Shown one piece after another: positions 1 through 41,681 of a DNA stretch of 41,681 nucleotides. Position 1 is the first letter of the stretch. Each line of letters starts with the position of its first letter. The DNA is from Comamonas denitrificans (GTDB lineage Bacteria > Pseudomonadota > Gammaproteobacteria > Burkholderiales > Burkholderiaceae_C). The notes under the pieces are model-generated. The model saw only the letters and a program-made list of their open reading frames with translations. It was not told where the DNA came from and did not search any database. The stretch is taken from the NCBI RefSeq assembly GCF_017368815.1, contig NZ_JAFNME010000024.1, positions 1-41,681 of the forward strand. The letters are read 5' to 3'. Both the position numbers and the translations under genes were made by a program.

Positions 1-349
1 CCCCGCCGCCCCGGCCACCACCCCACCGGATGATGATTTCGGCTTGGGCGCTCTGGACTTGCCCACCGCAGAGGCGGCCACTGCGCCCCCAGCGGTGACC
101 GATGCCCTGCCAGACTTTGCCGCAGACTTTGGCCTGGATGGCTTGGATCTGGACCTGCCCTCCAGCCCATCGACCGAGGCCGAGACCACCGACAGCAACG
201 ACCCCCTCAACACCAAACTCGATCTGGCCCAAGAGTTCTCCATGATTGGCGACTCTGAAGGCGCGCGCACCCTCATCGAAGAAGTGCTGAGTGAGGCCCA
301 AGGCACCTTGAAAACCCGGGCCCAAAAAATGCTCAACGAGCTTGAATAA
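1..349 (+). CDS. fimV: FimV C-terminal part (5' end outside window)
   Basis: This is an open frame running in from the window edge (codons in phase from base 2) to the TAA at 347-349. The visible part is a Pro/Ala/Asp-rich acidic linker followed by a compact C-terminal segment, residues KLDLAQEFSMIGDSEGAR and then a helix ending MLNELE. This matches the conserved C-terminal domain of FimV, a large peptidoglycan-binding inner-membrane protein tied to type IV pilus assembly and twitching motility. In Comamonadaceae fimV commonly precedes truA and the trp genes, as it does here. Only about 115 residues are present, so the LysM and transmembrane parts cannot be checked. Confidence 0.85.
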   Translation, partial: PAAPATTPPDDDFGLGALDLPTAEAATAPPAVTDALPDFAADFGLDGLDLDLPSSPSTEAETTDSNDPLNTKLDLAQEFSMIGDSEGARTLIEEVLSEAQGTLKTRAQKMLNELE

Positions 350-383
350 TGACTACCCTTCTCCCTGCTCTGCAAGGCCTACT

Positions 384-1238
384 ATGCGCATCGCCTTAGG
401 GGTCAGCTACAACGGCAGCCGCTACCAGGGCTGGCAAAGCCAGCCCAGCGGCAACACCGTACAAGACCAACTCGAAGCGGCCCTGGGCCGCTTTGCTGCT
501 GAAAAAATCAGCACAACCTGTGCGGGCCGCACCGATGCTGGGGTTCACGGCCTGATGCAGGTGGTGCATTTCGACACCCGATTGCAGCGCTCGCCCAACT
601 CCTGGGTGCGCGGCACCAATGCCTTTTTACCCCGTGACATTGCCGTACACTGGGCCCGCGAAATGCCCAACAGCGCCGACGGCCGCCCCAGCTTTCACTG
701 CCGCGCCCATGCAACGGCCCGCCGCTATGCCTATGTGCTGCTGCAATCGCCCGTGCGCCCCAGCATTGAGGCCGAACGCGTTGGCTGGGTCTTTTTGCCA
801 CTGCAGGCGCACGCCATGCAGCAAGCGGCGCAAGCCCTGCTGGGGGAGCATGATTTCTCCTCCTTTCGGGCCTCGGGGTGCCAGGCCAAAACCCCCATCA
901 AAACCCTGCACCGCATTGACATCTCCTTCACCCCAGCCGGCCACGCGGCAATGCGCGAAGACCACGCCATGCCCTGCGGTTACTGGCGGTTTGAATTTGA
1001 GGGCAGCGCTTTTTTGCACCACATGATCCGCAACATCATGGGCTGCCTGATCTACATCGGCCAAGGCAAGCAACCGGCGGCTTGGATGCAGCAGGTGCTG
1101 CAGGCCCGCTCACGCGATGCGGCCGCCCCCACCTTCAGCCCCGATGGGCTGTACTTCCTCGGCCCGGTGTACGACGCGCATTGGAATCTGCCCAGCAGCA
1201 CCCCCGCTTTTGCCTGGTTGCCGGGCAGCCCCTTATGA
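384..1238 (+). CDS. truA: tRNA pseudouridine(38-40) synthase TruA
   Basis: The product isomerises U38-U40 in the tRNA anticodon stem-loop to pseudouridine. The 284-residue protein starts MRIALGVSYNGSRYQGWQSQ, the typical TruA N-terminus, and carries the catalytic-Asp motif GRTDAGVHG near residue 50. Later conserved blocks include FRASGC and FLHHMIRNIMG. An in-phase TTG at 342 lies inside fimV, but the ATG at 384 fits the family start and usual length (about 270 residues). The gene follows fimV by 34 nt and overlaps the possible ATG of trpF at 1235 by 4 nt, so it is probably cotranscribed and translationally coupled. Confidence 0.95.
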   Translation: MRIALGVSYNGSRYQGWQSQPSGNTVQDQLEAALGRFAAEKISTTCAGRTDAGVHGLMQVVHFDTRLQRSPNSWVRGTNAFLPRDIAVHWAREMPNSADGRPSFHCRAHATARRYAYVLLQSPVRPSIEAERVGWVFLPLQAHAMQQAAQALLGEHDFSSFRASGCQAKTPIKTLHRIDISFTPAGHAAMREDHAMPCGYWRFEFEGSAFLHHMIRNIMGCLIYIGQGKQPAAWMQQVLQARSRDAAAPTFSPDGLYFLGPVYDAHWNLPSSTPAFAWLPGSPL

Positions 1239-1255
1239 AGAATGGTTCTGAGCCC

Positions 1256-1948
1256 ATGCCACCCCGCACCCGTATCAAAATTTGTGGACTGACGCGCGAG
1301 GAAGATGTCGATGCCGCCGTCGCCGCCGGGGTCGATGCCCTGGGTTTTGTGCTCTACGCGCCCAGCCCACGTGCCGTCACCGCCCTGCGGGCCGCCCAAT
1401 TGGCACGGCGCTTGCCGCCCTTTGTCACGCCGGTATTGCTGTTTGTCAATGCAAGCCCTTTAGATGTTATAGCTGCTTGCGCTTTGGTGCCGGGCGCTAC
1501 AGCACAATTCCATGGCGATGAGTCCCCTGAGCAATGCTGGGCAGCTAGCGATTTTGGAAGAATCCCCTATCTGCGCGCCGCCCGCATTCCGCTGGGCCCC
1601 AACGCCCGTGCGTTTGACCTCGTAGAATACGCATCTCGTTACTCTCAAGCCCAAGCCATCTTGCTCGATGCCCACGTAGAGGGCTACGGCGGCGGCGGGC
1701 ACGCTTTCAATTGGTCACTGCTACCACCAAACGTCGCTGCTCACCTCGTTTTATCTGGTGGACTCACACCTGCAAACGTGACCGATGGCGTGCGCTTGCT
1801 GCGCCCGCGCTGCCGCTCGCTGGCCGTTGATGTCAGCTCCGGCGTGGAAGCCTCCGCGCCCAATGGCAGCCCTCTTAAAGGCATCAAAGATGCCGCCAAA
1901 ATGAAGCAATTTATCGCCGCCGTACGGGCGGCCGATGTCCCCCTTTAG
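1256..1948 (+). CDS. trpF: Phosphoribosylanthranilate isomerase TrpF
   Basis: The product converts N-(5'-phosphoribosyl)anthranilate to CdRP in tryptophan synthesis. It is a cytoplasmic (beta/alpha)8 protein. The start region RIKICGLTREEDVDAAVAAG holds the catalytic Cys. The DAHVEGYGGGGHAFNW block carries an Asp and the phosphate-binding glycines, and LSGGLTPANV and DVSSGVE follow. ATG 1256 gives 230 residues and the usual family start. ATG 1235, which overlaps the truA stop as ATGA, would add seven residues and is a real alternative. Bases about 1440-1780 are visibly less GC-rich and use more TTA/CTA-type codons than the flanks, although the protein motifs are normal. trpB follows after 12 nt. 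Confidence 0.94.
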   Translation: MPPRTRIKICGLTREEDVDAAVAAGVDALGFVLYAPSPRAVTALRAAQLARRLPPFVTPVLLFVNASPLDVIAACALVPGATAQFHGDESPEQCWAASDFGRIPYLRAARIPLGPNARAFDLVEYASRYSQAQAILLDAHVEGYGGGGHAFNWSLLPPNVAAHLVLSGGLTPANVTDGVRLLRPRCRSLAVDVSSGVEASAPNGSPLKGIKDAAKMKQFIAAVRAADVPL

Positions 1949-1960
1949 AGTACTGATCGC

Positions 1961-3229
1961 ATGTTTAACTACCACTACCCCGACGCTGCCGGCCACTTTG
2001 GCCCCTACGGCGGCAGCTTTGCCAGCGAAACCCTGACCTTTGCCCTCCAAGAGCTGCGCGATGCCTGGGCCCGTTACCAGAACGATCCCGAATTTCAGGC
2101 CGAATACCAGCGCGAGCTGGCGCATTTTGTCGGCCGCCCCTCCCCCGTGTACCACGCCCAACGCCTGAGCGAAGAAATCGGCGGCGCACAAATCTTCTTG
2201 AAGCGCGAAGACCTCAACCACACCGGCGCGCACAAGATCAACAACGTCATCGGCCAGGCCATGCTGGCACGGCGCATGGGCAAGCCGCGCATCATTGCCG
2301 AAACCGGCGCTGGCCAGCACGGCGTGGCCACGGCCACCATCTGCGCGCGCTACGGGCTGGAATGCATCGTGTACATGGGTGCTGAAGATGTGAAGCGCCA
2401 AAGCCCCAACGTCTTTCGCATGAAGCTGCTGGGCGCCACCGTGGTACCCGTCGAATCGGGCAGCAAAACCCTGAAAGACGCGCTCAACGAAGCCATGCGC
2501 GACTGGGTGGCGAATGTGGACAACACCTTCTACATCATCGGCACCGTGGCGGGCCCTGCCCCCTACCCAGCCATGGTGCGCGACTTTCAGCGCGTAATTG
2601 GCGAAGAGTGCCTGACGCAAATGCCCGAGCTGCTGCGCAGCCTGCAGCTGGCGGGCGAACAGCCCGATGCCGTGGTCGCCTGCGTGGGCGGCGGCAGCAA
2701 CGCCATGGGCATCTTCCACCCCTACATCCCCCTGGAAAAAACCCGCCTGATTGGCGTAGAAGCGGCGGGCGAGGGGCTGGATACCGACAAGCACGCCGCC
2801 TCGCTGCAAAAAGGCACGCGCGGGGTGCTGCACGGCAACCGCACGCTGATCCTGCAAGACCAAGACGGCCAGATCACCGAAACGCACAGCATCAGCGCCG
2901 GCCTGGATTACCCCGGTGTCGGCCCCGAGCACGCCTGGCTGCAAGAGCTGGGCCGCGCCCAGTACGTGGGCTGCACCGACAGCGACGCGCTGGCCGCCTT
3001 CCACCGCCTGTGCCGCACCGAAGGCATCATCCCCGCGCTGGAATCGAGCCACGCCGTGGCCTATGCCATCCAACTGGCCCAAACGATGCGCCCCGATCAA
3101 TCCATCCTGGTCAATCTCTCGGGCCGGGGTGACAAAGACATTGGCACCGTGGCCGACTTCTCGGGCGAAGATTTTTACGACCGCCCCTCCATGCGGGGAC
3201 TGAAGGTCAAAGGAAGCGACAAACTATGA
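1961..3229 (+). CDS. trpB: Tryptophan synthase beta chain
   Basis: The product makes L-tryptophan from indole (channelled from TrpA) and L-serine with PLP. The 422-residue protein starts [20 protein letters not shown]. The PLP lysine sits in HTGAHKINN (around residue 94). The catalytic Glu lies in [10 protein letters not shown] and the phosphate cradle in [10 protein letters not shown]. The monovalent-cation and C-terminal region reads [10 protein letters not shown]. Length and motifs are standard for TrpB1. The stop overlaps the trpA ATG (ATGA at 3226-3229), the classical trpBA coupling that supports equimolar subunits. Confidence 0.98.
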
Positions 3230-4041
3230 GCAACCGCCGCATCACTGCAACATTCGACAAACTGCGCAGCGAAGGCCGCCAGGCGCTGATCCCGTTTGTC
3301 ACCGCCGGCTACCCCTTTGCCGCCATCACCCCGGGGTTGATGCACGGCATGGTCGAGGCAGGCGTGGACATCATCGAGCTGGGCGTGCCCTTCTCCGACC
3401 CCATGGCCGATGGCCCCGTCATCCAAAAAGCGGGAGAACGCGCCATTGCCAACGGCGTGAATCTGGCCAAAGTGCTGGGCTACGTGCGCGAGTTCCGTCA
3501 GAAAAACCAGCACACCCCCGTGGTGCTGATGGGCTACGCCAACCCCGTCGAGCGCTACGACCTGCAGCATGGCGAGGGGGCCTTTGTGCGCGATGCCGCA
3601 GCTGCCGGCCTGGATGGCATGCTGGTGGTCGATTACCCGCCCGAAGAATGCCAAGACTTTGCCGCCGCCCTCAAAGCCCACGGCATGGACATGATCTTTC
3701 TGCTGGCACCCACCAGCAGCGACGCACGCATCCAGGAAATTGCCCAAATCGCCAGCGGTTACGTTTACTACGTCTCGCTCAAAGGCGTGACCGGCTCGGC
3801 CGCGCTGGATACCGACGATGTCGCCCGCATGCTGGCGCGCATCCAACAACACGTCCACATCCCTGTGGGCGTGGGCTTTGGCATCCGCGATGGCCAAACT
3901 GCCCACACCGTGGCCCAAATGGCCGATGCGGTCATCATTGGCAGCCGCATCATCCAGCTGCTGGAAGACCAGCCGCACGAAAAAGTCATCCCCCTGGCGA
4001 TCGACTTTCTGCGTGGCATCCGCAAAGCAATGGACGCATAA
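3226..4041 (+). CDS. trpA: Tryptophan synthase alpha chain
   Basis: The product cleaves indole-3-glycerol phosphate to indole and glyceraldehyde 3-phosphate, the first half reaction of tryptophan synthase. The 271-residue TIM barrel contains the catalytic Glu in [22 protein letters not shown] sequence (here [18 protein letters not shown]) and the second catalytic Asp around DYPPEE. The phosphate-binding loop VGFGIRDG comes near the C-terminal third. It overlaps trpB by 4 nt. A 68-nt gap containing a strong ribosome site leads to accD, the order usual in beta- and gammaproteobacteria. Confidence 0.98.
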
Positions 4042-4109
4042 TGCCGCCCTTGGCCAGCACCAGAACTGTTCTGGGCGCTGGCCACTCTCGCTAGATTGAA
4101 GGAGGAGCC

Positions 4110-4985
4110 ATGTCCTGGCTTGAAAAGCTGCTGCCCACCAAGGCCCAAGCAACCGAACCCAAGGAACGCCACCAGCAAATTCCTGAAGGCCTGTGGGTGA
4201 AATGTCCCTGCTGCGAAGCGGTGCTGTACAAAACCGATTTGCAAAAAAATCAGAACGTCTGCCCCACCTGCAGTCACCACCACCGCATCAACGCCCGCGA
4301 TCGCCTGAACCACTTCATGGACGGCGAAGGCCGCTACGAAATCGGCCAAGAAGTCATCCCCGTCGATGCCCTCAAATTCAAAGACAGCCGCAAATACCCC
4401 GAGCGCCTCAAAGAAGCGCTGGAAAACACCGGCGAAACCGATGCCCTGGTCGTCATGGGTGGCACCGTCAAAGGCATCGAGCTGGTCGCCGCGTGCTTTG
4501 AGTTCGACTTCATGGGCGGCTCCATGGGCTCCGTGGTGGGCGAGCGCTTTTGCCGGGGCGTGGAAACCGCCATCGAGCAAAAAGTCCCCTTCATCTGCTT
4601 TACCGCCACCGGCGGCGCACGCATGCAAGAAGGCCTGCTCTCGCTCATGCAAATGGCCAAAACCAACGCTGCACTCACGCGCCTGGCACAAAAAGGCCTG
4701 CCCTACATCAGCGTGCTTACCGACCCCACCATGGGCGGTGTCTCGGCCGGTTTTGCCTTTGTGGGCGACATCGTCATGGCCGAACCCAACGCCCTGATCG
4801 GCTTTGCCGGCCCGCGCGTGATTGAAACCACCGTGCGCGTCAAACTGCCCGAAGGCTTTCAGCGTGCTGAATTCCTGCAAGAAAAAGGCGCCGTGGACAT
4901 GATCGTCGATCGCCGCGAACTACGCGAGCGCATCGCCAGCAGCCTGGCCATGCTGCAGCGCCTGCCCGCTGACGCCATCATCTGA
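4110..4985 (+). CDS. accD: Acetyl-CoA carboxylase carboxyltransferase subunit beta
   Basis: The product is the beta subunit of the carboxyltransferase that transfers CO2 from carboxybiotin to acetyl-CoA, giving malonyl-CoA for fatty acid synthesis. It works with AccA. The 291-residue protein has the N-terminal four-Cys zinc finger ([13 protein letters not shown] ... [10 protein letters not shown], about residues 28-55) and then the crotonase-fold domain with [11 protein letters not shown] and [13 protein letters not shown] strong GGAGG ribosome site precedes the ATG by about 6 nt. It is last in the fimV-truA-trp-accD run and is followed by a terminator. Confidence 0.98.
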
Positions 4986-5004
4986 TTATTTTCATAGCTA
5001 CCAG

Positions 5005-5038
5005 CGCCCGCCAGGCCTAGCTTTGCGGGCGTTTTTTT
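5005..5038 (+). terminator. Rho-independent terminator after accD
   Basis: A perfect 7-bp GC stem pairs CGCCCGC at 5005-5011 with GCGGGCG at 5025-5031. A 13-nt loop separates the arms, and seven T (5032-5038) follow directly. The site lies 20 nt after the accD stop and ends the trp-accD transcription unit. Confidence 0.9.
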
Positions 5039-5063
5039 ATATTTTTCACACCGCTGCCCGCCT

Positions 5064-5918
5064 ATGTCCGACCGCCTTGCTGTTTTGCCCCAATACCTGC
5101 TGCCCAAACAGGCACTTACCCAACTCATGGGCAAACTCGCCGGCCTGGAAGGCGGCAGCGCCACCACCGCCGTCATCCGCTGGTTCATCCAGCGCTACAA
5201 GGTCAATATGAGCGAAGCGCTGGAGGCCGACCCCGCCGCCTACAAAAGCTTCAACCAATTCTTCACCCGGCCCCTGCGCCCCGGCGTGCGCCCCCTGGCC
5301 GATGCAGACTGGGTCTGCCCCGTCGATGGCGCCATCAGCCAGCTGGGCCGCATCACCGGCGCTGCGGGCGACCAGATTTTTCAGGCCAAAGGCCACCACT
5401 ACAGCACCCAGGCCCTGGTCGGCGGCAATGCCGCCCTGGCCGCGCAATTTGCCCACGGGCACTTTGCCACCATCTACTTAAGCCCGCGCGACTACCACCG
5501 CATCCACATGCCCTGCGCCGGGCGGCTGCTGCGCATGATTTACGTGCCCGGTGAGCTGTTTTCGGTCAATCCCACCACCGCCCGGGGCGTTCCCGGCCTG
5601 TTCGCCCGCAACGAGCGCGTAGTCTGCGTGTTTGAGGGCGAATTTGGCCCCTTTGTGCTGGTGCTGGTCGGTGCCACTATCGTCGGCAGCATGGCCACCG
5701 TCTGGCACGGCGTGGTCAATCCCCCGCGCCCCGGCACCTTGCGCGACTGGGATTACCAGGCGCAAAACATCCACCTCCACCGTGGCGATGAAATGGGCCG
5801 CTTTCTGCTGGGCTCCACCGTCGTACTGCTCATGCCCCAAGGCGATTTGCACTTCACTGCCGACTGGCAGGCCACCCGCCCCGTGCGCCTGGGCGAAGCC
5901 ATGGCGCAGCAGGGCTAG
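5064..5918 (+). CDS. psd: Phosphatidylserine decarboxylase proenzyme
   Basis: The product decarboxylates phosphatidylserine to phosphatidylethanolamine at the inner membrane. The 284-residue protein has the family blocks YKSFNQFFTRPLRPG, CPVDGAIS, LSPRDYHRIHMP and VGATIVGSMATVW. Near the C-terminus is FLLGSTVVLL, whose Gly-Ser bond is the self-cleavage site that creates the pyruvoyl group (family knowledge). The gene lies alone between two terminators, so it probably has its own promoter in the 25-60 nt upstream, although no clear box was seen there. Confidence 0.95.
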   Translation: MSDRLAVLPQYLLPKQALTQLMGKLAGLEGGSATTAVIRWFIQRYKVNMSEALEADPAAYKSFNQFFTRPLRPGVRPLADADWVCPVDGAISQLGRITGAAGDQIFQAKGHHYSTQALVGGNAALAAQFAHGHFATIYLSPRDYHRIHMPCAGRLLRMIYVPGELFSVNPTTARGVPGLFARNERVVCVFEGEFGPFVLVLVGATIVGSMATVWHGVVNPPRPGTLRDWDYQAQNIHLHRGDEMGRFLLGSTVVLLMPQGDLHFTADWQATRPVRLGEAMAQQG

Positions 5919-5955
5919 CGCCCCTGCTGCAGCGCACGCGCAGATTTCCAACCCC

Positions 5956-5991
5956 AAGTGCCGCCCAGCCCACGCTGCGGCGGCACTTTTT
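5956..5991 (+). terminator. Rho-independent terminator after psd
   Basis: A perfect 10-bp stem pairs AAGTGCCGCC at 5956-5965 with GGCGGCACTT at 5979-5988. The T-run begins inside the stem and extends to 5991. It lies about 38 nt after the psd stop. Confidence 0.85.
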
Positions 5992-6104
5992 ATGCCTTGG
6001 ACAGGCTCTCGACACAACGTGTCGCTGCGGCTGCTTACATTGGCTTGCACGGCCCGGCGCTCAGCGCCAAGCCCACCCCCCAAGCCAACAACGGAAAGAA
6101 GCCC

Positions 6105-6644
6105 ATGTCCTCTTTTTGCTCTCAATGCGGCAAACCCTACCCTGAACACGACCCATCCTGCCTGGTACATCGGCTCGCGCAGCAAGCTTTGCCACCCCTG
6201 GCGAAAAAAACGCCCTTTTCCAATGCCGCCCCAAAGCCAGCGAATAACGAACCCCATGCGGCCCAACCATGCACACCCGTGAACAAAGCGGCCCCGCATG
6301 CTTTCGGCCCTCTGAATAAATTTATTTGGATATTGGCCTTTGCGCCGCTCATTGGCATGGTGCTTGAATACGCTATTGCCCATATTTTTTACAGCAGCAG
6401 TTACGCCGCCAATGCCGCTGTGGGTAATGGATATTTTTTCTGGGTCACGCTCTTATTGAATATTGGACTGTGTACGCTGGATGAAAAACATTTAAGAAAC
6501 CACAGCATTAACACCCAACCCATTGGGGCAGCTTGGCTGGTGCCGGTGTATATCTTTAAAAGAAGCAAACACCTGCAAGACGGCCCGGTGTATTTTTACC
6601 TCTGGATCGGCACTTTGGTAACTGCCGCTATTTTCAGCATTTAA
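6105..6644 (+). CDS. Zinc-ribbon membrane protein (first of three)
   Basis: This 179-residue protein is of unknown function. The N-terminus has a degenerate zinc ribbon, CSQCGKPYPEHDPSC, with C-x2-C and then a lone Cys followed by His. A Pro/Ala-rich linker runs to about residue 65. Three hydrophobic stretches follow: around KFIWILAFAPLIGMV, around FFWVTLLLNIGL, and at the C-terminus WIGTLVTAAIFSI. ATG 6105 has a purine-rich GGAAAG just upstream and places the ribbon at the N-terminus as in its neighbour. The frame is open back to 5958, but that part overlaps the psd terminator. It is 17 nt before the next zinc-ribbon gene, probably one operon. Confidence 0.75.
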   Translation: MSSFCSQCGKPYPEHDPSCLVHRLAQQALPPLAKKTPFSNAAPKPANNEPHAAQPCTPVNKAAPHAFGPLNKFIWILAFAPLIGMVLEYAIAHIFYSSSYAANAAVGNGYFFWVTLLLNIGLCTLDEKHLRNHSINTQPIGAAWLVPVYIFKRSKHLQDGPVYFYLWIGTLVTAAIFSI

Positions 6645-6661
6645 TCGAACGGAGATTCAAA

Positions 6662-7591
6662 ATGTCGCACCTCTTTTGCACCCACTGCGGCCAACAGATT
6701 GCCGCCACCGACCGGCATTGCCCCCACTGCGGCACCATGCAAACTGCCGTCATCCCCCCTCTTGCTGTGCCTGGGAAAAAAGCCGTACCAGACGGCATTC
6801 GTGGCTGGTCTTGGGGGGCGTTTCTGCTCAGTTGGGTCTGGGCCATTGGCAACAAAACCTGGATTGGCCTGCTCGCCCTCATTCCCTACGTTGGTCTGAT
6901 CATGGCCATCATCCTGGGCATCAAAGGCCGGGAATGGGCCTGGCAAAACAAAGAATGGGACAGCATCGAACACTTCCAGCGCGTGCAAAAACAATGGAAC
7001 CGCTGGGCCTTCATCATCGTAGGTGCCCTGCTGGTCATCGGCCTGCTCGCCGGCATCGGCATCGCAATGTACGAAGAACATGCCCCATCCACCCACACCT
7101 CCCAAGCGCAAGACATCCCACCCCCAGCACCCACTGCAGCCAGTGCCCCAGCAAGCACCCCATTTGCGCAGGCATTCGATGAACCCCTAACGCACTCGGC
7201 CAGTGCGCAGAAATATGAGCCTGTTTTTCTCTCTGAGAATGATGACGGGCATCTGTTCAAAATATCCAGCTACCCCAAAAAAATCATCTACAAGAATACC
7301 AATCTTCTGGATTATTTATTTGAAGATACTGACATGATCGGTTATCTGGCATTTGAAAAAACTTACCAATTTGGCGAAAACTATATTTTCATCATATCTA
7401 CCGGAGAGAATGGAAACTCCTGCCCCGCCACCACTTACGCCTTTCAGGTAGATACAGCCGCCAACCGCATCTCTGACAAGCACGAAATCGACGGCTGCTC
7501 AGAAAACGTAGAAACTTTTTCCGAAGGCAACACGCTGATGGTCAAAAAAGAAGGCAATGCCAGCATTTTCTACAACGGCGAAGTTCAGTAA
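6662..7591 (+). CDS. Zinc-ribbon membrane protein with C-terminal soluble domain
   Basis: This 309-residue protein starts MSHLFCTHCGQQI. It has a complete C-x2-C...C-x2-C ribbon (CTHC and CPHC, residues 6-25). A membrane domain follows with WSWGAFLLSWVWAIGNKTWI, a further hydrophobic stretch and a third helix, FIIVGALLVIGLLAG. The order 'WGAFLL-W-IGN-W ... KGREWAWQN' is a widespread bacterial inner-membrane module of unknown role. After residue 140 comes a Pro/Ala/Ser linker and a C-terminal domain of about 140 residues with two spaced Cys (NSCPAT and DGCSEN), likely disulfide-forming if periplasmic. The C-terminal part is more AT-rich than the N-terminal part. Function is not assignable. Confidence 0.8.
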   Translation: MSHLFCTHCGQQIAATDRHCPHCGTMQTAVIPPLAVPGKKAVPDGIRGWSWGAFLLSWVWAIGNKTWIGLLALIPYVGLIMAIILGIKGREWAWQNKEWDSIEHFQRVQKQWNRWAFIIVGALLVIGLLAGIGIAMYEEHAPSTHTSQAQDIPPPAPTAASAPASTPFAQAFDEPLTHSASAQKYEPVFLSENDDGHLFKISSYPKKIIYKNTNLLDYLFEDTDMIGYLAFEKTYQFGENYIFIISTGENGNSCPATTYAFQVDTAANRISDKHEIDGCSENVETFSEGNTLMVKKEGNASIFYNGEVQ

Positions 7592-7594
7592 TCT

Positions 7595-7626
7595 GATCAT
7601 CCGATCATCCGATCATCCGGTCATCC
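7595..7626. repeat. Four tandem 8-bp units (GATCATCC)
   Basis: GATCATCC occurs at 7595-7602, 7603-7610 and 7611-7618, followed by GGTCATCC at 7619-7626. The array lies in the 58-nt gap between two zinc-ribbon genes, just upstream of the third gene's start region. Slippage there could change spacing. No function is shown. Confidence 0.9.
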
Positions 7627-7649
7627 CCCAAAATTCAGAAAGCCCCACC

Positions 7650-7988
7650 ATGAGTTTTTGCCGAGGCTGCGGCACCGCGCTGCACGAAACTGCCCCCACC
7701 TGCCCGCACTGCGGTGCGCCCCAAAACCTACCGTCGGCCGAGCCCCCCGGCACGCTCTGGCTGCCCGTACCGGCGCTGATCGTGGGCATCCTGGCGCTGC
7801 TGGCGGCCATCGGTTTGGCCGACTCCGCACTGATCGACCCAGATGAATACGTGGGCACCCTGCTGTTCGCCGGCATCGCCATCATCCTGGGGGCCATTGG
7901 CACCTACCAGCAGAAAAAAGGCCGGGGCCTGTCTATTGCGGGATTGGTACTGGGCGGCCTGGCCTTGCTCATCAGCCTAGGTGTTTAA
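7650..7988 (+). CDS. Small zinc-ribbon membrane protein (third of three)
   Basis: This 112-residue protein begins MSFCRGCGTALHETAPTC with a full zinc ribbon (C-x2-C and CPHC). Three hydrophobic segments follow: LPVPALIVGILALLAAIGL, LLFAGIAIILGAIG and the C-terminal LSIAGLVLGGLALLISLGV. ATG 7650 is chosen because the ribbon follows at once. The frame is open back to 7557 but overlaps the previous gene. Proteins of this type occur widely as uncharacterised zinc-ribbon membrane proteins. The following dispersed repeat probably terminates the three-gene unit. Confidence 0.78.
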   Translation: MSFCRGCGTALHETAPTCPHCGAPQNLPSAEPPGTLWLPVPALIVGILALLAAIGLADSALIDPDEYVGTLLFAGIAIILGAIGTYQQKKGRGLSIAGLVLGGLALLISLGV

Positions 7989-7991
7989 AAC

Positions 7992-8079
7992 AAGAGCTTA
8001 TAGCGCTTATTTTTAATAGCTTTTTATGGTTTAAAGCCAATAAATCCATTAAACACAAGCGCCACAAGCTTCTTTTTTT
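7992..8079. repeat. Dispersed palindromic element, copy A
   Basis: The left arm is AAGAGCT-tata-GCGCTT (7992-8007) and the right arm AAGCGC-caca-AGCTTCTT (8057-8074), followed by a T-run to 8079. The interior is AT-rich. The same architecture recurs at 19289-19380, 24565-24610 and 26211-26292. It sits directly after the zinc-ribbon operon and can act as a terminator. The rest of the 276-nt gap to the WYL gene holds no feature I can support. Confidence 0.7.
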
Positions 8080-8264
8080 GCGCTAACTCCTGGCATAGGC
8101 ATGCAGCCGCTGGTATCGCAAAACACCGCAATAAGTGCGGCAGAATGCATCTAACAAATATTTACATCAAGGCGGAAAAATTACTCAGCATGCGGCACAC
8201 CCTGTCGCACCCCATTTTTACAGTACGCCACACTGCGGCCCCTTGTTATGGACGGACCCTGACC

Positions 8265-9188
8265 ATGCCCAACCACGCCCTTGTCACTGCAACGACTGCC
8301 GATACCAAAAGCGAAAAACTCGCACAACGTCTGTCGCGCATCATTGCCCGTCTGCACCAGGGCGAGCACATCGACAAACACCAGCTGGCGGCTGAATTTG
8401 GCACCACCATCCGCACCATCGAGCGCGACCTGCACCAGCGCCTGCACGGCATCGCCGAGCGCAACGCCCAAGGTCAATGGCAACTGACCCTGACCGCCCG
8501 CAGCACCATCCCGGCGCGACACCTGCACGGCTACGCCCGCATGGCCGGCACCGAGCGCCTATTCCCCGATGCCAGCCTGCCCTACCTGCTGGGCCAGCTC
8601 AACACCCCCGAACCGCACCGCGCCACCCACGTGCAGCCCGTACCGCACGAAGACCTGGGCGGAGGCACCCGCACCTTCGCGGCGCTGCAAGCGGCCATCG
8701 AGCAGCAGCACACCTGCCACTTCACCTACAAAACCAAACCGCGCCACGCCCACCCCTACCGCCTGATCCACAAAAACGGTGTCTGGTACCTGGCCGCCGA
8801 AGAAGCAGGCCGCCTGAAAAACTTCAGCGTCGCACTCATCGAACAACTGCAGGTGGACAGCAGCGCCCCCTTCACCCCCAAACGCACGCACCTGGACTAC
8901 ATCGCCAACAAAGACGACGTGTGGTTTACCGAACAAACCACCGAAGTGCTACTGCGCATCGCCCCCGACATCGCCCACTACTTCGCCCGCCGCCAGCTGC
9001 TGCCCCAACAGCAACACCGCCAAGACAGCGATGGCTCTTTGCTGGTCACCACCCAGATCAACCACATCAACCAGCTACTACCCGTGGTACGCTATTGGCT
9101 ACCGCATGTGCGGATTATTCAGCCAACAGATTGGAGAAAGCGATTGATTCAAGATCTTAAGGAGGGAATTAATTTATTAAAAATATAA
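8265..9188 (+). CDS. WYL-domain transcriptional regulator
   Basis: This 307-residue protein has an N-terminal helix-turn-helix (about residues 17-60, HQLAAEFGTTIRTIERDLHQ) and a central WYL domain (about 135-200). The latter contains HPYRLIHKNGVWYLAAEE, with W-Y-L at 174-176. A C-terminal WCX-like part has TTEVLLRIAPDIAHYFARR. WYL regulators sense ligands or nucleic acids and often control defence or accessory loci. ATG 8265 lies shortly before the HTH. An in-phase ATG at 8145 would add 40 residues unlike the family and partly AT-rich. Base composition changes abruptly in the last ~90 nt. The gene ends 72 nt before the first micro-peptide gene in the same direction, so it is a candidate regulator of that locus (inference). 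Confidence 0.85.
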   Translation: MPNHALVTATTADTKSEKLAQRLSRIIARLHQGEHIDKHQLAAEFGTTIRTIERDLHQRLHGIAERNAQGQWQLTLTARSTIPARHLHGYARMAGTERLFPDASLPYLLGQLNTPEPHRATHVQPVPHEDLGGGTRTFAALQAAIEQQHTCHFTYKTKPRHAHPYRLIHKNGVWYLAAEEAGRLKNFSVALIEQLQVDSSAPFTPKRTHLDYIANKDDVWFTEQTTEVLLRIAPDIAHYFARRQLLPQQQHRQDSDGSLLVTTQINHINQLLPVVRYWLPHVRIIQPTDWRKRLIQDLKEGINLLKI

Positions 9189-9209
9189 AGACTTTAAAAT
9201 TAATTAAAT

Positions 9210-9227
9210 TATCTTTTATAAAAGATA
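9210..9227. promoter_or_regulatory. Perfect palindrome overlapping a -10 box upstream of the peptide genes
   Basis: TATCTTTTATAAAAGATA at 9210-9227 is a perfect 18-bp palindrome. It runs into TATAAT at 9226-9231, a good -10 match 30 nt before the first peptide ATG. No convincing -35 box is seen. An operator overlapping the -10 would suit repression. Perfect palindromes are easier to get by chance in AT-rich DNA, so this is a candidate only. Confidence 0.45.
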
Positions 9228-9260
9228 TAATTTTCAAACAAATTAAACAGGGGTTAATTA

Positions 9261-9338
9261 ATGAAAAAAATCTACATCAAAAATCCAGAAAAATTTTTAC
9301 CTACTGGTGACACAAATTGCAATTTATTTTGCTGGTAA
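9261..9338 (+). CDS. Putative RiPP precursor micro-peptide 1 (25 aa)
   Basis: A 25-codon gene with a clear ribosome site, AGGGG at 9249-9253, 7 nt before the ATG. The product begins MKKIYIKNPEKF and ends DTNCNLFCW, so it has two Cys spaced C-x3-C with the second next to the C-terminal Trp. The start MKKI and the D-x-x-C-N ... C ending are shared with the two following micro-genes (9353, 9430). Their order ahead of a radical SAM/SPASM gene indicates a precursor peptide with a short leader and a Cys-containing core. PqqA and MftA are similarly tiny radical SAM substrates (family knowledge), but no sequence similarity to either is visible. Confidence 0.75.
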   Translation: MKKIYIKNPEKFLPTGDTNCNLFCW

Positions 9339-9352
9339 ATAAGTTTACAAAT

Positions 9353-9433
9353 ATGAAAAGAATAAGTTTCCAAAATAGTCATCAATTCTCTTTGATTGAT
9401 TTTGTTTGCAACGTTAACATACCATGCTCATGA
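9353..9433 (+). CDS. Putative RiPP precursor micro-peptide 2 (26 aa)
   Basis: A 26-codon gene starting 14 nt after the first peptide's stop. The product begins MKRISFQNSHQF and ends IDFVCNVNIPCS, with Cys spaced C-x5-C and one residue after the last Cys. No good ribosome site is visible (upstream is AAGTTTACAAAT), so translation may depend on coupling to gene 1. It overlaps gene 3 by 4 nt (ATGA at 9430-9433). It shares IDF-x-CN with peptide 3 and MK-x-I with both. Confidence 0.75.
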   Translation: MKRISFQNSHQFSLIDFVCNVNIPCS

Positions 9434-9516
9434 AAAAAATTACCTTTCTAAAACAATCAACTCCATCTTCCATTGATTTCTTCTGCAATTCAAATTTCAC
9501 TAGCTGCAGCGGTTAA
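9430..9516 (+). CDS. Putative RiPP precursor micro-peptide 3 (28 aa)
   Basis: A 28-codon gene whose ATG overlaps the stop of peptide 2 (ATGA). The product begins MKKITFLKQSTP and ends IDFFCNSNFTSCSG, with Cys spaced C-x6-C. The ordered set of three, with variable cores but fixed ends, suggests duplication and divergence of a modified-peptide precursor. The ATGA overlap, the preserved frame in such AT-rich DNA and the aligned motif argue that these are real genes and not chance frames. No experimental support is possible from sequence. Confidence 0.75.
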   Translation: MKKITFLKQSTPSSIDFFCNSNFTSCSG

Positions 9517-9534
9517 ACAAAATTAAATAAATTT

Positions 9535-9563
9535 ATTAAAAGAGAGTCCTCCTCTCTTTTAAT
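9535..9563 (+). terminator. Perfect 12-bp hairpin between peptide genes and maturase gene
   Basis: ATTAAAAGAGAG (9535-9546) pairs perfectly with CTCTCTTTTAAT (9552-9563) across a 5-nt loop, TCCTC. Only 9 nt separate it from the ATG at 9573, and no Shine-Dalgarno sequence is present there. It may be a partial terminator or attenuator lowering maturase expression relative to the precursors, or an RNA structure gating maturase translation. There is no T-run after the stem, only the TTTT inside it, so full termination is doubtful. Confidence 0.55.
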
Positions 9564-9572
9564 ACAAATAAT

Positions 9573-10919
9573 ATGACATCAATATATAAAATACCATACT
9601 GGGTAACAAAAACAAAAACAAAAAATCAATTGTTTTTGTTTAATTGGAAAAACAATAAATCAGTAATTATTTATGATGAAAATCATCCAGCAAACACTCT
9701 AAGCGAGCAAAAAATAATTCAGAGAGAAAATTTTTACTCGGAAGAGTATTTATCAGATATAGACTGGCTAATTGAGAGCTCATTCTTACAACTAGAATCT
9801 GAGAAAAAAGAAGAAAATTTCACGCCAAAGAAAAAAATTAGCCAACAAGAACTACATCTAATCATTCTTCCCGCAGGAGAAGCTTGCAACTTAAATTGTG
9901 TTTATTGCTACGAAAATCATAACTACAAGAAACGAATGAATGACTCTGACTCAGACAGGTTAATTTCATTTATAAAAAAACAAGGCTCAGAACTAGTAAA
10001 TATTGAGTATTTTGGCGGTGAACCGATGCTAAACATGAAATTCATTGAGGATTTCTCCAAAAAGCTCACTAAAAATAAAATAAAATATCATGCCGGCATT
10101 ACTACAAACGGCACATTACTATCAAAACAAAATTTAGAAAAACTCCACAAATCTGGCGTAAAATCTTTCCAAATAACTATTGATGGAGCCCGGAATTTAC
10201 ACAATAAACTAAGAATTTCAAATAGCAAAAATCTTAACTCTTATGAGTCTGTATGCAATGCATTAAAAAATATTCAACAATCCTGCCATTCAGATATAAA
10301 TTGCGTTGTTAGAATAAATTCAAACAAAGAAACGATACAAAAAGAAAATCTCTCAACTTTCATCAAAGATATAAAAAATATCATACCACCAGATGACCAT
10401 AGATTTCTTATTTTTCCAAAGCCTATAGGCGATTATCTCAGCGCAAACTTGAAGGATAATTCAAAAGCACAAAGTACATATTGTGATAAATCTAGCGCGA
10501 ACGAGGTCACAGAAATCTTAGAGAAAGCCTTTTTCAACCAAGGTTACTTATTGGCAGATCCTATTATGCTGACAAAAAATAAAGGATATGCCTGCTATGC
10601 AGGAAATGAAAATAGCTTTATCATAAACCCTGATTTTTATATTTACAAATGCACTGTAGCTCTCGACGACCCAATTAATAATGTCGGAAAAATTCTAGAA
10701 GATGGAAGTTTATCAATAAATGAAAATTTTCATTTATGGACAAAAGACTATTCAAATGAATCTTGCGGAGATTGCTTTGCAAATAAAACATGCACCGGAA
10801 ATTCTTGTCCGTTAATCAATATAAAACTTAATGAAAAAAAATGCCCTCCATTTAAAAACCAAATAGACAGTACTACATTTAAATTAGTCAAATTTTACGA
10901 AAGAGTATCAAATGCCTAA
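9573..10919 (+). CDS. Radical SAM/SPASM peptide maturase
   Basis: This 448-residue protein has the radical SAM cluster motif C-x3-C-x2-C at Cys105/109/112 (ACNLNCVYCYE), preceded by strand HLIILPAGE. GGEP (148-151) is the SAM-binding loop of the family. The C-terminal region fits a SPASM domain with two auxiliary [4Fe-4S] clusters: Cys341, Cys360, then C-x2-C-x5-C-x4-C at 398/401/407/412 and Cys424. SPASM enzymes that modify ribosomal peptides (sactipeptide, ranthipeptide, cyclophane, PqqE and MftC types) share this layout. The N-terminal ~95 residues are AT-rich coded and may be a substrate-binding region, but I cannot identify a PqqD-like domain. It is strongly AT-rich relative to its neighbours and overlaps the next gene by 8 nt. 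Confidence 0.9.
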   Translation: MTSIYKIPYWVTKTKTKNQLFLFNWKNNKSVIIYDENHPANTLSEQKIIQRENFYSEEYLSDIDWLIESSFLQLESEKKEENFTPKKKISQQELHLIILPAGEACNLNCVYCYENHNYKKRMNDSDSDRLISFIKKQGSELVNIEYFGGEPMLNMKFIEDFSKKLTKNKIKYHAGITTNGTLLSKQNLEKLHKSGVKSFQITIDGARNLHNKLRISNSKNLNSYESVCNALKNIQQSCHSDINCVVRINSNKETIQKENLSTFIKDIKNIIPPDDHRFLIFPKPIGDYLSANLKDNSKAQSTYCDKSSANEVTEILEKAFFNQGYLLADPIMLTKNKGYACYAGNENSFIINPDFYIYKCTVALDDPINNVGKILEDGSLSINENFHLWTKDYSNESCGDCFANKTCTGNSCPLINIKLNEKKCPPFKNQIDSTTFKLVKFYERVSNA

Positions 10920-11628
10920 ATTTTCCCAATCAATCAACCTGTCAAACCAAATAACCATAGTATTAAATGGCGATTTTTCACTAAAAATAAGTCCTTCCCC
11001 AGACAACTCCGATCATATAAATTTAATCAATTACAAAAAAGACAACTTCTCTAGAAAAATAACCTCAGACCTAATAGAAATCAACGTATCAGAAGTAGAG
11101 TTGGAAGGTCAAAAACACTTTGATAAGTTTAATTCTTCCATAGAAAAAAAACAGGGCGTATTATCCAGCATCAGTTCTTTTATATCAGATGCTATTGAAT
11201 ACAAAAATTTTGTAGAGGAGAAAAAAAATAATATTGTATTAGAAATTTTATTAAATAAAAAAAATGAAAAAGAAATATTAATAATATCAAAAAATCTTTC
11301 TGTAACATTCGGAGAAATTCATACAGAATCAATAAAAATTAAATCTGGAAATCTTAACTTCCAACATGGGAAACTAATCTCAAGATCTATTGAAATAAAT
11401 TCCGGGAATATTAAAGGTATGACTATATTCAATCCAGGAAACAAAAATATAAAAATTACCTCCTCTAATGGAAGTTTGACAGTAAATAAAAATCCCGAAT
11501 TCAATGGACTGATTGAATATTATGGAAATAATCTAAAAACAATTAATGCCCCAAAAAATGGAGATATAAATTCTGGGCATTTTTATACAAAACTAAATAA
11601 TGGAAAAATAATTTTCAATGAAAATTAA
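10912..11628 (+). CDS. Beta-solenoid-like protein linked to the radical SAM gene
   Basis: This 238-residue protein starts at an ATG inside the end of the maturase gene (8-nt overlap), so it is translationally coupled. The N-terminal 65 residues alternate hydrophobic and polar residues (ITIVLNGDFSLKISPS). From about residue 120, short repeating strands appear: IKIKSGNLNFQHGK, IEINSGNIKG, IKITSSNGSLTV and GDINSGHFYTK. This resembles DUF4097/DUF2807 'putative adhesin' right-handed beta-helix proteins. No signal peptide or transmembrane segment is seen, so it is probably cytoplasmic. Partner, scaffold or immunity roles are all possible and none is shown. The protein is AT-rich coded, with Lys and Asn prominent. 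Confidence 0.75.
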   Translation: MPKFSQSINLSNQITIVLNGDFSLKISPSPDNSDHINLINYKKDNFSRKITSDLIEINVSEVELEGQKHFDKFNSSIEKKQGVLSSISSFISDAIEYKNFVEEKKNNIVLEILLNKKNEKEILIISKNLSVTFGEIHTESIKIKSGNLNFQHGKLISRSIEINSGNIKGMTIFNPGNKNIKITSSNGSLTVNKNPEFNGLIEYYGNNLKTINAPKNGDINSGHFYTKLNNGKIIFNEN

Positions 11629-11943
11629 TTCAAGGCATAGTACACACCAATACTATCCCCTGAAATAAAAATAAATATGCACTGCTTAATCAATCGCATT
11701 ACCAACTGCTTTGTAGTAAATTGATTTATTAGGTATTAGGCTTCGAGTGCACTAATTAATCATACGAAACAATCGTGCAATCACCTCTTGAAAGAAGTAA
11801 AAAACTCCACATCGACTCCGTTCGCTTACTTATAAAAATAAAAACGTTACAGAGATATAGGTAGTGCAATTTTTTTATTCCAATGGCTCCACCGAAATCA
11901 CTAAATACTTTTTTGACAATGTAATTTCATAATGGACTAAACC
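11629..11943. other. AT-rich gap closing the island
   Basis: These 315 nt separate the solenoid gene from the zinc-ribbon gene. They stay AT-rich to about 11885, where composition returns to that of the flanks. I see no clear terminator, tRNA or att-type repeat. A 15-codon frame (11677-11724) is too short and lacks a ribosome site. Confidence 0.6.
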
Positions 11944-12159
11944 ATGCCCATCCCCCCACCCCCACGCCAATACCACTGCCCTGCCTGCCACTGGAGTAAG
12001 ACCGTCGCCCCGCGAAGCGATGTACTGATGCCGGGCCACGACACCTTTCATAGCTGCCCCAAGTGTGGGCACGCACCGCTGGATTCCCAAGCGGCGGATG
12101 GCTGGGCAGCGGGTGTGGGGCAGGCGCTGGACGTATTGACCCAATGGCTCAAACGCTGA
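11944..12159 (+). CDS. Small zinc-ribbon protein paired with HEPN gene
   Basis: This 71-residue protein has two C-x2-C knuckles (CPAC at 12-15 and CPKC at 38-41) and a short helical C-terminus, AADGWAAGVGQALDVLTQWL. It has no transmembrane segment. The stop is only 7 nt before the ATG of the HEPN-domain gene, so the two are probably one unit. Function is unknown. It could be a nucleic-acid-binding or antitoxin-like partner (inference from position only). Confidence 0.65.
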   Translation: MPIPPPPRQYHCPACHWSKTVAPRSDVLMPGHDTFHSCPKCGHAPLDSQAADGWAAGVGQALDVLTQWLKR

Positions 12160-12166
12160 ACTGACC

Positions 12167-12937
12167 ATGAACACCAAAGCCACCCCAATTGCCCCCACCC
12201 CTACGCTGGCCACCCTCAGCGCCCGCCACCAAGCCCAAATTGCCCAGCAGCGCACGCCTTTCACCCTGCGCATACACCGTGCCTTGAGCTGGCTTAAGCG
12301 GGCTGAGGCGGCAGGGGAAGATGACGATGTGGCCTTTATCTGCCTGTGGATTGGCTTCAATGCGGCTTATGCACAGGATTTGGGTGAAGGTGGCGGTACG
12401 GCGGCCTCTGAGCGGCAGACGTTTCGCAACTTCATGGCCGATTTGTGTGCGCTGGATGGCGACAAGGCACTGGCCAAGCTGGTGTGGCAAGTGTTCCCCG
12501 GCCCAATCCGCGTGCTGCTGAACAATCAATATGTGTTTCAGCCGTTTTGGGATGCGCACAGCAACCCGCGCAGCGATGGCAGCATTCCCGACCATTGGCG
12601 CGAGGCGTTTGATGAGGCGCGCCAGCGCGTGCATCGGGCGTTGGCGCAGGAGGATACCGAGCGGGTGCTGTACGAGGTGTTTGTGCGCCTGTACACGCTG
12701 CGCAACCAGCTGATGCACGGCGGCGCGACGTGGAACAGCACCGTGAACCGCGCCCAGGTACGCGATGGCCGGGCGCTGCTGGCGCGGGTGTTGCCCGCCA
12801 TGCTGGGCGTGATGATGAACCACCCCGCGCGCTTTGAGGGCCGGCCGTTTTATCCGGTGGTGCCAGACGCACCCTCTCCCACCAAACGCAGCCCCCTGCA
12901 ATCACCCCCTTTCAAAAGCACTGCCGCAGACCGCTGA
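12167..12937 (+). CDS. HEPN-domain protein
   Basis: This 256-residue, mostly helical protein contains LYTLRNQLMHGGATWNS, with Arg179-x4-His184. This is the R-x4-6-H signature of HEPN ribonucleases and nucleotide-binding proteins. An acidic helix with FICLWIGFNAAYAQ (57-70) supports an Apea-like HEPN fold. HEPN proteins act in toxin-antitoxin and phage-defence systems and in RNA processing (family knowledge). The C-terminal ~25 residues are a Pro/Ser tail. An 89-bp piece of its 3' region is duplicated at 13645-13733. It is cotranscribed with the preceding zinc-ribbon gene. Whether it is a toxin is not shown. Confidence 0.75.
   Translation: MNTKATPIAPTPTLATLSARHQAQIAQQRTPFTLRIHRALSWLKRAEAAGEDDDVAFICLWIGFNAAYAQDLGEGGGTAASERQTFRNFMADLCALDGDKALAKLVWQVFPGPIRVLLNNQYVFQPFWDAHSNPRSDGSIPDHWREAFDEARQRVHRALAQEDTERVLYEVFVRLYTLRNQLMHGGATWNSTVNRAQVRDGRALLARVLPAMLGVMMNHPARFEGRPFYPVVPDAPSPTKRSPLQSPPFKSTAADR
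12781..12869 (+). repeat. Direct repeat copy 1 (inside HEPN gene)
   Basis: These 89 bp match 13645-13733 with three mismatches (T/C in the early part, then C/G and C/A near GAGGG-CGG). They encode HEPN residues about 206-234 (ARVLPAMLGVMMNHPARFEG and following). This is the likely parent copy because it lies in an intact frame. Confidence 0.9.
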
Positions 12938-12958
12938 GGCCGCCTTTGTCACCTTAAA

Positions 12959-13005
12959 TGCTAATATTTTTACTTTTAAAAGTAAAAAATGACAAAATAT
13001 TAGCA
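12959..13005. promoter_or_regulatory. Nested palindromic operator before hipB
   Basis: The outer arms TGCTAATATTTT (12959-12970) and AAAATATTAGCA (12994-13005) are perfect inverted repeats. Inside them is a second perfect palindrome, TACTTTTAAAAGTA (12971-12984). The site ends 2 nt before the hipB ATG. HipB-type antitoxins repress their own promoter through such palindromes (family knowledge), so this is a likely autoregulatory operator that also covers the promoter. Confidence 0.7.
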
Positions 13006-13007
13006 CT

Positions 13008-13493
13008 ATGGCCAAAAAAACCGCTCCTCTGCTGCCGACCACCAACAAGCTCCTTGTCGAGTTTGGGGAGCGGCTCAAGCTTGCGCGGCTGCGCAGAAAG
13101 CTGACAGCCAAGCAGGTTGCCGAGCGTGCAGGCATGTCTGCCATGACACTGCGCTCGTTGGAGGCCGGTGGGGCCGGCGTAACAATGGGGGCCTACCTTT
13201 CTGTCATGCAGGTACTTGGGCTGGCAAATGATCTGGCCAAGCTAGCCACTGAGGACGAGCTTGGACGCCAGCTCCAAGATGCACGGCTGAGAAAAAACGC
13301 AACAACACCCCCTGTATTAGCCCGGCAAACGGGTGACACCCAGGTGAAGAGCGTGCCGCGCAATCTACCGCCCGTAGATATGGGGATGGCGGACAGCTCC
13401 AGCGCGGGACGCGCTTTGGATGACGCAAAAAGCACATCGGCTCTGAGTGCGTTGCTCAAAAAGCCCCAACGCAAGGGGAGCGCCGAATCATGA
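13008..13493 (+). CDS. HipB-like XRE-family antitoxin/regulator
   Basis: This 161-residue protein has an N-terminal XRE helix-turn-helix (about residues 18-68, [20 protein letters not shown] then [18 protein letters not shown]). The C-terminal tail is long and disordered-looking and ends [17 protein letters not shown]. It is longer than E. coli HipB (88 residues) but typical of HipB-like proteins before HipA in betaproteobacteria. Its stop overlaps the following ATG (ATGA at 13490-13493), as in hipBA operons. The kinase partner is broken, so the protein may now be an orphan autoregulated DNA binder. Confidence 0.85.
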
Positions 13494-13747
13494 GCAAGAT
13501 TGCCGTCTATGCGGACTGGGAAGGGCTGCACGGGCCACAGCGGCTTGGTTTTCTGCACAGAAGGACTCGCGCGAGCGAACTGTTTGACACAGCAGCGCGT
13601 GCTCTTTTGCCTGGCGTGACCATGCTGCGCTGTGGTTCAGCCTGGGCGCGGGTGTTGCCCGCCATGCCGGGCGTGATGATGAACCACCCCGCGCGCTTTG
13701 AGGGGCGGACGTTTTATCCGGTGGTGCCAGACGGGGGGCGACGCTGA
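13490..13747 (+). pseudogene. hipA remnant fused to duplicated HEPN 3' fragment
   Basis: The 85-codon frame begins [18 protein letters not shown] and continues LGFLH, the usual start of HipA Ser/Thr kinases. Homology fades after about 31 residues (near 13585). After a ~60-nt linker of unknown origin the frame runs into the 89-bp copy of the HEPN gene end (13645-13733), also in the HEPN reading frame. The remaining ~400 residues of HipA, including the kinase core, are absent. A deletion or recombination has therefore removed the toxin. A short chimeric protein could still be translated by coupling to hipB, but no function is expected. Confidence 0.75.
13645..13733 (+). repeat. Direct repeat copy 2 (inside hipA remnant)
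   Basis: This 89-bp copy of 12781-12869 shows 86 identical positions. It sits in the broken hipA region and is followed by unrelated bases that lead to the brnT fragment. Its high identity suggests the duplication is fairly recent or still homogenised. Confidence 0.9.
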
Positions 13748-13804
13748 CAGAACGTATCCGTGGGCACCGAGAACTGAATATTCTTAAAAAGTGGGCCAAA
13801 GAAC

Positions 13805-13906
13805 TACGAATGCACGCTACGCAGCGATGTGATTCGCATCATCTCGGCCCGCAAGGCCAATCAACGGGAGATTCAGCGCCATGAAAACAGTACGCCACAA
13901 GATTGA
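13805..13906 (+). pseudogene. BrnT toxin C-terminal fragment
   Basis: In this frame the sequence reads YECTLRSDVIRIISARKANQ then REIQRHE, matching the conserved C-terminus of BrnT-family RNase toxins (the IRIISARKA block). The frame has a stop about 30 nt upstream and no start, so the N-terminal two thirds are missing. The fragment overlaps the start of the next gene (13881), as intact brnT genes do with their antitoxin gene. It is not expected to be expressed as a toxin. Confidence 0.7.
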
Positions 13907-14213
13907 TTTGCCCCGTCCCGCAACGGTACCTGCGGGGCGCGTGGATATAGCCCGTGTGGATGCCACGACAGAGGCGGACATCGCTCGGCATATTGCCGAG
14001 GACGAGGCCCAGTCAAGGCAGGATGCCGCCCTTTTTGCGCAACGGGTGCGCAAGCGCCTGGGGTTGAGCCAGGCGGAGTTCTCTGCCCGCATCCACGTTT
14101 CGCTGGACACCATTCGCAATTGGGAGCAAGGCAAGCCCGCCCCCACCGGGGCGGCCAAGGCGTTGCTGCGGATTCTGGACAAAGCACCCGAAATGGCTCT
14201 GGCGGTGTTGTAA
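13881..14213 (+). CDS. HTH antitoxin downstream of brnT fragment
   Basis: This 110-residue protein has an acidic N-terminal half (VDATTEADIARHIAEDEAQS). The C-terminal XRE-type HTH (about residues 57-105) reads RKRLGLSQAEFSARIHVSLD followed by TIRNWEQG. HTH proteins of this type commonly follow BrnT toxins and act as antitoxin and repressor (BrnA-like role). The toxin upstream is truncated, so this is an orphan antitoxin. The frame is complete, with normal GC-rich codon use. It converges with livF, 21 nt away. Confidence 0.75.
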   Translation: MKTVRHKIDLPRPATVPAGRVDIARVDATTEADIARHIAEDEAQSRQDAALFAQRVRKRLGLSQAEFSARIHVSLDTIRNWEQGKPAPTGAAKALLRILDKAPEMALAVL

Positions 14214-14234
14214 GAGCGTGTTCAGCGCACCCCC

Positions 14235-14966
14235 CTACTCCCCCAAATACGCCGCGCGCACTTTGGGGTCGTGCAGCAGGTCGCGGGCGGGGCCTTGCAG
14301 GGTGAGTTCGCCCGATTCGAGCACGTAGCCGCGCTGGCTCACTTCCAGGGCGAGGCGGGCGTTTTGCTCGATGAGCAAGATCGTCACGCCTTGCTGGGCG
14401 ATGTCTTCGATGACTTCAAAGATTTTGTCCACCATGATGGGGGCCAGGCCCATGGTGGGCTCGTCCAGCAGCAGCAGTTTGGGCTTGGACAAAATCGCCC
14501 GGCCCATGGCCAGCAGTTGCTGTTCGCCGCCGGACAAGGTGCCCGCCGTTTGCAGGCGGCGCTCGGCCAGGCGCGGAAAGCGCTGGTACACCTGTTGCAG
14601 CTCTTGGGCAAAGTTGATTTTGTCTTGGCGGCTGTACGCGCCCATGTGCAGGTTTTCTTCAATGGTCAGCTGCGGGAAAATGCCGCGCCCCTCGGGCACC
14701 ATGACCAGGCCCTGGCGCACCATGGCGTGTACGGGTTGGCCCGCCAGGCTGCGGCCCTGGTAGTCGATGCTGCCAGCGGCCAGGGGCACCAGGCCGCAGA
14801 TGGCCCGCAGCGTGGTGCTTTTGCCGGCACCGTTGGCCCCGATCAGCGCCACCCGCTCGCCGGGGTGGACGTGCAGGTTGAGCTGGCGCACGGCGCGGAT
14901 GCCGCCATAGGCCACGTCCATGTTGCGGATGTCCAGCAAGGGCGTAGAAGCGGTGGGATGGCTCAT
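14235..14966 (-). CDS. livF: Branched-chain amino acid ABC transporter ATPase LivF
   Basis: This is the ATP-binding subunit of a high-affinity branched-chain amino acid (or related) importer. The 243-residue protein has Walker A GANGAGKSTT, the signature LSGGEQQLLAMGRA, and Walker B LLLLDEPTMGLAP, with the short C-terminus typical of LivF. It is last in the livJHMGF unit and overlaps livG by 4 nt. Substrate specificity cannot be read from sequence. Confidence 0.93.
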   Translation of the reverse strand: MSHPTASTPLLDIRNMDVAYGGIRAVRQLNLHVHPGERVALIGANGAGKSTTLRAICGLVPLAAGSIDYQGRSLAGQPVHAMVRQGLVMVPEGRGIFPQLTIEENLHMGAYSRQDKINFAQELQQVYQRFPRLAERRLQTAGTLSGGEQQLLAMGRAILSKPKLLLLDEPTMGLAPIMVDKIFEVIEDIAQQGVTILLIEQNARLALEVSQRGYVLESGELTLQGPARDLLHDPKVRAAYLGE

Positions 14967-15835
14967 GGTTGGGCGCTTTCTGCTGCAGAAGGATTGGACA
15001 AATTATTAGGAGCACTATCCGCTTGCTGTGCAAGGTCTTGCGCAGCTCCTTTACCTAAATATGCTTCAATCACGCGCGGGTCACGCTGCACTTCTTGAGG
15101 CAGACCATAGGACAGCACCTGGCCGTATTCAAGCACCAGCACGCGGTCGCACATGTTCATGACCAGTTTCATGTCATGCTCAATCAGCAGCACGGTGATG
15201 CCGTCGGCGCGGATTTTTTCAATCAGGGCGCGCAGCACCACCGTCTCGGACGGGTTCATGCCAGCGGCCGGTTCGTCCAGCGCCAGCAGGGCCGGGCTGG
15301 TGGCCAGGGCGCGGGCAATTTCCAGGCGGCGCTGGTCACCATAAGACAGGGACGAGGCCACCTCGTTGGCCACATGGCCGATGCCCACGTAGTCAAGCAG
15401 CTCCAGCGCCCGCGCTTGCACGCGGGCCTCTTCGTCGCGGGTGGCTTTGTTGCGCACCACCGCGCCCCACAGGCCCGCCTTGGTGCGCAGGTGCTGGCCG
15501 ATCATGACGTTCTCCAGCGCCGTCAGCGCGGAGAACAGGCGAATGTTTTGAAATGTTCGCGCCAGGCCTTTATCGGCAATCTGGTGGGGTTTGAGCCGGG
15601 TCAGCTCCACGCCCTGAAAGTTGCAGCTGCCCGATTCGGGGATGTACAGCGCGGTCATGACGTTGAACAGCGTGGTTTTGCCCGCACCGTTGGGGCCGAT
15701 CAGGCCGAAGATTTCGCCTTTGCGGATCTCAAAGCTCACGTCTTTCAAAGCCTGCAGGCCGCCAAAGCGCTTGCTCAGGCCCTGGGCCACCAACAGCGGC
15801 TCGCCGGTTTGGAGGGAGGATGCGGGGGCGCTCAT
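14963..15835 (-). CDS. livG: Branched-chain amino acid ABC transporter ATPase LivG
   Basis: This is the second ATPase subunit. The 290-residue protein has Walker A GPNGAGKTTLFN, signature LSYGDQRRLEIARAL and Walker B LLALDEPAAGMNP. The ending DRVLVLEYGQVLSYG...VIEAYLG is normal. About 29 extra residues follow (KGAAQDLAQQADSAPNNLSN and more), Ala/Ser/Asn-rich and absent from most LivG proteins. The DNA of that tail (about 15000-15050) resembles the dispersed palindromic element, suggesting an insertion that extended the frame. It overlaps livM and livF by 4 nt each. Confidence 0.93.
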   Translation of the reverse strand: MSAPASSLQTGEPLLVAQGLSKRFGGLQALKDVSFEIRKGEIFGLIGPNGAGKTTLFNVMTALYIPESGSCNFQGVELTRLKPHQIADKGLARTFQNIRLFSALTALENVMIGQHLRTKAGLWGAVVRNKATRDEEARVQARALELLDYVGIGHVANEVASSLSYGDQRRLEIARALATSPALLALDEPAAGMNPSETVVLRALIEKIRADGITVLLIEHDMKLVMNMCDRVLVLEYGQVLSYGLPQEVQRDPRVIEAYLGKGAAQDLAQQADSAPNNLSNPSAAESAQP

Positions 15836-16926
15836 GCGGGCTGCTCCTTACCACGGTTGAGTTCGCGCTTGCGCACTTGCGAGGGCCACAGCCCCTCGGG
15901 CCGGAAGATCATGATGGCCACCATGGCCACGCCAAACAGCAGCATGCGGATGCCGTCGGGGTCAATCACCACTTCGCCAAACAGCGTTTCTTGCAGCGGC
16001 ACGACGATGCTGCGCAGCACCTCCGGAAAGATCGAGAGCAAGATGGCCCCGGCCACCACGCCCGGCACATGGCCCATGCCGCCCAGCACCACCATGCACA
16101 GGATGGCGATGGATTCGGTCAGGCCAAAGCTTTCGGGGCTGACAAAGCCTTGCATCGAGGCAAACAAACACCCCGCCACGCCGCCAAAGCTGGCCCCCAT
16201 GCCAAAGGCCATCAGCTTGATGCTGCGGGTGTTGATGCCCATGGCCTTGGCGGCCACTTCGTCCTCGCGCACGGCTTCCCAGGCGCGGCCCACGCGCGAG
16301 TTTTGCAGGCGAATGCAGACAAAGATGATGAGGATGACCAGCGCCAGCAGCAGGTAGTAGTACTTTTCTGGGCCGGTGATGCGAAAGCCCAAAATCGTCT
16401 CAGGGCGGCCCAGCGCCCATTCACCGATTTTGAAGGTATCGACCCGATTGATGCCCTGGGGGCCGTTGGTGATGTTCACCGGCGCATCCAGGTTGTTCAT
16501 GAAGATGCGGATGATCTCGCCAAAGCCCAGCGTCACAATCGCCAGGTAATCGCCGCGCAGCTTGAGCACCGGAAAGCCCAGCGCAATCCCCGCCGCCGCC
16601 GCCAGCGCCACACCGATGGGCAGCACCATCCAAAACGGCAGGTGCAGATCAAAATGCGGCGAAGCCAGCAGCGCCCAGGCATAGGCCCCCACGGCATAAA
16701 AGGCGATGTAACCCAAATCCAGCAGCCCGGCAAAGCCAACCACAATGTTCAGCCCCAGAGCCAGCATCACGTACAGCAGGGCAAAGTTCAGGATGCGAAT
16801 CCAGCCCTGCCCGGCCGTGGCCCCCAGCAAAAAGGGCAGCACCAACAGCACCGCGCCAATGGCAAAGGCCCCCAGCCAAACTTTGGCCGGTGTGCGGTCT
16901 TGGGAAGTGGAAAGTGTGTGCTTCAT
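15832..16926 (-). CDS. livM: Branched-chain amino acid ABC transporter permease LivM
   Basis: This is a membrane permease of the Liv importer. The 364-residue protein has 8-10 hydrophobic segments and family blocks YVMLALGLNIVVGFAGLLDL near the N-terminus, then LRGDYLAIVTLGFGEIIRI, NGPQGI, and AWEAVREDEVAAKAMGIN (the ATPase-contact loop). The Lys/Arg-rich C-terminus ends KELNRGKEQPA. It overlaps livH and livG by ATGA-type 4-nt overlaps. Confidence 0.94.
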   Translation of the reverse strand: MKHTLSTSQDRTPAKVWLGAFAIGAVLLVLPFLLGATAGQGWIRILNFALLYVMLALGLNIVVGFAGLLDLGYIAFYAVGAYAWALLASPHFDLHLPFWMVLPIGVALAAAAGIALGFPVLKLRGDYLAIVTLGFGEIIRIFMNNLDAPVNITNGPQGINRVDTFKIGEWALGRPETILGFRITGPEKYYYLLLALVILIIFVCIRLQNSRVGRAWEAVREDEVAAKAMGINTRSIKLMAFGMGASFGGVAGCLFASMQGFVSPESFGLTESIAILCMVVLGGMGHVPGVVAGAILLSIFPEVLRSIVVPLQETLFGEVVIDPDGIRMLLFGVAMVAIMIFRPEGLWPSQVRKRELNRGKEQPA

Positions 16927-17852
16927 GCGCGGTCTCCCGAACGTTCACCCAGCAGGCCCGAGGGGCGAAAAATCAACACCACCACCAGCACGATGAAGCT
17001 AAACACGTCTTGGTAATGGCTGCCAAACACGCCATTGGTCAGGTTGCCGACATAGCCCGAGCCCAGCGCCTCGATCAGCCCCAGCAGCAAGCCGCCCAGC
17101 ATGGCACCGCCCAGGTTGCCAATGCCGCCCAGCACGGCAGCGGTAAAGGCTTTCAGGCCCAGCATGAAGCCCATGGTGTACTGGGCCACGCCGTAGTAGC
17201 TGGTAATCATCACCCCGGCCACCGCGGCCAGGGCCGAGCCAATCAAAAACGCTGCCGAAATCACGGTGTTGATGTTCACCCCCATCAGCCCGGCCACTTC
17301 GCGGTTTTGCGCTGTGGCGCGCATGGCCATGCCCAGGCGGGTTTTGTGAACCAGCAGCAGCAAGGCGGCCATGATCAGCGCCGAGCCCAGCATGATCACA
17401 ATCTGCAGCAGGCTCAGGCGGGCATCGCCCAGCTGGAACACGCTGGGCTGCGCCAGCTGGGGAAAGTTCAAGTAGTTGCGGCCCCAGAACATCATGGCCA
17501 CGTTCTGAATGATGATGGACACGCCAATGGCCGTAATCAGCGCCGCCAGCCGGGGCGCACGGCGCAGGGGACGGTAGGCGATGCGCTCGGCCGTCCAGCC
17601 CAGCGCCATGCACACGGGAATCGACACCACCAGCGCTGCGCCAATGGCCACAATGGCCGACACATCGCCGTAGTGGCCCACCAGCGCCAGCACGATGCTG
17701 GTGGCCACCATCGCACCCACCATCACCACGTCGCCGTGGGCAAAGTTGATCAGCCCGATGATGCCGTACACCATGGTGTAGCCCAGCGCCACCAGCGCGT
17801 ACACGCTGCCGGCGGTCAGGCCATTAATAATTTGTTGGAGAAAAATATCCAT
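16923..17852 (-). CDS. livH: Branched-chain amino acid ABC transporter permease LivH
   Basis: This is the partner permease of LivM. The 309-residue protein starts MDIFLQQIINGLTAGSVYAL, the normal LivH N-terminus. It has many transmembrane helices, INFAHGDVVM, and the ATPase-contact loop AMRATAQNREVAGLMGVN. An upstream in-phase start (17975) would add 41 GC-rich residues and is unlikely. The gap to livJ is 129 nt and contains no clear terminator. Confidence 0.94.
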   Translation of the reverse strand: MDIFLQQIINGLTAGSVYALVALGYTMVYGIIGLINFAHGDVVMVGAMVATSIVLALVGHYGDVSAIVAIGAALVVSIPVCMALGWTAERIAYRPLRRAPRLAALITAIGVSIIIQNVAMMFWGRNYLNFPQLAQPSVFQLGDARLSLLQIVIMLGSALIMAALLLLVHKTRLGMAMRATAQNREVAGLMGVNINTVISAAFLIGSALAAVAGVMITSYYGVAQYTMGFMLGLKAFTAAVLGGIGNLGGAMLGGLLLGLIEALGSGYVGNLTNGVFGSHYQDVFSFIVLVVVLIFRPSGLLGERSGDRA

Positions 17853-17981
17853 GACAGTCGCGCCGCACGGCGGGGTCAGGCCAAGGGAAACAGGCTGGGG
17901 GTGAGAGCCACAACAGCACACCCACCCCCAGCCCGAAGAACCTGCGGCAGCGTCAGCACCGCAGGCAAATGTCAAGGGGAA

Positions 17982-19142
17982 TTACTTGGCCGAATCGACG
18001 ATGGTTTTCACCTCTTCCCACTTGCCACCTTTCACGGTGTAGATGGTTACGGCCACTTCGTTCAAATCACCGTTTTTGTCGTAGGCGATGTGGGCACTGG
18101 TGGCACCGCTGCGCTTGAGGTTGGCCAGCTTGGGCAGGTATTTGTCCGCCTTGGCCGAACCGGCCTGCTCCATGGCAGCGATCATGTTCCACGCGCCGTC
18201 ATAAGCGTAGGGGGCATACACGCCGGGATCGACCTTGAAACGGGCTTTGTAGGCGGCGGCAAACTGCTCGCCCTGGGCCATGGTTTTCAGTGGCACACCG
18301 GCCAGCGAGGCGTAGGTGCCGTTGGCCGCTTCACCGGCCAGTTTCAAGAAGGTGTCGCTGCGCGTCATCTCGCCCGACACCAGCGGCTGGGTAATGCCCA
18401 GGGTCTGCATCTGGCGGCGCATGGGGCCGGACTGCGCATCCAGGCCGCCAAAGAAAATCGCCTCAGCGCCCTTGGCCTTGATGCTGGTCAGGATGGCGGT
18501 GAAGTCGGTCGCTTTGTCGGTGGTGTACTCGCGCGCCACAATCTCGCCACCGGCGCGTTTCACGGCGGCAATCACCTGGTCGGTCAGGCCCTGGCCGTAG
18601 GCGGTGCGGTCGTCAATCACGGCCACTTTCTTGGCTTTCAAGTCTTTCACAATGAACACCCCCACGGCCGCGCCCTGCTGGGTGTCGCTGGTCATCATGC
18701 GGAAGGTGGTGTCATAGCCTTGCAAGGTGTACTCCGGCGAGGTGGCCATGGCGATTTGGGGGATGCCCGCATCGTTGTACACGCGCGAGGCGGGAATGGT
18801 GGTGCCCGAGTTGAAGTGCCCCAGCATGCCATGGACCTTGGCGTCGGCAATCTGCTGCGCCACCTGCACGGCGGTGCGCGGGTCGGCCTGGTCGTCCTTG
18901 GAGACCAGCACAAACTTGGCCGTATCGCCATCGAGCTTGATGCCCTTGGCGTTGGCCTCTTCCAGCGCCAGGGTCAGGCCGTTGCGCATGTCTTCACCGT
19001 AGTGGGCCTGGGGGCCGGTCAGCGGCGCAGCAAACCCTAAGCGCACGGTGGTTTCGGCCTGGGCGGTGCCCACCAGGCCCGCACAGGCCAGCGCGGCGCT
19101 GACGGCCAGAGTCTTGATCTTGAAAGCGGAAGAAGGGGTCAT
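17982..19142 (-). CDS. livJ: Branched-chain amino acid ABC transporter substrate-binding protein
   Basis: This is the periplasmic binding protein for the importer. The 386-residue protein has a signal peptide (residues 1 to about 29, ending GTAQA). The mature Leu/Ile/Val-binding fold follows (TTVRLGFAAPLTGPQAHYGE, FNSGTTIPASRVYNDAGIPQ, DDRTAYGQGL, FFGGLDAQSG). An AGGAG ribosome site precedes the ATG at the right spacing and fixes the start at 19142. It is first in the livJHMGF unit and so probably the most expressed. It could bind Leu, Ile, Val or related amides or amino acids. Confidence 0.93.
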   Translation of the reverse strand: MTPSSAFKIKTLAVSAALACAGLVGTAQAETTVRLGFAAPLTGPQAHYGEDMRNGLTLALEEANAKGIKLDGDTAKFVLVSKDDQADPRTAVQVAQQIADAKVHGMLGHFNSGTTIPASRVYNDAGIPQIAMATSPEYTLQGYDTTFRMMTSDTQQGAAVGVFIVKDLKAKKVAVIDDRTAYGQGLTDQVIAAVKRAGGEIVAREYTTDKATDFTAILTSIKAKGAEAIFFGGLDAQSGPMRRQMQTLGITQPLVSGEMTRSDTFLKLAGEAANGTYASLAGVPLKTMAQGEQFAAAYKARFKVDPGVYAPYAYDGAWNMIAAMEQAGSAKADKYLPKLANLKRSGATSAHIAYDKNGDLNEVAVTIYTVKGGKWEEVKTIVDSAK

Positions 19143-19288
19143 GCTGCGTTGCTCCTTGGTTGAAAAGATGCGCGATTGTAGGGAGGTGCAACCGAATGAA
19201 ACACTAGGGTTTTCCTGGTTTTTGCAAAACAGGCACAACCCTAAAAACCAAAGGTGCAACCCTACAGCAGCCATGGTTTTACCATTTA

Positions 19289-19380
19289 AGTAATAGCTAT
19301 AGCCGCTTGATATTTCAATGTTTTATTGTGTTTTTAATAAAAAAATCAATAACTGCAAGCGCAAACAGCTCTTATTTTAG
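19289..19380. repeat. Dispersed palindromic element, copy B
   Basis: This lies in the 320-nt gap between livJ and the TonB receptor gene. The left arm is TAATAGCTATAGCCGCTTGA (19291-19310) and the right arm CAAGCGCAAACAGCTCTT (19356-19373), around an AT-rich centre. The rest of the gap holds the livJ leader, with TAGGGTTTT and AACCCTA motifs at 19205-19255, and the receptor-gene terminator. Confidence 0.6.
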
Positions 19381-19388
19381 GAAGGCAT

Positions 19389-19424
19389 AAAAAAACCCGC
19401 GCCAGCCGGGAAGGCGTGCGCGGG
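19389..19424 (-). terminator. Rho-independent terminator of the TonB receptor gene
   Basis: CCCGCGC (19396-19402) and GCGCGGG (19418-19424) form a GC stem. On the minus strand the stem is followed by a run of seven T (19389-19395). It lies about 40 nt after the receptor stop codon. Confidence 0.85.
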
Positions 19425-19462
19425 AAGGAGTTTGCAAGAAAAATCAGTGGACTGGCAGCCGC

Positions 19463-21625
19463 TTAGAACTCGTAGGTGCCCGACACCCACAGGCGGCGGC
19501 CTTCCTGTGGATTGCGGTAGCGGTTGCTGTAGGCAACGGTAGCGCCGTTTTGGTAGGCGGCGTAATCCACAAAGTTTTTGTTGAACAGGTTGTAGATAGC
19601 CCCGTTCAGCACAAATTTAGGCGTTACCCGGTAGCTGCCGCCAATGTGGAACTGGGCATAGGCCTTGTAGTTGCCCAATGCCTGGGTGGCTGCATCGGTG
19701 GCCGGGTTGCCACGGTAGCGTTCGCTGCGGTATTCCGCACGGGCCCAGGCGCTCCATTGGGCGCTGGGTTTCCAATCGACGCGCAGGTTCACGGCGTGCT
19801 TGGGCGTGTCGGTCAAGGGCAGGCCGGCGCTGGCACCGCTTTTTTGCTCGCTCTTGGTGTAGGTGTAGTTGGCGCTGGTGCTCCACTGCTTGTTGAAGGC
19901 ATAGCGGCCATTGAGCTCCACACCGCGCGTGACGGCGCTGTCGATGTTGATCGACTGGCCAAATTCCGCAATCCCAGGCCAGTTGCCCACGTCCACGCAA
20001 CCGGGCTGGTTGGGGCTGGCGGCCCAGGAGCAGTTGGCCACCGGCTCGCCCGTGGCGATCTTGTCCTTGAATTTGTTGTTGAACAGGGTCACGCCCCCGG
20101 CAAAACCGCTGTGCTGCGCATCGTCAAAGTGAACGCCCAGCTCGGTGCTGCGGCTGGTTTCAGGCTTCAGGCCCGGGCTACCGATCAGCGGCAACTGCCC
20201 TTGGCGGCCAAAGCCGTTGATGCCCGGCGTGAGTTGCTCCACACGCGGGGTTTTGTAGCCATTGCTCACGCCGCCCTTCACCGTCCACTGCGGTGCCAGG
20301 CTCCACACCCCGTACACCCGGGGGCTGACTTTGCTGCCAAAGGCGCTGTGGCGGTCATAGCGTGCGCCCAGGGTGAGTTTGAAGGTGTCGGCCAGGCTCC
20401 ATTCGTCTTCGGCAAACAGGGCTTTTTGCGTAAAGTCAAATTGCACCGGCGCCACGCCATCTTGCATCTGGGCCTGCCAATACTGGCCGCCGAGGGTGGT
20501 CAGGTGGTTGCCCCAGGGCATGACCAGCTTGGTATCCAGCACCTTGCTGGTGGTTTCCAGTGTGCGCGGGGTGCCGGCCCCAGGCACGCCGGGGGGAATC
20601 AAGCGGCCAATGGTTTCGGTGGTGCTCTGCATGTAGCTGGTGTCCCACACACCAAAGCTGTAGCGCCCGGTGTGCGCCAGGCTCCACTGGTCACGCGTGT
20701 ACTTTTGCTCCGGGGCGTAGCCGCCGGTGCCCAGTGTGCCCAGCTGGCCGCGTGCGTTGTCGTAGGTCTGGCGGCCTGTCTCCACGTCCAAAATGATGTC
20801 GTGCTGGCGGTTGGGCGTGAGCGACAGGCGGGCACCAAAGGTGTTGATTTTGGATTTCACCGGGTTGGAGCCCATGGTAGGCACCACCAAACCACCTCCA
20901 TTGTTCACATAGGTGATGTCTGCGGCCTCACGGTGCGCCGTGCTGCCGCGCAGGGCCAGGCCCAGCAGGTCTTGCTTAATCGGGCCGCTCAGGTAGAACT
21001 TGCCGCCGTAGGTGTCGCCAAAGGCCGATTCTTCTTGCAAGCTGCCATCCACGGTGATGGAGCCGCCCCAGGTCTTGCCCACTTTGCGGGTGATGATGTT
21101 GATCACCCCGCCCATGGCATCCGAGCCGTACAGGGTGGACATGGGGCCGCGAATCACTTCAATGCGCTCGATGGCCGACACCGGGGGAATAAAGCTGGTC
21201 TGCGTGCCACCAAAGTCGTTCGGGGCCACATTGCCGGCCGAGTTTTGGCGGCGACCATCAATCAAAATCAGCGTGTAATCGCTGGGCATGCCGCGAATGC
21301 TGATGTTGGGGCCGCCGGTTTTATCGGTGCCTGCGCCCACGTCCACGCCTTCCACATCTTCCAGCGCTTGCGCCAGATTGCTCACCCGCTTTTCTTGCAA
21401 TTGCTCGCGTGAAATCACGGTGATGGAAGCGGGCGCTTCTTTGATGTCCTGCTCAAACCCCGCAGCCGACACCACCACTTCCGACAAGGTGGTGGCCGTG
21501 GCCGTCGTCGCCGCCTCTTGTGCCCCCACCGAGGCGCACACCAGTGCAGCAGCCAAGGCCACCCAGGTGCGCTGGCACTGAGCGGCGGGCCGCCCTCCCT
21601 GTCCTTGCAAGATTCCCATTGCCAT
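19463..21625 (-). CDS. TonB-dependent receptor, catecholate-siderophore type
   Basis: This outer-membrane receptor probably imports ferric siderophores using TonB energy. The 720-residue protein has a signal peptide (MAMGILQGQG...LVCASVGAQEA). A TonB-box-like segment (TLSEVVVSA) and a plug domain follow (NISIRGMPSDYTLILIDGRR; IERIEVIRGPMSTLYGSDAM). The 22-strand barrel ends in ...LWVSGTYEF with the C-terminal Phe signal. Plug motifs resemble FepA/CirA-type receptors. Start 21625 is chosen for the signal peptide; earlier in-phase starts give a poor leader. A Fur-box-like site lies about 120 nt upstream. It is followed by its own terminator. Confidence 0.88.
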   Translation of the reverse strand: MAMGILQGQGGRPAAQCQRTWVALAAALVCASVGAQEAATTATATTLSEVVVSAAGFEQDIKEAPASITVISREQLQEKRVSNLAQALEDVEGVDVGAGTDKTGGPNISIRGMPSDYTLILIDGRRQNSAGNVAPNDFGGTQTSFIPPVSAIERIEVIRGPMSTLYGSDAMGGVINIITRKVGKTWGGSITVDGSLQEESAFGDTYGGKFYLSGPIKQDLLGLALRGSTAHREAADITYVNNGGGLVVPTMGSNPVKSKINTFGARLSLTPNRQHDIILDVETGRQTYDNARGQLGTLGTGGYAPEQKYTRDQWSLAHTGRYSFGVWDTSYMQSTTETIGRLIPPGVPGAGTPRTLETTSKVLDTKLVMPWGNHLTTLGGQYWQAQMQDGVAPVQFDFTQKALFAEDEWSLADTFKLTLGARYDRHSAFGSKVSPRVYGVWSLAPQWTVKGGVSNGYKTPRVEQLTPGINGFGRQGQLPLIGSPGLKPETSRSTELGVHFDDAQHSGFAGGVTLFNNKFKDKIATGEPVANCSWAASPNQPGCVDVGNWPGIAEFGQSINIDSAVTRGVELNGRYAFNKQWSTSANYTYTKSEQKSGASAGLPLTDTPKHAVNLRVDWKPSAQWSAWARAEYRSERYRGNPATDAATQALGNYKAYAQFHIGGSYRVTPKFVLNGAIYNLFNKNFVDYAAYQNGATVAYSNRYRNPQEGRRLWVSGTYEF

Positions 21626-21742
21626 ATAAAAAACTTTCTCAGCCCAACAGCTGGTTTTGAAATGAAAAAATCTGAAAAAACCCAACAAAAGCCCCCGGCT
21701 TCTTGTGGGCCCGTCGTGCAATAGGGCGTGATTATTACGATA

Positions 21743-21761
21743 AATAATGCGAATCGTTCTT
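21743..21761. promoter_or_regulatory. Fur-box-like site between divergent genes
   Basis: AATAATGCGAATCGTTCTT matches the 19-bp Fur consensus (GATAATGATAATCATTATC) at 13 of 19 positions by hand alignment. It lies in the divergent region between the siderophore receptor (minus) and the DUF2946 gene (plus), consistent with iron repression of the receptor. Confidence 0.55.
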
Positions 21762-21897
21762 ATTTTGTTTGCGAAGCATGCAGAATGTTTCTTATTTGCA
21801 ACAAATTTCTATGACGCGTGCTTTCTTTTGACCCACGGCAAGCTTGTGCCCCCTGGCTGCCACACCCTGGGTAAAACCCTCCCCATAATGCGGGCCC

Positions 21898-22329
21898 ATG
21901 TTTGAGTGCCTGCGCCGCCGTCACCGCCACCTCCGTACTTGGGTACTGGGGCTGTTTGCGGCGTTGTGGCTGGTGGCCCTGTCCTCGGCGGCCCCCACCC
22001 GCATGGCGCTGCCCCTGCTGGCCAATGGGGGACAGGCCAGCTTCAGCATGGCCGAGATGGGGTTTTGCGGCATGCCCCCGCAGGCCGACGAATGGGCCGC
22101 CTGGCTGGGGGAAGACCCCGGTGCCGACCCATCCAGCACCCCCAGCGCCCACTCCCCGGCCTGTTTGCTGTGCATTGCCATGGCGGCACCCGGGCCGCTG
22201 CGCCTGCCCCTGTACCGCCCGCCGCTGCTCGGGGCGCTGCCCCTGCTGGGCAACCCCGATGCCCCGCTGCACGGCTGGCTGGCCCAGGCCCCTCTGCCCG
22301 CACGCGGGCCCCCTCTCCTGCACGGTTGA
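21898..22329 (+). CDS. DUF2946-like protein upstream of copper receptor
   Basis: This 143-residue protein has an N-terminal hydrophobic segment (TWVLGLFAALWLVALSSAA) that acts as signal or anchor. A Cys pair in HSPACLLCIAMAAP and a Pro/Leu-rich end with ARGPPLL follow. DUF2946 proteins with a C-x2-C motif are commonly encoded next to TonB-dependent copper receptors, as here, and may take part in metal handling in the periplasm. The family match is by pattern only. No good ribosome site is seen. The 170 nt to the receptor gene hold no clear feature. Confidence 0.65.
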   Translation: MFECLRRRHRHLRTWVLGLFAALWLVALSSAAPTRMALPLLANGGQASFSMAEMGFCGMPPQADEWAAWLGEDPGADPSSTPSAHSPACLLCIAMAAPGPLRLPLYRPPLLGALPLLGNPDAPLHGWLAQAPLPARGPPLLHG

Positions 22330-22499
22330 AACGCGGGCGCTCACGCGCTCAGGCCGCAGGCAAATCTTGCAGGTGGGCACGCAGCTGCCTTCGCAGCGCC
22401 CCTGCACCCGCACTGCCAGCGGCCCTTCTTGTTCAACACACAACGCTCCCCCGCAATGCCCGTACAGCGCGGCAGGCTGGAGCGTGGAGAGACTTGGTC

Positions 22500-24542
22500 A
22501 TGCAAAAAACTACGGCACACACAACCGTTTTCGTCCCGGCAGCACGCGCTGTTCGGCCCTTGTTGGCATCCCCTTTGGCCCTGGCGTGCGCCGCCCTGTT
22601 CGCCCCGCTGGCCCAAGCCCAAGACAGTGCCCCCACCCATACGCTGGATGAAGTGCTGGTCACCGCCGTCCACGACCACTCGGCCGTCCAAGTGGTCACC
22701 GATCCGAAAATCCCGCGCCAGCCCATTCCGGCCAGCGATGCCGCCGATTACCTCAAAACCATCCCCGGCTTTGCCGCCGTGCGCAATGGCGGCAGCAATG
22801 GCGACCCGGTGTTTCGCGGGCAGTTTGGTTCACGCCTGGCACTGCTGACCAATGGCACCCAAATGCTGGGGGCCTGCCCCGGACGGATGGACGCACCCAG
22901 CGCCTACATTGCGCCCGAGACGTTCGACGTACTCACCCTCATCAAAGGCCCGCAAACCGTGCTGTGGGGGCCGGGGGCCTCGGCCGGGGTGGTGCGCTTT
23001 GAGCGCGAGCGCCCCGACTTCAGCAGCGGCCCGGTGAATTTCACCGCCAGCGCTCTGGGCGGCAGCGCCGGGCGCAACGACCAAAATGCCGATCTGGCCG
23101 TAGGCAACAGCCAGTACTACGCCCGCCTGAGCGCCAACCATTCGCACGGCCAGGACTATGAGGATGGCAACGGTCAAACCATCCCCTCGGCCTGGGACAA
23201 ATGGAACGCCGACCTGGCCCTGGGCTGGACACCCGATGCCGACACCCTGGTAGAGCTGAGCGCCGGTGCCGGTGACGGCTGGGCCCGCTACGCCGCCCGG
23301 GGCATGGACGGCACGCAGTTTCGCCGCGACAGCGTCGGCCTGCGGCTGCAAAAGAAAAACCTTACGCCCTGGCTGACCAAGGTCGAAGCCCAGTTGTATC
23401 GCAACACGGCCGACCATTTGATGGACAACTTCCAGCGCCGCACCACCCCTGCGGGCAAGATGGCCATGGCCAGCAACGTCAAGCGCGTCGTCACCGGGGG
23501 CCGCATCGCGGCGACCTTGCAACCGACCCCGGCGCTGACCGCCGACATCGGCCTGGACCTGCAGCGCAACACGCACGAAGGGCGCAGCGGCATGGGCATG
23601 AGCTACCTGAACAAGCCGTGGGTGCGCGATGCCAAGTTTGCCAACCTGGGCCTGTTTACCGAGCTGCGCTGGCAAGCCGCGCCCAGCACCCTGTGGGTGG
23701 GTGGCCTGCGCCTGGACCGGGCCGAGACCTGGGATTACCGCAATCCAGCCCTGACGGGGCAGCGCAAGGAAAGCGCCCTGCCCAGCGGCTTTGCCCGCTG
23801 GGAGCACACCCTGGCCAGCGGGGCCACCACCTACATCGGCCTGGGGCATGTGCAGCGCTTTCCCGATTACTGGGAGCTGATCTCCCCGGGCAACAGCACC
23901 CCGGCCGCCGGCAACGCCTTTGCCACGCTGGAGCCAGAAAAAACCACCCAGCTGGATGTGGGTGTCAACTGGAAGGGGCAGAACTGGCAGTTCTGGACCT
24001 CGGCCTACGCCGGCATGGTGCGTGACTTCATCCTGTTCGACTACACGGGCGGGGCCAGCAAGGTGCGCAACGTCGATGCCCGCACCGCCGGTTTCGAGCT
24101 GGGCGGCAGCTACAAGCTGGCACCGGCCTGGACGGCGCAGGCCACTCTGGCCTACAGCTGGGGACGCAACAGCAGCGATGGCACGGCCCTGCCGCAAATG
24201 CCGCCGCTGGAAGCGCGCCTGGGCCTGGACTACGCCCAGGGCCCATGGACGGCCGGGGCACTGTGGCGCCTGGTGGCTGCGCAGCACCGTTACGCACTGA
24301 ACCAAGGCAACGTGGTCGGCCGCGACTTTGGCGCCAGCAGCGGCTTTGGCACCCTGGCCTTGCACGCCAGCTACCGTGTGCAACGCAATATGAAAGTCAC
24401 GGTCGGGGTGGACAACCTGCTGGACAAAGCCTATGCCGAGCACCTGAACCGCGCTGGCGATGCCGGTTTCGGCTTTCCGGGCAACACCCGGGTGAATGAG
24501 CCCGGACGCACCCTGTGGCTGCGGGCGGATATGCAGTTTTAA
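22500..24542 (+). CDS. TonB-dependent copper receptor (OprC/NosA type)
   Basis: This outer-membrane receptor probably takes up copper. The 680-residue protein has a signal peptide ending FAPLAQAQD and a TonB-box-like TLDEVLVTA. The plug carries the diagnostic copper-receptor blocks VVTDPKIPRQPIPASDAADY followed by LKTIPGFAAVRNGGSNGDPV, GACPGRMDAPSAYI and GPQTVLWGPGASAGVVRFER. The barrel ends TLWLRADMQF. GGAGAG upstream of ATG 22500 sets the start; the frame is open much further upstream but overlaps DUF2946. Methionine-rich stretches (MAMAS, MGMGMS) could serve as copper ligands (inference). Confidence 0.88.
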   Translation: MQKTTAHTTVFVPAARAVRPLLASPLALACAALFAPLAQAQDSAPTHTLDEVLVTAVHDHSAVQVVTDPKIPRQPIPASDAADYLKTIPGFAAVRNGGSNGDPVFRGQFGSRLALLTNGTQMLGACPGRMDAPSAYIAPETFDVLTLIKGPQTVLWGPGASAGVVRFERERPDFSSGPVNFTASALGGSAGRNDQNADLAVGNSQYYARLSANHSHGQDYEDGNGQTIPSAWDKWNADLALGWTPDADTLVELSAGAGDGWARYAARGMDGTQFRRDSVGLRLQKKNLTPWLTKVEAQLYRNTADHLMDNFQRRTTPAGKMAMASNVKRVVTGGRIAATLQPTPALTADIGLDLQRNTHEGRSGMGMSYLNKPWVRDAKFANLGLFTELRWQAAPSTLWVGGLRLDRAETWDYRNPALTGQRKESALPSGFARWEHTLASGATTYIGLGHVQRFPDYWELISPGNSTPAAGNAFATLEPEKTTQLDVGVNWKGQNWQFWTSAYAGMVRDFILFDYTGGASKVRNVDARTAGFELGGSYKLAPAWTAQATLAYSWGRNSSDGTALPQMPPLEARLGLDYAQGPWTAGALWRLVAAQHRYALNQGNVVGRDFGASSGFGTLALHASYRVQRNMKVTVGVDNLLDKAYAEHLNRAGDAGFGFPGNTRVNEPGRTLWLRADMQF

Positions 24543-24564
24543 GCCCTAGCTTTTCAGCATAAAA

Positions 24565-24610
24565 AGAGCTGGTAGCGCTTATTTAACAAGCACTACCAGC
24601 TCTCTTTTTT
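24565..24610. terminator. Bidirectional terminator (dispersed element, copy C)
   Basis: A perfect 11-bp stem pairs AGAGCTGGTAG (24565-24575) with CTACCAGCTCT (24593-24603). T-run 24605-24610 lies on the plus side and an A-run just before the stem serves the minus strand. It separates the convergent copper receptor and GlcD-like genes. The inner GCGCTT shows it belongs to the dispersed palindrome family. Confidence 0.88.
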
Positions 24611-24633
24611 GAAAAGGGCAATTAAAAGGGCAA

Positions 24634-26130
24634 TTAAAACCGTGGCAAATCCGGGTGGCTGAGCTTGCCGCCGCGCACCAGCATCTTGCCGTACTCGGCA
24701 CAGCGGTTGAGCGTAGGAATGAGCTTGCCGGGGTTGAGCAGCCCGGCCGGGTCAAACGCCGCTTTCAGGGCGAACATCTGCGCGTTCTCTTCTGCGGTGA
24801 ACTGGGCGCACATGCTGTTGAGCTTTTCCACGCCCACGCCATGCTCGCCGGTGATGGTGCCGCCCATGGCCACGCTGGTTTCCAGAATGTCCGCGCCAAA
24901 CAGCTCGCAGCGGCGCAGCTCATCGGCGTTGTTGGCATCAAACAAAATCAGCGGGTGCAGGTTGCCATCGCCCGCGTGGAACACGTTCACGCAGCGCAGC
25001 TGGTATTTTTTTTCCATCGCTTGAATGGCCAGCAAGATGTCGGCCAGGCGCTTGCGCGGAATGGTCGAATCCATGCACATGTAGTCGGCGCTGATGCGGC
25101 CACTGGCCGGAAAGGCGTTTTTGCGCCCACTCCAAAAGCGCAGGCGCTCTTCCTCGTTGTTGCTCACGGTAATGGCCGTGGCCCCCGCGCCGCGCAGCAC
25201 GTCGCTCATGCGAGCGATTTCTTCTTCCACCTCTTCGGGCGTGCCGTCGCTTTCGCACAGCAAAATGGCCTCGGCGCTCAGGTCGTAGCCGGCGTGGACA
25301 AAGTCCTCGACGGCAGCGGTCATGGGCTTGTCCATCATTTCCAGCCCGGCGGGAATGATGCCCTGGGCAATGACGGCGGCCACGGCATCGCCGGCTTTGC
25401 GCACATCGTCAAAGCTGGCCATGATGCAGCGGGCCAGTTTGGGCTGGGGAATGAGTTTGACGGTCACCTCGGTCACCACGGCCAGCATGCCCTCGCTGCC
25501 CATCATCACCGCCAGCAGGTCGTAGCCGGGCACATCCAGCGCCTCGCTGCCAAACTCAATCGGCTCGCCCGCCACGGTAAAACCGCTAACTTTCAAGATG
25601 TTGTGCACGGTCAGGCCGTACTTCAGGCAGTGCACGCCGCCGGAGTTTTCCGCCACGTTGCCGCCGATGGTGCAGGCAATCTGGCTGCTGGGGTCGGGCG
25701 CGTAGTACAGGCCGTGGGGCGCAGCCGCCTCGCTGATGGCCAGGTTGCGCACCCCGCACTGCACCCGTGCGGTGCGGCTGAGCGGGTTCACATCCAAAAT
25801 TTTGTTGAATTTGGCCAGCGACAGCGTCACCCCCATGGCATGCGGCATGGCCCCACCCGACAGGCCCGTGCCCGCGCCCCGGGCCACTACCGGCACCTGC
25901 AGGCGGTGGCACACCTGCAGCACGGCTTGCACCTGGGCATAGGTCTCGGGCAGCGCCACGACCAGCGGGCGCTGGCGGTAGGCGGTCAGGCCGTCGCATT
26001 CGTAGGGGGTGGTCTCTTCGCTTTGCCACAGCAAGGTGTGGCCGGGCAGGTGCTGGCTCAAGGCCTGCACCACTTCGGTCTGGCGGGCCAAGCGCTCAGA
26101 CGCAGTGGGGGTTTCGGTGGCAGTCATCAT
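24634..26130 (-). CDS. FAD-linked oxidase, GlcD-like (glycolate/D-lactate oxidase family)
   Basis: This flavoprotein oxidises a 2-hydroxyacid such as glycolate or D-lactate. The 498-residue protein has the FAD-binding PCMH domain (VVARGAGTGLSGGA around residue 90; CTIGGNVAENSGG), then the FAD-oxidase C-terminal domain with VFHAGDGNLHPLILFD and TGEHGVGVEK. It is a full-length GlcD, but glcE and glcF are not adjacent, so it may act alone like a D-lactate dehydrogenase-type enzyme. The start is MMTATE at 26130 (ATG 26127 equally possible). Substrate is not determinable here. Confidence 0.85.
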   Translation of the reverse strand: MMTATETPTASERLARQTEVVQALSQHLPGHTLLWQSEETTPYECDGLTAYRQRPLVVALPETYAQVQAVLQVCHRLQVPVVARGAGTGLSGGAMPHAMGVTLSLAKFNKILDVNPLSRTARVQCGVRNLAISEAAAPHGLYYAPDPSSQIACTIGGNVAENSGGVHCLKYGLTVHNILKVSGFTVAGEPIEFGSEALDVPGYDLLAVMMGSEGMLAVVTEVTVKLIPQPKLARCIMASFDDVRKAGDAVAAVIAQGIIPAGLEMMDKPMTAAVEDFVHAGYDLSAEAILLCESDGTPEEVEEEIARMSDVLRGAGATAITVSNNEEERLRFWSGRKNAFPASGRISADYMCMDSTIPRKRLADILLAIQAMEKKYQLRCVNVFHAGDGNLHPLILFDANNADELRRCELFGADILETSVAMGGTITGEHGVGVEKLNSMCAQFTAEENAQMFALKAAFDPAGLLNPGKLIPTLNRCAEYGKMLVRGGKLSHPDLPRF

Positions 26131-26210
26131 GGCGTGACTGTAGACGATGCGCCCGGCAGGCTGGTGTGAACTTTCTTGCAACCCGCTGTGAAAGTGCATG
26201 CATTAAAAAA

Positions 26211-26292
26211 AGGAGCTTTTTGCGCTGATAAATAAACGATTTAAGATGCTTTTCCATCTAAAAATCAATAAATTCAAGCGCAACAAGCTCCT
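26211..26292. repeat. Dispersed palindromic element, copy D
   Basis: AGGAGCTT-TTT-GCGCT (26211-26226) pairs with AGCGC-AAC-AAGCTCCT (26277-26292). A-rich sequence precedes the left arm and a T-run follows the right arm. Placed between the 3' end of the LysR gene (26308) and the start of the GlcD-like gene (26130), it can end transcription on the minus strand. The AT-rich interior has no gene. Confidence 0.75.
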
Positions 26293-26307
26293 TTTTTAAA
26301 GAGGCGT

Positions 26308-27219
26308 TTAATTCACCACCTTGACCAACCACTCGGCAAACGCATTGCACTCCCAGCGGTCCATGGTGCCGGTGCGCCAGCACAGGTAATGGGCATTGAC
26401 GCTGGGCACATCCAAATCGAACAAACGCACCAAGGTGCCGTTGTCCAGCCAGGGTGCGCCCAGCTTCAGGCGCACTGGCGCAATGCCCAGGCCGCCCGCA
26501 GCGGCATCGCACAGCAGGCCGACATCGTTGAACTGCGAGCCCTCGGCCGGCTCGGCCCAGTCCAGGCCGGCCGCCCTGAACCACGGCTGCCAGGGCTCCA
26601 GCGGGCTGCGCAGCAAGGGCAGTTCGCTTAAATCCTCAGGGGCATCAATCGGGCCATGCTGGCGCAAAAAGGCGGGCGAGGCCAGCGGGGTGTACACATC
26701 GCGGGCAATTTCCATGTACTCGACATCGGCGTAGTGGCCGGTGCCGTAGCGCACGATCAGATCGGCATCTTCAGCCACCACATCCAGCAGGGGAATGGCC
26801 ACTTGCAAGGCAATATCAATCTCGGGATAGGCCACCATGAATTGCGAGAGCTTAGGAATCAACAAGCACCGCGCAAAAGTGGGCGTGACCGCAATCTTCA
26901 GCCGCTTGCGCCCGGACGATAAGGGCAGGTTGGGAAAGCGCTGCAGCGCCCCCAGCCCTTCGCGCACCTGCTGCAAATAATTGGTGCCCTCGGTGGTGAG
27001 CGAAAAATCCGAGCGGCCAAACAGCTGGGTGCCCAGCACCTCTTCCAACTGGCGCACCCGGTGGCTGACCGCGCTGGGCGTGACGCTTAATTCATCGGCC
27101 GTCAGCGTCACGCTGCGCAGCCGCGCCAGGGCTTCAAACGTGAGCAGGCACTGAATGGGCGGAATGCGCCGCGCTGCACGGCTATCAAAACTGGGGCGGC
27201 CGGCGCGGGGCGTAGTCAT
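26308..27219 (-). CDS. LysR-family regulator, GcvA-like
   Basis: This 303-residue LysR-type regulator has an N-terminal winged HTH starting RIPPIQCLLTFEALARLRSV, with recognition helix VTPSAVSHRVRQLEE. The C-terminal substrate-binding domain contains LKIAVTPTFARCLLIPKLSQ and DLIVRYGTGHY, a pattern close to GcvA. It overlaps purU by 1 nt (TAATG) and is downstream of it on the same strand. This suggests a link to glycine and one-carbon metabolism, since GcvA controls glycine cleavage in E. coli; the link here is inferred. Confidence 0.88.
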   Translation of the reverse strand: MTTPRAGRPSFDSRAARRIPPIQCLLTFEALARLRSVTLTADELSVTPSAVSHRVRQLEEVLGTQLFGRSDFSLTTEGTNYLQQVREGLGALQRFPNLPLSSGRKRLKIAVTPTFARCLLIPKLSQFMVAYPEIDIALQVAIPLLDVVAEDADLIVRYGTGHYADVEYMEIARDVYTPLASPAFLRQHGPIDAPEDLSELPLLRSPLEPWQPWFRAAGLDWAEPAEGSQFNDVGLLCDAAAGGLGIAPVRLKLGAPWLDNGTLVRLFDLDVPSVNAHYLCWRTGTMDRWECNAFAEWLVKVVN

Positions 27220-28070
27220 TAGCGGAACACCACGGTTTTATGGCCGTTCAAAATCACCCGGCGCTCGCTGTGCCACTGCACGGCACGGGCCAGCACCTGG
27301 CTTTCGGTGTCCTGGCCACGGGCGGTGAGGTCATCGACCGTGTCGGTGTGGTCGGCGCGGGCCACGTCCTGCTCGATGATGGGGCCTTCGTCCAAATCGG
27401 CGGTGACGTAGTGCGCCGTGGCCCCGATCAGCTTCACGCCCCGGTCATGGGCCTGGTAATAGGGCTTGGCCCCCTTGAAGCTGGGCAAAAAGCTGTGGTG
27501 GATGTTGATGGCGCGGCCTTGCAGTTTTTCGCACAGGTTGTTGGACAGCACCTGCATGTAACGGGCCAGCACGACCAGTTCTGCGCCCTCTTGTTCGATC
27601 ACTTCCAATTGGCGTGCTTCGGCCTGCGCCTTGGTGGCGGCCGTGACGGGGATGTGGTGGAAGGGAATGTTGTAGCTGGCCGCCAGCTGGTAAAAATCGC
27701 GGTGGTTGCTGATGATGGCGCGAATATCGACCGGCAACAGCCCGGACTTGAAGCGAAACAGCAGGTCGTTCAGGCAATGGCCTTGGCGGCTGACCATGAT
27801 GACGGTCTTCATGCGCTCGGCCCGGGGGTGGATGCTCCAGCGCATTTGCAGCGGCTCGGCCAAGGCGGCAAACGCTGCTTTCAAGCTGGCCAGATCGTGG
27901 GCCGCGCAGGCAAATTGCACACGCATAAAAAACAGGCCGGTGGCCTGGTCGTTGTATTGCGCGGCTTCTTCAATATTGGCGCTTTGCTCCAGCAAGAAGC
28001 CAGAAACCGTGTGCACCAGGCCCAAGCGGTCAGGGCAGGAAAGGGTCAGGATGTAGGCGTGTTCAGTCAT
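27219..28070 (-). CDS. purU: Formyltetrahydrofolate deformylase PurU
   Basis: The product hydrolyses 10-formyl-THF to formate and THF, balancing one-carbon pools. The 283-residue protein has an N-terminal ACT domain (YILTLSCPDRLGLVHTVSGF) and a C-terminal formyltransferase-like domain. The latter includes ISNHRDF, the catalytic His in INIHHSFLPSFKGAKPYYQA and the Asp region in DLDEGPIIEQDV. It is followed with 1-nt overlap by the GcvA-like regulator. Length is normal. Confidence 0.95.
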   Translation of the reverse strand: MTEHAYILTLSCPDRLGLVHTVSGFLLEQSANIEEAAQYNDQATGLFFMRVQFACAAHDLASLKAAFAALAEPLQMRWSIHPRAERMKTVIMVSRQGHCLNDLLFRFKSGLLPVDIRAIISNHRDFYQLAASYNIPFHHIPVTAATKAQAEARQLEVIEQEGAELVVLARYMQVLSNNLCEKLQGRAINIHHSFLPSFKGAKPYYQAHDRGVKLIGATAHYVTADLDEGPIIEQDVARADHTDTVDDLTARGQDTESQVLARAVQWHSERRVILNGHKTVVFR

Positions 28071-28134
28071 AACCGGCGAATTGTCGCAGCTAATAGCGGG
28101 GCTTGCGCCCCGACGCTGCAGGTGTTGCGCTGCT

Positions 28135-28431
28135 TTAGTGGATCAACACCGGATTTTGCGCCAGGCTGGCGTAGCGCTCGAGGGTGGCTTCTACCTCTTC
28201 CTCCGAGGGGGATTCGATTTGCCAAGCGCGAATCTGGCGCTGGAACAGCTCCGCCCACTCGCCATCCAGGTACACCTCTTTGCCCGTGCGCTTATCGACA
28301 ATCTCAAAGCCATGGCGTGGCAGCGCGGGGGTTTCGGTTTTGCCATCGGAGAGCAAAATCTTCTCTGGCTGCCCCAAATCGGGCTGCATGTGCAGCACTA
28401 CGAAAGTGTCTGAGTCGTACAGCATTTGCAT
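28135..28431 (-). CDS. DUF3567 family protein
   Basis: This 98-residue soluble protein starts MQMLYDSDTFVVLHMQPD and contains RHGFEIVDKRTGKEVYLDGE. That pattern belongs to the betaproteobacterial DUF3567 family of unknown function. A strong AGGAGG ribosome site before ATG 28431 fixes the start, so the 15 residues upstream in frame are not used. It lies 64 nt before purU on the same strand. Confidence 0.85.
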   Translation of the reverse strand: MQMLYDSDTFVVLHMQPDLGQPEKILLSDGKTETPALPRHGFEIVDKRTGKEVYLDGEWAELFQRQIRAWQIESPSEEEVEATLERYASLAQNPVLIH

Positions 28432-28472
28432 GGTGGGCCCTCCTCTCATCGTGTTACAGCTAGGAATCACCA

Positions 28473-29258
28473 TCACTTGCGAAGTTCCTCTGGGACAGTT
28501 TGCAGCTGCAAATCCAGGCTGTCATTCGCGCTTTCCTGCATGCGAATGCGCACTGGCAAATAACCCCACTGCGGTGCCACCCACAAGGCCGAATGGCTGG
28601 CGTGCGCCCCGGCCTGCGCGTTATCGGCATCCAGGTGCAGCAATTTCAGCGCCTTGATCCCCCCAGCGGGCAGCTGCAGGTTTTCTTGCCGATCCACCAC
28701 AAACACCCAGGGCTTGACGCTTTTATTGCTGGCCGCCTGCACGGCAATGCGTGTGCCCTGGGGATAATCCTGCGGGGCTGCCGCCAGCATCCCCGCCACT
28801 TGGAAAAACACGCTCACCCGGTCTTGGGTCAGCGCCTGCCACTGCGCCGCCGGGCTGCCCCGGCTGAAAGTAATTTGCCCGCTGGCCGCGTCAAAGCTGA
28901 CGCTGTACTCCTTGCGCGCGCGGTCCATGAACACTTCGGGCTGCAGGCCCTGCGCCGTCAGCTGCCCGGTACTGACTTGGCGGCGCCCGCCCAGCAGCGG
29001 CATCTGCACCTCTTGCGCAGCCTCGTAGCGGCCCGCTTGCACTTGCCAGCGCAATTGGGCTTGGGCTTTGAAATGAAACCCCTTGGCCACCCCCGACACT
29101 GCAAACGGCAACACCGCATTGGGGGGCGCTTGCCAGGTCACAGGCGCATGGCGCAGGCTGCCTTGCGCATTGGTCACTTCAATGGCCGCCGCCTGCACCG
29201 ATCCGACCAGCCAGGGCGCAAGCAGACACAGCCCGCACCACGCTTTTATTGTGTTCAT
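28473..29258 (-). CDS. DUF3108-domain secreted protein
   Basis: This 261-residue protein has a signal peptide (about residues 1-24, ending VGSVQAAA) and one beta-rich domain of DUF3108 type. Typical blocks are VAKGFHFKAQAQLRWQVQAG, the middle QPEVFMDRARKEYSVSFDAA and the ending APQWGYLPVRIRMQ. DUF3108 proteins are periplasmic or lipid-associated proteins of unknown role. ATG 29258 has AGGA upstream at good spacing. DUF3567 follows after 41 nt. Confidence 0.82.
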   Translation of the reverse strand: MNTIKAWCGLCLLAPWLVGSVQAAAIEVTNAQGSLRHAPVTWQAPPNAVLPFAVSGVAKGFHFKAQAQLRWQVQAGRYEAAQEVQMPLLGGRRQVSTGQLTAQGLQPEVFMDRARKEYSVSFDAASGQITFSRGSPAAQWQALTQDRVSVFFQVAGMLAAAPQDYPQGTRIAVQAASNKSVKPWVFVVDRQENLQLPAGGIKALKLLHLDADNAQAGAHASHSALWVAPQWGYLPVRIRMQESANDSLDLQLQTVPEELRK

Positions 29259-29280
29259 GGCTACCGTTTCCTTGTGTTGC

Positions 29281-29309
29281 AGAAAAAAGAAAAGCACCCT
29301 GCGGGTGCT
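29281..29309 (-). terminator. Rho-independent terminator
   Basis: AGCACCC (29293-29299) pairs with GGGTGCT (29303-29309) across a 3-nt loop. On the minus strand a T-rich tract (29281-29292) follows. It lies after the stop at 29332 and separates that gene from the DUF3108 gene. Confidence 0.75.
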
Positions 29310-29331
29310 GGATGGCACAGCGCAGCGCGGC

Positions 29332-29814
29332 TTATGCCTGCCCCGCGTCTTGCCCAGCCTCTTCCTCACTGCGCAGACGCACCCGCATCCAAAACCCGCG
29401 TGCTTCGCCCTTGAGCACCAGTTTGGAGCGCACCTGCACTTTGTTGCTGGACAACGGCATGGGAATTTTGTAGTGCTTGGGCATGGCCATGATGGCACCA
29501 AAGGTGGGCATCTTCCAGTACTGGTCGTACCCGGCGTGGTAGGCCACTTCTTCGCACCAGCCCACGCGCTCAATGTCAGCGCGTTGTACGGTGTTGATTT
29601 CTTTGCCTTCACTTTGGCCCAGTCCCTCCACCCATAGCAGGGCTTGGGTGTTGGGGGGGATGTGCAGCCAGATCTCGGCCGCATCACCAAAACCTTCGGT
29701 GCGCACACCCGACTGGCTGGCAACGGCACCCCCTTCAGCCTCCGGACGCCCCATGTAGCGCCGGGGGCCGCTTCCCTCGGGCAGTTCGCTAGGATTGGGT
29801 ACTTCGGTATTCAC
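29332..29814 (-). CDS. Hypothetical protein, unrecognised
   Basis: A 160-residue product with a GTG start at 29814 (MNTEVPNPSELPEGSGPRRY). It has an acidic/Pro/Gly N-terminal third, then a denser region with IWLHIPPNTQALLWVEGLGQ, YWKMPTFGAIMAMPKHYKIP and an Arg/Glu-rich end. There is no signal peptide, transmembrane segment or motif I recognise. The frame is open to a TTG at 29922, which would add a Cys-rich stretch; the GTG is preferred because the codon style upstream is unlike coding DNA. It has its own terminator and sits divergent from modA, 165 nt away. Confidence 0.55.
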   Translation of the reverse strand: MNTEVPNPSELPEGSGPRRYMGRPEAEGGAVASQSGVRTEGFGDAAEIWLHIPPNTQALLWVEGLGQSEGKEINTVQRADIERVGWCEEVAYHAGYDQYWKMPTFGAIMAMPKHYKIPMPLSSNKVQVRSKLVLKGEARGFWMRVRLRSEEEAGQDAGQA

Positions 29815-29979
29815 AGCAATGCTTTCTTGATAAAAAGTGATGGTTTTATTGGTATGGGGGCTATTGTGACAAATACTAGCGCAAGTGACGCAGAATAAAA
29901 ACGAAGCGCACCAAGCCGCCAACCAACCCTCCCTGAAAAACCACTTCTACTCTATTTATTTCATTAACAAAAATTGACC

Positions 29980-30717
29980 ATGCAAAAACTCCTTGGCTGC
30001 TGCACAGCACTTGTGTTGTTCACTTCCCCGGCCCAGGCCGACACCGTGGCCGCCGCCGTCGCAGCCAACTTCAGTGCCCCCATGCAAGCCATCGCGCCGC
30101 TGTTTGCCCAGGCGACGGGCCATGAAGCACAGCTGTCGTTTGGGGCCACGGGCAAGTTCTACGCTCAAATCAATAACGGAGCGCCGTTTGATGTGCTGCT
30201 TTCGGCCGACAGCAGCACCCCCAGCAAGCTGGCTGCCGAGAAAAAGGCCGTTGCCGCCAGCCAAATCACCTATGCCCAGGGCCAATTGCTGCTCTGGAGC
30301 GCCCAGCCTGGCTACGTCGATGGTGCCGGTGCCGTGCTGAAAACCGGCACTTGGAAGCACCTGGCACTGGCCAACCCCAAATTGGCCCCGTACGGCGCAG
30401 CCGGGCAAGAGGTGCTGCAACAGCTGGGCGTGGATGCCACGGGCCGCACCGTGCTGGGCGAGAACATTGCGCAGACTTACCAGTTTGTCGCCTCGGGGAA
30501 TGCGCAGCTGGGCTTTGTGGCGGCCTCCCAGGTGATGAAAGATGGCCAACTGCAAAGCGGCTCGGCCTGGGTCATTCCGCAGGCGCTGTACAGCCCGATT
30601 CGGCAAGATGCCATCGTGCTGGAGCACGGTCGCAACAACCCCGCCGCCCAGGCCCTGCTGGACTATCTGCAGACCCCTGCGGCACGGGCCATCATGCAGG
30701 CCTACGGCTACCGCTAA
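29980..30717 (+). CDS. modA: ModA-like molybdate-binding protein (orphan)
   Basis: This periplasmic solute-binding protein for molybdate or tungstate has 245 residues. The signal peptide ends SPAQADT. The ModA blocks are AANFSAPMQAIAPLF, GATGKFYAQINNGAPFDVLL with SAD, and GENIAQTYQFVASGNAQLGF. The family usually has Ser-Ser-Gly at the anion-binding loop; here it is Ala-Thr-Gly (residues about 57-59), which may alter affinity. No modB or modC is adjacent, so it must use a remote permease or have another role. The gene is bracketed by unrelated genes. Confidence 0.85.
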   Translation: MQKLLGCCTALVLFTSPAQADTVAAAVAANFSAPMQAIAPLFAQATGHEAQLSFGATGKFYAQINNGAPFDVLLSADSSTPSKLAAEKKAVAASQITYAQGQLLLWSAQPGYVDGAGAVLKTGTWKHLALANPKLAPYGAAGQEVLQQLGVDATGRTVLGENIAQTYQFVASGNAQLGFVAASQVMKDGQLQSGSAWVIPQALYSPIRQDAIVLEHGRNNPAAQALLDYLQTPAARAIMQAYGYR

Positions 30718-30751
30718 CTGCGCCAGCGGCTGACAACCGGCACGGCCCCGC

Positions 30752-32212
30752 TCACAAACACCGCCCCAGCACCGCCATACTGGCCGGGTCATCGGCCATG
30801 GACACGGGCAGGCGCAGCATGGTCGATGCCTGCTGGTTGGCCGAAAACAGCACCCCCGGCGCCAGCAGTACGCCCTGGGCGGCGGCTTTGCGGGCCAGCA
30901 CTTCGGTGTCCTGCTGGGCATCCACCCAAACGAACATGCCCGCCAAAGGCTCCTGGCGCACCTGCAAGCCCAAGTGCTCAACCAGCTTCAGGCAGCGCTG
31001 ACGGGTGGTGTCCAAGCGCTCGCGCAGGCGCTGCACATGCTTGCGGTACTGCCCTTGGGCCAGGATGCGGTGGACCACACGCTCGCCCAGCTCGGGGCTG
31101 GTCAGGCCGCTGAGCAGTTTGGCATCGGTCAGGGCGCAGATGCGTTCAGGTTGGGCGGCGATGTAGCCCACGCGCAGGCTGCCGGCCAGGGTTTTGGAAA
31201 AGCCCCCCACCAGCACCACCCTGCGCAGGCGGTCCAGCGTGGCCAGCCGCATGGGCGGCTGGGGGGCGAAATCGGCGTAGGTATCGTCCTCCAGAATCAA
31301 AAAATCATGCTGCTCGGCCAGGCGCAGCACGTCGTACGCCACGGGCAGGCTCAGGCCAAAGCCGGTCGGGTTGTGTACCACGGTGTTGGTGATGAACAGC
31401 TTGGGCCGGTGCGCGGCGGCCAGGCGCTGCAAACTGTCCACATCCGGCCCATCGCGCAGGCGTGGCACGGCCAGCACCTGCACGCCCAAGGCCCGCAGCA
31501 GGCCAAACACCAGGAACCAGGCCGGGTCTTCGACCAGCACCGTATCGCCGGGGCGCAACAGGCTGCGCAGCACCAGGTCCATGCCCTGGGTCACGCCGCT
31601 GACGGTCATCAATTCCTGCTCCGGATCCACCGCCAGCCCCTGCGCCAGCAGGTAGGCGGCCAGTTGCTGGCGCAGCGGCGCATAGCCTTGCGGCGCACCA
31701 TAGCCCAGCAGTTGCAGGCCGGCGCTGCGCCCCACGCTGCGCACGGCCGTGTTGAGCATGTCGTGGTCCAGCCAGCTGGCGGGCAGGATGCCGGTGCTGC
31801 CGTCAAACTGCGTGCCCTGGGTGGGACGGAACATGCTGCGCAGTAAAAATGAAGTATCGAAAGCAGCATCCGCAGACAGGCCGGGCATTTGCGGTGCTTT
31901 TGCATCCACATTGTTGCTATACAAGCGCTGAGCGCTCACAAAAAAACCAGCACCGGGGCGGGAATGGGCCACGCCCTGGGCCACCAACCGGTCATAGGCC
32001 TGCACCACGGTGTCGCGGCTGACACCGGCGCTGTCGGCCAGTTGGCGCACCGAAGGCAGGCGGGTGCCAGCGCGCAGGCTGTGGCCCGCCAGCAATTGCA
32101 GGCAGTGCTGCACCAATTGCTCGACCAGGGGCGGCATGCCCGGCGCGCGCTGGGGCTGCCAGCCCAGGGCATTGCTGGCGGCCGCATGGACTGTGGGGGT
32201 GGTTTGATCCAT
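30752..32212 (-). CDS. MocR-family PLP-dependent regulator, divergent from exporter
   Basis: This is a GntR/MocR regulator of 486 residues. The N-terminal GntR winged HTH contains LRAGTRLPSVRQLADSAGVS and RDTVVQAYDRLVAQGVAHSR. The C-terminal domain is an aminotransferase fold with the PLP lysine in GGFSKTLAGSLRVGY and VVHNPTGFGLS. Start 32212 (MDQTTPT) is preferred over 32248. It is divergent from a LysE-family exporter gene 92 nt away, the usual arrangement of a regulator and its target (inference). The ligand is probably an amino acid or vitamin B6-related compound. Confidence 0.88.
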   Translation of the reverse strand: MDQTTPTVHAAASNALGWQPQRAPGMPPLVEQLVQHCLQLLAGHSLRAGTRLPSVRQLADSAGVSRDTVVQAYDRLVAQGVAHSRPGAGFFVSAQRLYSNNVDAKAPQMPGLSADAAFDTSFLLRSMFRPTQGTQFDGSTGILPASWLDHDMLNTAVRSVGRSAGLQLLGYGAPQGYAPLRQQLAAYLLAQGLAVDPEQELMTVSGVTQGMDLVLRSLLRPGDTVLVEDPAWFLVFGLLRALGVQVLAVPRLRDGPDVDSLQRLAAAHRPKLFITNTVVHNPTGFGLSLPVAYDVLRLAEQHDFLILEDDTYADFAPQPPMRLATLDRLRRVVLVGGFSKTLAGSLRVGYIAAQPERICALTDAKLLSGLTSPELGERVVHRILAQGQYRKHVQRLRERLDTTRQRCLKLVEHLGLQVRQEPLAGMFVWVDAQQDTEVLARKAAAQGVLLAPGVLFSANQQASTMLRLPVSMADDPASMAVLGRCL

Positions 32213-32304
32213 ACAGTAGGTAAATTGATTCGATAAAGTGTACGGCAACTGTACCGCTCAAAACCTCTAGGATGCCAGCATTGTTGTTACCGGAGCGCCG
32301 CTGT

Positions 32305-32949
32305 ATGCCGCTGAATTTTGACCTCGCCCTCCTGCCCTCCAGCTCGGTGCTGCTGCCGCTGGCGGCGTTTATCTTTGTCAGCTCGATCACGCCGGGGCCC
32401 AACAATGTGATGCTGACCGCCTCGGGCGCAAACTTTGGCTACCAGCGCAGCGTGCCGCACATGCTGGGGATTTCGGTGGGGGCCACGCTCATGCTGTTGG
32501 TGGTGGGCGCGGGCTTGGGCGCCGTGTTTGCACGCTGGCCCCAGCTCTACACCCTGCTGCAATGGGTGGGCGCGGCTTACTTGGTGTGGCTGGCCTGGAA
32601 GATTGCCACCGCTGGCCGCGTGCAGACCGGGCAGGCCAAGCCCCAGCCGTTGAATTTTTGGCAGGCCGCAGCGTTTCAGTGGGTCAATCCCAAGGCCTGG
32701 CTGATGTCGGTGGGCGTGGTGGCGGCCTATACCTCGCCCACCGCCTACTGGGCCAGTCTGGCGCTGGGGGCAGGGGTGATGCTGGTGGTGAACTACCCCT
32801 GCATCAGCGTGTGGACGCTGTTTGGCAGCGTGATTGGCCGCTGGCTGCAATCGCCCCGTGCGCTGCAGATGTTCAATGGGGCGATGGCTGTTTTGTTGTT
32901 GCTGTCGCTGTACCCTTTGCTGGCAGGCGGGGGGCACAGCGCCACGTAG
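32305..32949 (+). CDS. LysE/RhtB-family amino acid exporter
   Basis: This 214-residue inner-membrane protein has about six transmembrane helices and the family signature SITPGPNNVMLTASGANFGY near the N-terminus. NPKAWLMSVGVV follows in the middle. LysE/RhtB proteins export amino acids and derivatives. ATG 32305 has GGAG 9 nt upstream; ATG 32272 in frame is an alternative with 11 extra residues. It is divergent from the MocR-type regulator, which probably controls it. Confidence 0.88.
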   Translation: MPLNFDLALLPSSSVLLPLAAFIFVSSITPGPNNVMLTASGANFGYQRSVPHMLGISVGATLMLLVVGAGLGAVFARWPQLYTLLQWVGAAYLVWLAWKIATAGRVQTGQAKPQPLNFWQAAAFQWVNPKAWLMSVGVVAAYTSPTAYWASLALGAGVMLVVNYPCISVWTLFGSVIGRWLQSPRALQMFNGAMAVLLLLSLYPLLAGGGHSAT

Positions 32950-32982
32950 CGAGGCGTTCTTGCCACGTAGCGAGGCATTTTT
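32941..32982. repeat. Two tandem 21-bp units
   Basis: GCCACGTAGCGAGGC plus GTTCTT (32941-32961) is followed at once by GCCACGTAGCGAGGC plus ATTTTT (32962-32982), with 19 of 21 positions identical. The first unit contains the exporter's stop codon and the second abuts the stop of the convergent gene. Confidence 0.9.
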
Positions 32983-34048
32983 AGGCGGCTACAGACGGCT
33001 TGCCACGGTTGCGCAGCCAGTACACCAGCACTGCCGCAATCAGGGCCAGGCCCAAATACCCGAGCAGGGGGTACACGGTGCCGACCAGCTTGGTAAAGCC
33101 GGCAAAGCTCAGCAGCAGCCCCACCAGGCACGAGGCCAGCCCAATCAAGCGGAACTTCTTGGTGTTGGGCATGGCAAACCGGGCGGTAAAGGCAAAGAAC
33201 ATGCCCACGCCGGTGCTGTAAATCATGCAGAACACAGAAATCATCATCAGCACGCCAATCCAAGAGCCCACGCCTTTGGCCAAGAGCACGGTGGGCATTT
33301 GCGCATTCTGAATCTGGTCAATGTTGAAAAACAGGCCGATGTTGAGCAAAAAGATCAGCGCCCCCAGCCCCAGACCGCCATAAATGCCGCCCCAGGTGGT
33401 GTTGCGCAGGTTCGTTTCGCTGCCAGCGAGCACGGCCAGCAGCGGAAAGCCCACCGCAATATTGAACGAGGCGTACAACAAGCCACTCAAGGCCCAATTG
33501 CCAGCGGCTTTCTCGCCCTGCACGGCGACGGCTTCCAGGGCGGCGGTATCGGCACCGCTGTTATTGAACAGGGCGTAGCTGACGACGATCACCACCATGA
33601 CGATCAAAAACGGGGTCACCGCGCTGATCAAATCCACGATGCGGTGCAAATTCAGGCACAAGGTAGCGGCAATCACCACCGTCATGGCCACAGCCCCCAC
33701 CACGGACGGCAAGCCCAAATGCTCTTGGAACAGCGAGCCCGAGCCCGCCAGCATGGCCACCCCCACCCCAAACAGGAAAAAGATCAAGGCCAAATCGACC
33801 AGCAAACTCAGTTGTTTGCCAAAAATAGCCTGCAGCACTTCTTTGTGCGAATCCACTTTGAGCTGGGTGCCGATGCGGGCAATCTGCATGCCCAAAAACG
33901 CAAACAGCACGCCGGAGATGACCGTGCCAGCGACACCCATCCAGCCAAAGTTGGTGAAAAACTGCAGTACCTCTTGGCCGGAGGCAAAGCCGCCGCCAAT
34001 GATGACGCTCATGTAGGCCGAAGCGATTTGAAAAATTTTCCGATTCAT
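32981..34048 (-). CDS. YkvI-family membrane protein
   Basis: This 355-residue polytopic membrane protein has about ten hydrophobic helices. The N-terminal IASAYMSVIIGGGFASGQEV followed by LQFF is the hallmark of the YkvI family, transporter-like proteins of the APC/LeuT fold with unknown substrate. Other blocks are LYASFNIAVGFPLLAVLAGS and YSTGVGMFFAFTARFA. It converges with the LysE-family gene, whose end lies 31 nt away. No partner gene is evident. Confidence 0.82.
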   Translation of the reverse strand: MNRKIFQIASAYMSVIIGGGFASGQEVLQFFTNFGWMGVAGTVISGVLFAFLGMQIARIGTQLKVDSHKEVLQAIFGKQLSLLVDLALIFFLFGVGVAMLAGSGSLFQEHLGLPSVVGAVAMTVVIAATLCLNLHRIVDLISAVTPFLIVMVVIVVSYALFNNSGADTAALEAVAVQGEKAAGNWALSGLLYASFNIAVGFPLLAVLAGSETNLRNTTWGGIYGGLGLGALIFLLNIGLFFNIDQIQNAQMPTVLLAKGVGSWIGVLMMISVFCMIYSTGVGMFFAFTARFAMPNTKKFRLIGLASCLVGLLLSFAGFTKLVGTVYPLLGYLGLALIAAVLVYWLRNRGKPSVAA

Positions 34049-34403
34049 GGGATCTCTCTGCTCTGTAAACAGTGTGGTATGTGAATAAATAGTTTGTAGT
34101 TACTCACACGCATGGCGTTCACCAATCAGTGCCGCCAGCGAAAGGGCGCAATGATAGAGAGATTCATTCGCTGTTTTTTGGGTAAAACCTAGTGTTTACC
34201 CTAGATATTGGGGCGTTTTCTTTGTCGTTAGCCATACTTTCTGCGGCACCGGCCCCACCCCACAGCGCAGGAGCGCTGCTCTCTGATGCGCACCAAACAA
34301 CACCATCTGCTGCTGTTTTTCCTAGGGCAAACCCGCAATAGTTCCTCTTTTCACATTCCAGACGTGCCAGGGCGCACGTCGATGTCTGCCTAAGAGGTTC
34401 TGC
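34049..34403. other. Divergent intergenic region before ccoG
   Basis: These 355 nt hold the promoters of the YkvI-family gene (minus) and ccoG (plus). A 7-bp inverted repeat, GGGTAAA (34180-34186) and TTTACCC (34195-34201), encloses ACCTAGTG. I looked for an FNR/ANR box (TTGAT-N4-ATCAA) and saw none. No small gene is supported. Confidence 0.5.
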
Positions 34404-35861
34404 ATGACCACCCCCCCAAAAAAACCTGGATGCAATGGCCACCTGGAAAAGCCCGGCCTCTCCAGTGCCACCAAACCACCCCCGCCGCTGTTCGAGGCCC
34501 GCCAGAAAATCCAGCCCCGCACCATCGACGGCCTGTTTGCCCGCTGGCGCTGGGCCATGGTGTGGGCCACGCAATTGTTCTTTTACGGCGTGCCCTGGCT
34601 GCAGTGGGGCGATCGGCAAAGCCTGCTGTTCGATCTGCAGACCATGCGCTTTTACCTGTTCGGGCTGGTGCTGTACCCGCAAGACTTTATCTACCTGGCG
34701 GTGCTGCTCATCGTCTGCGCCCTGGCGCTGTTCTTGTTCACCACCGTGGCAGGGCGGCTGTGGTGCGGCTTTAGCTGCCCGCAAACCGTCTATACCGAAA
34801 TCTTCCTGTGGCTGGAGCGCATCACCGAAGGCGACCGCAGTGCCCGCCTGCGCCTGGACCACAGCGGCTGGACGCTGGAGAAAATCCTCAAACGCAGCGC
34901 CAAGCACGGCAGCTGGCTGCTGCTGTCGCTGTGGACGGGGTTTACCTTTGTCGGCTACTTTGTGCCAATTCGCACTCTGGCGGTGGAAGTCATGGCGCTG
35001 CAAGGGCCCTGGCAGATCTTCTGGATTGGCTTTTACGGCCTGGCCACCTACGGCAACGCCGGTTTCCTGCGCGAGCAGGTGTGCAAACACATGTGCCCGT
35101 ATGCCCGCTTCCAGAGCGCCATGCTGGACAAGGACACGCTGATCGTCACCTACGACAGCCAGCGCGGCGAACCGCGCGGCATGCGCAGCAAAGGCCAGAG
35201 CAGCGCCACCACCGCGCCGCTGGGCGATTGCATCGACTGCACCCTGTGCGTGCAGGTCTGCCCCGTGGGCATCGACATTCGCAACGGCCTGCAGTACGAG
35301 TGCATTGGCTGCGGCCTGTGCGTAGATGCTTGCGACAGTGTGATGGACAAGGTACACCTGCCCCGAGGGCTGATCCGCTTTGCCACGCAAAACGGCATGG
35401 AAAACCGCTGGAATCAGGCCCAAATGCTGCGCCGGGTGCTGCGCCCGCAGGTGCTCATCTACACCGCCATCACCCTGGCCTTCTGCGTGGGCCTGGCCAT
35501 GAGTTTGGCCCAGCGCACGCCCCTGAAGGTCAATGTCATCCGCGACCGTGCCTCTCTGGCCCGCATTGTGCCGGGCGGCCAGTTGGAGAACCTTTACCGC
35601 CTGCAGGTCATGAATGCGACAGAAGCGCCCCAGCATTACCACATCAGCGCCACGGGGCTGGAAGGTCTGACGGTGGCAAAGGAGGACCGCCAGCTTGCCC
35701 TCGCCCCAACCCAGTCCCAGTGGATAACCGTCCGCGCCCGCATTCCCTATGGCAGCGCTGCACCAGGCGCCCATACGATGGCATTTGTCGTCAGCGCCGA
35801 AGGGCAAGAGCCGATCGCGGTGCGAGAGCCATCGGTGTTTCAGGTGCCCAATGAACGCTAG
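34404..35861 (+). CDS. ccoG: Cytochrome c oxidase accessory protein CcoG (FixG/RdxA)
   Basis: CcoG is a membrane iron-sulfur protein that reduces copper(II) for assembly of cbb3 oxidase. The 485-residue protein has N-terminal transmembrane helices and CGFSCPQTVYTEIF. The cytoplasmic loop carries VCKHMCPYARFQ and two ferredoxin-type 4Fe-4S motifs, CIDCTLCVQVCP and CIGCGLCVDAC. A transmembrane helix and the C-terminal Ig-like FixG domain (NLYRLQVMNATEAPQHYHIS) complete it. ccoNOP genes are not in the window, which is unusual since ccoG normally follows them. The stop overlaps the convergent gene's stop in CTAG (35858-35861). Confidence 0.94.
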   Translation: MTTPPKKPGCNGHLEKPGLSSATKPPPPLFEARQKIQPRTIDGLFARWRWAMVWATQLFFYGVPWLQWGDRQSLLFDLQTMRFYLFGLVLYPQDFIYLAVLLIVCALALFLFTTVAGRLWCGFSCPQTVYTEIFLWLERITEGDRSARLRLDHSGWTLEKILKRSAKHGSWLLLSLWTGFTFVGYFVPIRTLAVEVMALQGPWQIFWIGFYGLATYGNAGFLREQVCKHMCPYARFQSAMLDKDTLIVTYDSQRGEPRGMRSKGQSSATTAPLGDCIDCTLCVQVCPVGIDIRNGLQYECIGCGLCVDACDSVMDKVHLPRGLIRFATQNGMENRWNQAQMLRRVLRPQVLIYTAITLAFCVGLAMSLAQRTPLKVNVIRDRASLARIVPGGQLENLYRLQVMNATEAPQHYHISATGLEGLTVAKEDRQLALAPTQSQWITVRARIPYGSAAPGAHTMAFVVSAEGQEPIAVREPSVFQVPNER

Positions 35862-37282
35862 CCACCCCCACACAGGGTATGGGCCAGTTGTCCCAGGGTG
35901 GCCAGTGCCTGCTCGGTGCGGGCATTCCATTCCTGGCCGTAGTTCAGCCGCAGGCAATGGGAAAAATTGCGTGAAGCAGAAAAAATCGGCCCCGGCGCAA
36001 TGCTGATGCCCTGCTGCAGTGCCCAGCGGTGCAGCACCAGGGTGTCGCAACCCACAGGCAGCTCCACCCAGATGAAATAGCCGCCTTCAGGCTGGGTGGC
36101 ACGGGTGCCGGGCGGAAAGTGGCGGCCCACGGCCTCGATCATCCGCGCCTTGCGCGTGGCCAGGGTCTGGCGCAGGCGGCGCAAGTGCTTGTCGTAGCCA
36201 CCCCGGCGCAGGTAGTCGGCCAAGGCCAGTTGCACCGGGGCCGATGCCCCCAGGGTGGTGGTCAGCTTCTGCCGCGCTACGGCCTGGGTGAAGCGCCCCG
36301 GCGCGGCCCAGCCCAAGCGGTAGCCGGGGGCCAGGCATTTGGAAAAAGAGCTGCAATGCAGCACCAAGCCCTGTTGGTCAAACGCCTTGGCGGGCAGGGG
36401 CCGTTTGTCGCCGAAATACAGCTCGGCGTACACATCGTCCTCGATCAGCGGCAACCCGTGGCGGGCCAATAGGGCGACTAAATCACGCTTTTTGGCCTCG
36501 GGCATCAGGCTGCCCAGGGGGTTCTGGAAAGTGGTCATCAGCCAGCACGCCTTGGGGCCGTGGCGCACGATGGCATGCTCCAGCGCCCCCAGGTCAATGC
36601 CTTCGCGCGGATGGGTGGGCACTTCGATGGCGTGCAGGCCCAGGCGCTCCAGCGCCTGCAAGGCGGCGTAAAACGTGGGCGCTTCCACCACCACGGCATC
36701 ACCGGGGCGGGTGACGGCGCTCAGGCACAGGTTCAGCGCCTCCAGTGCGCCGTGGGTGATAACGATCTCCTCGCCCGGCACCTGCAAACCATCGGCCAGA
36801 TAACGCAGGGCAATCTGGCGGCGCAAGTCCGGGTTGCCCTGGGAGAGATCGTCCACCGTGCTCCAGGGGTCGAGCGCCTGGGCCGTGGCCGCCACCGACT
36901 GGCCCAGCCGCGCCAGCGGAAACAGCAAAGGGCTGGGAAAGGCCGACCCCAGCGCCACCACCTCGCGCGTGGTGCTGGCCTGCAGCACCTCGAACACCAG
37001 CTCGCTCACATCCACGGGGATGCTGGCATCGGCCGGCTGGGAAGCGTGTTCTGGCTGGGGCAACCGCTGGGCCGCACCATCGCTGACGTAGTAGCCCGAG
37101 CGCTCCCGCGCCCGCACCAGGCCCTGCGCTTCCAACTGGTAGTAGGCCTGGAACACGGTGGAGGCGCTCACCCCCCGGCTCTGGCAGCTATGGCGCACCG
37201 AGGGCAGGCGGTCGCCCGGCTGCAACACCCCGGTGCGGATGGAGCGTTCGATGTCCGCCGCCAGGGCCTGATAACGCTTCAT
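35858..37282 (-). CDS. MocR-family PLP-dependent regulator (second)
   Basis: This 474-residue GntR/MocR protein starts MKRYQALAADIERSIRTGVL. The HTH is LPSVRHSCQSRGVSASTVFQ, and the aminotransferase-like domain has FQNPLGSLMP and the PLP lysine in SSFSKCLAPGYRLGW. It resembles regulators of the PdxR/YdcR/YjiR type; the target is unknown and no divergent transporter is adjacent. Start 37282 is at the GntR domain; an upstream in-phase start would read through the 167-bp palindromic element. It converges with ccoG, sharing CTAG. Confidence 0.87.
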   Translation of the reverse strand: MKRYQALAADIERSIRTGVLQPGDRLPSVRHSCQSRGVSASTVFQAYYQLEAQGLVRARERSGYYVSDGAAQRLPQPEHASQPADASIPVDVSELVFEVLQASTTREVVALGSAFPSPLLFPLARLGQSVAATAQALDPWSTVDDLSQGNPDLRRQIALRYLADGLQVPGEEIVITHGALEALNLCLSAVTRPGDAVVVEAPTFYAALQALERLGLHAIEVPTHPREGIDLGALEHAIVRHGPKACWLMTTFQNPLGSLMPEAKKRDLVALLARHGLPLIEDDVYAELYFGDKRPLPAKAFDQQGLVLHCSSFSKCLAPGYRLGWAAPGRFTQAVARQKLTTTLGASAPVQLALADYLRRGGYDKHLRRLRQTLATRKARMIEAVGRHFPPGTRATQPEGGYFIWVELPVGCDTLVLHRWALQQGISIAPGPIFSASRNFSHCLRLNYGQEWNARTEQALATLGQLAHTLCGGG

Positions 37283-37296
37283 GCAAAAGGAGGGGC

Positions 37297-37463
37297 TAGG
37301 GATGCTCTGCACGAATCGAGCGGCAAGCCTGCGCTGCGGATCGGGATGGGCTGCAAGGCGCAAACCGCAGCGATAGCCGTAGCTATCGCGAGGATTTGCA
37401 ACGCCGCAGACTGCCCGAGACCGCAGATGCAGGCGGCGCGGCGATTTGTGCAGAGCATCCCTA
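37297..37463. repeat. 167-bp imperfect palindrome (MITE-like element)
   Basis: The end arms TAGGGATGCTCTGCAC (37297-37312) and its exact reverse complement (37448-37463) extend to 22 bp with one mismatch. The centre is GCGATAGC-CGTA-GCTATCGC (37370-37389), exactly at the midpoint, and the intervening parts also pair imperfectly. The whole segment could fold into one long hairpin. One end coincides with the coaD stop codon (TAG) and the other is 14 nt from the MocR start. It encodes nothing. Confidence 0.8.
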
Positions 37464-37949
37464 ACGCCCCAGCCGCGCTTGCAACGCTGCCAGCACAGTG
37501 GGCGACACCAGTTGGCCCACGTCGCCGCCCAAAGTAGCGATTTCGCGCACCAGGGTGCTGCTGATGCACTGCAGCTGCGGCGCGGGGGTGAGAAAGGCGG
37601 TGTCCACCTGCGGGCGCAGGTGGCGGTTCATGCTGGCCAGTTGCAGTTCGTAATCAAAATCGGTGCCCGAGCGCAGGCCGCGCACCATCACCTGGGCGTG
37701 GTGGGCCACGGCAAATTCAGTCACCAGCCCCTCGAACGGCTCCACGCGCACCTTGGGCATGTCGGCCAGCGCCTGGCGGGTGATGCTCAGGCGCTCGTCC
37801 AGGGTGAACAGTGTTTTTTTGTGGTGGGCCATGGCCACGGCCACGATGACTTCGCCAAACAGGGCGCAGGCACGGCGCAGCATGTCCTCGTGGCCCAGGG
37901 TGATGGGGTCGAAAGTGCCGGGAAAGACAGCGCGAACAAGGGTGGGCAT
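37461..37949 (-). CDS. coaD: Phosphopantetheine adenylyltransferase CoaD
   Basis: The product transfers AMP from ATP to 4'-phosphopantetheine, the penultimate CoA step. The 162-residue protein has the nucleotidyltransferase motif FPGTFDPITLGHEDML (the H of T/HxGH-type sequence is in LGHED), MVRGLRSGTDFDYELQLASM, and ISSTLVREIATLGGDV. It lies 9 nt after rsmD on the same strand, a common pairing. Its stop codon forms one end of the 167-bp palindrome. Confidence 0.96.
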   Translation of the reverse strand: MPTLVRAVFPGTFDPITLGHEDMLRRACALFGEVIVAVAMAHHKKTLFTLDERLSITRQALADMPKVRVEPFEGLVTEFAVAHHAQVMVRGLRSGTDFDYELQLASMNRHLRPQVDTAFLTPAPQLQCISSTLVREIATLGGDVGQLVSPTVLAALQARLGR

Positions 37950-37958
37950 GGCAAATCC

Positions 37959-38675
37959 TTACGGTGTTTTTTGCAGCAAATGGGCGTGGACGGCCCCGGC
38001 CTTCAGGTGGCGGTAGCGCACCAGCCCCAGGGGGGCCAGTTGCGCGTCGTCCCACGCCTGCGGGGCTTCCAGATAAATAAAGCCATCGTGCGCCAGCACC
38101 TGCGCCGCTGCGGTCAAGGCGGGCACAAACAGGTTGCCAAGATCAAAGGGCGGGTCAATAAAAATTGCATGCCAATGGCCCGGGGCGCTAGCGTTGAGCG
38201 CGGCAATGCCATCGCCCCGCTGCACTTGAATCACCGCCTGCGCCCCCAGCTGGGTGCTGATGCGCTCCAGCTGCAAGGTCAGGCCGCCATCTTGCTCCAC
38301 CAGCCGCACTTGCTGGGCCCCGCGCGAAGCAGCTTCAAAGCCCAAGGCCCCCGTGCCCGCAAAAGCATCCAGGCAGCGCCAGCCAGTCAAATCCTGCCCC
38401 AGCCAGTTGAACAAGGTTTCGCGCACGCGGTCGGGCGTGGGGCGCAGGCCGGGGCGCTGGGCCACACTGAGCTTGGTGCGCCGCCATTGGCCGCCGATGA
38501 TGCGCACCTCGCCTGCACCATTTTTGCTAGCGCTTTGCGCTGATGGATTGGCGGCTTTATGGCTTTTTAACTCTTTAGCGTTAGCAATATCAGCCAGTTG
38601 GCGCTCTTGTATTTTTTTGAAGCGGGCCTCCATGGCCAAGGCTTCTTCGAGGGTGCGGACGCGGTTGCGGCTCAT
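37959..38675 (-). CDS. rsmD: 16S rRNA (guanine(966)-N2)-methyltransferase RsmD
   Basis: The product methylates G966 of 16S rRNA. The 238-residue protein has the core blocks VRIIGGQWRRTKL, RPTPDRVRETLFNWL, CLDAFAGTGALGFEAASRGA (SAM site) and the catalytic FIDPPFDLG. About 56 residues precede the core, more than usual. Residues about 19-52 (FKKIQERQLADIANAKELKS and following) are Lys/Asn/Ser-rich and coded by AT-richer DNA resembling the dispersed palindromic element, so an insertion in frame is likely. It overlaps the upstream M16 gene by 4 nt. Confidence 0.93.
   Translation of the reverse strand: MSRNRVRTLEEALAMEARFKKIQERQLADIANAKELKSHKAANPSAQSASKNGAGEVRIIGGQWRRTKLSVAQRPGLRPTPDRVRETLFNWLGQDLTGWRCLDAFAGTGALGFEAASRGAQQVRLVEQDGGLTLQLERISTQLGAQAVIQVQRGDGIAALNASAPGHWHAIFIDPPFDLGNLFVPALTAAAQVLAHDGFIYLEAPQAWDDAQLAPLGLVRYRHLKAGAVHAHLLQKTP
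38517..38620. repeat. Dispersed-element-like segment inside rsmD
   Basis: The plus strand reads TTTTTGCTAGCGCTTTGCGC at the left, then ATGGATT and TTTATGGCTTTTTAA, and ends in GGCGCTCTTG plus a T-run. These are word matches to copies A-D (GCGCTT, TTTATGG, GCGCTCTT). The segment keeps the rsmD frame open. Similarity is by eye and weaker than among the intergenic copies. Confidence 0.45.
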
Positions 38676-40057
38676 GGTTGTTTCTCTTGTTCAGTGGCAG
38701 AGGGGGCGGATGGCGTCGATGGGGCCTGTGCACCCAGCACCACGGTGACCAGCCGATCGGGCTGCCAGTGGCGCTGCAAGGCGCTGCGCACATCGGCCAC
38801 GGTGAGGGCTTGCAGGCGATGCGTCCAATGGTCTAAATAATCCAGCGGCAAATCATTCCAGGCAATGTTGGCCACGTTGCCCAGCAGCTTGCGGTTGCTG
38901 TCCAGGCGCAGGGCAAAGCCGCCGATCAGGTTGTCTTTGGCGGCTTGCAGTTCGGCCTCGGTCGGGCCGTGGGCGATGAAATCGGCCAGCACCTGGCGCG
39001 TCAGGGCCAGCGCCTGCTCGGCCTGGTCGGGGCGGGTTTTCAGGCCAATGGTGAACGCCCCGGCGTGCAGGCCCGGGGCCATGCTGCTGGAGATGCCATA
39101 GGTCAGGCCGCGCTTTTCGCGCACCTCTTCCATCAAGCGCGAGGTAAAACCGCCCCCGCCCAGAATGTGGTCACCCAGCAGCAGGGCCAGAAAATCGGGG
39201 TCGCTGCGCCGAATGCCCGGCTGGCCAACGATGATTTGCGCCTGCGCGGCGGCAAAGGGGATGCGAATGTCCTGCGCTTGGGTCAGCGGCGGCACCTCGG
39301 CCACGGCGGGCAAGGCCGGGCAGGTGCCCGACTGGGGCAGGCGCTGCAGCAGCTGCGTGACCAGGGCATCGGTCTGGGCCTTGTCCAGCGCCCCCACCAC
39401 GCTCACCTTGGCGCGGCAAGGCTGCACGGTTTGGCGGTAGAAGGCTTGCATGGCCGGGATGTCAATCTGGGCCAGCGTCTGCGCCGTGGTAAAGCGGCCA
39501 TAAGGGTGGCCGCCATACACCGCCTGGGCAAAGGCTTTGCCGGCCACGGTGCCGGGGCGGGTATCGGCCTCGGCCAGGTCCGCCGTCCAGCGCTGGCGCT
39601 CGCGCTGCCACACCTTGCCATCCCACAGCGGCTGGGCGATTTGGCGGCTGGCCAAGGCCGTCACCTGGGCCAGCAAAGCGGGCTGGGTCAGGCTGCGCAG
39701 GCTAAAGCTAAAGCTGTCGTTGCCCGCACTGGCCTCCAGGCTGGCCCCCAAATCGGCCCAGGCTTGGCCCAGGGCGTTTTCATCCAACGGTTTTTGCCCC
39801 TGCGCCGCTTGAATGCCTTTGCCCATCATCAGCGCGGTGGCATTGGCCAGCCCCTCTTGCCCCACAGGATCGCGGCGGCTGCCGCCATCAAACTGCAGTT
39901 GCACATCCACCATGGGAATGCTGGGGCTGTGCACCAGCCAGACCTGGGCACCGCTGGGCTGCTGCCAATGCTCAATCGGCAAAATAGCCCAGGCAGAATT
40001 TACATAAAAAGTGGCAATAACGCTTACCAAACCTGCGCGAATAGCTATCTTTTTCAT
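38672..40057 (-). CDS. M16-family peptidase-like protein, inactive type
   Basis: This 461-residue secreted or periplasmic protein has a signal peptide (ending NSAWA). Both M16 halves are present (FDGGSRRDPVGQEGLANATA; EVREKRGLTYGISSSMAPGL), but the zinc motif HxxEH is missing: the place is taken by GQEGLANATALMM. Such proteins pair with an active M16 partner to form a heterodimeric protease, as encoded directly upstream (1-nt overlap TAATG). The C-terminal Pro/Ser tail is short. It overlaps rsmD by 4 nt. Confidence 0.88.
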   Translation of the reverse strand: MKKIAIRAGLVSVIATFYVNSAWAILPIEHWQQPSGAQVWLVHSPSIPMVDVQLQFDGGSRRDPVGQEGLANATALMMGKGIQAAQGQKPLDENALGQAWADLGASLEASAGNDSFSFSLRSLTQPALLAQVTALASRQIAQPLWDGKVWQRERQRWTADLAEADTRPGTVAGKAFAQAVYGGHPYGRFTTAQTLAQIDIPAMQAFYRQTVQPCRAKVSVVGALDKAQTDALVTQLLQRLPQSGTCPALPAVAEVPPLTQAQDIRIPFAAAQAQIIVGQPGIRRSDPDFLALLLGDHILGGGGFTSRLMEEVREKRGLTYGISSSMAPGLHAGAFTIGLKTRPDQAEQALALTRQVLADFIAHGPTEAELQAAKDNLIGGFALRLDSNRKLLGNVANIAWNDLPLDYLDHWTHRLQALTVADVRSALQRHWQPDRLVTVVLGAQAPSTPSAPSATEQEKQP

Positions 40058-41481
40058 TATTTCACCTCGTGGCTGACAGGGCTTGGCACCCCGGCGGCTG
40101 CGCCGTGCGCACCAGCGCGGGGTTGCGGGATGAGGGTGGCCACCGTCAGCCCATCTTCCCCAAAAAAGCGCCGCGCCACCGACTGCACATCGGCCGCCGT
40201 CACGCTTTGCACCTGCTCCAGCAACAGATCATCGGCCTGCACGGGCAAGCCCAGCACCCAGTTGCTGCCCGCGTTTTGCGCCTGCCCCATGATGGAATCG
40301 CGGGCGTACACCTGCCCGGCCTGCCACTGGGTTTTTACGCGCTGCAGCTCGGCGGCATCCACCCCGTCGCGGGCAATGCGCTCAATCTCAGCGCGCAAGC
40401 CGGCCTCCAGCGCGGCGGGCGTTTGGCCTTTGGCGGGCGTGCCAATCAGCAAAAAAGCCCCTGGCCCACGCCCCAGCACATCGGCCCCGCTGCCGGCGCT
40501 ATCAGCCAAGCGGGTTTGCACCAGGTGGCGCTCTAAGCGGGCACCGTCATAGCCATCGAGCACCGCCGAGAGCACCAGCAAAGCCAGCGCATCTTTGTCG
40601 TCTGCCGTCATGTCGGTCACCCGGCGCAGCGCCGGCACCTTCCAGGCCAAGGCCACATAGGCTTGCTCGGCCGGTTGCTTAACGCTGATGCGCTTGATGC
40701 CCAGCTGCTGCGGCTCGGTGCGCGGCTTGCGCTCGGGCAGCGCCCGGGCGGCCATGGGGCCGTAGTACTGCTGGGCCCAGGTTTTGACCTGCTGCGCATC
40801 GACATCGCCCGCCACCACCACGGCGGCATTGTTCGGCGCATACCAGTCGCGGTAAAAGCTGCGGGCATCGTCGGGGCGCATGGCTTGCAAATCACTCATC
40901 CAGCCCACAATCGGGCGGCGGTAAGGGTGGGCGCTGAACATGGTGGCGTACAGCTGCTCCATCAGCATGGCGCGGGGGTTGTCCTCGGTGCGCATGCGCC
41001 GCTCTTCCTTCACCACCTCCAGCTCTTTGACAAATTCCTCATCCGGCCATTGGTTGTGGGCAAAGCGCTCGGCCTCCAGCTGCATCACCTCGGGCAGACG
41101 GTGGGCCGGCACTTGCTGGTAATACCCGGTGTAGTCGCGGCTGGTGAAGGCATTTTCCTGTCCGCCCAAAGCTGCCACCCGGCGCGAAAACTCGCCCGGC
41201 GGCAAGGCTTTGGAGCCTTTGAACAGCATGTGCTCCAGCATGTGCGCCAAACCGCTGCGGCCATCGACCTCGTCCATGGCCCCGGTGCGCAGCCACAGCA
41301 TGTGTACCGCCGTTGGTGCGCGGCGGTCGGGCAAAACCAGCACTTGCAGCCCGTTATCCAGCGTAAATTGCTCTACTTTTTGAGAAGTTGCCCCCCCATC
41401 AACCGAGGGCGCAGGCGAGGTGTCAGCAGCCCCAGCATGCAAACTGAAGGCCAAACAAAATAGGGGTAGGAAGTGTTTCAT
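40057..41481 (-). CDS. M16-family zinc peptidase, active type
   Basis: This 474-residue periplasmic zinc protease has a signal peptide (MKHFLPLFCLAFSLHAGAAD). The inverted zinc motif H-x2-E-H is in GLAHMLEHMLFKGS (about residue 80) with the downstream Glu in the region ELEVVKEERR. The C-terminal M16 domain follows (VARRFFGEDGLTVATLIPQP). ATG 41481 is set by the signal peptide; the longer frame would overlap ftsY on the other strand. It works with the inactive partner encoded downstream. It is divergent from ftsY, 28 nt away. Confidence 0.92.
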   Translation of the reverse strand: MKHFLPLFCLAFSLHAGAADTSPAPSVDGGATSQKVEQFTLDNGLQVLVLPDRRAPTAVHMLWLRTGAMDEVDGRSGLAHMLEHMLFKGSKALPPGEFSRRVAALGGQENAFTSRDYTGYYQQVPAHRLPEVMQLEAERFAHNQWPDEEFVKELEVVKEERRMRTEDNPRAMLMEQLYATMFSAHPYRRPIVGWMSDLQAMRPDDARSFYRDWYAPNNAAVVVAGDVDAQQVKTWAQQYYGPMAARALPERKPRTEPQQLGIKRISVKQPAEQAYVALAWKVPALRRVTDMTADDKDALALLVLSAVLDGYDGARLERHLVQTRLADSAGSGADVLGRGPGAFLLIGTPAKGQTPAALEAGLRAEIERIARDGVDAAELQRVKTQWQAGQVYARDSIMGQAQNAGSNWVLGLPVQADDLLLEQVQSVTAADVQSVARRFFGEDGLTVATLIPQPRAGAHGAAAGVPSPVSHEVK

Positions 41482-41509
41482 AGAATCGGCTGATTCTAAG
41501 AAGTGCGCA

Positions 41510-41681
41510 ATGTTCAGTTTCCTTAAAAAAAAATCTCCCCCACCCGCCCCTGTGGCTGACGATCCATCGGCCACGGCTGCGGCCCCTGCCGCCCCGCCTG
41601 CAGCCGCCCCCAGCGGAGCCATAGGCAAGCTGCGCTCCATGTTTGGCCTGGGCGACAAAACCCCAGTGGTGCCCCCTGAGC
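41510..41681 (+). CDS. ftsY: FtsY, signal recognition particle receptor (3' end outside window)
   Basis: Only the first 57 codons are present. The start MFSFLKKKSPPPAPVADDPS and the Ala/Pro-rich linker, then IGKLRSMFGLGDK, fit the variable N-terminal region of FtsY in Comamonadaceae. The gene context (divergent from the M16 pair and rsmD) is the usual one for ftsY. The GTPase NG domain lies beyond the window, so the call rests on context and the N-terminus. Confidence 0.75.
   Translation, partial: MFSFLKKKSPPPAPVADDPSATAAAPAAPPAAAPSGAIGKLRSMFGLGDKTPVVPPE

What the first reader, a model, noticed from the sequence alone, without database searches (positions are those of the whole stretch)
9188..11628. 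Unrecognised RiPP-type locus: three micro-peptides, a radical SAM/SPASM enzyme and a beta-solenoid protein
The sequence directly shows three tiny in-tandem reading frames with related ends, then a radical SAM gene (C-x3-C-x2-C at 105/109/112 plus SPASM cysteines), then an overlapping solenoid-like gene, all in one AT-rich block. SPASM radical SAM enzymes typically modify ribosomal peptides (PqqE, MftC, sactipeptide and ranthipeptide maturases). I do not recognise this precursor type in known families: the peptides are only 25-28 residues and carry two Cys each in a D-x-x-C-N-x(2-5)-C core. No exporter or protease is encoded nearby, so the product may stay in the cell or use host functions.
Basis: partly seen in the sequence, partly recalled or inferred. 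Interest (0 to 1): 0.95.

Follow-up and report, generated by a model that had tools for sequence, protein, structure and literature searches.

The report
Micro-peptide RiPP cassette in defence slot
Three tiny cysteine peptides and the radical enzyme that probably knots them sit where related bacteria keep different anti-virus gene sets behind the same control gene, which suggests, but does not prove, a peptide-based defence.

Summary
The observation largely holds: three tandem 25-28-aa peptides ending in D-x-x-C-N...C, a full SPASM radical SAM enzyme and an overlapping gene lie in an AT-rich block. None of 4000 shuffles gave even two such frames. The 'beta-solenoid' label could not be confirmed.

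The RiPP reading is well supported. The enzyme models best onto known peptide maturases. Related enzymes (about 25-35% identical) stand beside Cys-rich precursors; in some Bacilli these too are micro-peptides, some in tandem. In 27 such precursors Asn/Asp stands three residues before 44 of 86 Cys (21.8 expected, 0 of 3000 permutations); in the window before 5 of 6. NxxcA has this geometry (Cys23 linked to Asn20), so I predict i-3 beta-thioether rings.

The unforeseen part is the address. The upstream gene is a WYL regulator. Behind its 9 close relatives lie other, defence-type genes (dynamins/Leo, patatin, PDC-M40, PDC-M09; 7 of 9 by PADLOC model, one of them weak). An operator-like repeat precedes the regulator in 6 of 8 relatives and, less exactly, in the window. 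A WYL-controlled, intracellular anti-phage RiPP is my best but unproven explanation.

The parts
6010..6024 (+). second operator-like inverted repeat CGACACAACGTGTCG, ending 81 bp before the ATG at 6105 of a zinc-ribbon membrane gene
   Evidence: 14 of 15 letters of the motif found upstream of related WYL genes; sequence
8145..9188 (+). WYL + WCX regulator; true start possibly the in-frame ATG at 8265
   Evidence: Pfam WYL 2.4e-12, WCX 2.2e-11; PADLOC WYL 1.3e-26
8193..8207 (+). operator-like inverted repeat CGGCACACCCTGTCG at the place where relatives have it
   Evidence: 13 of 15 letters; 6 of 8 close relatives have 14-15 of 15 at about the same place
9210..9227 (+). perfect 18-bp palindrome TATCTTTTATAAAAGATA, overlapping a TATAAT at 9226-9231, before peptide 1; possible second operator
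   Evidence: 27 of 5000 shuffles reach it; arms
9261..9338 (+). precursor peptide 1, MKKIYIKNPEKFLPTGDTNCNLFCW, with an AGGGG before the ATG
9353..9433 (+). precursor peptide 2, MKRISFQNSHQFSLIDFVCNVNIPCS
9430..9516 (+). precursor peptide 3, MKKITFLKQSTPSSIDFFCNSNFTSCSG; start overlaps the stop of peptide 2 (ATGA); alternative ATG at 9424
9534..9564 (+). 13-bp hairpin between peptides and enzyme; possible attenuator that lets peptide mRNA exceed enzyme mRNA (role inferred; the scan called it terminator-like on the - strand only)
   Evidence: -13.9 kcal/mol, z -7.45, 0 of 200 shuffles
9573..10919 (+). radical SAM/SPASM peptide maturase, 448 aa, with a predicted N-terminal RRE-like domain
   Evidence: Pfam Radical_SAM 3.8e-16; invariant SPASM Cys; model pLDDT 73 and Foldseek matches
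10912..11628 (+). 238-aa protein of unknown fold, overlapping the maturase gene by 8 nt
   Evidence: ORF; no family match

Best explanation
A cargo cassette in a WYL-regulated defence slot. Shown: three tandem micro-peptides, a SPASM radical SAM gene and an overlapping third gene stand directly behind a WYL regulator gene, at a place where close relatives of that regulator have other, defence-type genes. Well supported by inference: the peptides are RiPP precursors that the enzyme modifies. Inferred: the enzyme joins Cys to the Asp/Asn three residues before it (D-x-x-C and N-x-x-C; N-x-x-x-C for the second Cys of peptide 3) by a beta-thioether, giving two small rings near the C-terminus. Inferred: the WYL protein holds the operon down until it senses DNA damage or infection; the hairpin lets peptide mRNA exceed enzyme mRNA. 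Inferred, weakest: with no exporter recognised nearby, the ringed peptides act inside the producing cell, alone or bound to the 238-aa protein, to stop phage growth or kill the infected cell. Rough odds: RiPP 0.85, i-3 thioether 0.5, defence role 0.5.
For: Peptides beyond chance. Maturase with all SPASM Cys; Foldseek best matches are peptide or protein maturases: 5why/5wgg (CteB by recall), anSME, TigE, SuiB, ChlB, SkfB. Micro-precursors, some in tandem, beside related enzymes. Asn/Asp at -3 of Cys: window 5 of 6 Cys (13 of 5000 permutations), 16 relatives' precursors 20 of 38 (1 of 5000), and 11 precursors first left out 24 of 48 (0 of 3000). NxxcA is linked Cys23 to Asn20 by a C-beta thioether (PMC8326336, passages). 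Slot: behind the 9 close WYL genes (57-80% identical) the cargo is defence-type: 7 of 9 with a PADLOC model at E 1e-5 or better (among them PDC-M40B 4.6e-231 and LeoB 2.1e-220; in L195 only a partial patatin effector match, 9.9e-6, beside a Pfam dynamin), L197 by Pfam dynamin + patatin, L189 by likeness to L188. The right-hand neighbour gene or sequence beyond it is kept in 4 of the 9. Operator-like repeat in 6 of 8 testable relatives plus, with 13 of 15 letters, the window.
Against: No phage assay, expression or mass data. The system was found in one genome only (capped searches), so nothing is known of its conservation as a unit. Related enzymes elsewhere have other company (an MFS transporter in L010; what looks by eye like an ABC transporter behind L220), so the enzyme family is not a defence family. 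PADLOC has no model for this cassette; its only match to the enzyme is the radical SAM core of pVip (6.9e-17). Three distant WYL paralogues (34-37% identical) are not followed by recognisable defence genes, judged by eye, so the slot logic holds for the close WYL family only. The window's operator has 13 of 15 letters, two relatives have only 10, and two matches with up to 3 mismatches in the window are not rare (20 of 100 shuffles). PDC families are candidates (recalled), not proven systems, and dynamins are not all defence genes. Other offsets are mildly enriched too: -1 in the first precursor set (55 of 5000), -4 in the second (48 of 3000). PapB does not link a transposed Asp...Cys pair (PMC9413430, passages), so i-3 chemistry cannot be assumed from fold.
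Confidence: 0.47

Rival explanations
1. A secreted RiPP (bacteriocin or signal) that happens to have landed behind the WYL gene; host exporters and proteases finish it.
For: Related enzymes look like general RiPP maturases; transporters stand beside some of them (L220 by eye). Several distinct tandem precursors suit a variable bacteriocin or signal.
Against: No exporter, protease or immunity gene recognised in the block; slot cargo behind 9 close WYL genes is of intracellular defence type.
Confidence: 0.3
2. The peptides are consumed to make a small redox or peptide cofactor, in the manner of PqqA/PqqE or MftA/MftC (comparison recalled).
For: Micro-peptides of 22-30 aa are usual for cofactor precursors (recalled); the third gene overlaps the enzyme gene.
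Against: Three different copies in tandem and Cys cores with an i-3 acceptor point to ring formation; I recognise no dehydrogenase gene in the block.
Confidence: 0.08
3. The short frames are not translated, or are leader/attenuator peptides of the operon, and the enzyme modifies the 238-aa protein.
For: SPASM enzymes also modify proteins (anSME is a top structural match); the hairpin behind the frames looks like an attenuator.
Against: 0 of 4000 shuffles reproduce two such frames; micro-precursors beside related enzymes; the 238-aa protein has no Cys.
Confidence: 0.07

Closest known systems
NxxcA/NxxcB (streptococcal RaS-RiPP, a ranthipeptide)
   Same: Asn (here also Asp) three residues before Cys; radical SAM enzyme with SPASM domain; Cys-S to C-beta of an upstream residue is the predicted bond
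   Different: Asp as well as Asn, two predicted rings per peptide, tandem 25-28-aa precursors, a WYL instead of an Rgg/SHP regulator; NxxcB itself was not at hand for comparison
PapA/PapB (freyrasin) and SCIFF ranthipeptides
   Same: SPASM maturase; Cys plus Asp acceptor
   Different: PapB links Cys to a DOWNSTREAM Asp (CX3D) in a longer peptide with six such motifs (PMC9413430, passages); window enzyme scores 98 of the 340 bits required
TIGR04463, Clo7bot, CefB, FlmE/OhkG maturase families (NCBIfam)
   Same: Best sequence matches, 109-114 bits over most of the enzyme
   Different: All far below cut-offs of 500-600 bits
BrxR / CapW WYL regulators of defence systems
   Same: WYL regulator in front of defence-type cargo, inverted-repeat operator (PMC9122601: abstract and one section; PMC9122588: abstract)
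   Different: Among solved structures only other WYL proteins match, at E 1e-5; ligand and DNA binding not tested
Prokaryotic viperins
   Same: Radical SAM core; antiviral setting suspected here
   Different: Window enzyme has a full SPASM domain; 58 of the 180 bits required by the viperin model

Membership tests
Radical SAM/SPASM RiPP maturases | C-x3-C-x2-C cluster motif | tested here: met
   C105, C109, C112, invariant in 16 rows
Radical SAM/SPASM RiPP maturases | auxiliary SPASM cysteines | tested here: met
   C341, C360, C398, C401, C407, C412, C424 invariant in 16 rows
Radical SAM/SPASM RiPP maturases | N-terminal RRE (beta3-alpha3) for leader binding | tested here: inconclusive
   predicted order EEE-HHH in residues 11-83, but pLDDT about 40-70; definition from a passage of PMC12710340
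Ranthipeptides (non-alpha thioether) | Cys thioether to C-beta or C-gamma | not testable with these tools
   needs mass spectrometry/NMR; only the i-3 Asn/Asp statistic supports it
NxxC subfamily | N-x-x-C core | tested here: met
   peptides 1 (NLFC) and 2 (NIPC); peptide 3 has N-x3-C; all three have D-x-x-C (sequences)
NxxC subfamily | sequence kinship of enzyme to NxxcB | not tested
TIGR04463 / CefB / FlmE-OhkG / Clo7bot / PapB maturases | score above NCBIfam cut-off | tested here: not met
   98-114 bits against 340-600
Viperin | score above cut-off; no SPASM (the latter recalled) | tested here: not met
   58.4 of 180 bits; SPASM Cys present
Toastrack / DUF4097 | Pfam PF13349 match of the 238-aa protein | tested here: not met
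   no Pfam match up to E 10
Toastrack / DUF4097 | profile kinship to a DUF4097 protein encoded next to an rSAM gene | tested here: inconclusive
   hhalign probability below 1%, yet score reached by only 1 of 200 shuffles, over 19 columns
BrxR/CapW-type defence regulators | WYL regulator before defence genes with an inverted-repeat operator | tested here: met
   architecture and context only; the N-terminal HTH is below Pfam cut-off
BrxR/CapW-type defence regulators | repression and release on infection or damage | not testable with these tools
   needs reporter assay
Known anti-phage systems (PADLOC 2023) | model match to the cassette's own proteins | tested here: not met
   only the pVip radical SAM core match to the enzyme, none to the 238-aa protein at E 0.01

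The most novel reading that the evidence does not exclude
A defence system whose effector is a ribosomal micro-peptide made active by a radical SAM enzyme: infection or DNA damage relieves the WYL regulator, three tandem 25-28-aa peptides are each tied into i-3 beta-thioether rings (D-x-x-C / N-x-x-C), and the ringed peptides, perhaps with the 238-aa partner, stop the phage from inside the cell.
Probability: 0.35. Interest if true: 0.92.

Novelty: new variant of a known kind. Interest (0 to 1): 0.74.

Why it matters
Radical SAM antivirals known so far (viperins; recalled) make nucleotides, and RiPPs are known mostly as exported antibiotics, signals or cofactors (recalled). A radical-SAM peptide cassette that trades places with dynamin, Leo and PDC genes behind one WYL regulator would link the two fields and give a ready test: clone about 2.4 kb and challenge with phage. 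Independently of defence, the [N/D]-x-x-C signature is a testable rule for where this large, mostly unassigned group of maturases puts its crosslinks. In the searches made (result listings and abstract starts, plus the passages named elsewhere) I saw no paper describing a radical-SAM-modified peptide as an anti-phage system; co-location of lanthipeptide clusters with defence systems is a subject in print (PMC12715929, listing and abstract start).

Tried and rejected
Close homologues: besides the own genome, none in 61 relatives searched and none by peptide-pattern scans of genome contigs and viral contigs with the window protein. Order-level search: 6 of 300 genomes, own included; of the 5 others I read two (G678, G470), which have longer-leader precursors; in the loci of the other three my script found no rSAM frame. 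Class searches: 2 of 369 genomes in the window's class, own included; 17 of 299 in the class of L016, centre included; 1 of 289 in the class of L012, the centre itself.

Viperin: rejected (SPASM present, score below cut-off). Toastrack for the third gene: suggested by Bradyrhizobium plasmids, where a related rSAM gene is followed 1 bp later (annotated start) by a DUF4097 gene (4 plasmid records with identical protein, so one independent case), but not shown by sequence. DUF4097: 0 of 41 relatives, own included, at E 1e-8. A phmmer scan of frames of 80 aa or more in all loci held at that point found no other relative of either protein. The 238-aa protein has no relative in plasmids or viral contigs by the searches made. 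Rfam: nothing at gathering score in 8900-12200. A tree of 51 enzymes (quick method; the careful search was not finished) leaves the window on a long branch with no supported partner; no donor can be named.

Statistics: the 16 precursors were picked by eye for standing beside an rSAM gene with Cys near the C-terminus; 11 others that I had left out were then tested and agreed; both sets hold related sequences, and further candidates (e.g. in L094) were in neither. The reverse-strand control covered only the upstream side. The distance of the operator to the WYL codons rests on an alignment anchor that is a few codons off in some loci (compare). The family search for WYL used E 1e-70, the genus search 1e-30, so distant WYL genes were listed for the genus alone. 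The three distant ones were judged by eye, not scanned with PADLOC; L189 was judged by likeness to L188; the patatin of L197 was scanned with Pfam only.
Full report
What is there. The three frames, the radical SAM gene and the overlapping gene are at the stated coordinates. Peptides: MKKIYIKNPEKFLPTGDTNCNLFCW, MKRISFQNSHQFSLIDFVCNVNIPCS, MKKITFLKQSTPSSIDFFCNSNFTSCSG. The block is about 30% GC in surroundings of about 53-68%. The CN-x(2-5)-C ending occurs in 3 of 121 ATG frames of 20-40 aa in the window, all three here; in 4000 dinucleotide shuffles of 9189-9572, 7 had one such frame and none two. Pairwise, peptides 2 and 3 are clearly related, 1 and 2 probably, 1 and 3 only weakly. Peptide 1 has an AGGGG before its ATG; peptide 3 starts inside the stop of peptide 2. 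A 13-bp hairpin (-13.9 kcal/mol, z -7.45) separates peptides from the enzyme gene.

The enzyme. Pfam gives Radical_SAM (3.8e-16). NCBIfam lists 71 families, of which 25 were shown, at 48-114 bits; many are RiPP maturases and none of those shown reaches its cut-off. The SPASM cysteines are invariant in the window and 15 relatives. A model from that alignment (pLDDT 73, pTM 0.72) matches 5why/5wgg (CteB, name recalled), anSME, TigE, SuiB and ChlB best, with SkfB at rank 14. Its first 90 residues are predicted as three strands and three helices, the order by which PMC12710340 (passage) defines RREs; confidence there is low. In a quick tree of 51 enzymes the window sits on a long branch without a supported partner.

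The relatives. They are about 25-35% identical. In a branch with a shortened SPASM domain (plasmids and genomes of Streptomyces, Sinorhizobium, Bradyrhizobium and others) the gene stands beside longer precursors, about 60-125 aa, several with a leader that reads, by eye, like I-x-L-D-x-x-G-x-V-x-I-x-D-P, and Cys-rich cores. I scanned 33 full-SPASM loci for short precursors: 15 kept, from several phyla, and 18 from the Bacilli-class search, where 17 of 299 genomes had the enzyme at E 1e-30. Ten, all from Bacilli, had a convincing short precursor (for example three copies of MKWIVKAAQERKATGNNNNCNC or near it, one with a further G, in L219, two near-copies of MKLVKKAMKRREAVANTNCNC in L224, 27 aa in L217 and L220); 5 had only chance-like frames and 18 none; a reverse-strand control of the upstream side gave 0 of 33. 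So micro-precursors, at times in tandem, are a recurrent format of this enzyme family.

Where the bond may go. Asn or Asp stands three residues before Cys at 5 of 6 Cys in the window (1.5 expected, 13 of 5000 permutations) and at 20 of 38 in 16 relatives' precursors (11.1 expected, 1 of 5000). Eleven precursors first left out gave 24 of 48 (10.6 expected, 0 of 3000), and all 27 together 44 of 86 (21.8 expected, 0 of 3000). Position -1 was enriched in the first set (55 of 5000) but not in the second, and -4 mildly in the second (48 of 3000) but not in the first. In NxxcA, Cys23 is tied to Asn20 by a C-beta thioether (PMC8326336, passages; PMC13361665, passages, speaks of an upstream Asn). I therefore predict i-3 beta-thioether rings, D-x-x-C then N-x-x-C (N-x-x-x-C in peptide 3). 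PapB works in the other direction and did not link a transposed Asp...Cys pair (PMC9413430, passages). The bond itself is not shown.

The address. The gene directly upstream (8145-9188) is a WYL + WCX regulator. Searching with its protein gave 8 places outside the window in 41 genus genomes at E 1e-30 and 4 more in 299 family genomes at E 1e-70: 9 close (57-80% identical) and 3 distant (34-37%). Behind the 9 close ones lie: PDC-M40B/C plus SUKH (L187), PDC-M09A/B-like (L188; L189 by likeness), two dynamins (L190), dynamin + patatin (L195, L197), three Leo-type dynamins (L196), PDC-M09A/PDC-M40B-like (L198), LeoB (L199). By PADLOC model at E 1e-5 or better that is 7 of 9, the L195 match being a weak partial patatin match. 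The 3 distant ones have no recognisable defence cargo by eye. In L187 the flanks match the window at 8307-9124 and 12033-12867 and the stretch between differs; L188, L195 and L196 also keep the right-hand neighbour or sequence beyond it. So the cassette fills a slot whose cargo is swapped. Cargo of lower GC is common there (L187, L188, L189, L195, L196, L197) but not the rule (L190, L198).

Control. An inverted repeat, CGACACAACCTGTCG, lies roughly 90-125 bp before the conserved K-x-E-K-L-A codons of the WYL gene in 6 of 8 relatives with 14-15 of 15 letters, and at 8193 in the window with 13 of 15; L195 and L196 have only 10, and L199 could not be tested because its contig starts inside the gene. 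A second window copy, 14 of 15, lies at 6010 before zinc-ribbon membrane genes. Two matches with up to 3 mismatches in the window are not rare (20 of 100 shuffles), so the weight rests on position and on the relatives. A perfect 18-bp palindrome with a TATAAT lies between the WYL gene and peptide 1 (27 of 5000 shuffles). BrxR, a WYL regulator, is a repressor, and 48% of its homologues are co-located with known defence systems (PMC9122601, abstract and one section); CapW represses CBASS (PMC9122588, abstract).

The third gene. No family match; the model is useless. A Bradyrhizobium elkanii relative has rSAM followed by a DUF4097 Toastrack gene, the same order, but kinship of the window protein to it is not shown.

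Verdict. A RiPP-type locus, very likely; an i-3 thioether peptide, plausible; a defence system, an even bet that rests on the slot. It is a new variant of a known kind of RiPP system in an unexpected place.

Noticed in passing
window 6010-6024 and 6105-7988: A near-perfect copy of the WYL-operator-like repeat stands before three zinc-ribbon/membrane genes upstream of the WYL gene; the C-terminal domain of the 6662-7591 product is 45% identical (131 columns) to a lipoprotein-like protein encoded right after the WYL gene in L195. These genes may belong to the same regulon.
   Followed up: partly
window 12167-12937: Right-hand neighbour of the slot, weakly HEPN_Swt1-like (E 0.058; PADLOC CARF_HEPN 0.0027), with look-alikes beside other cargo in L187, L195 and L196.
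   Followed up: no
window about 12820-12900 and 13640-13745: The end of the 12167-12937 gene seems to be repeated about 0.8 kb downstream (frames with ...NHPARFEGRPFYPVVPD and ...NHPARFEGRTFYPVVPD), perhaps the mark of an insertion or duplication.
   Followed up: no
L009 (Bradyrhizobium elkanii pS05J) 2689-4843: rSAM gene followed after 1 bp (annotated start) by a DUF4097 Toastrack gene, with a ...NNGGCQCN precursor upstream: a rSAM-Toastrack pair on plasmids typed as conjugative.
   Followed up: partly
L219, L224, L206, L208, L220 (unnamed Bacilli genomes): Micro-peptides of 21-29 aa with NCNC-like ends beside SPASM rSAM genes, in tandem in L219 and L224.
   Followed up: partly
L188 3971-6570 and L189 4276-7546: PDC-M09-like gene pairs behind the WYL gene (L188 scanned, L189 by likeness); candidate defence genes worth testing.
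   Followed up: no
window 38672-41658: Two adjacent insulinase-like (M16 type, by eye and recall) protease genes about 27 kb away; too far to count as the leader protease, but the only candidate I recognised in the window.
   Followed up: no
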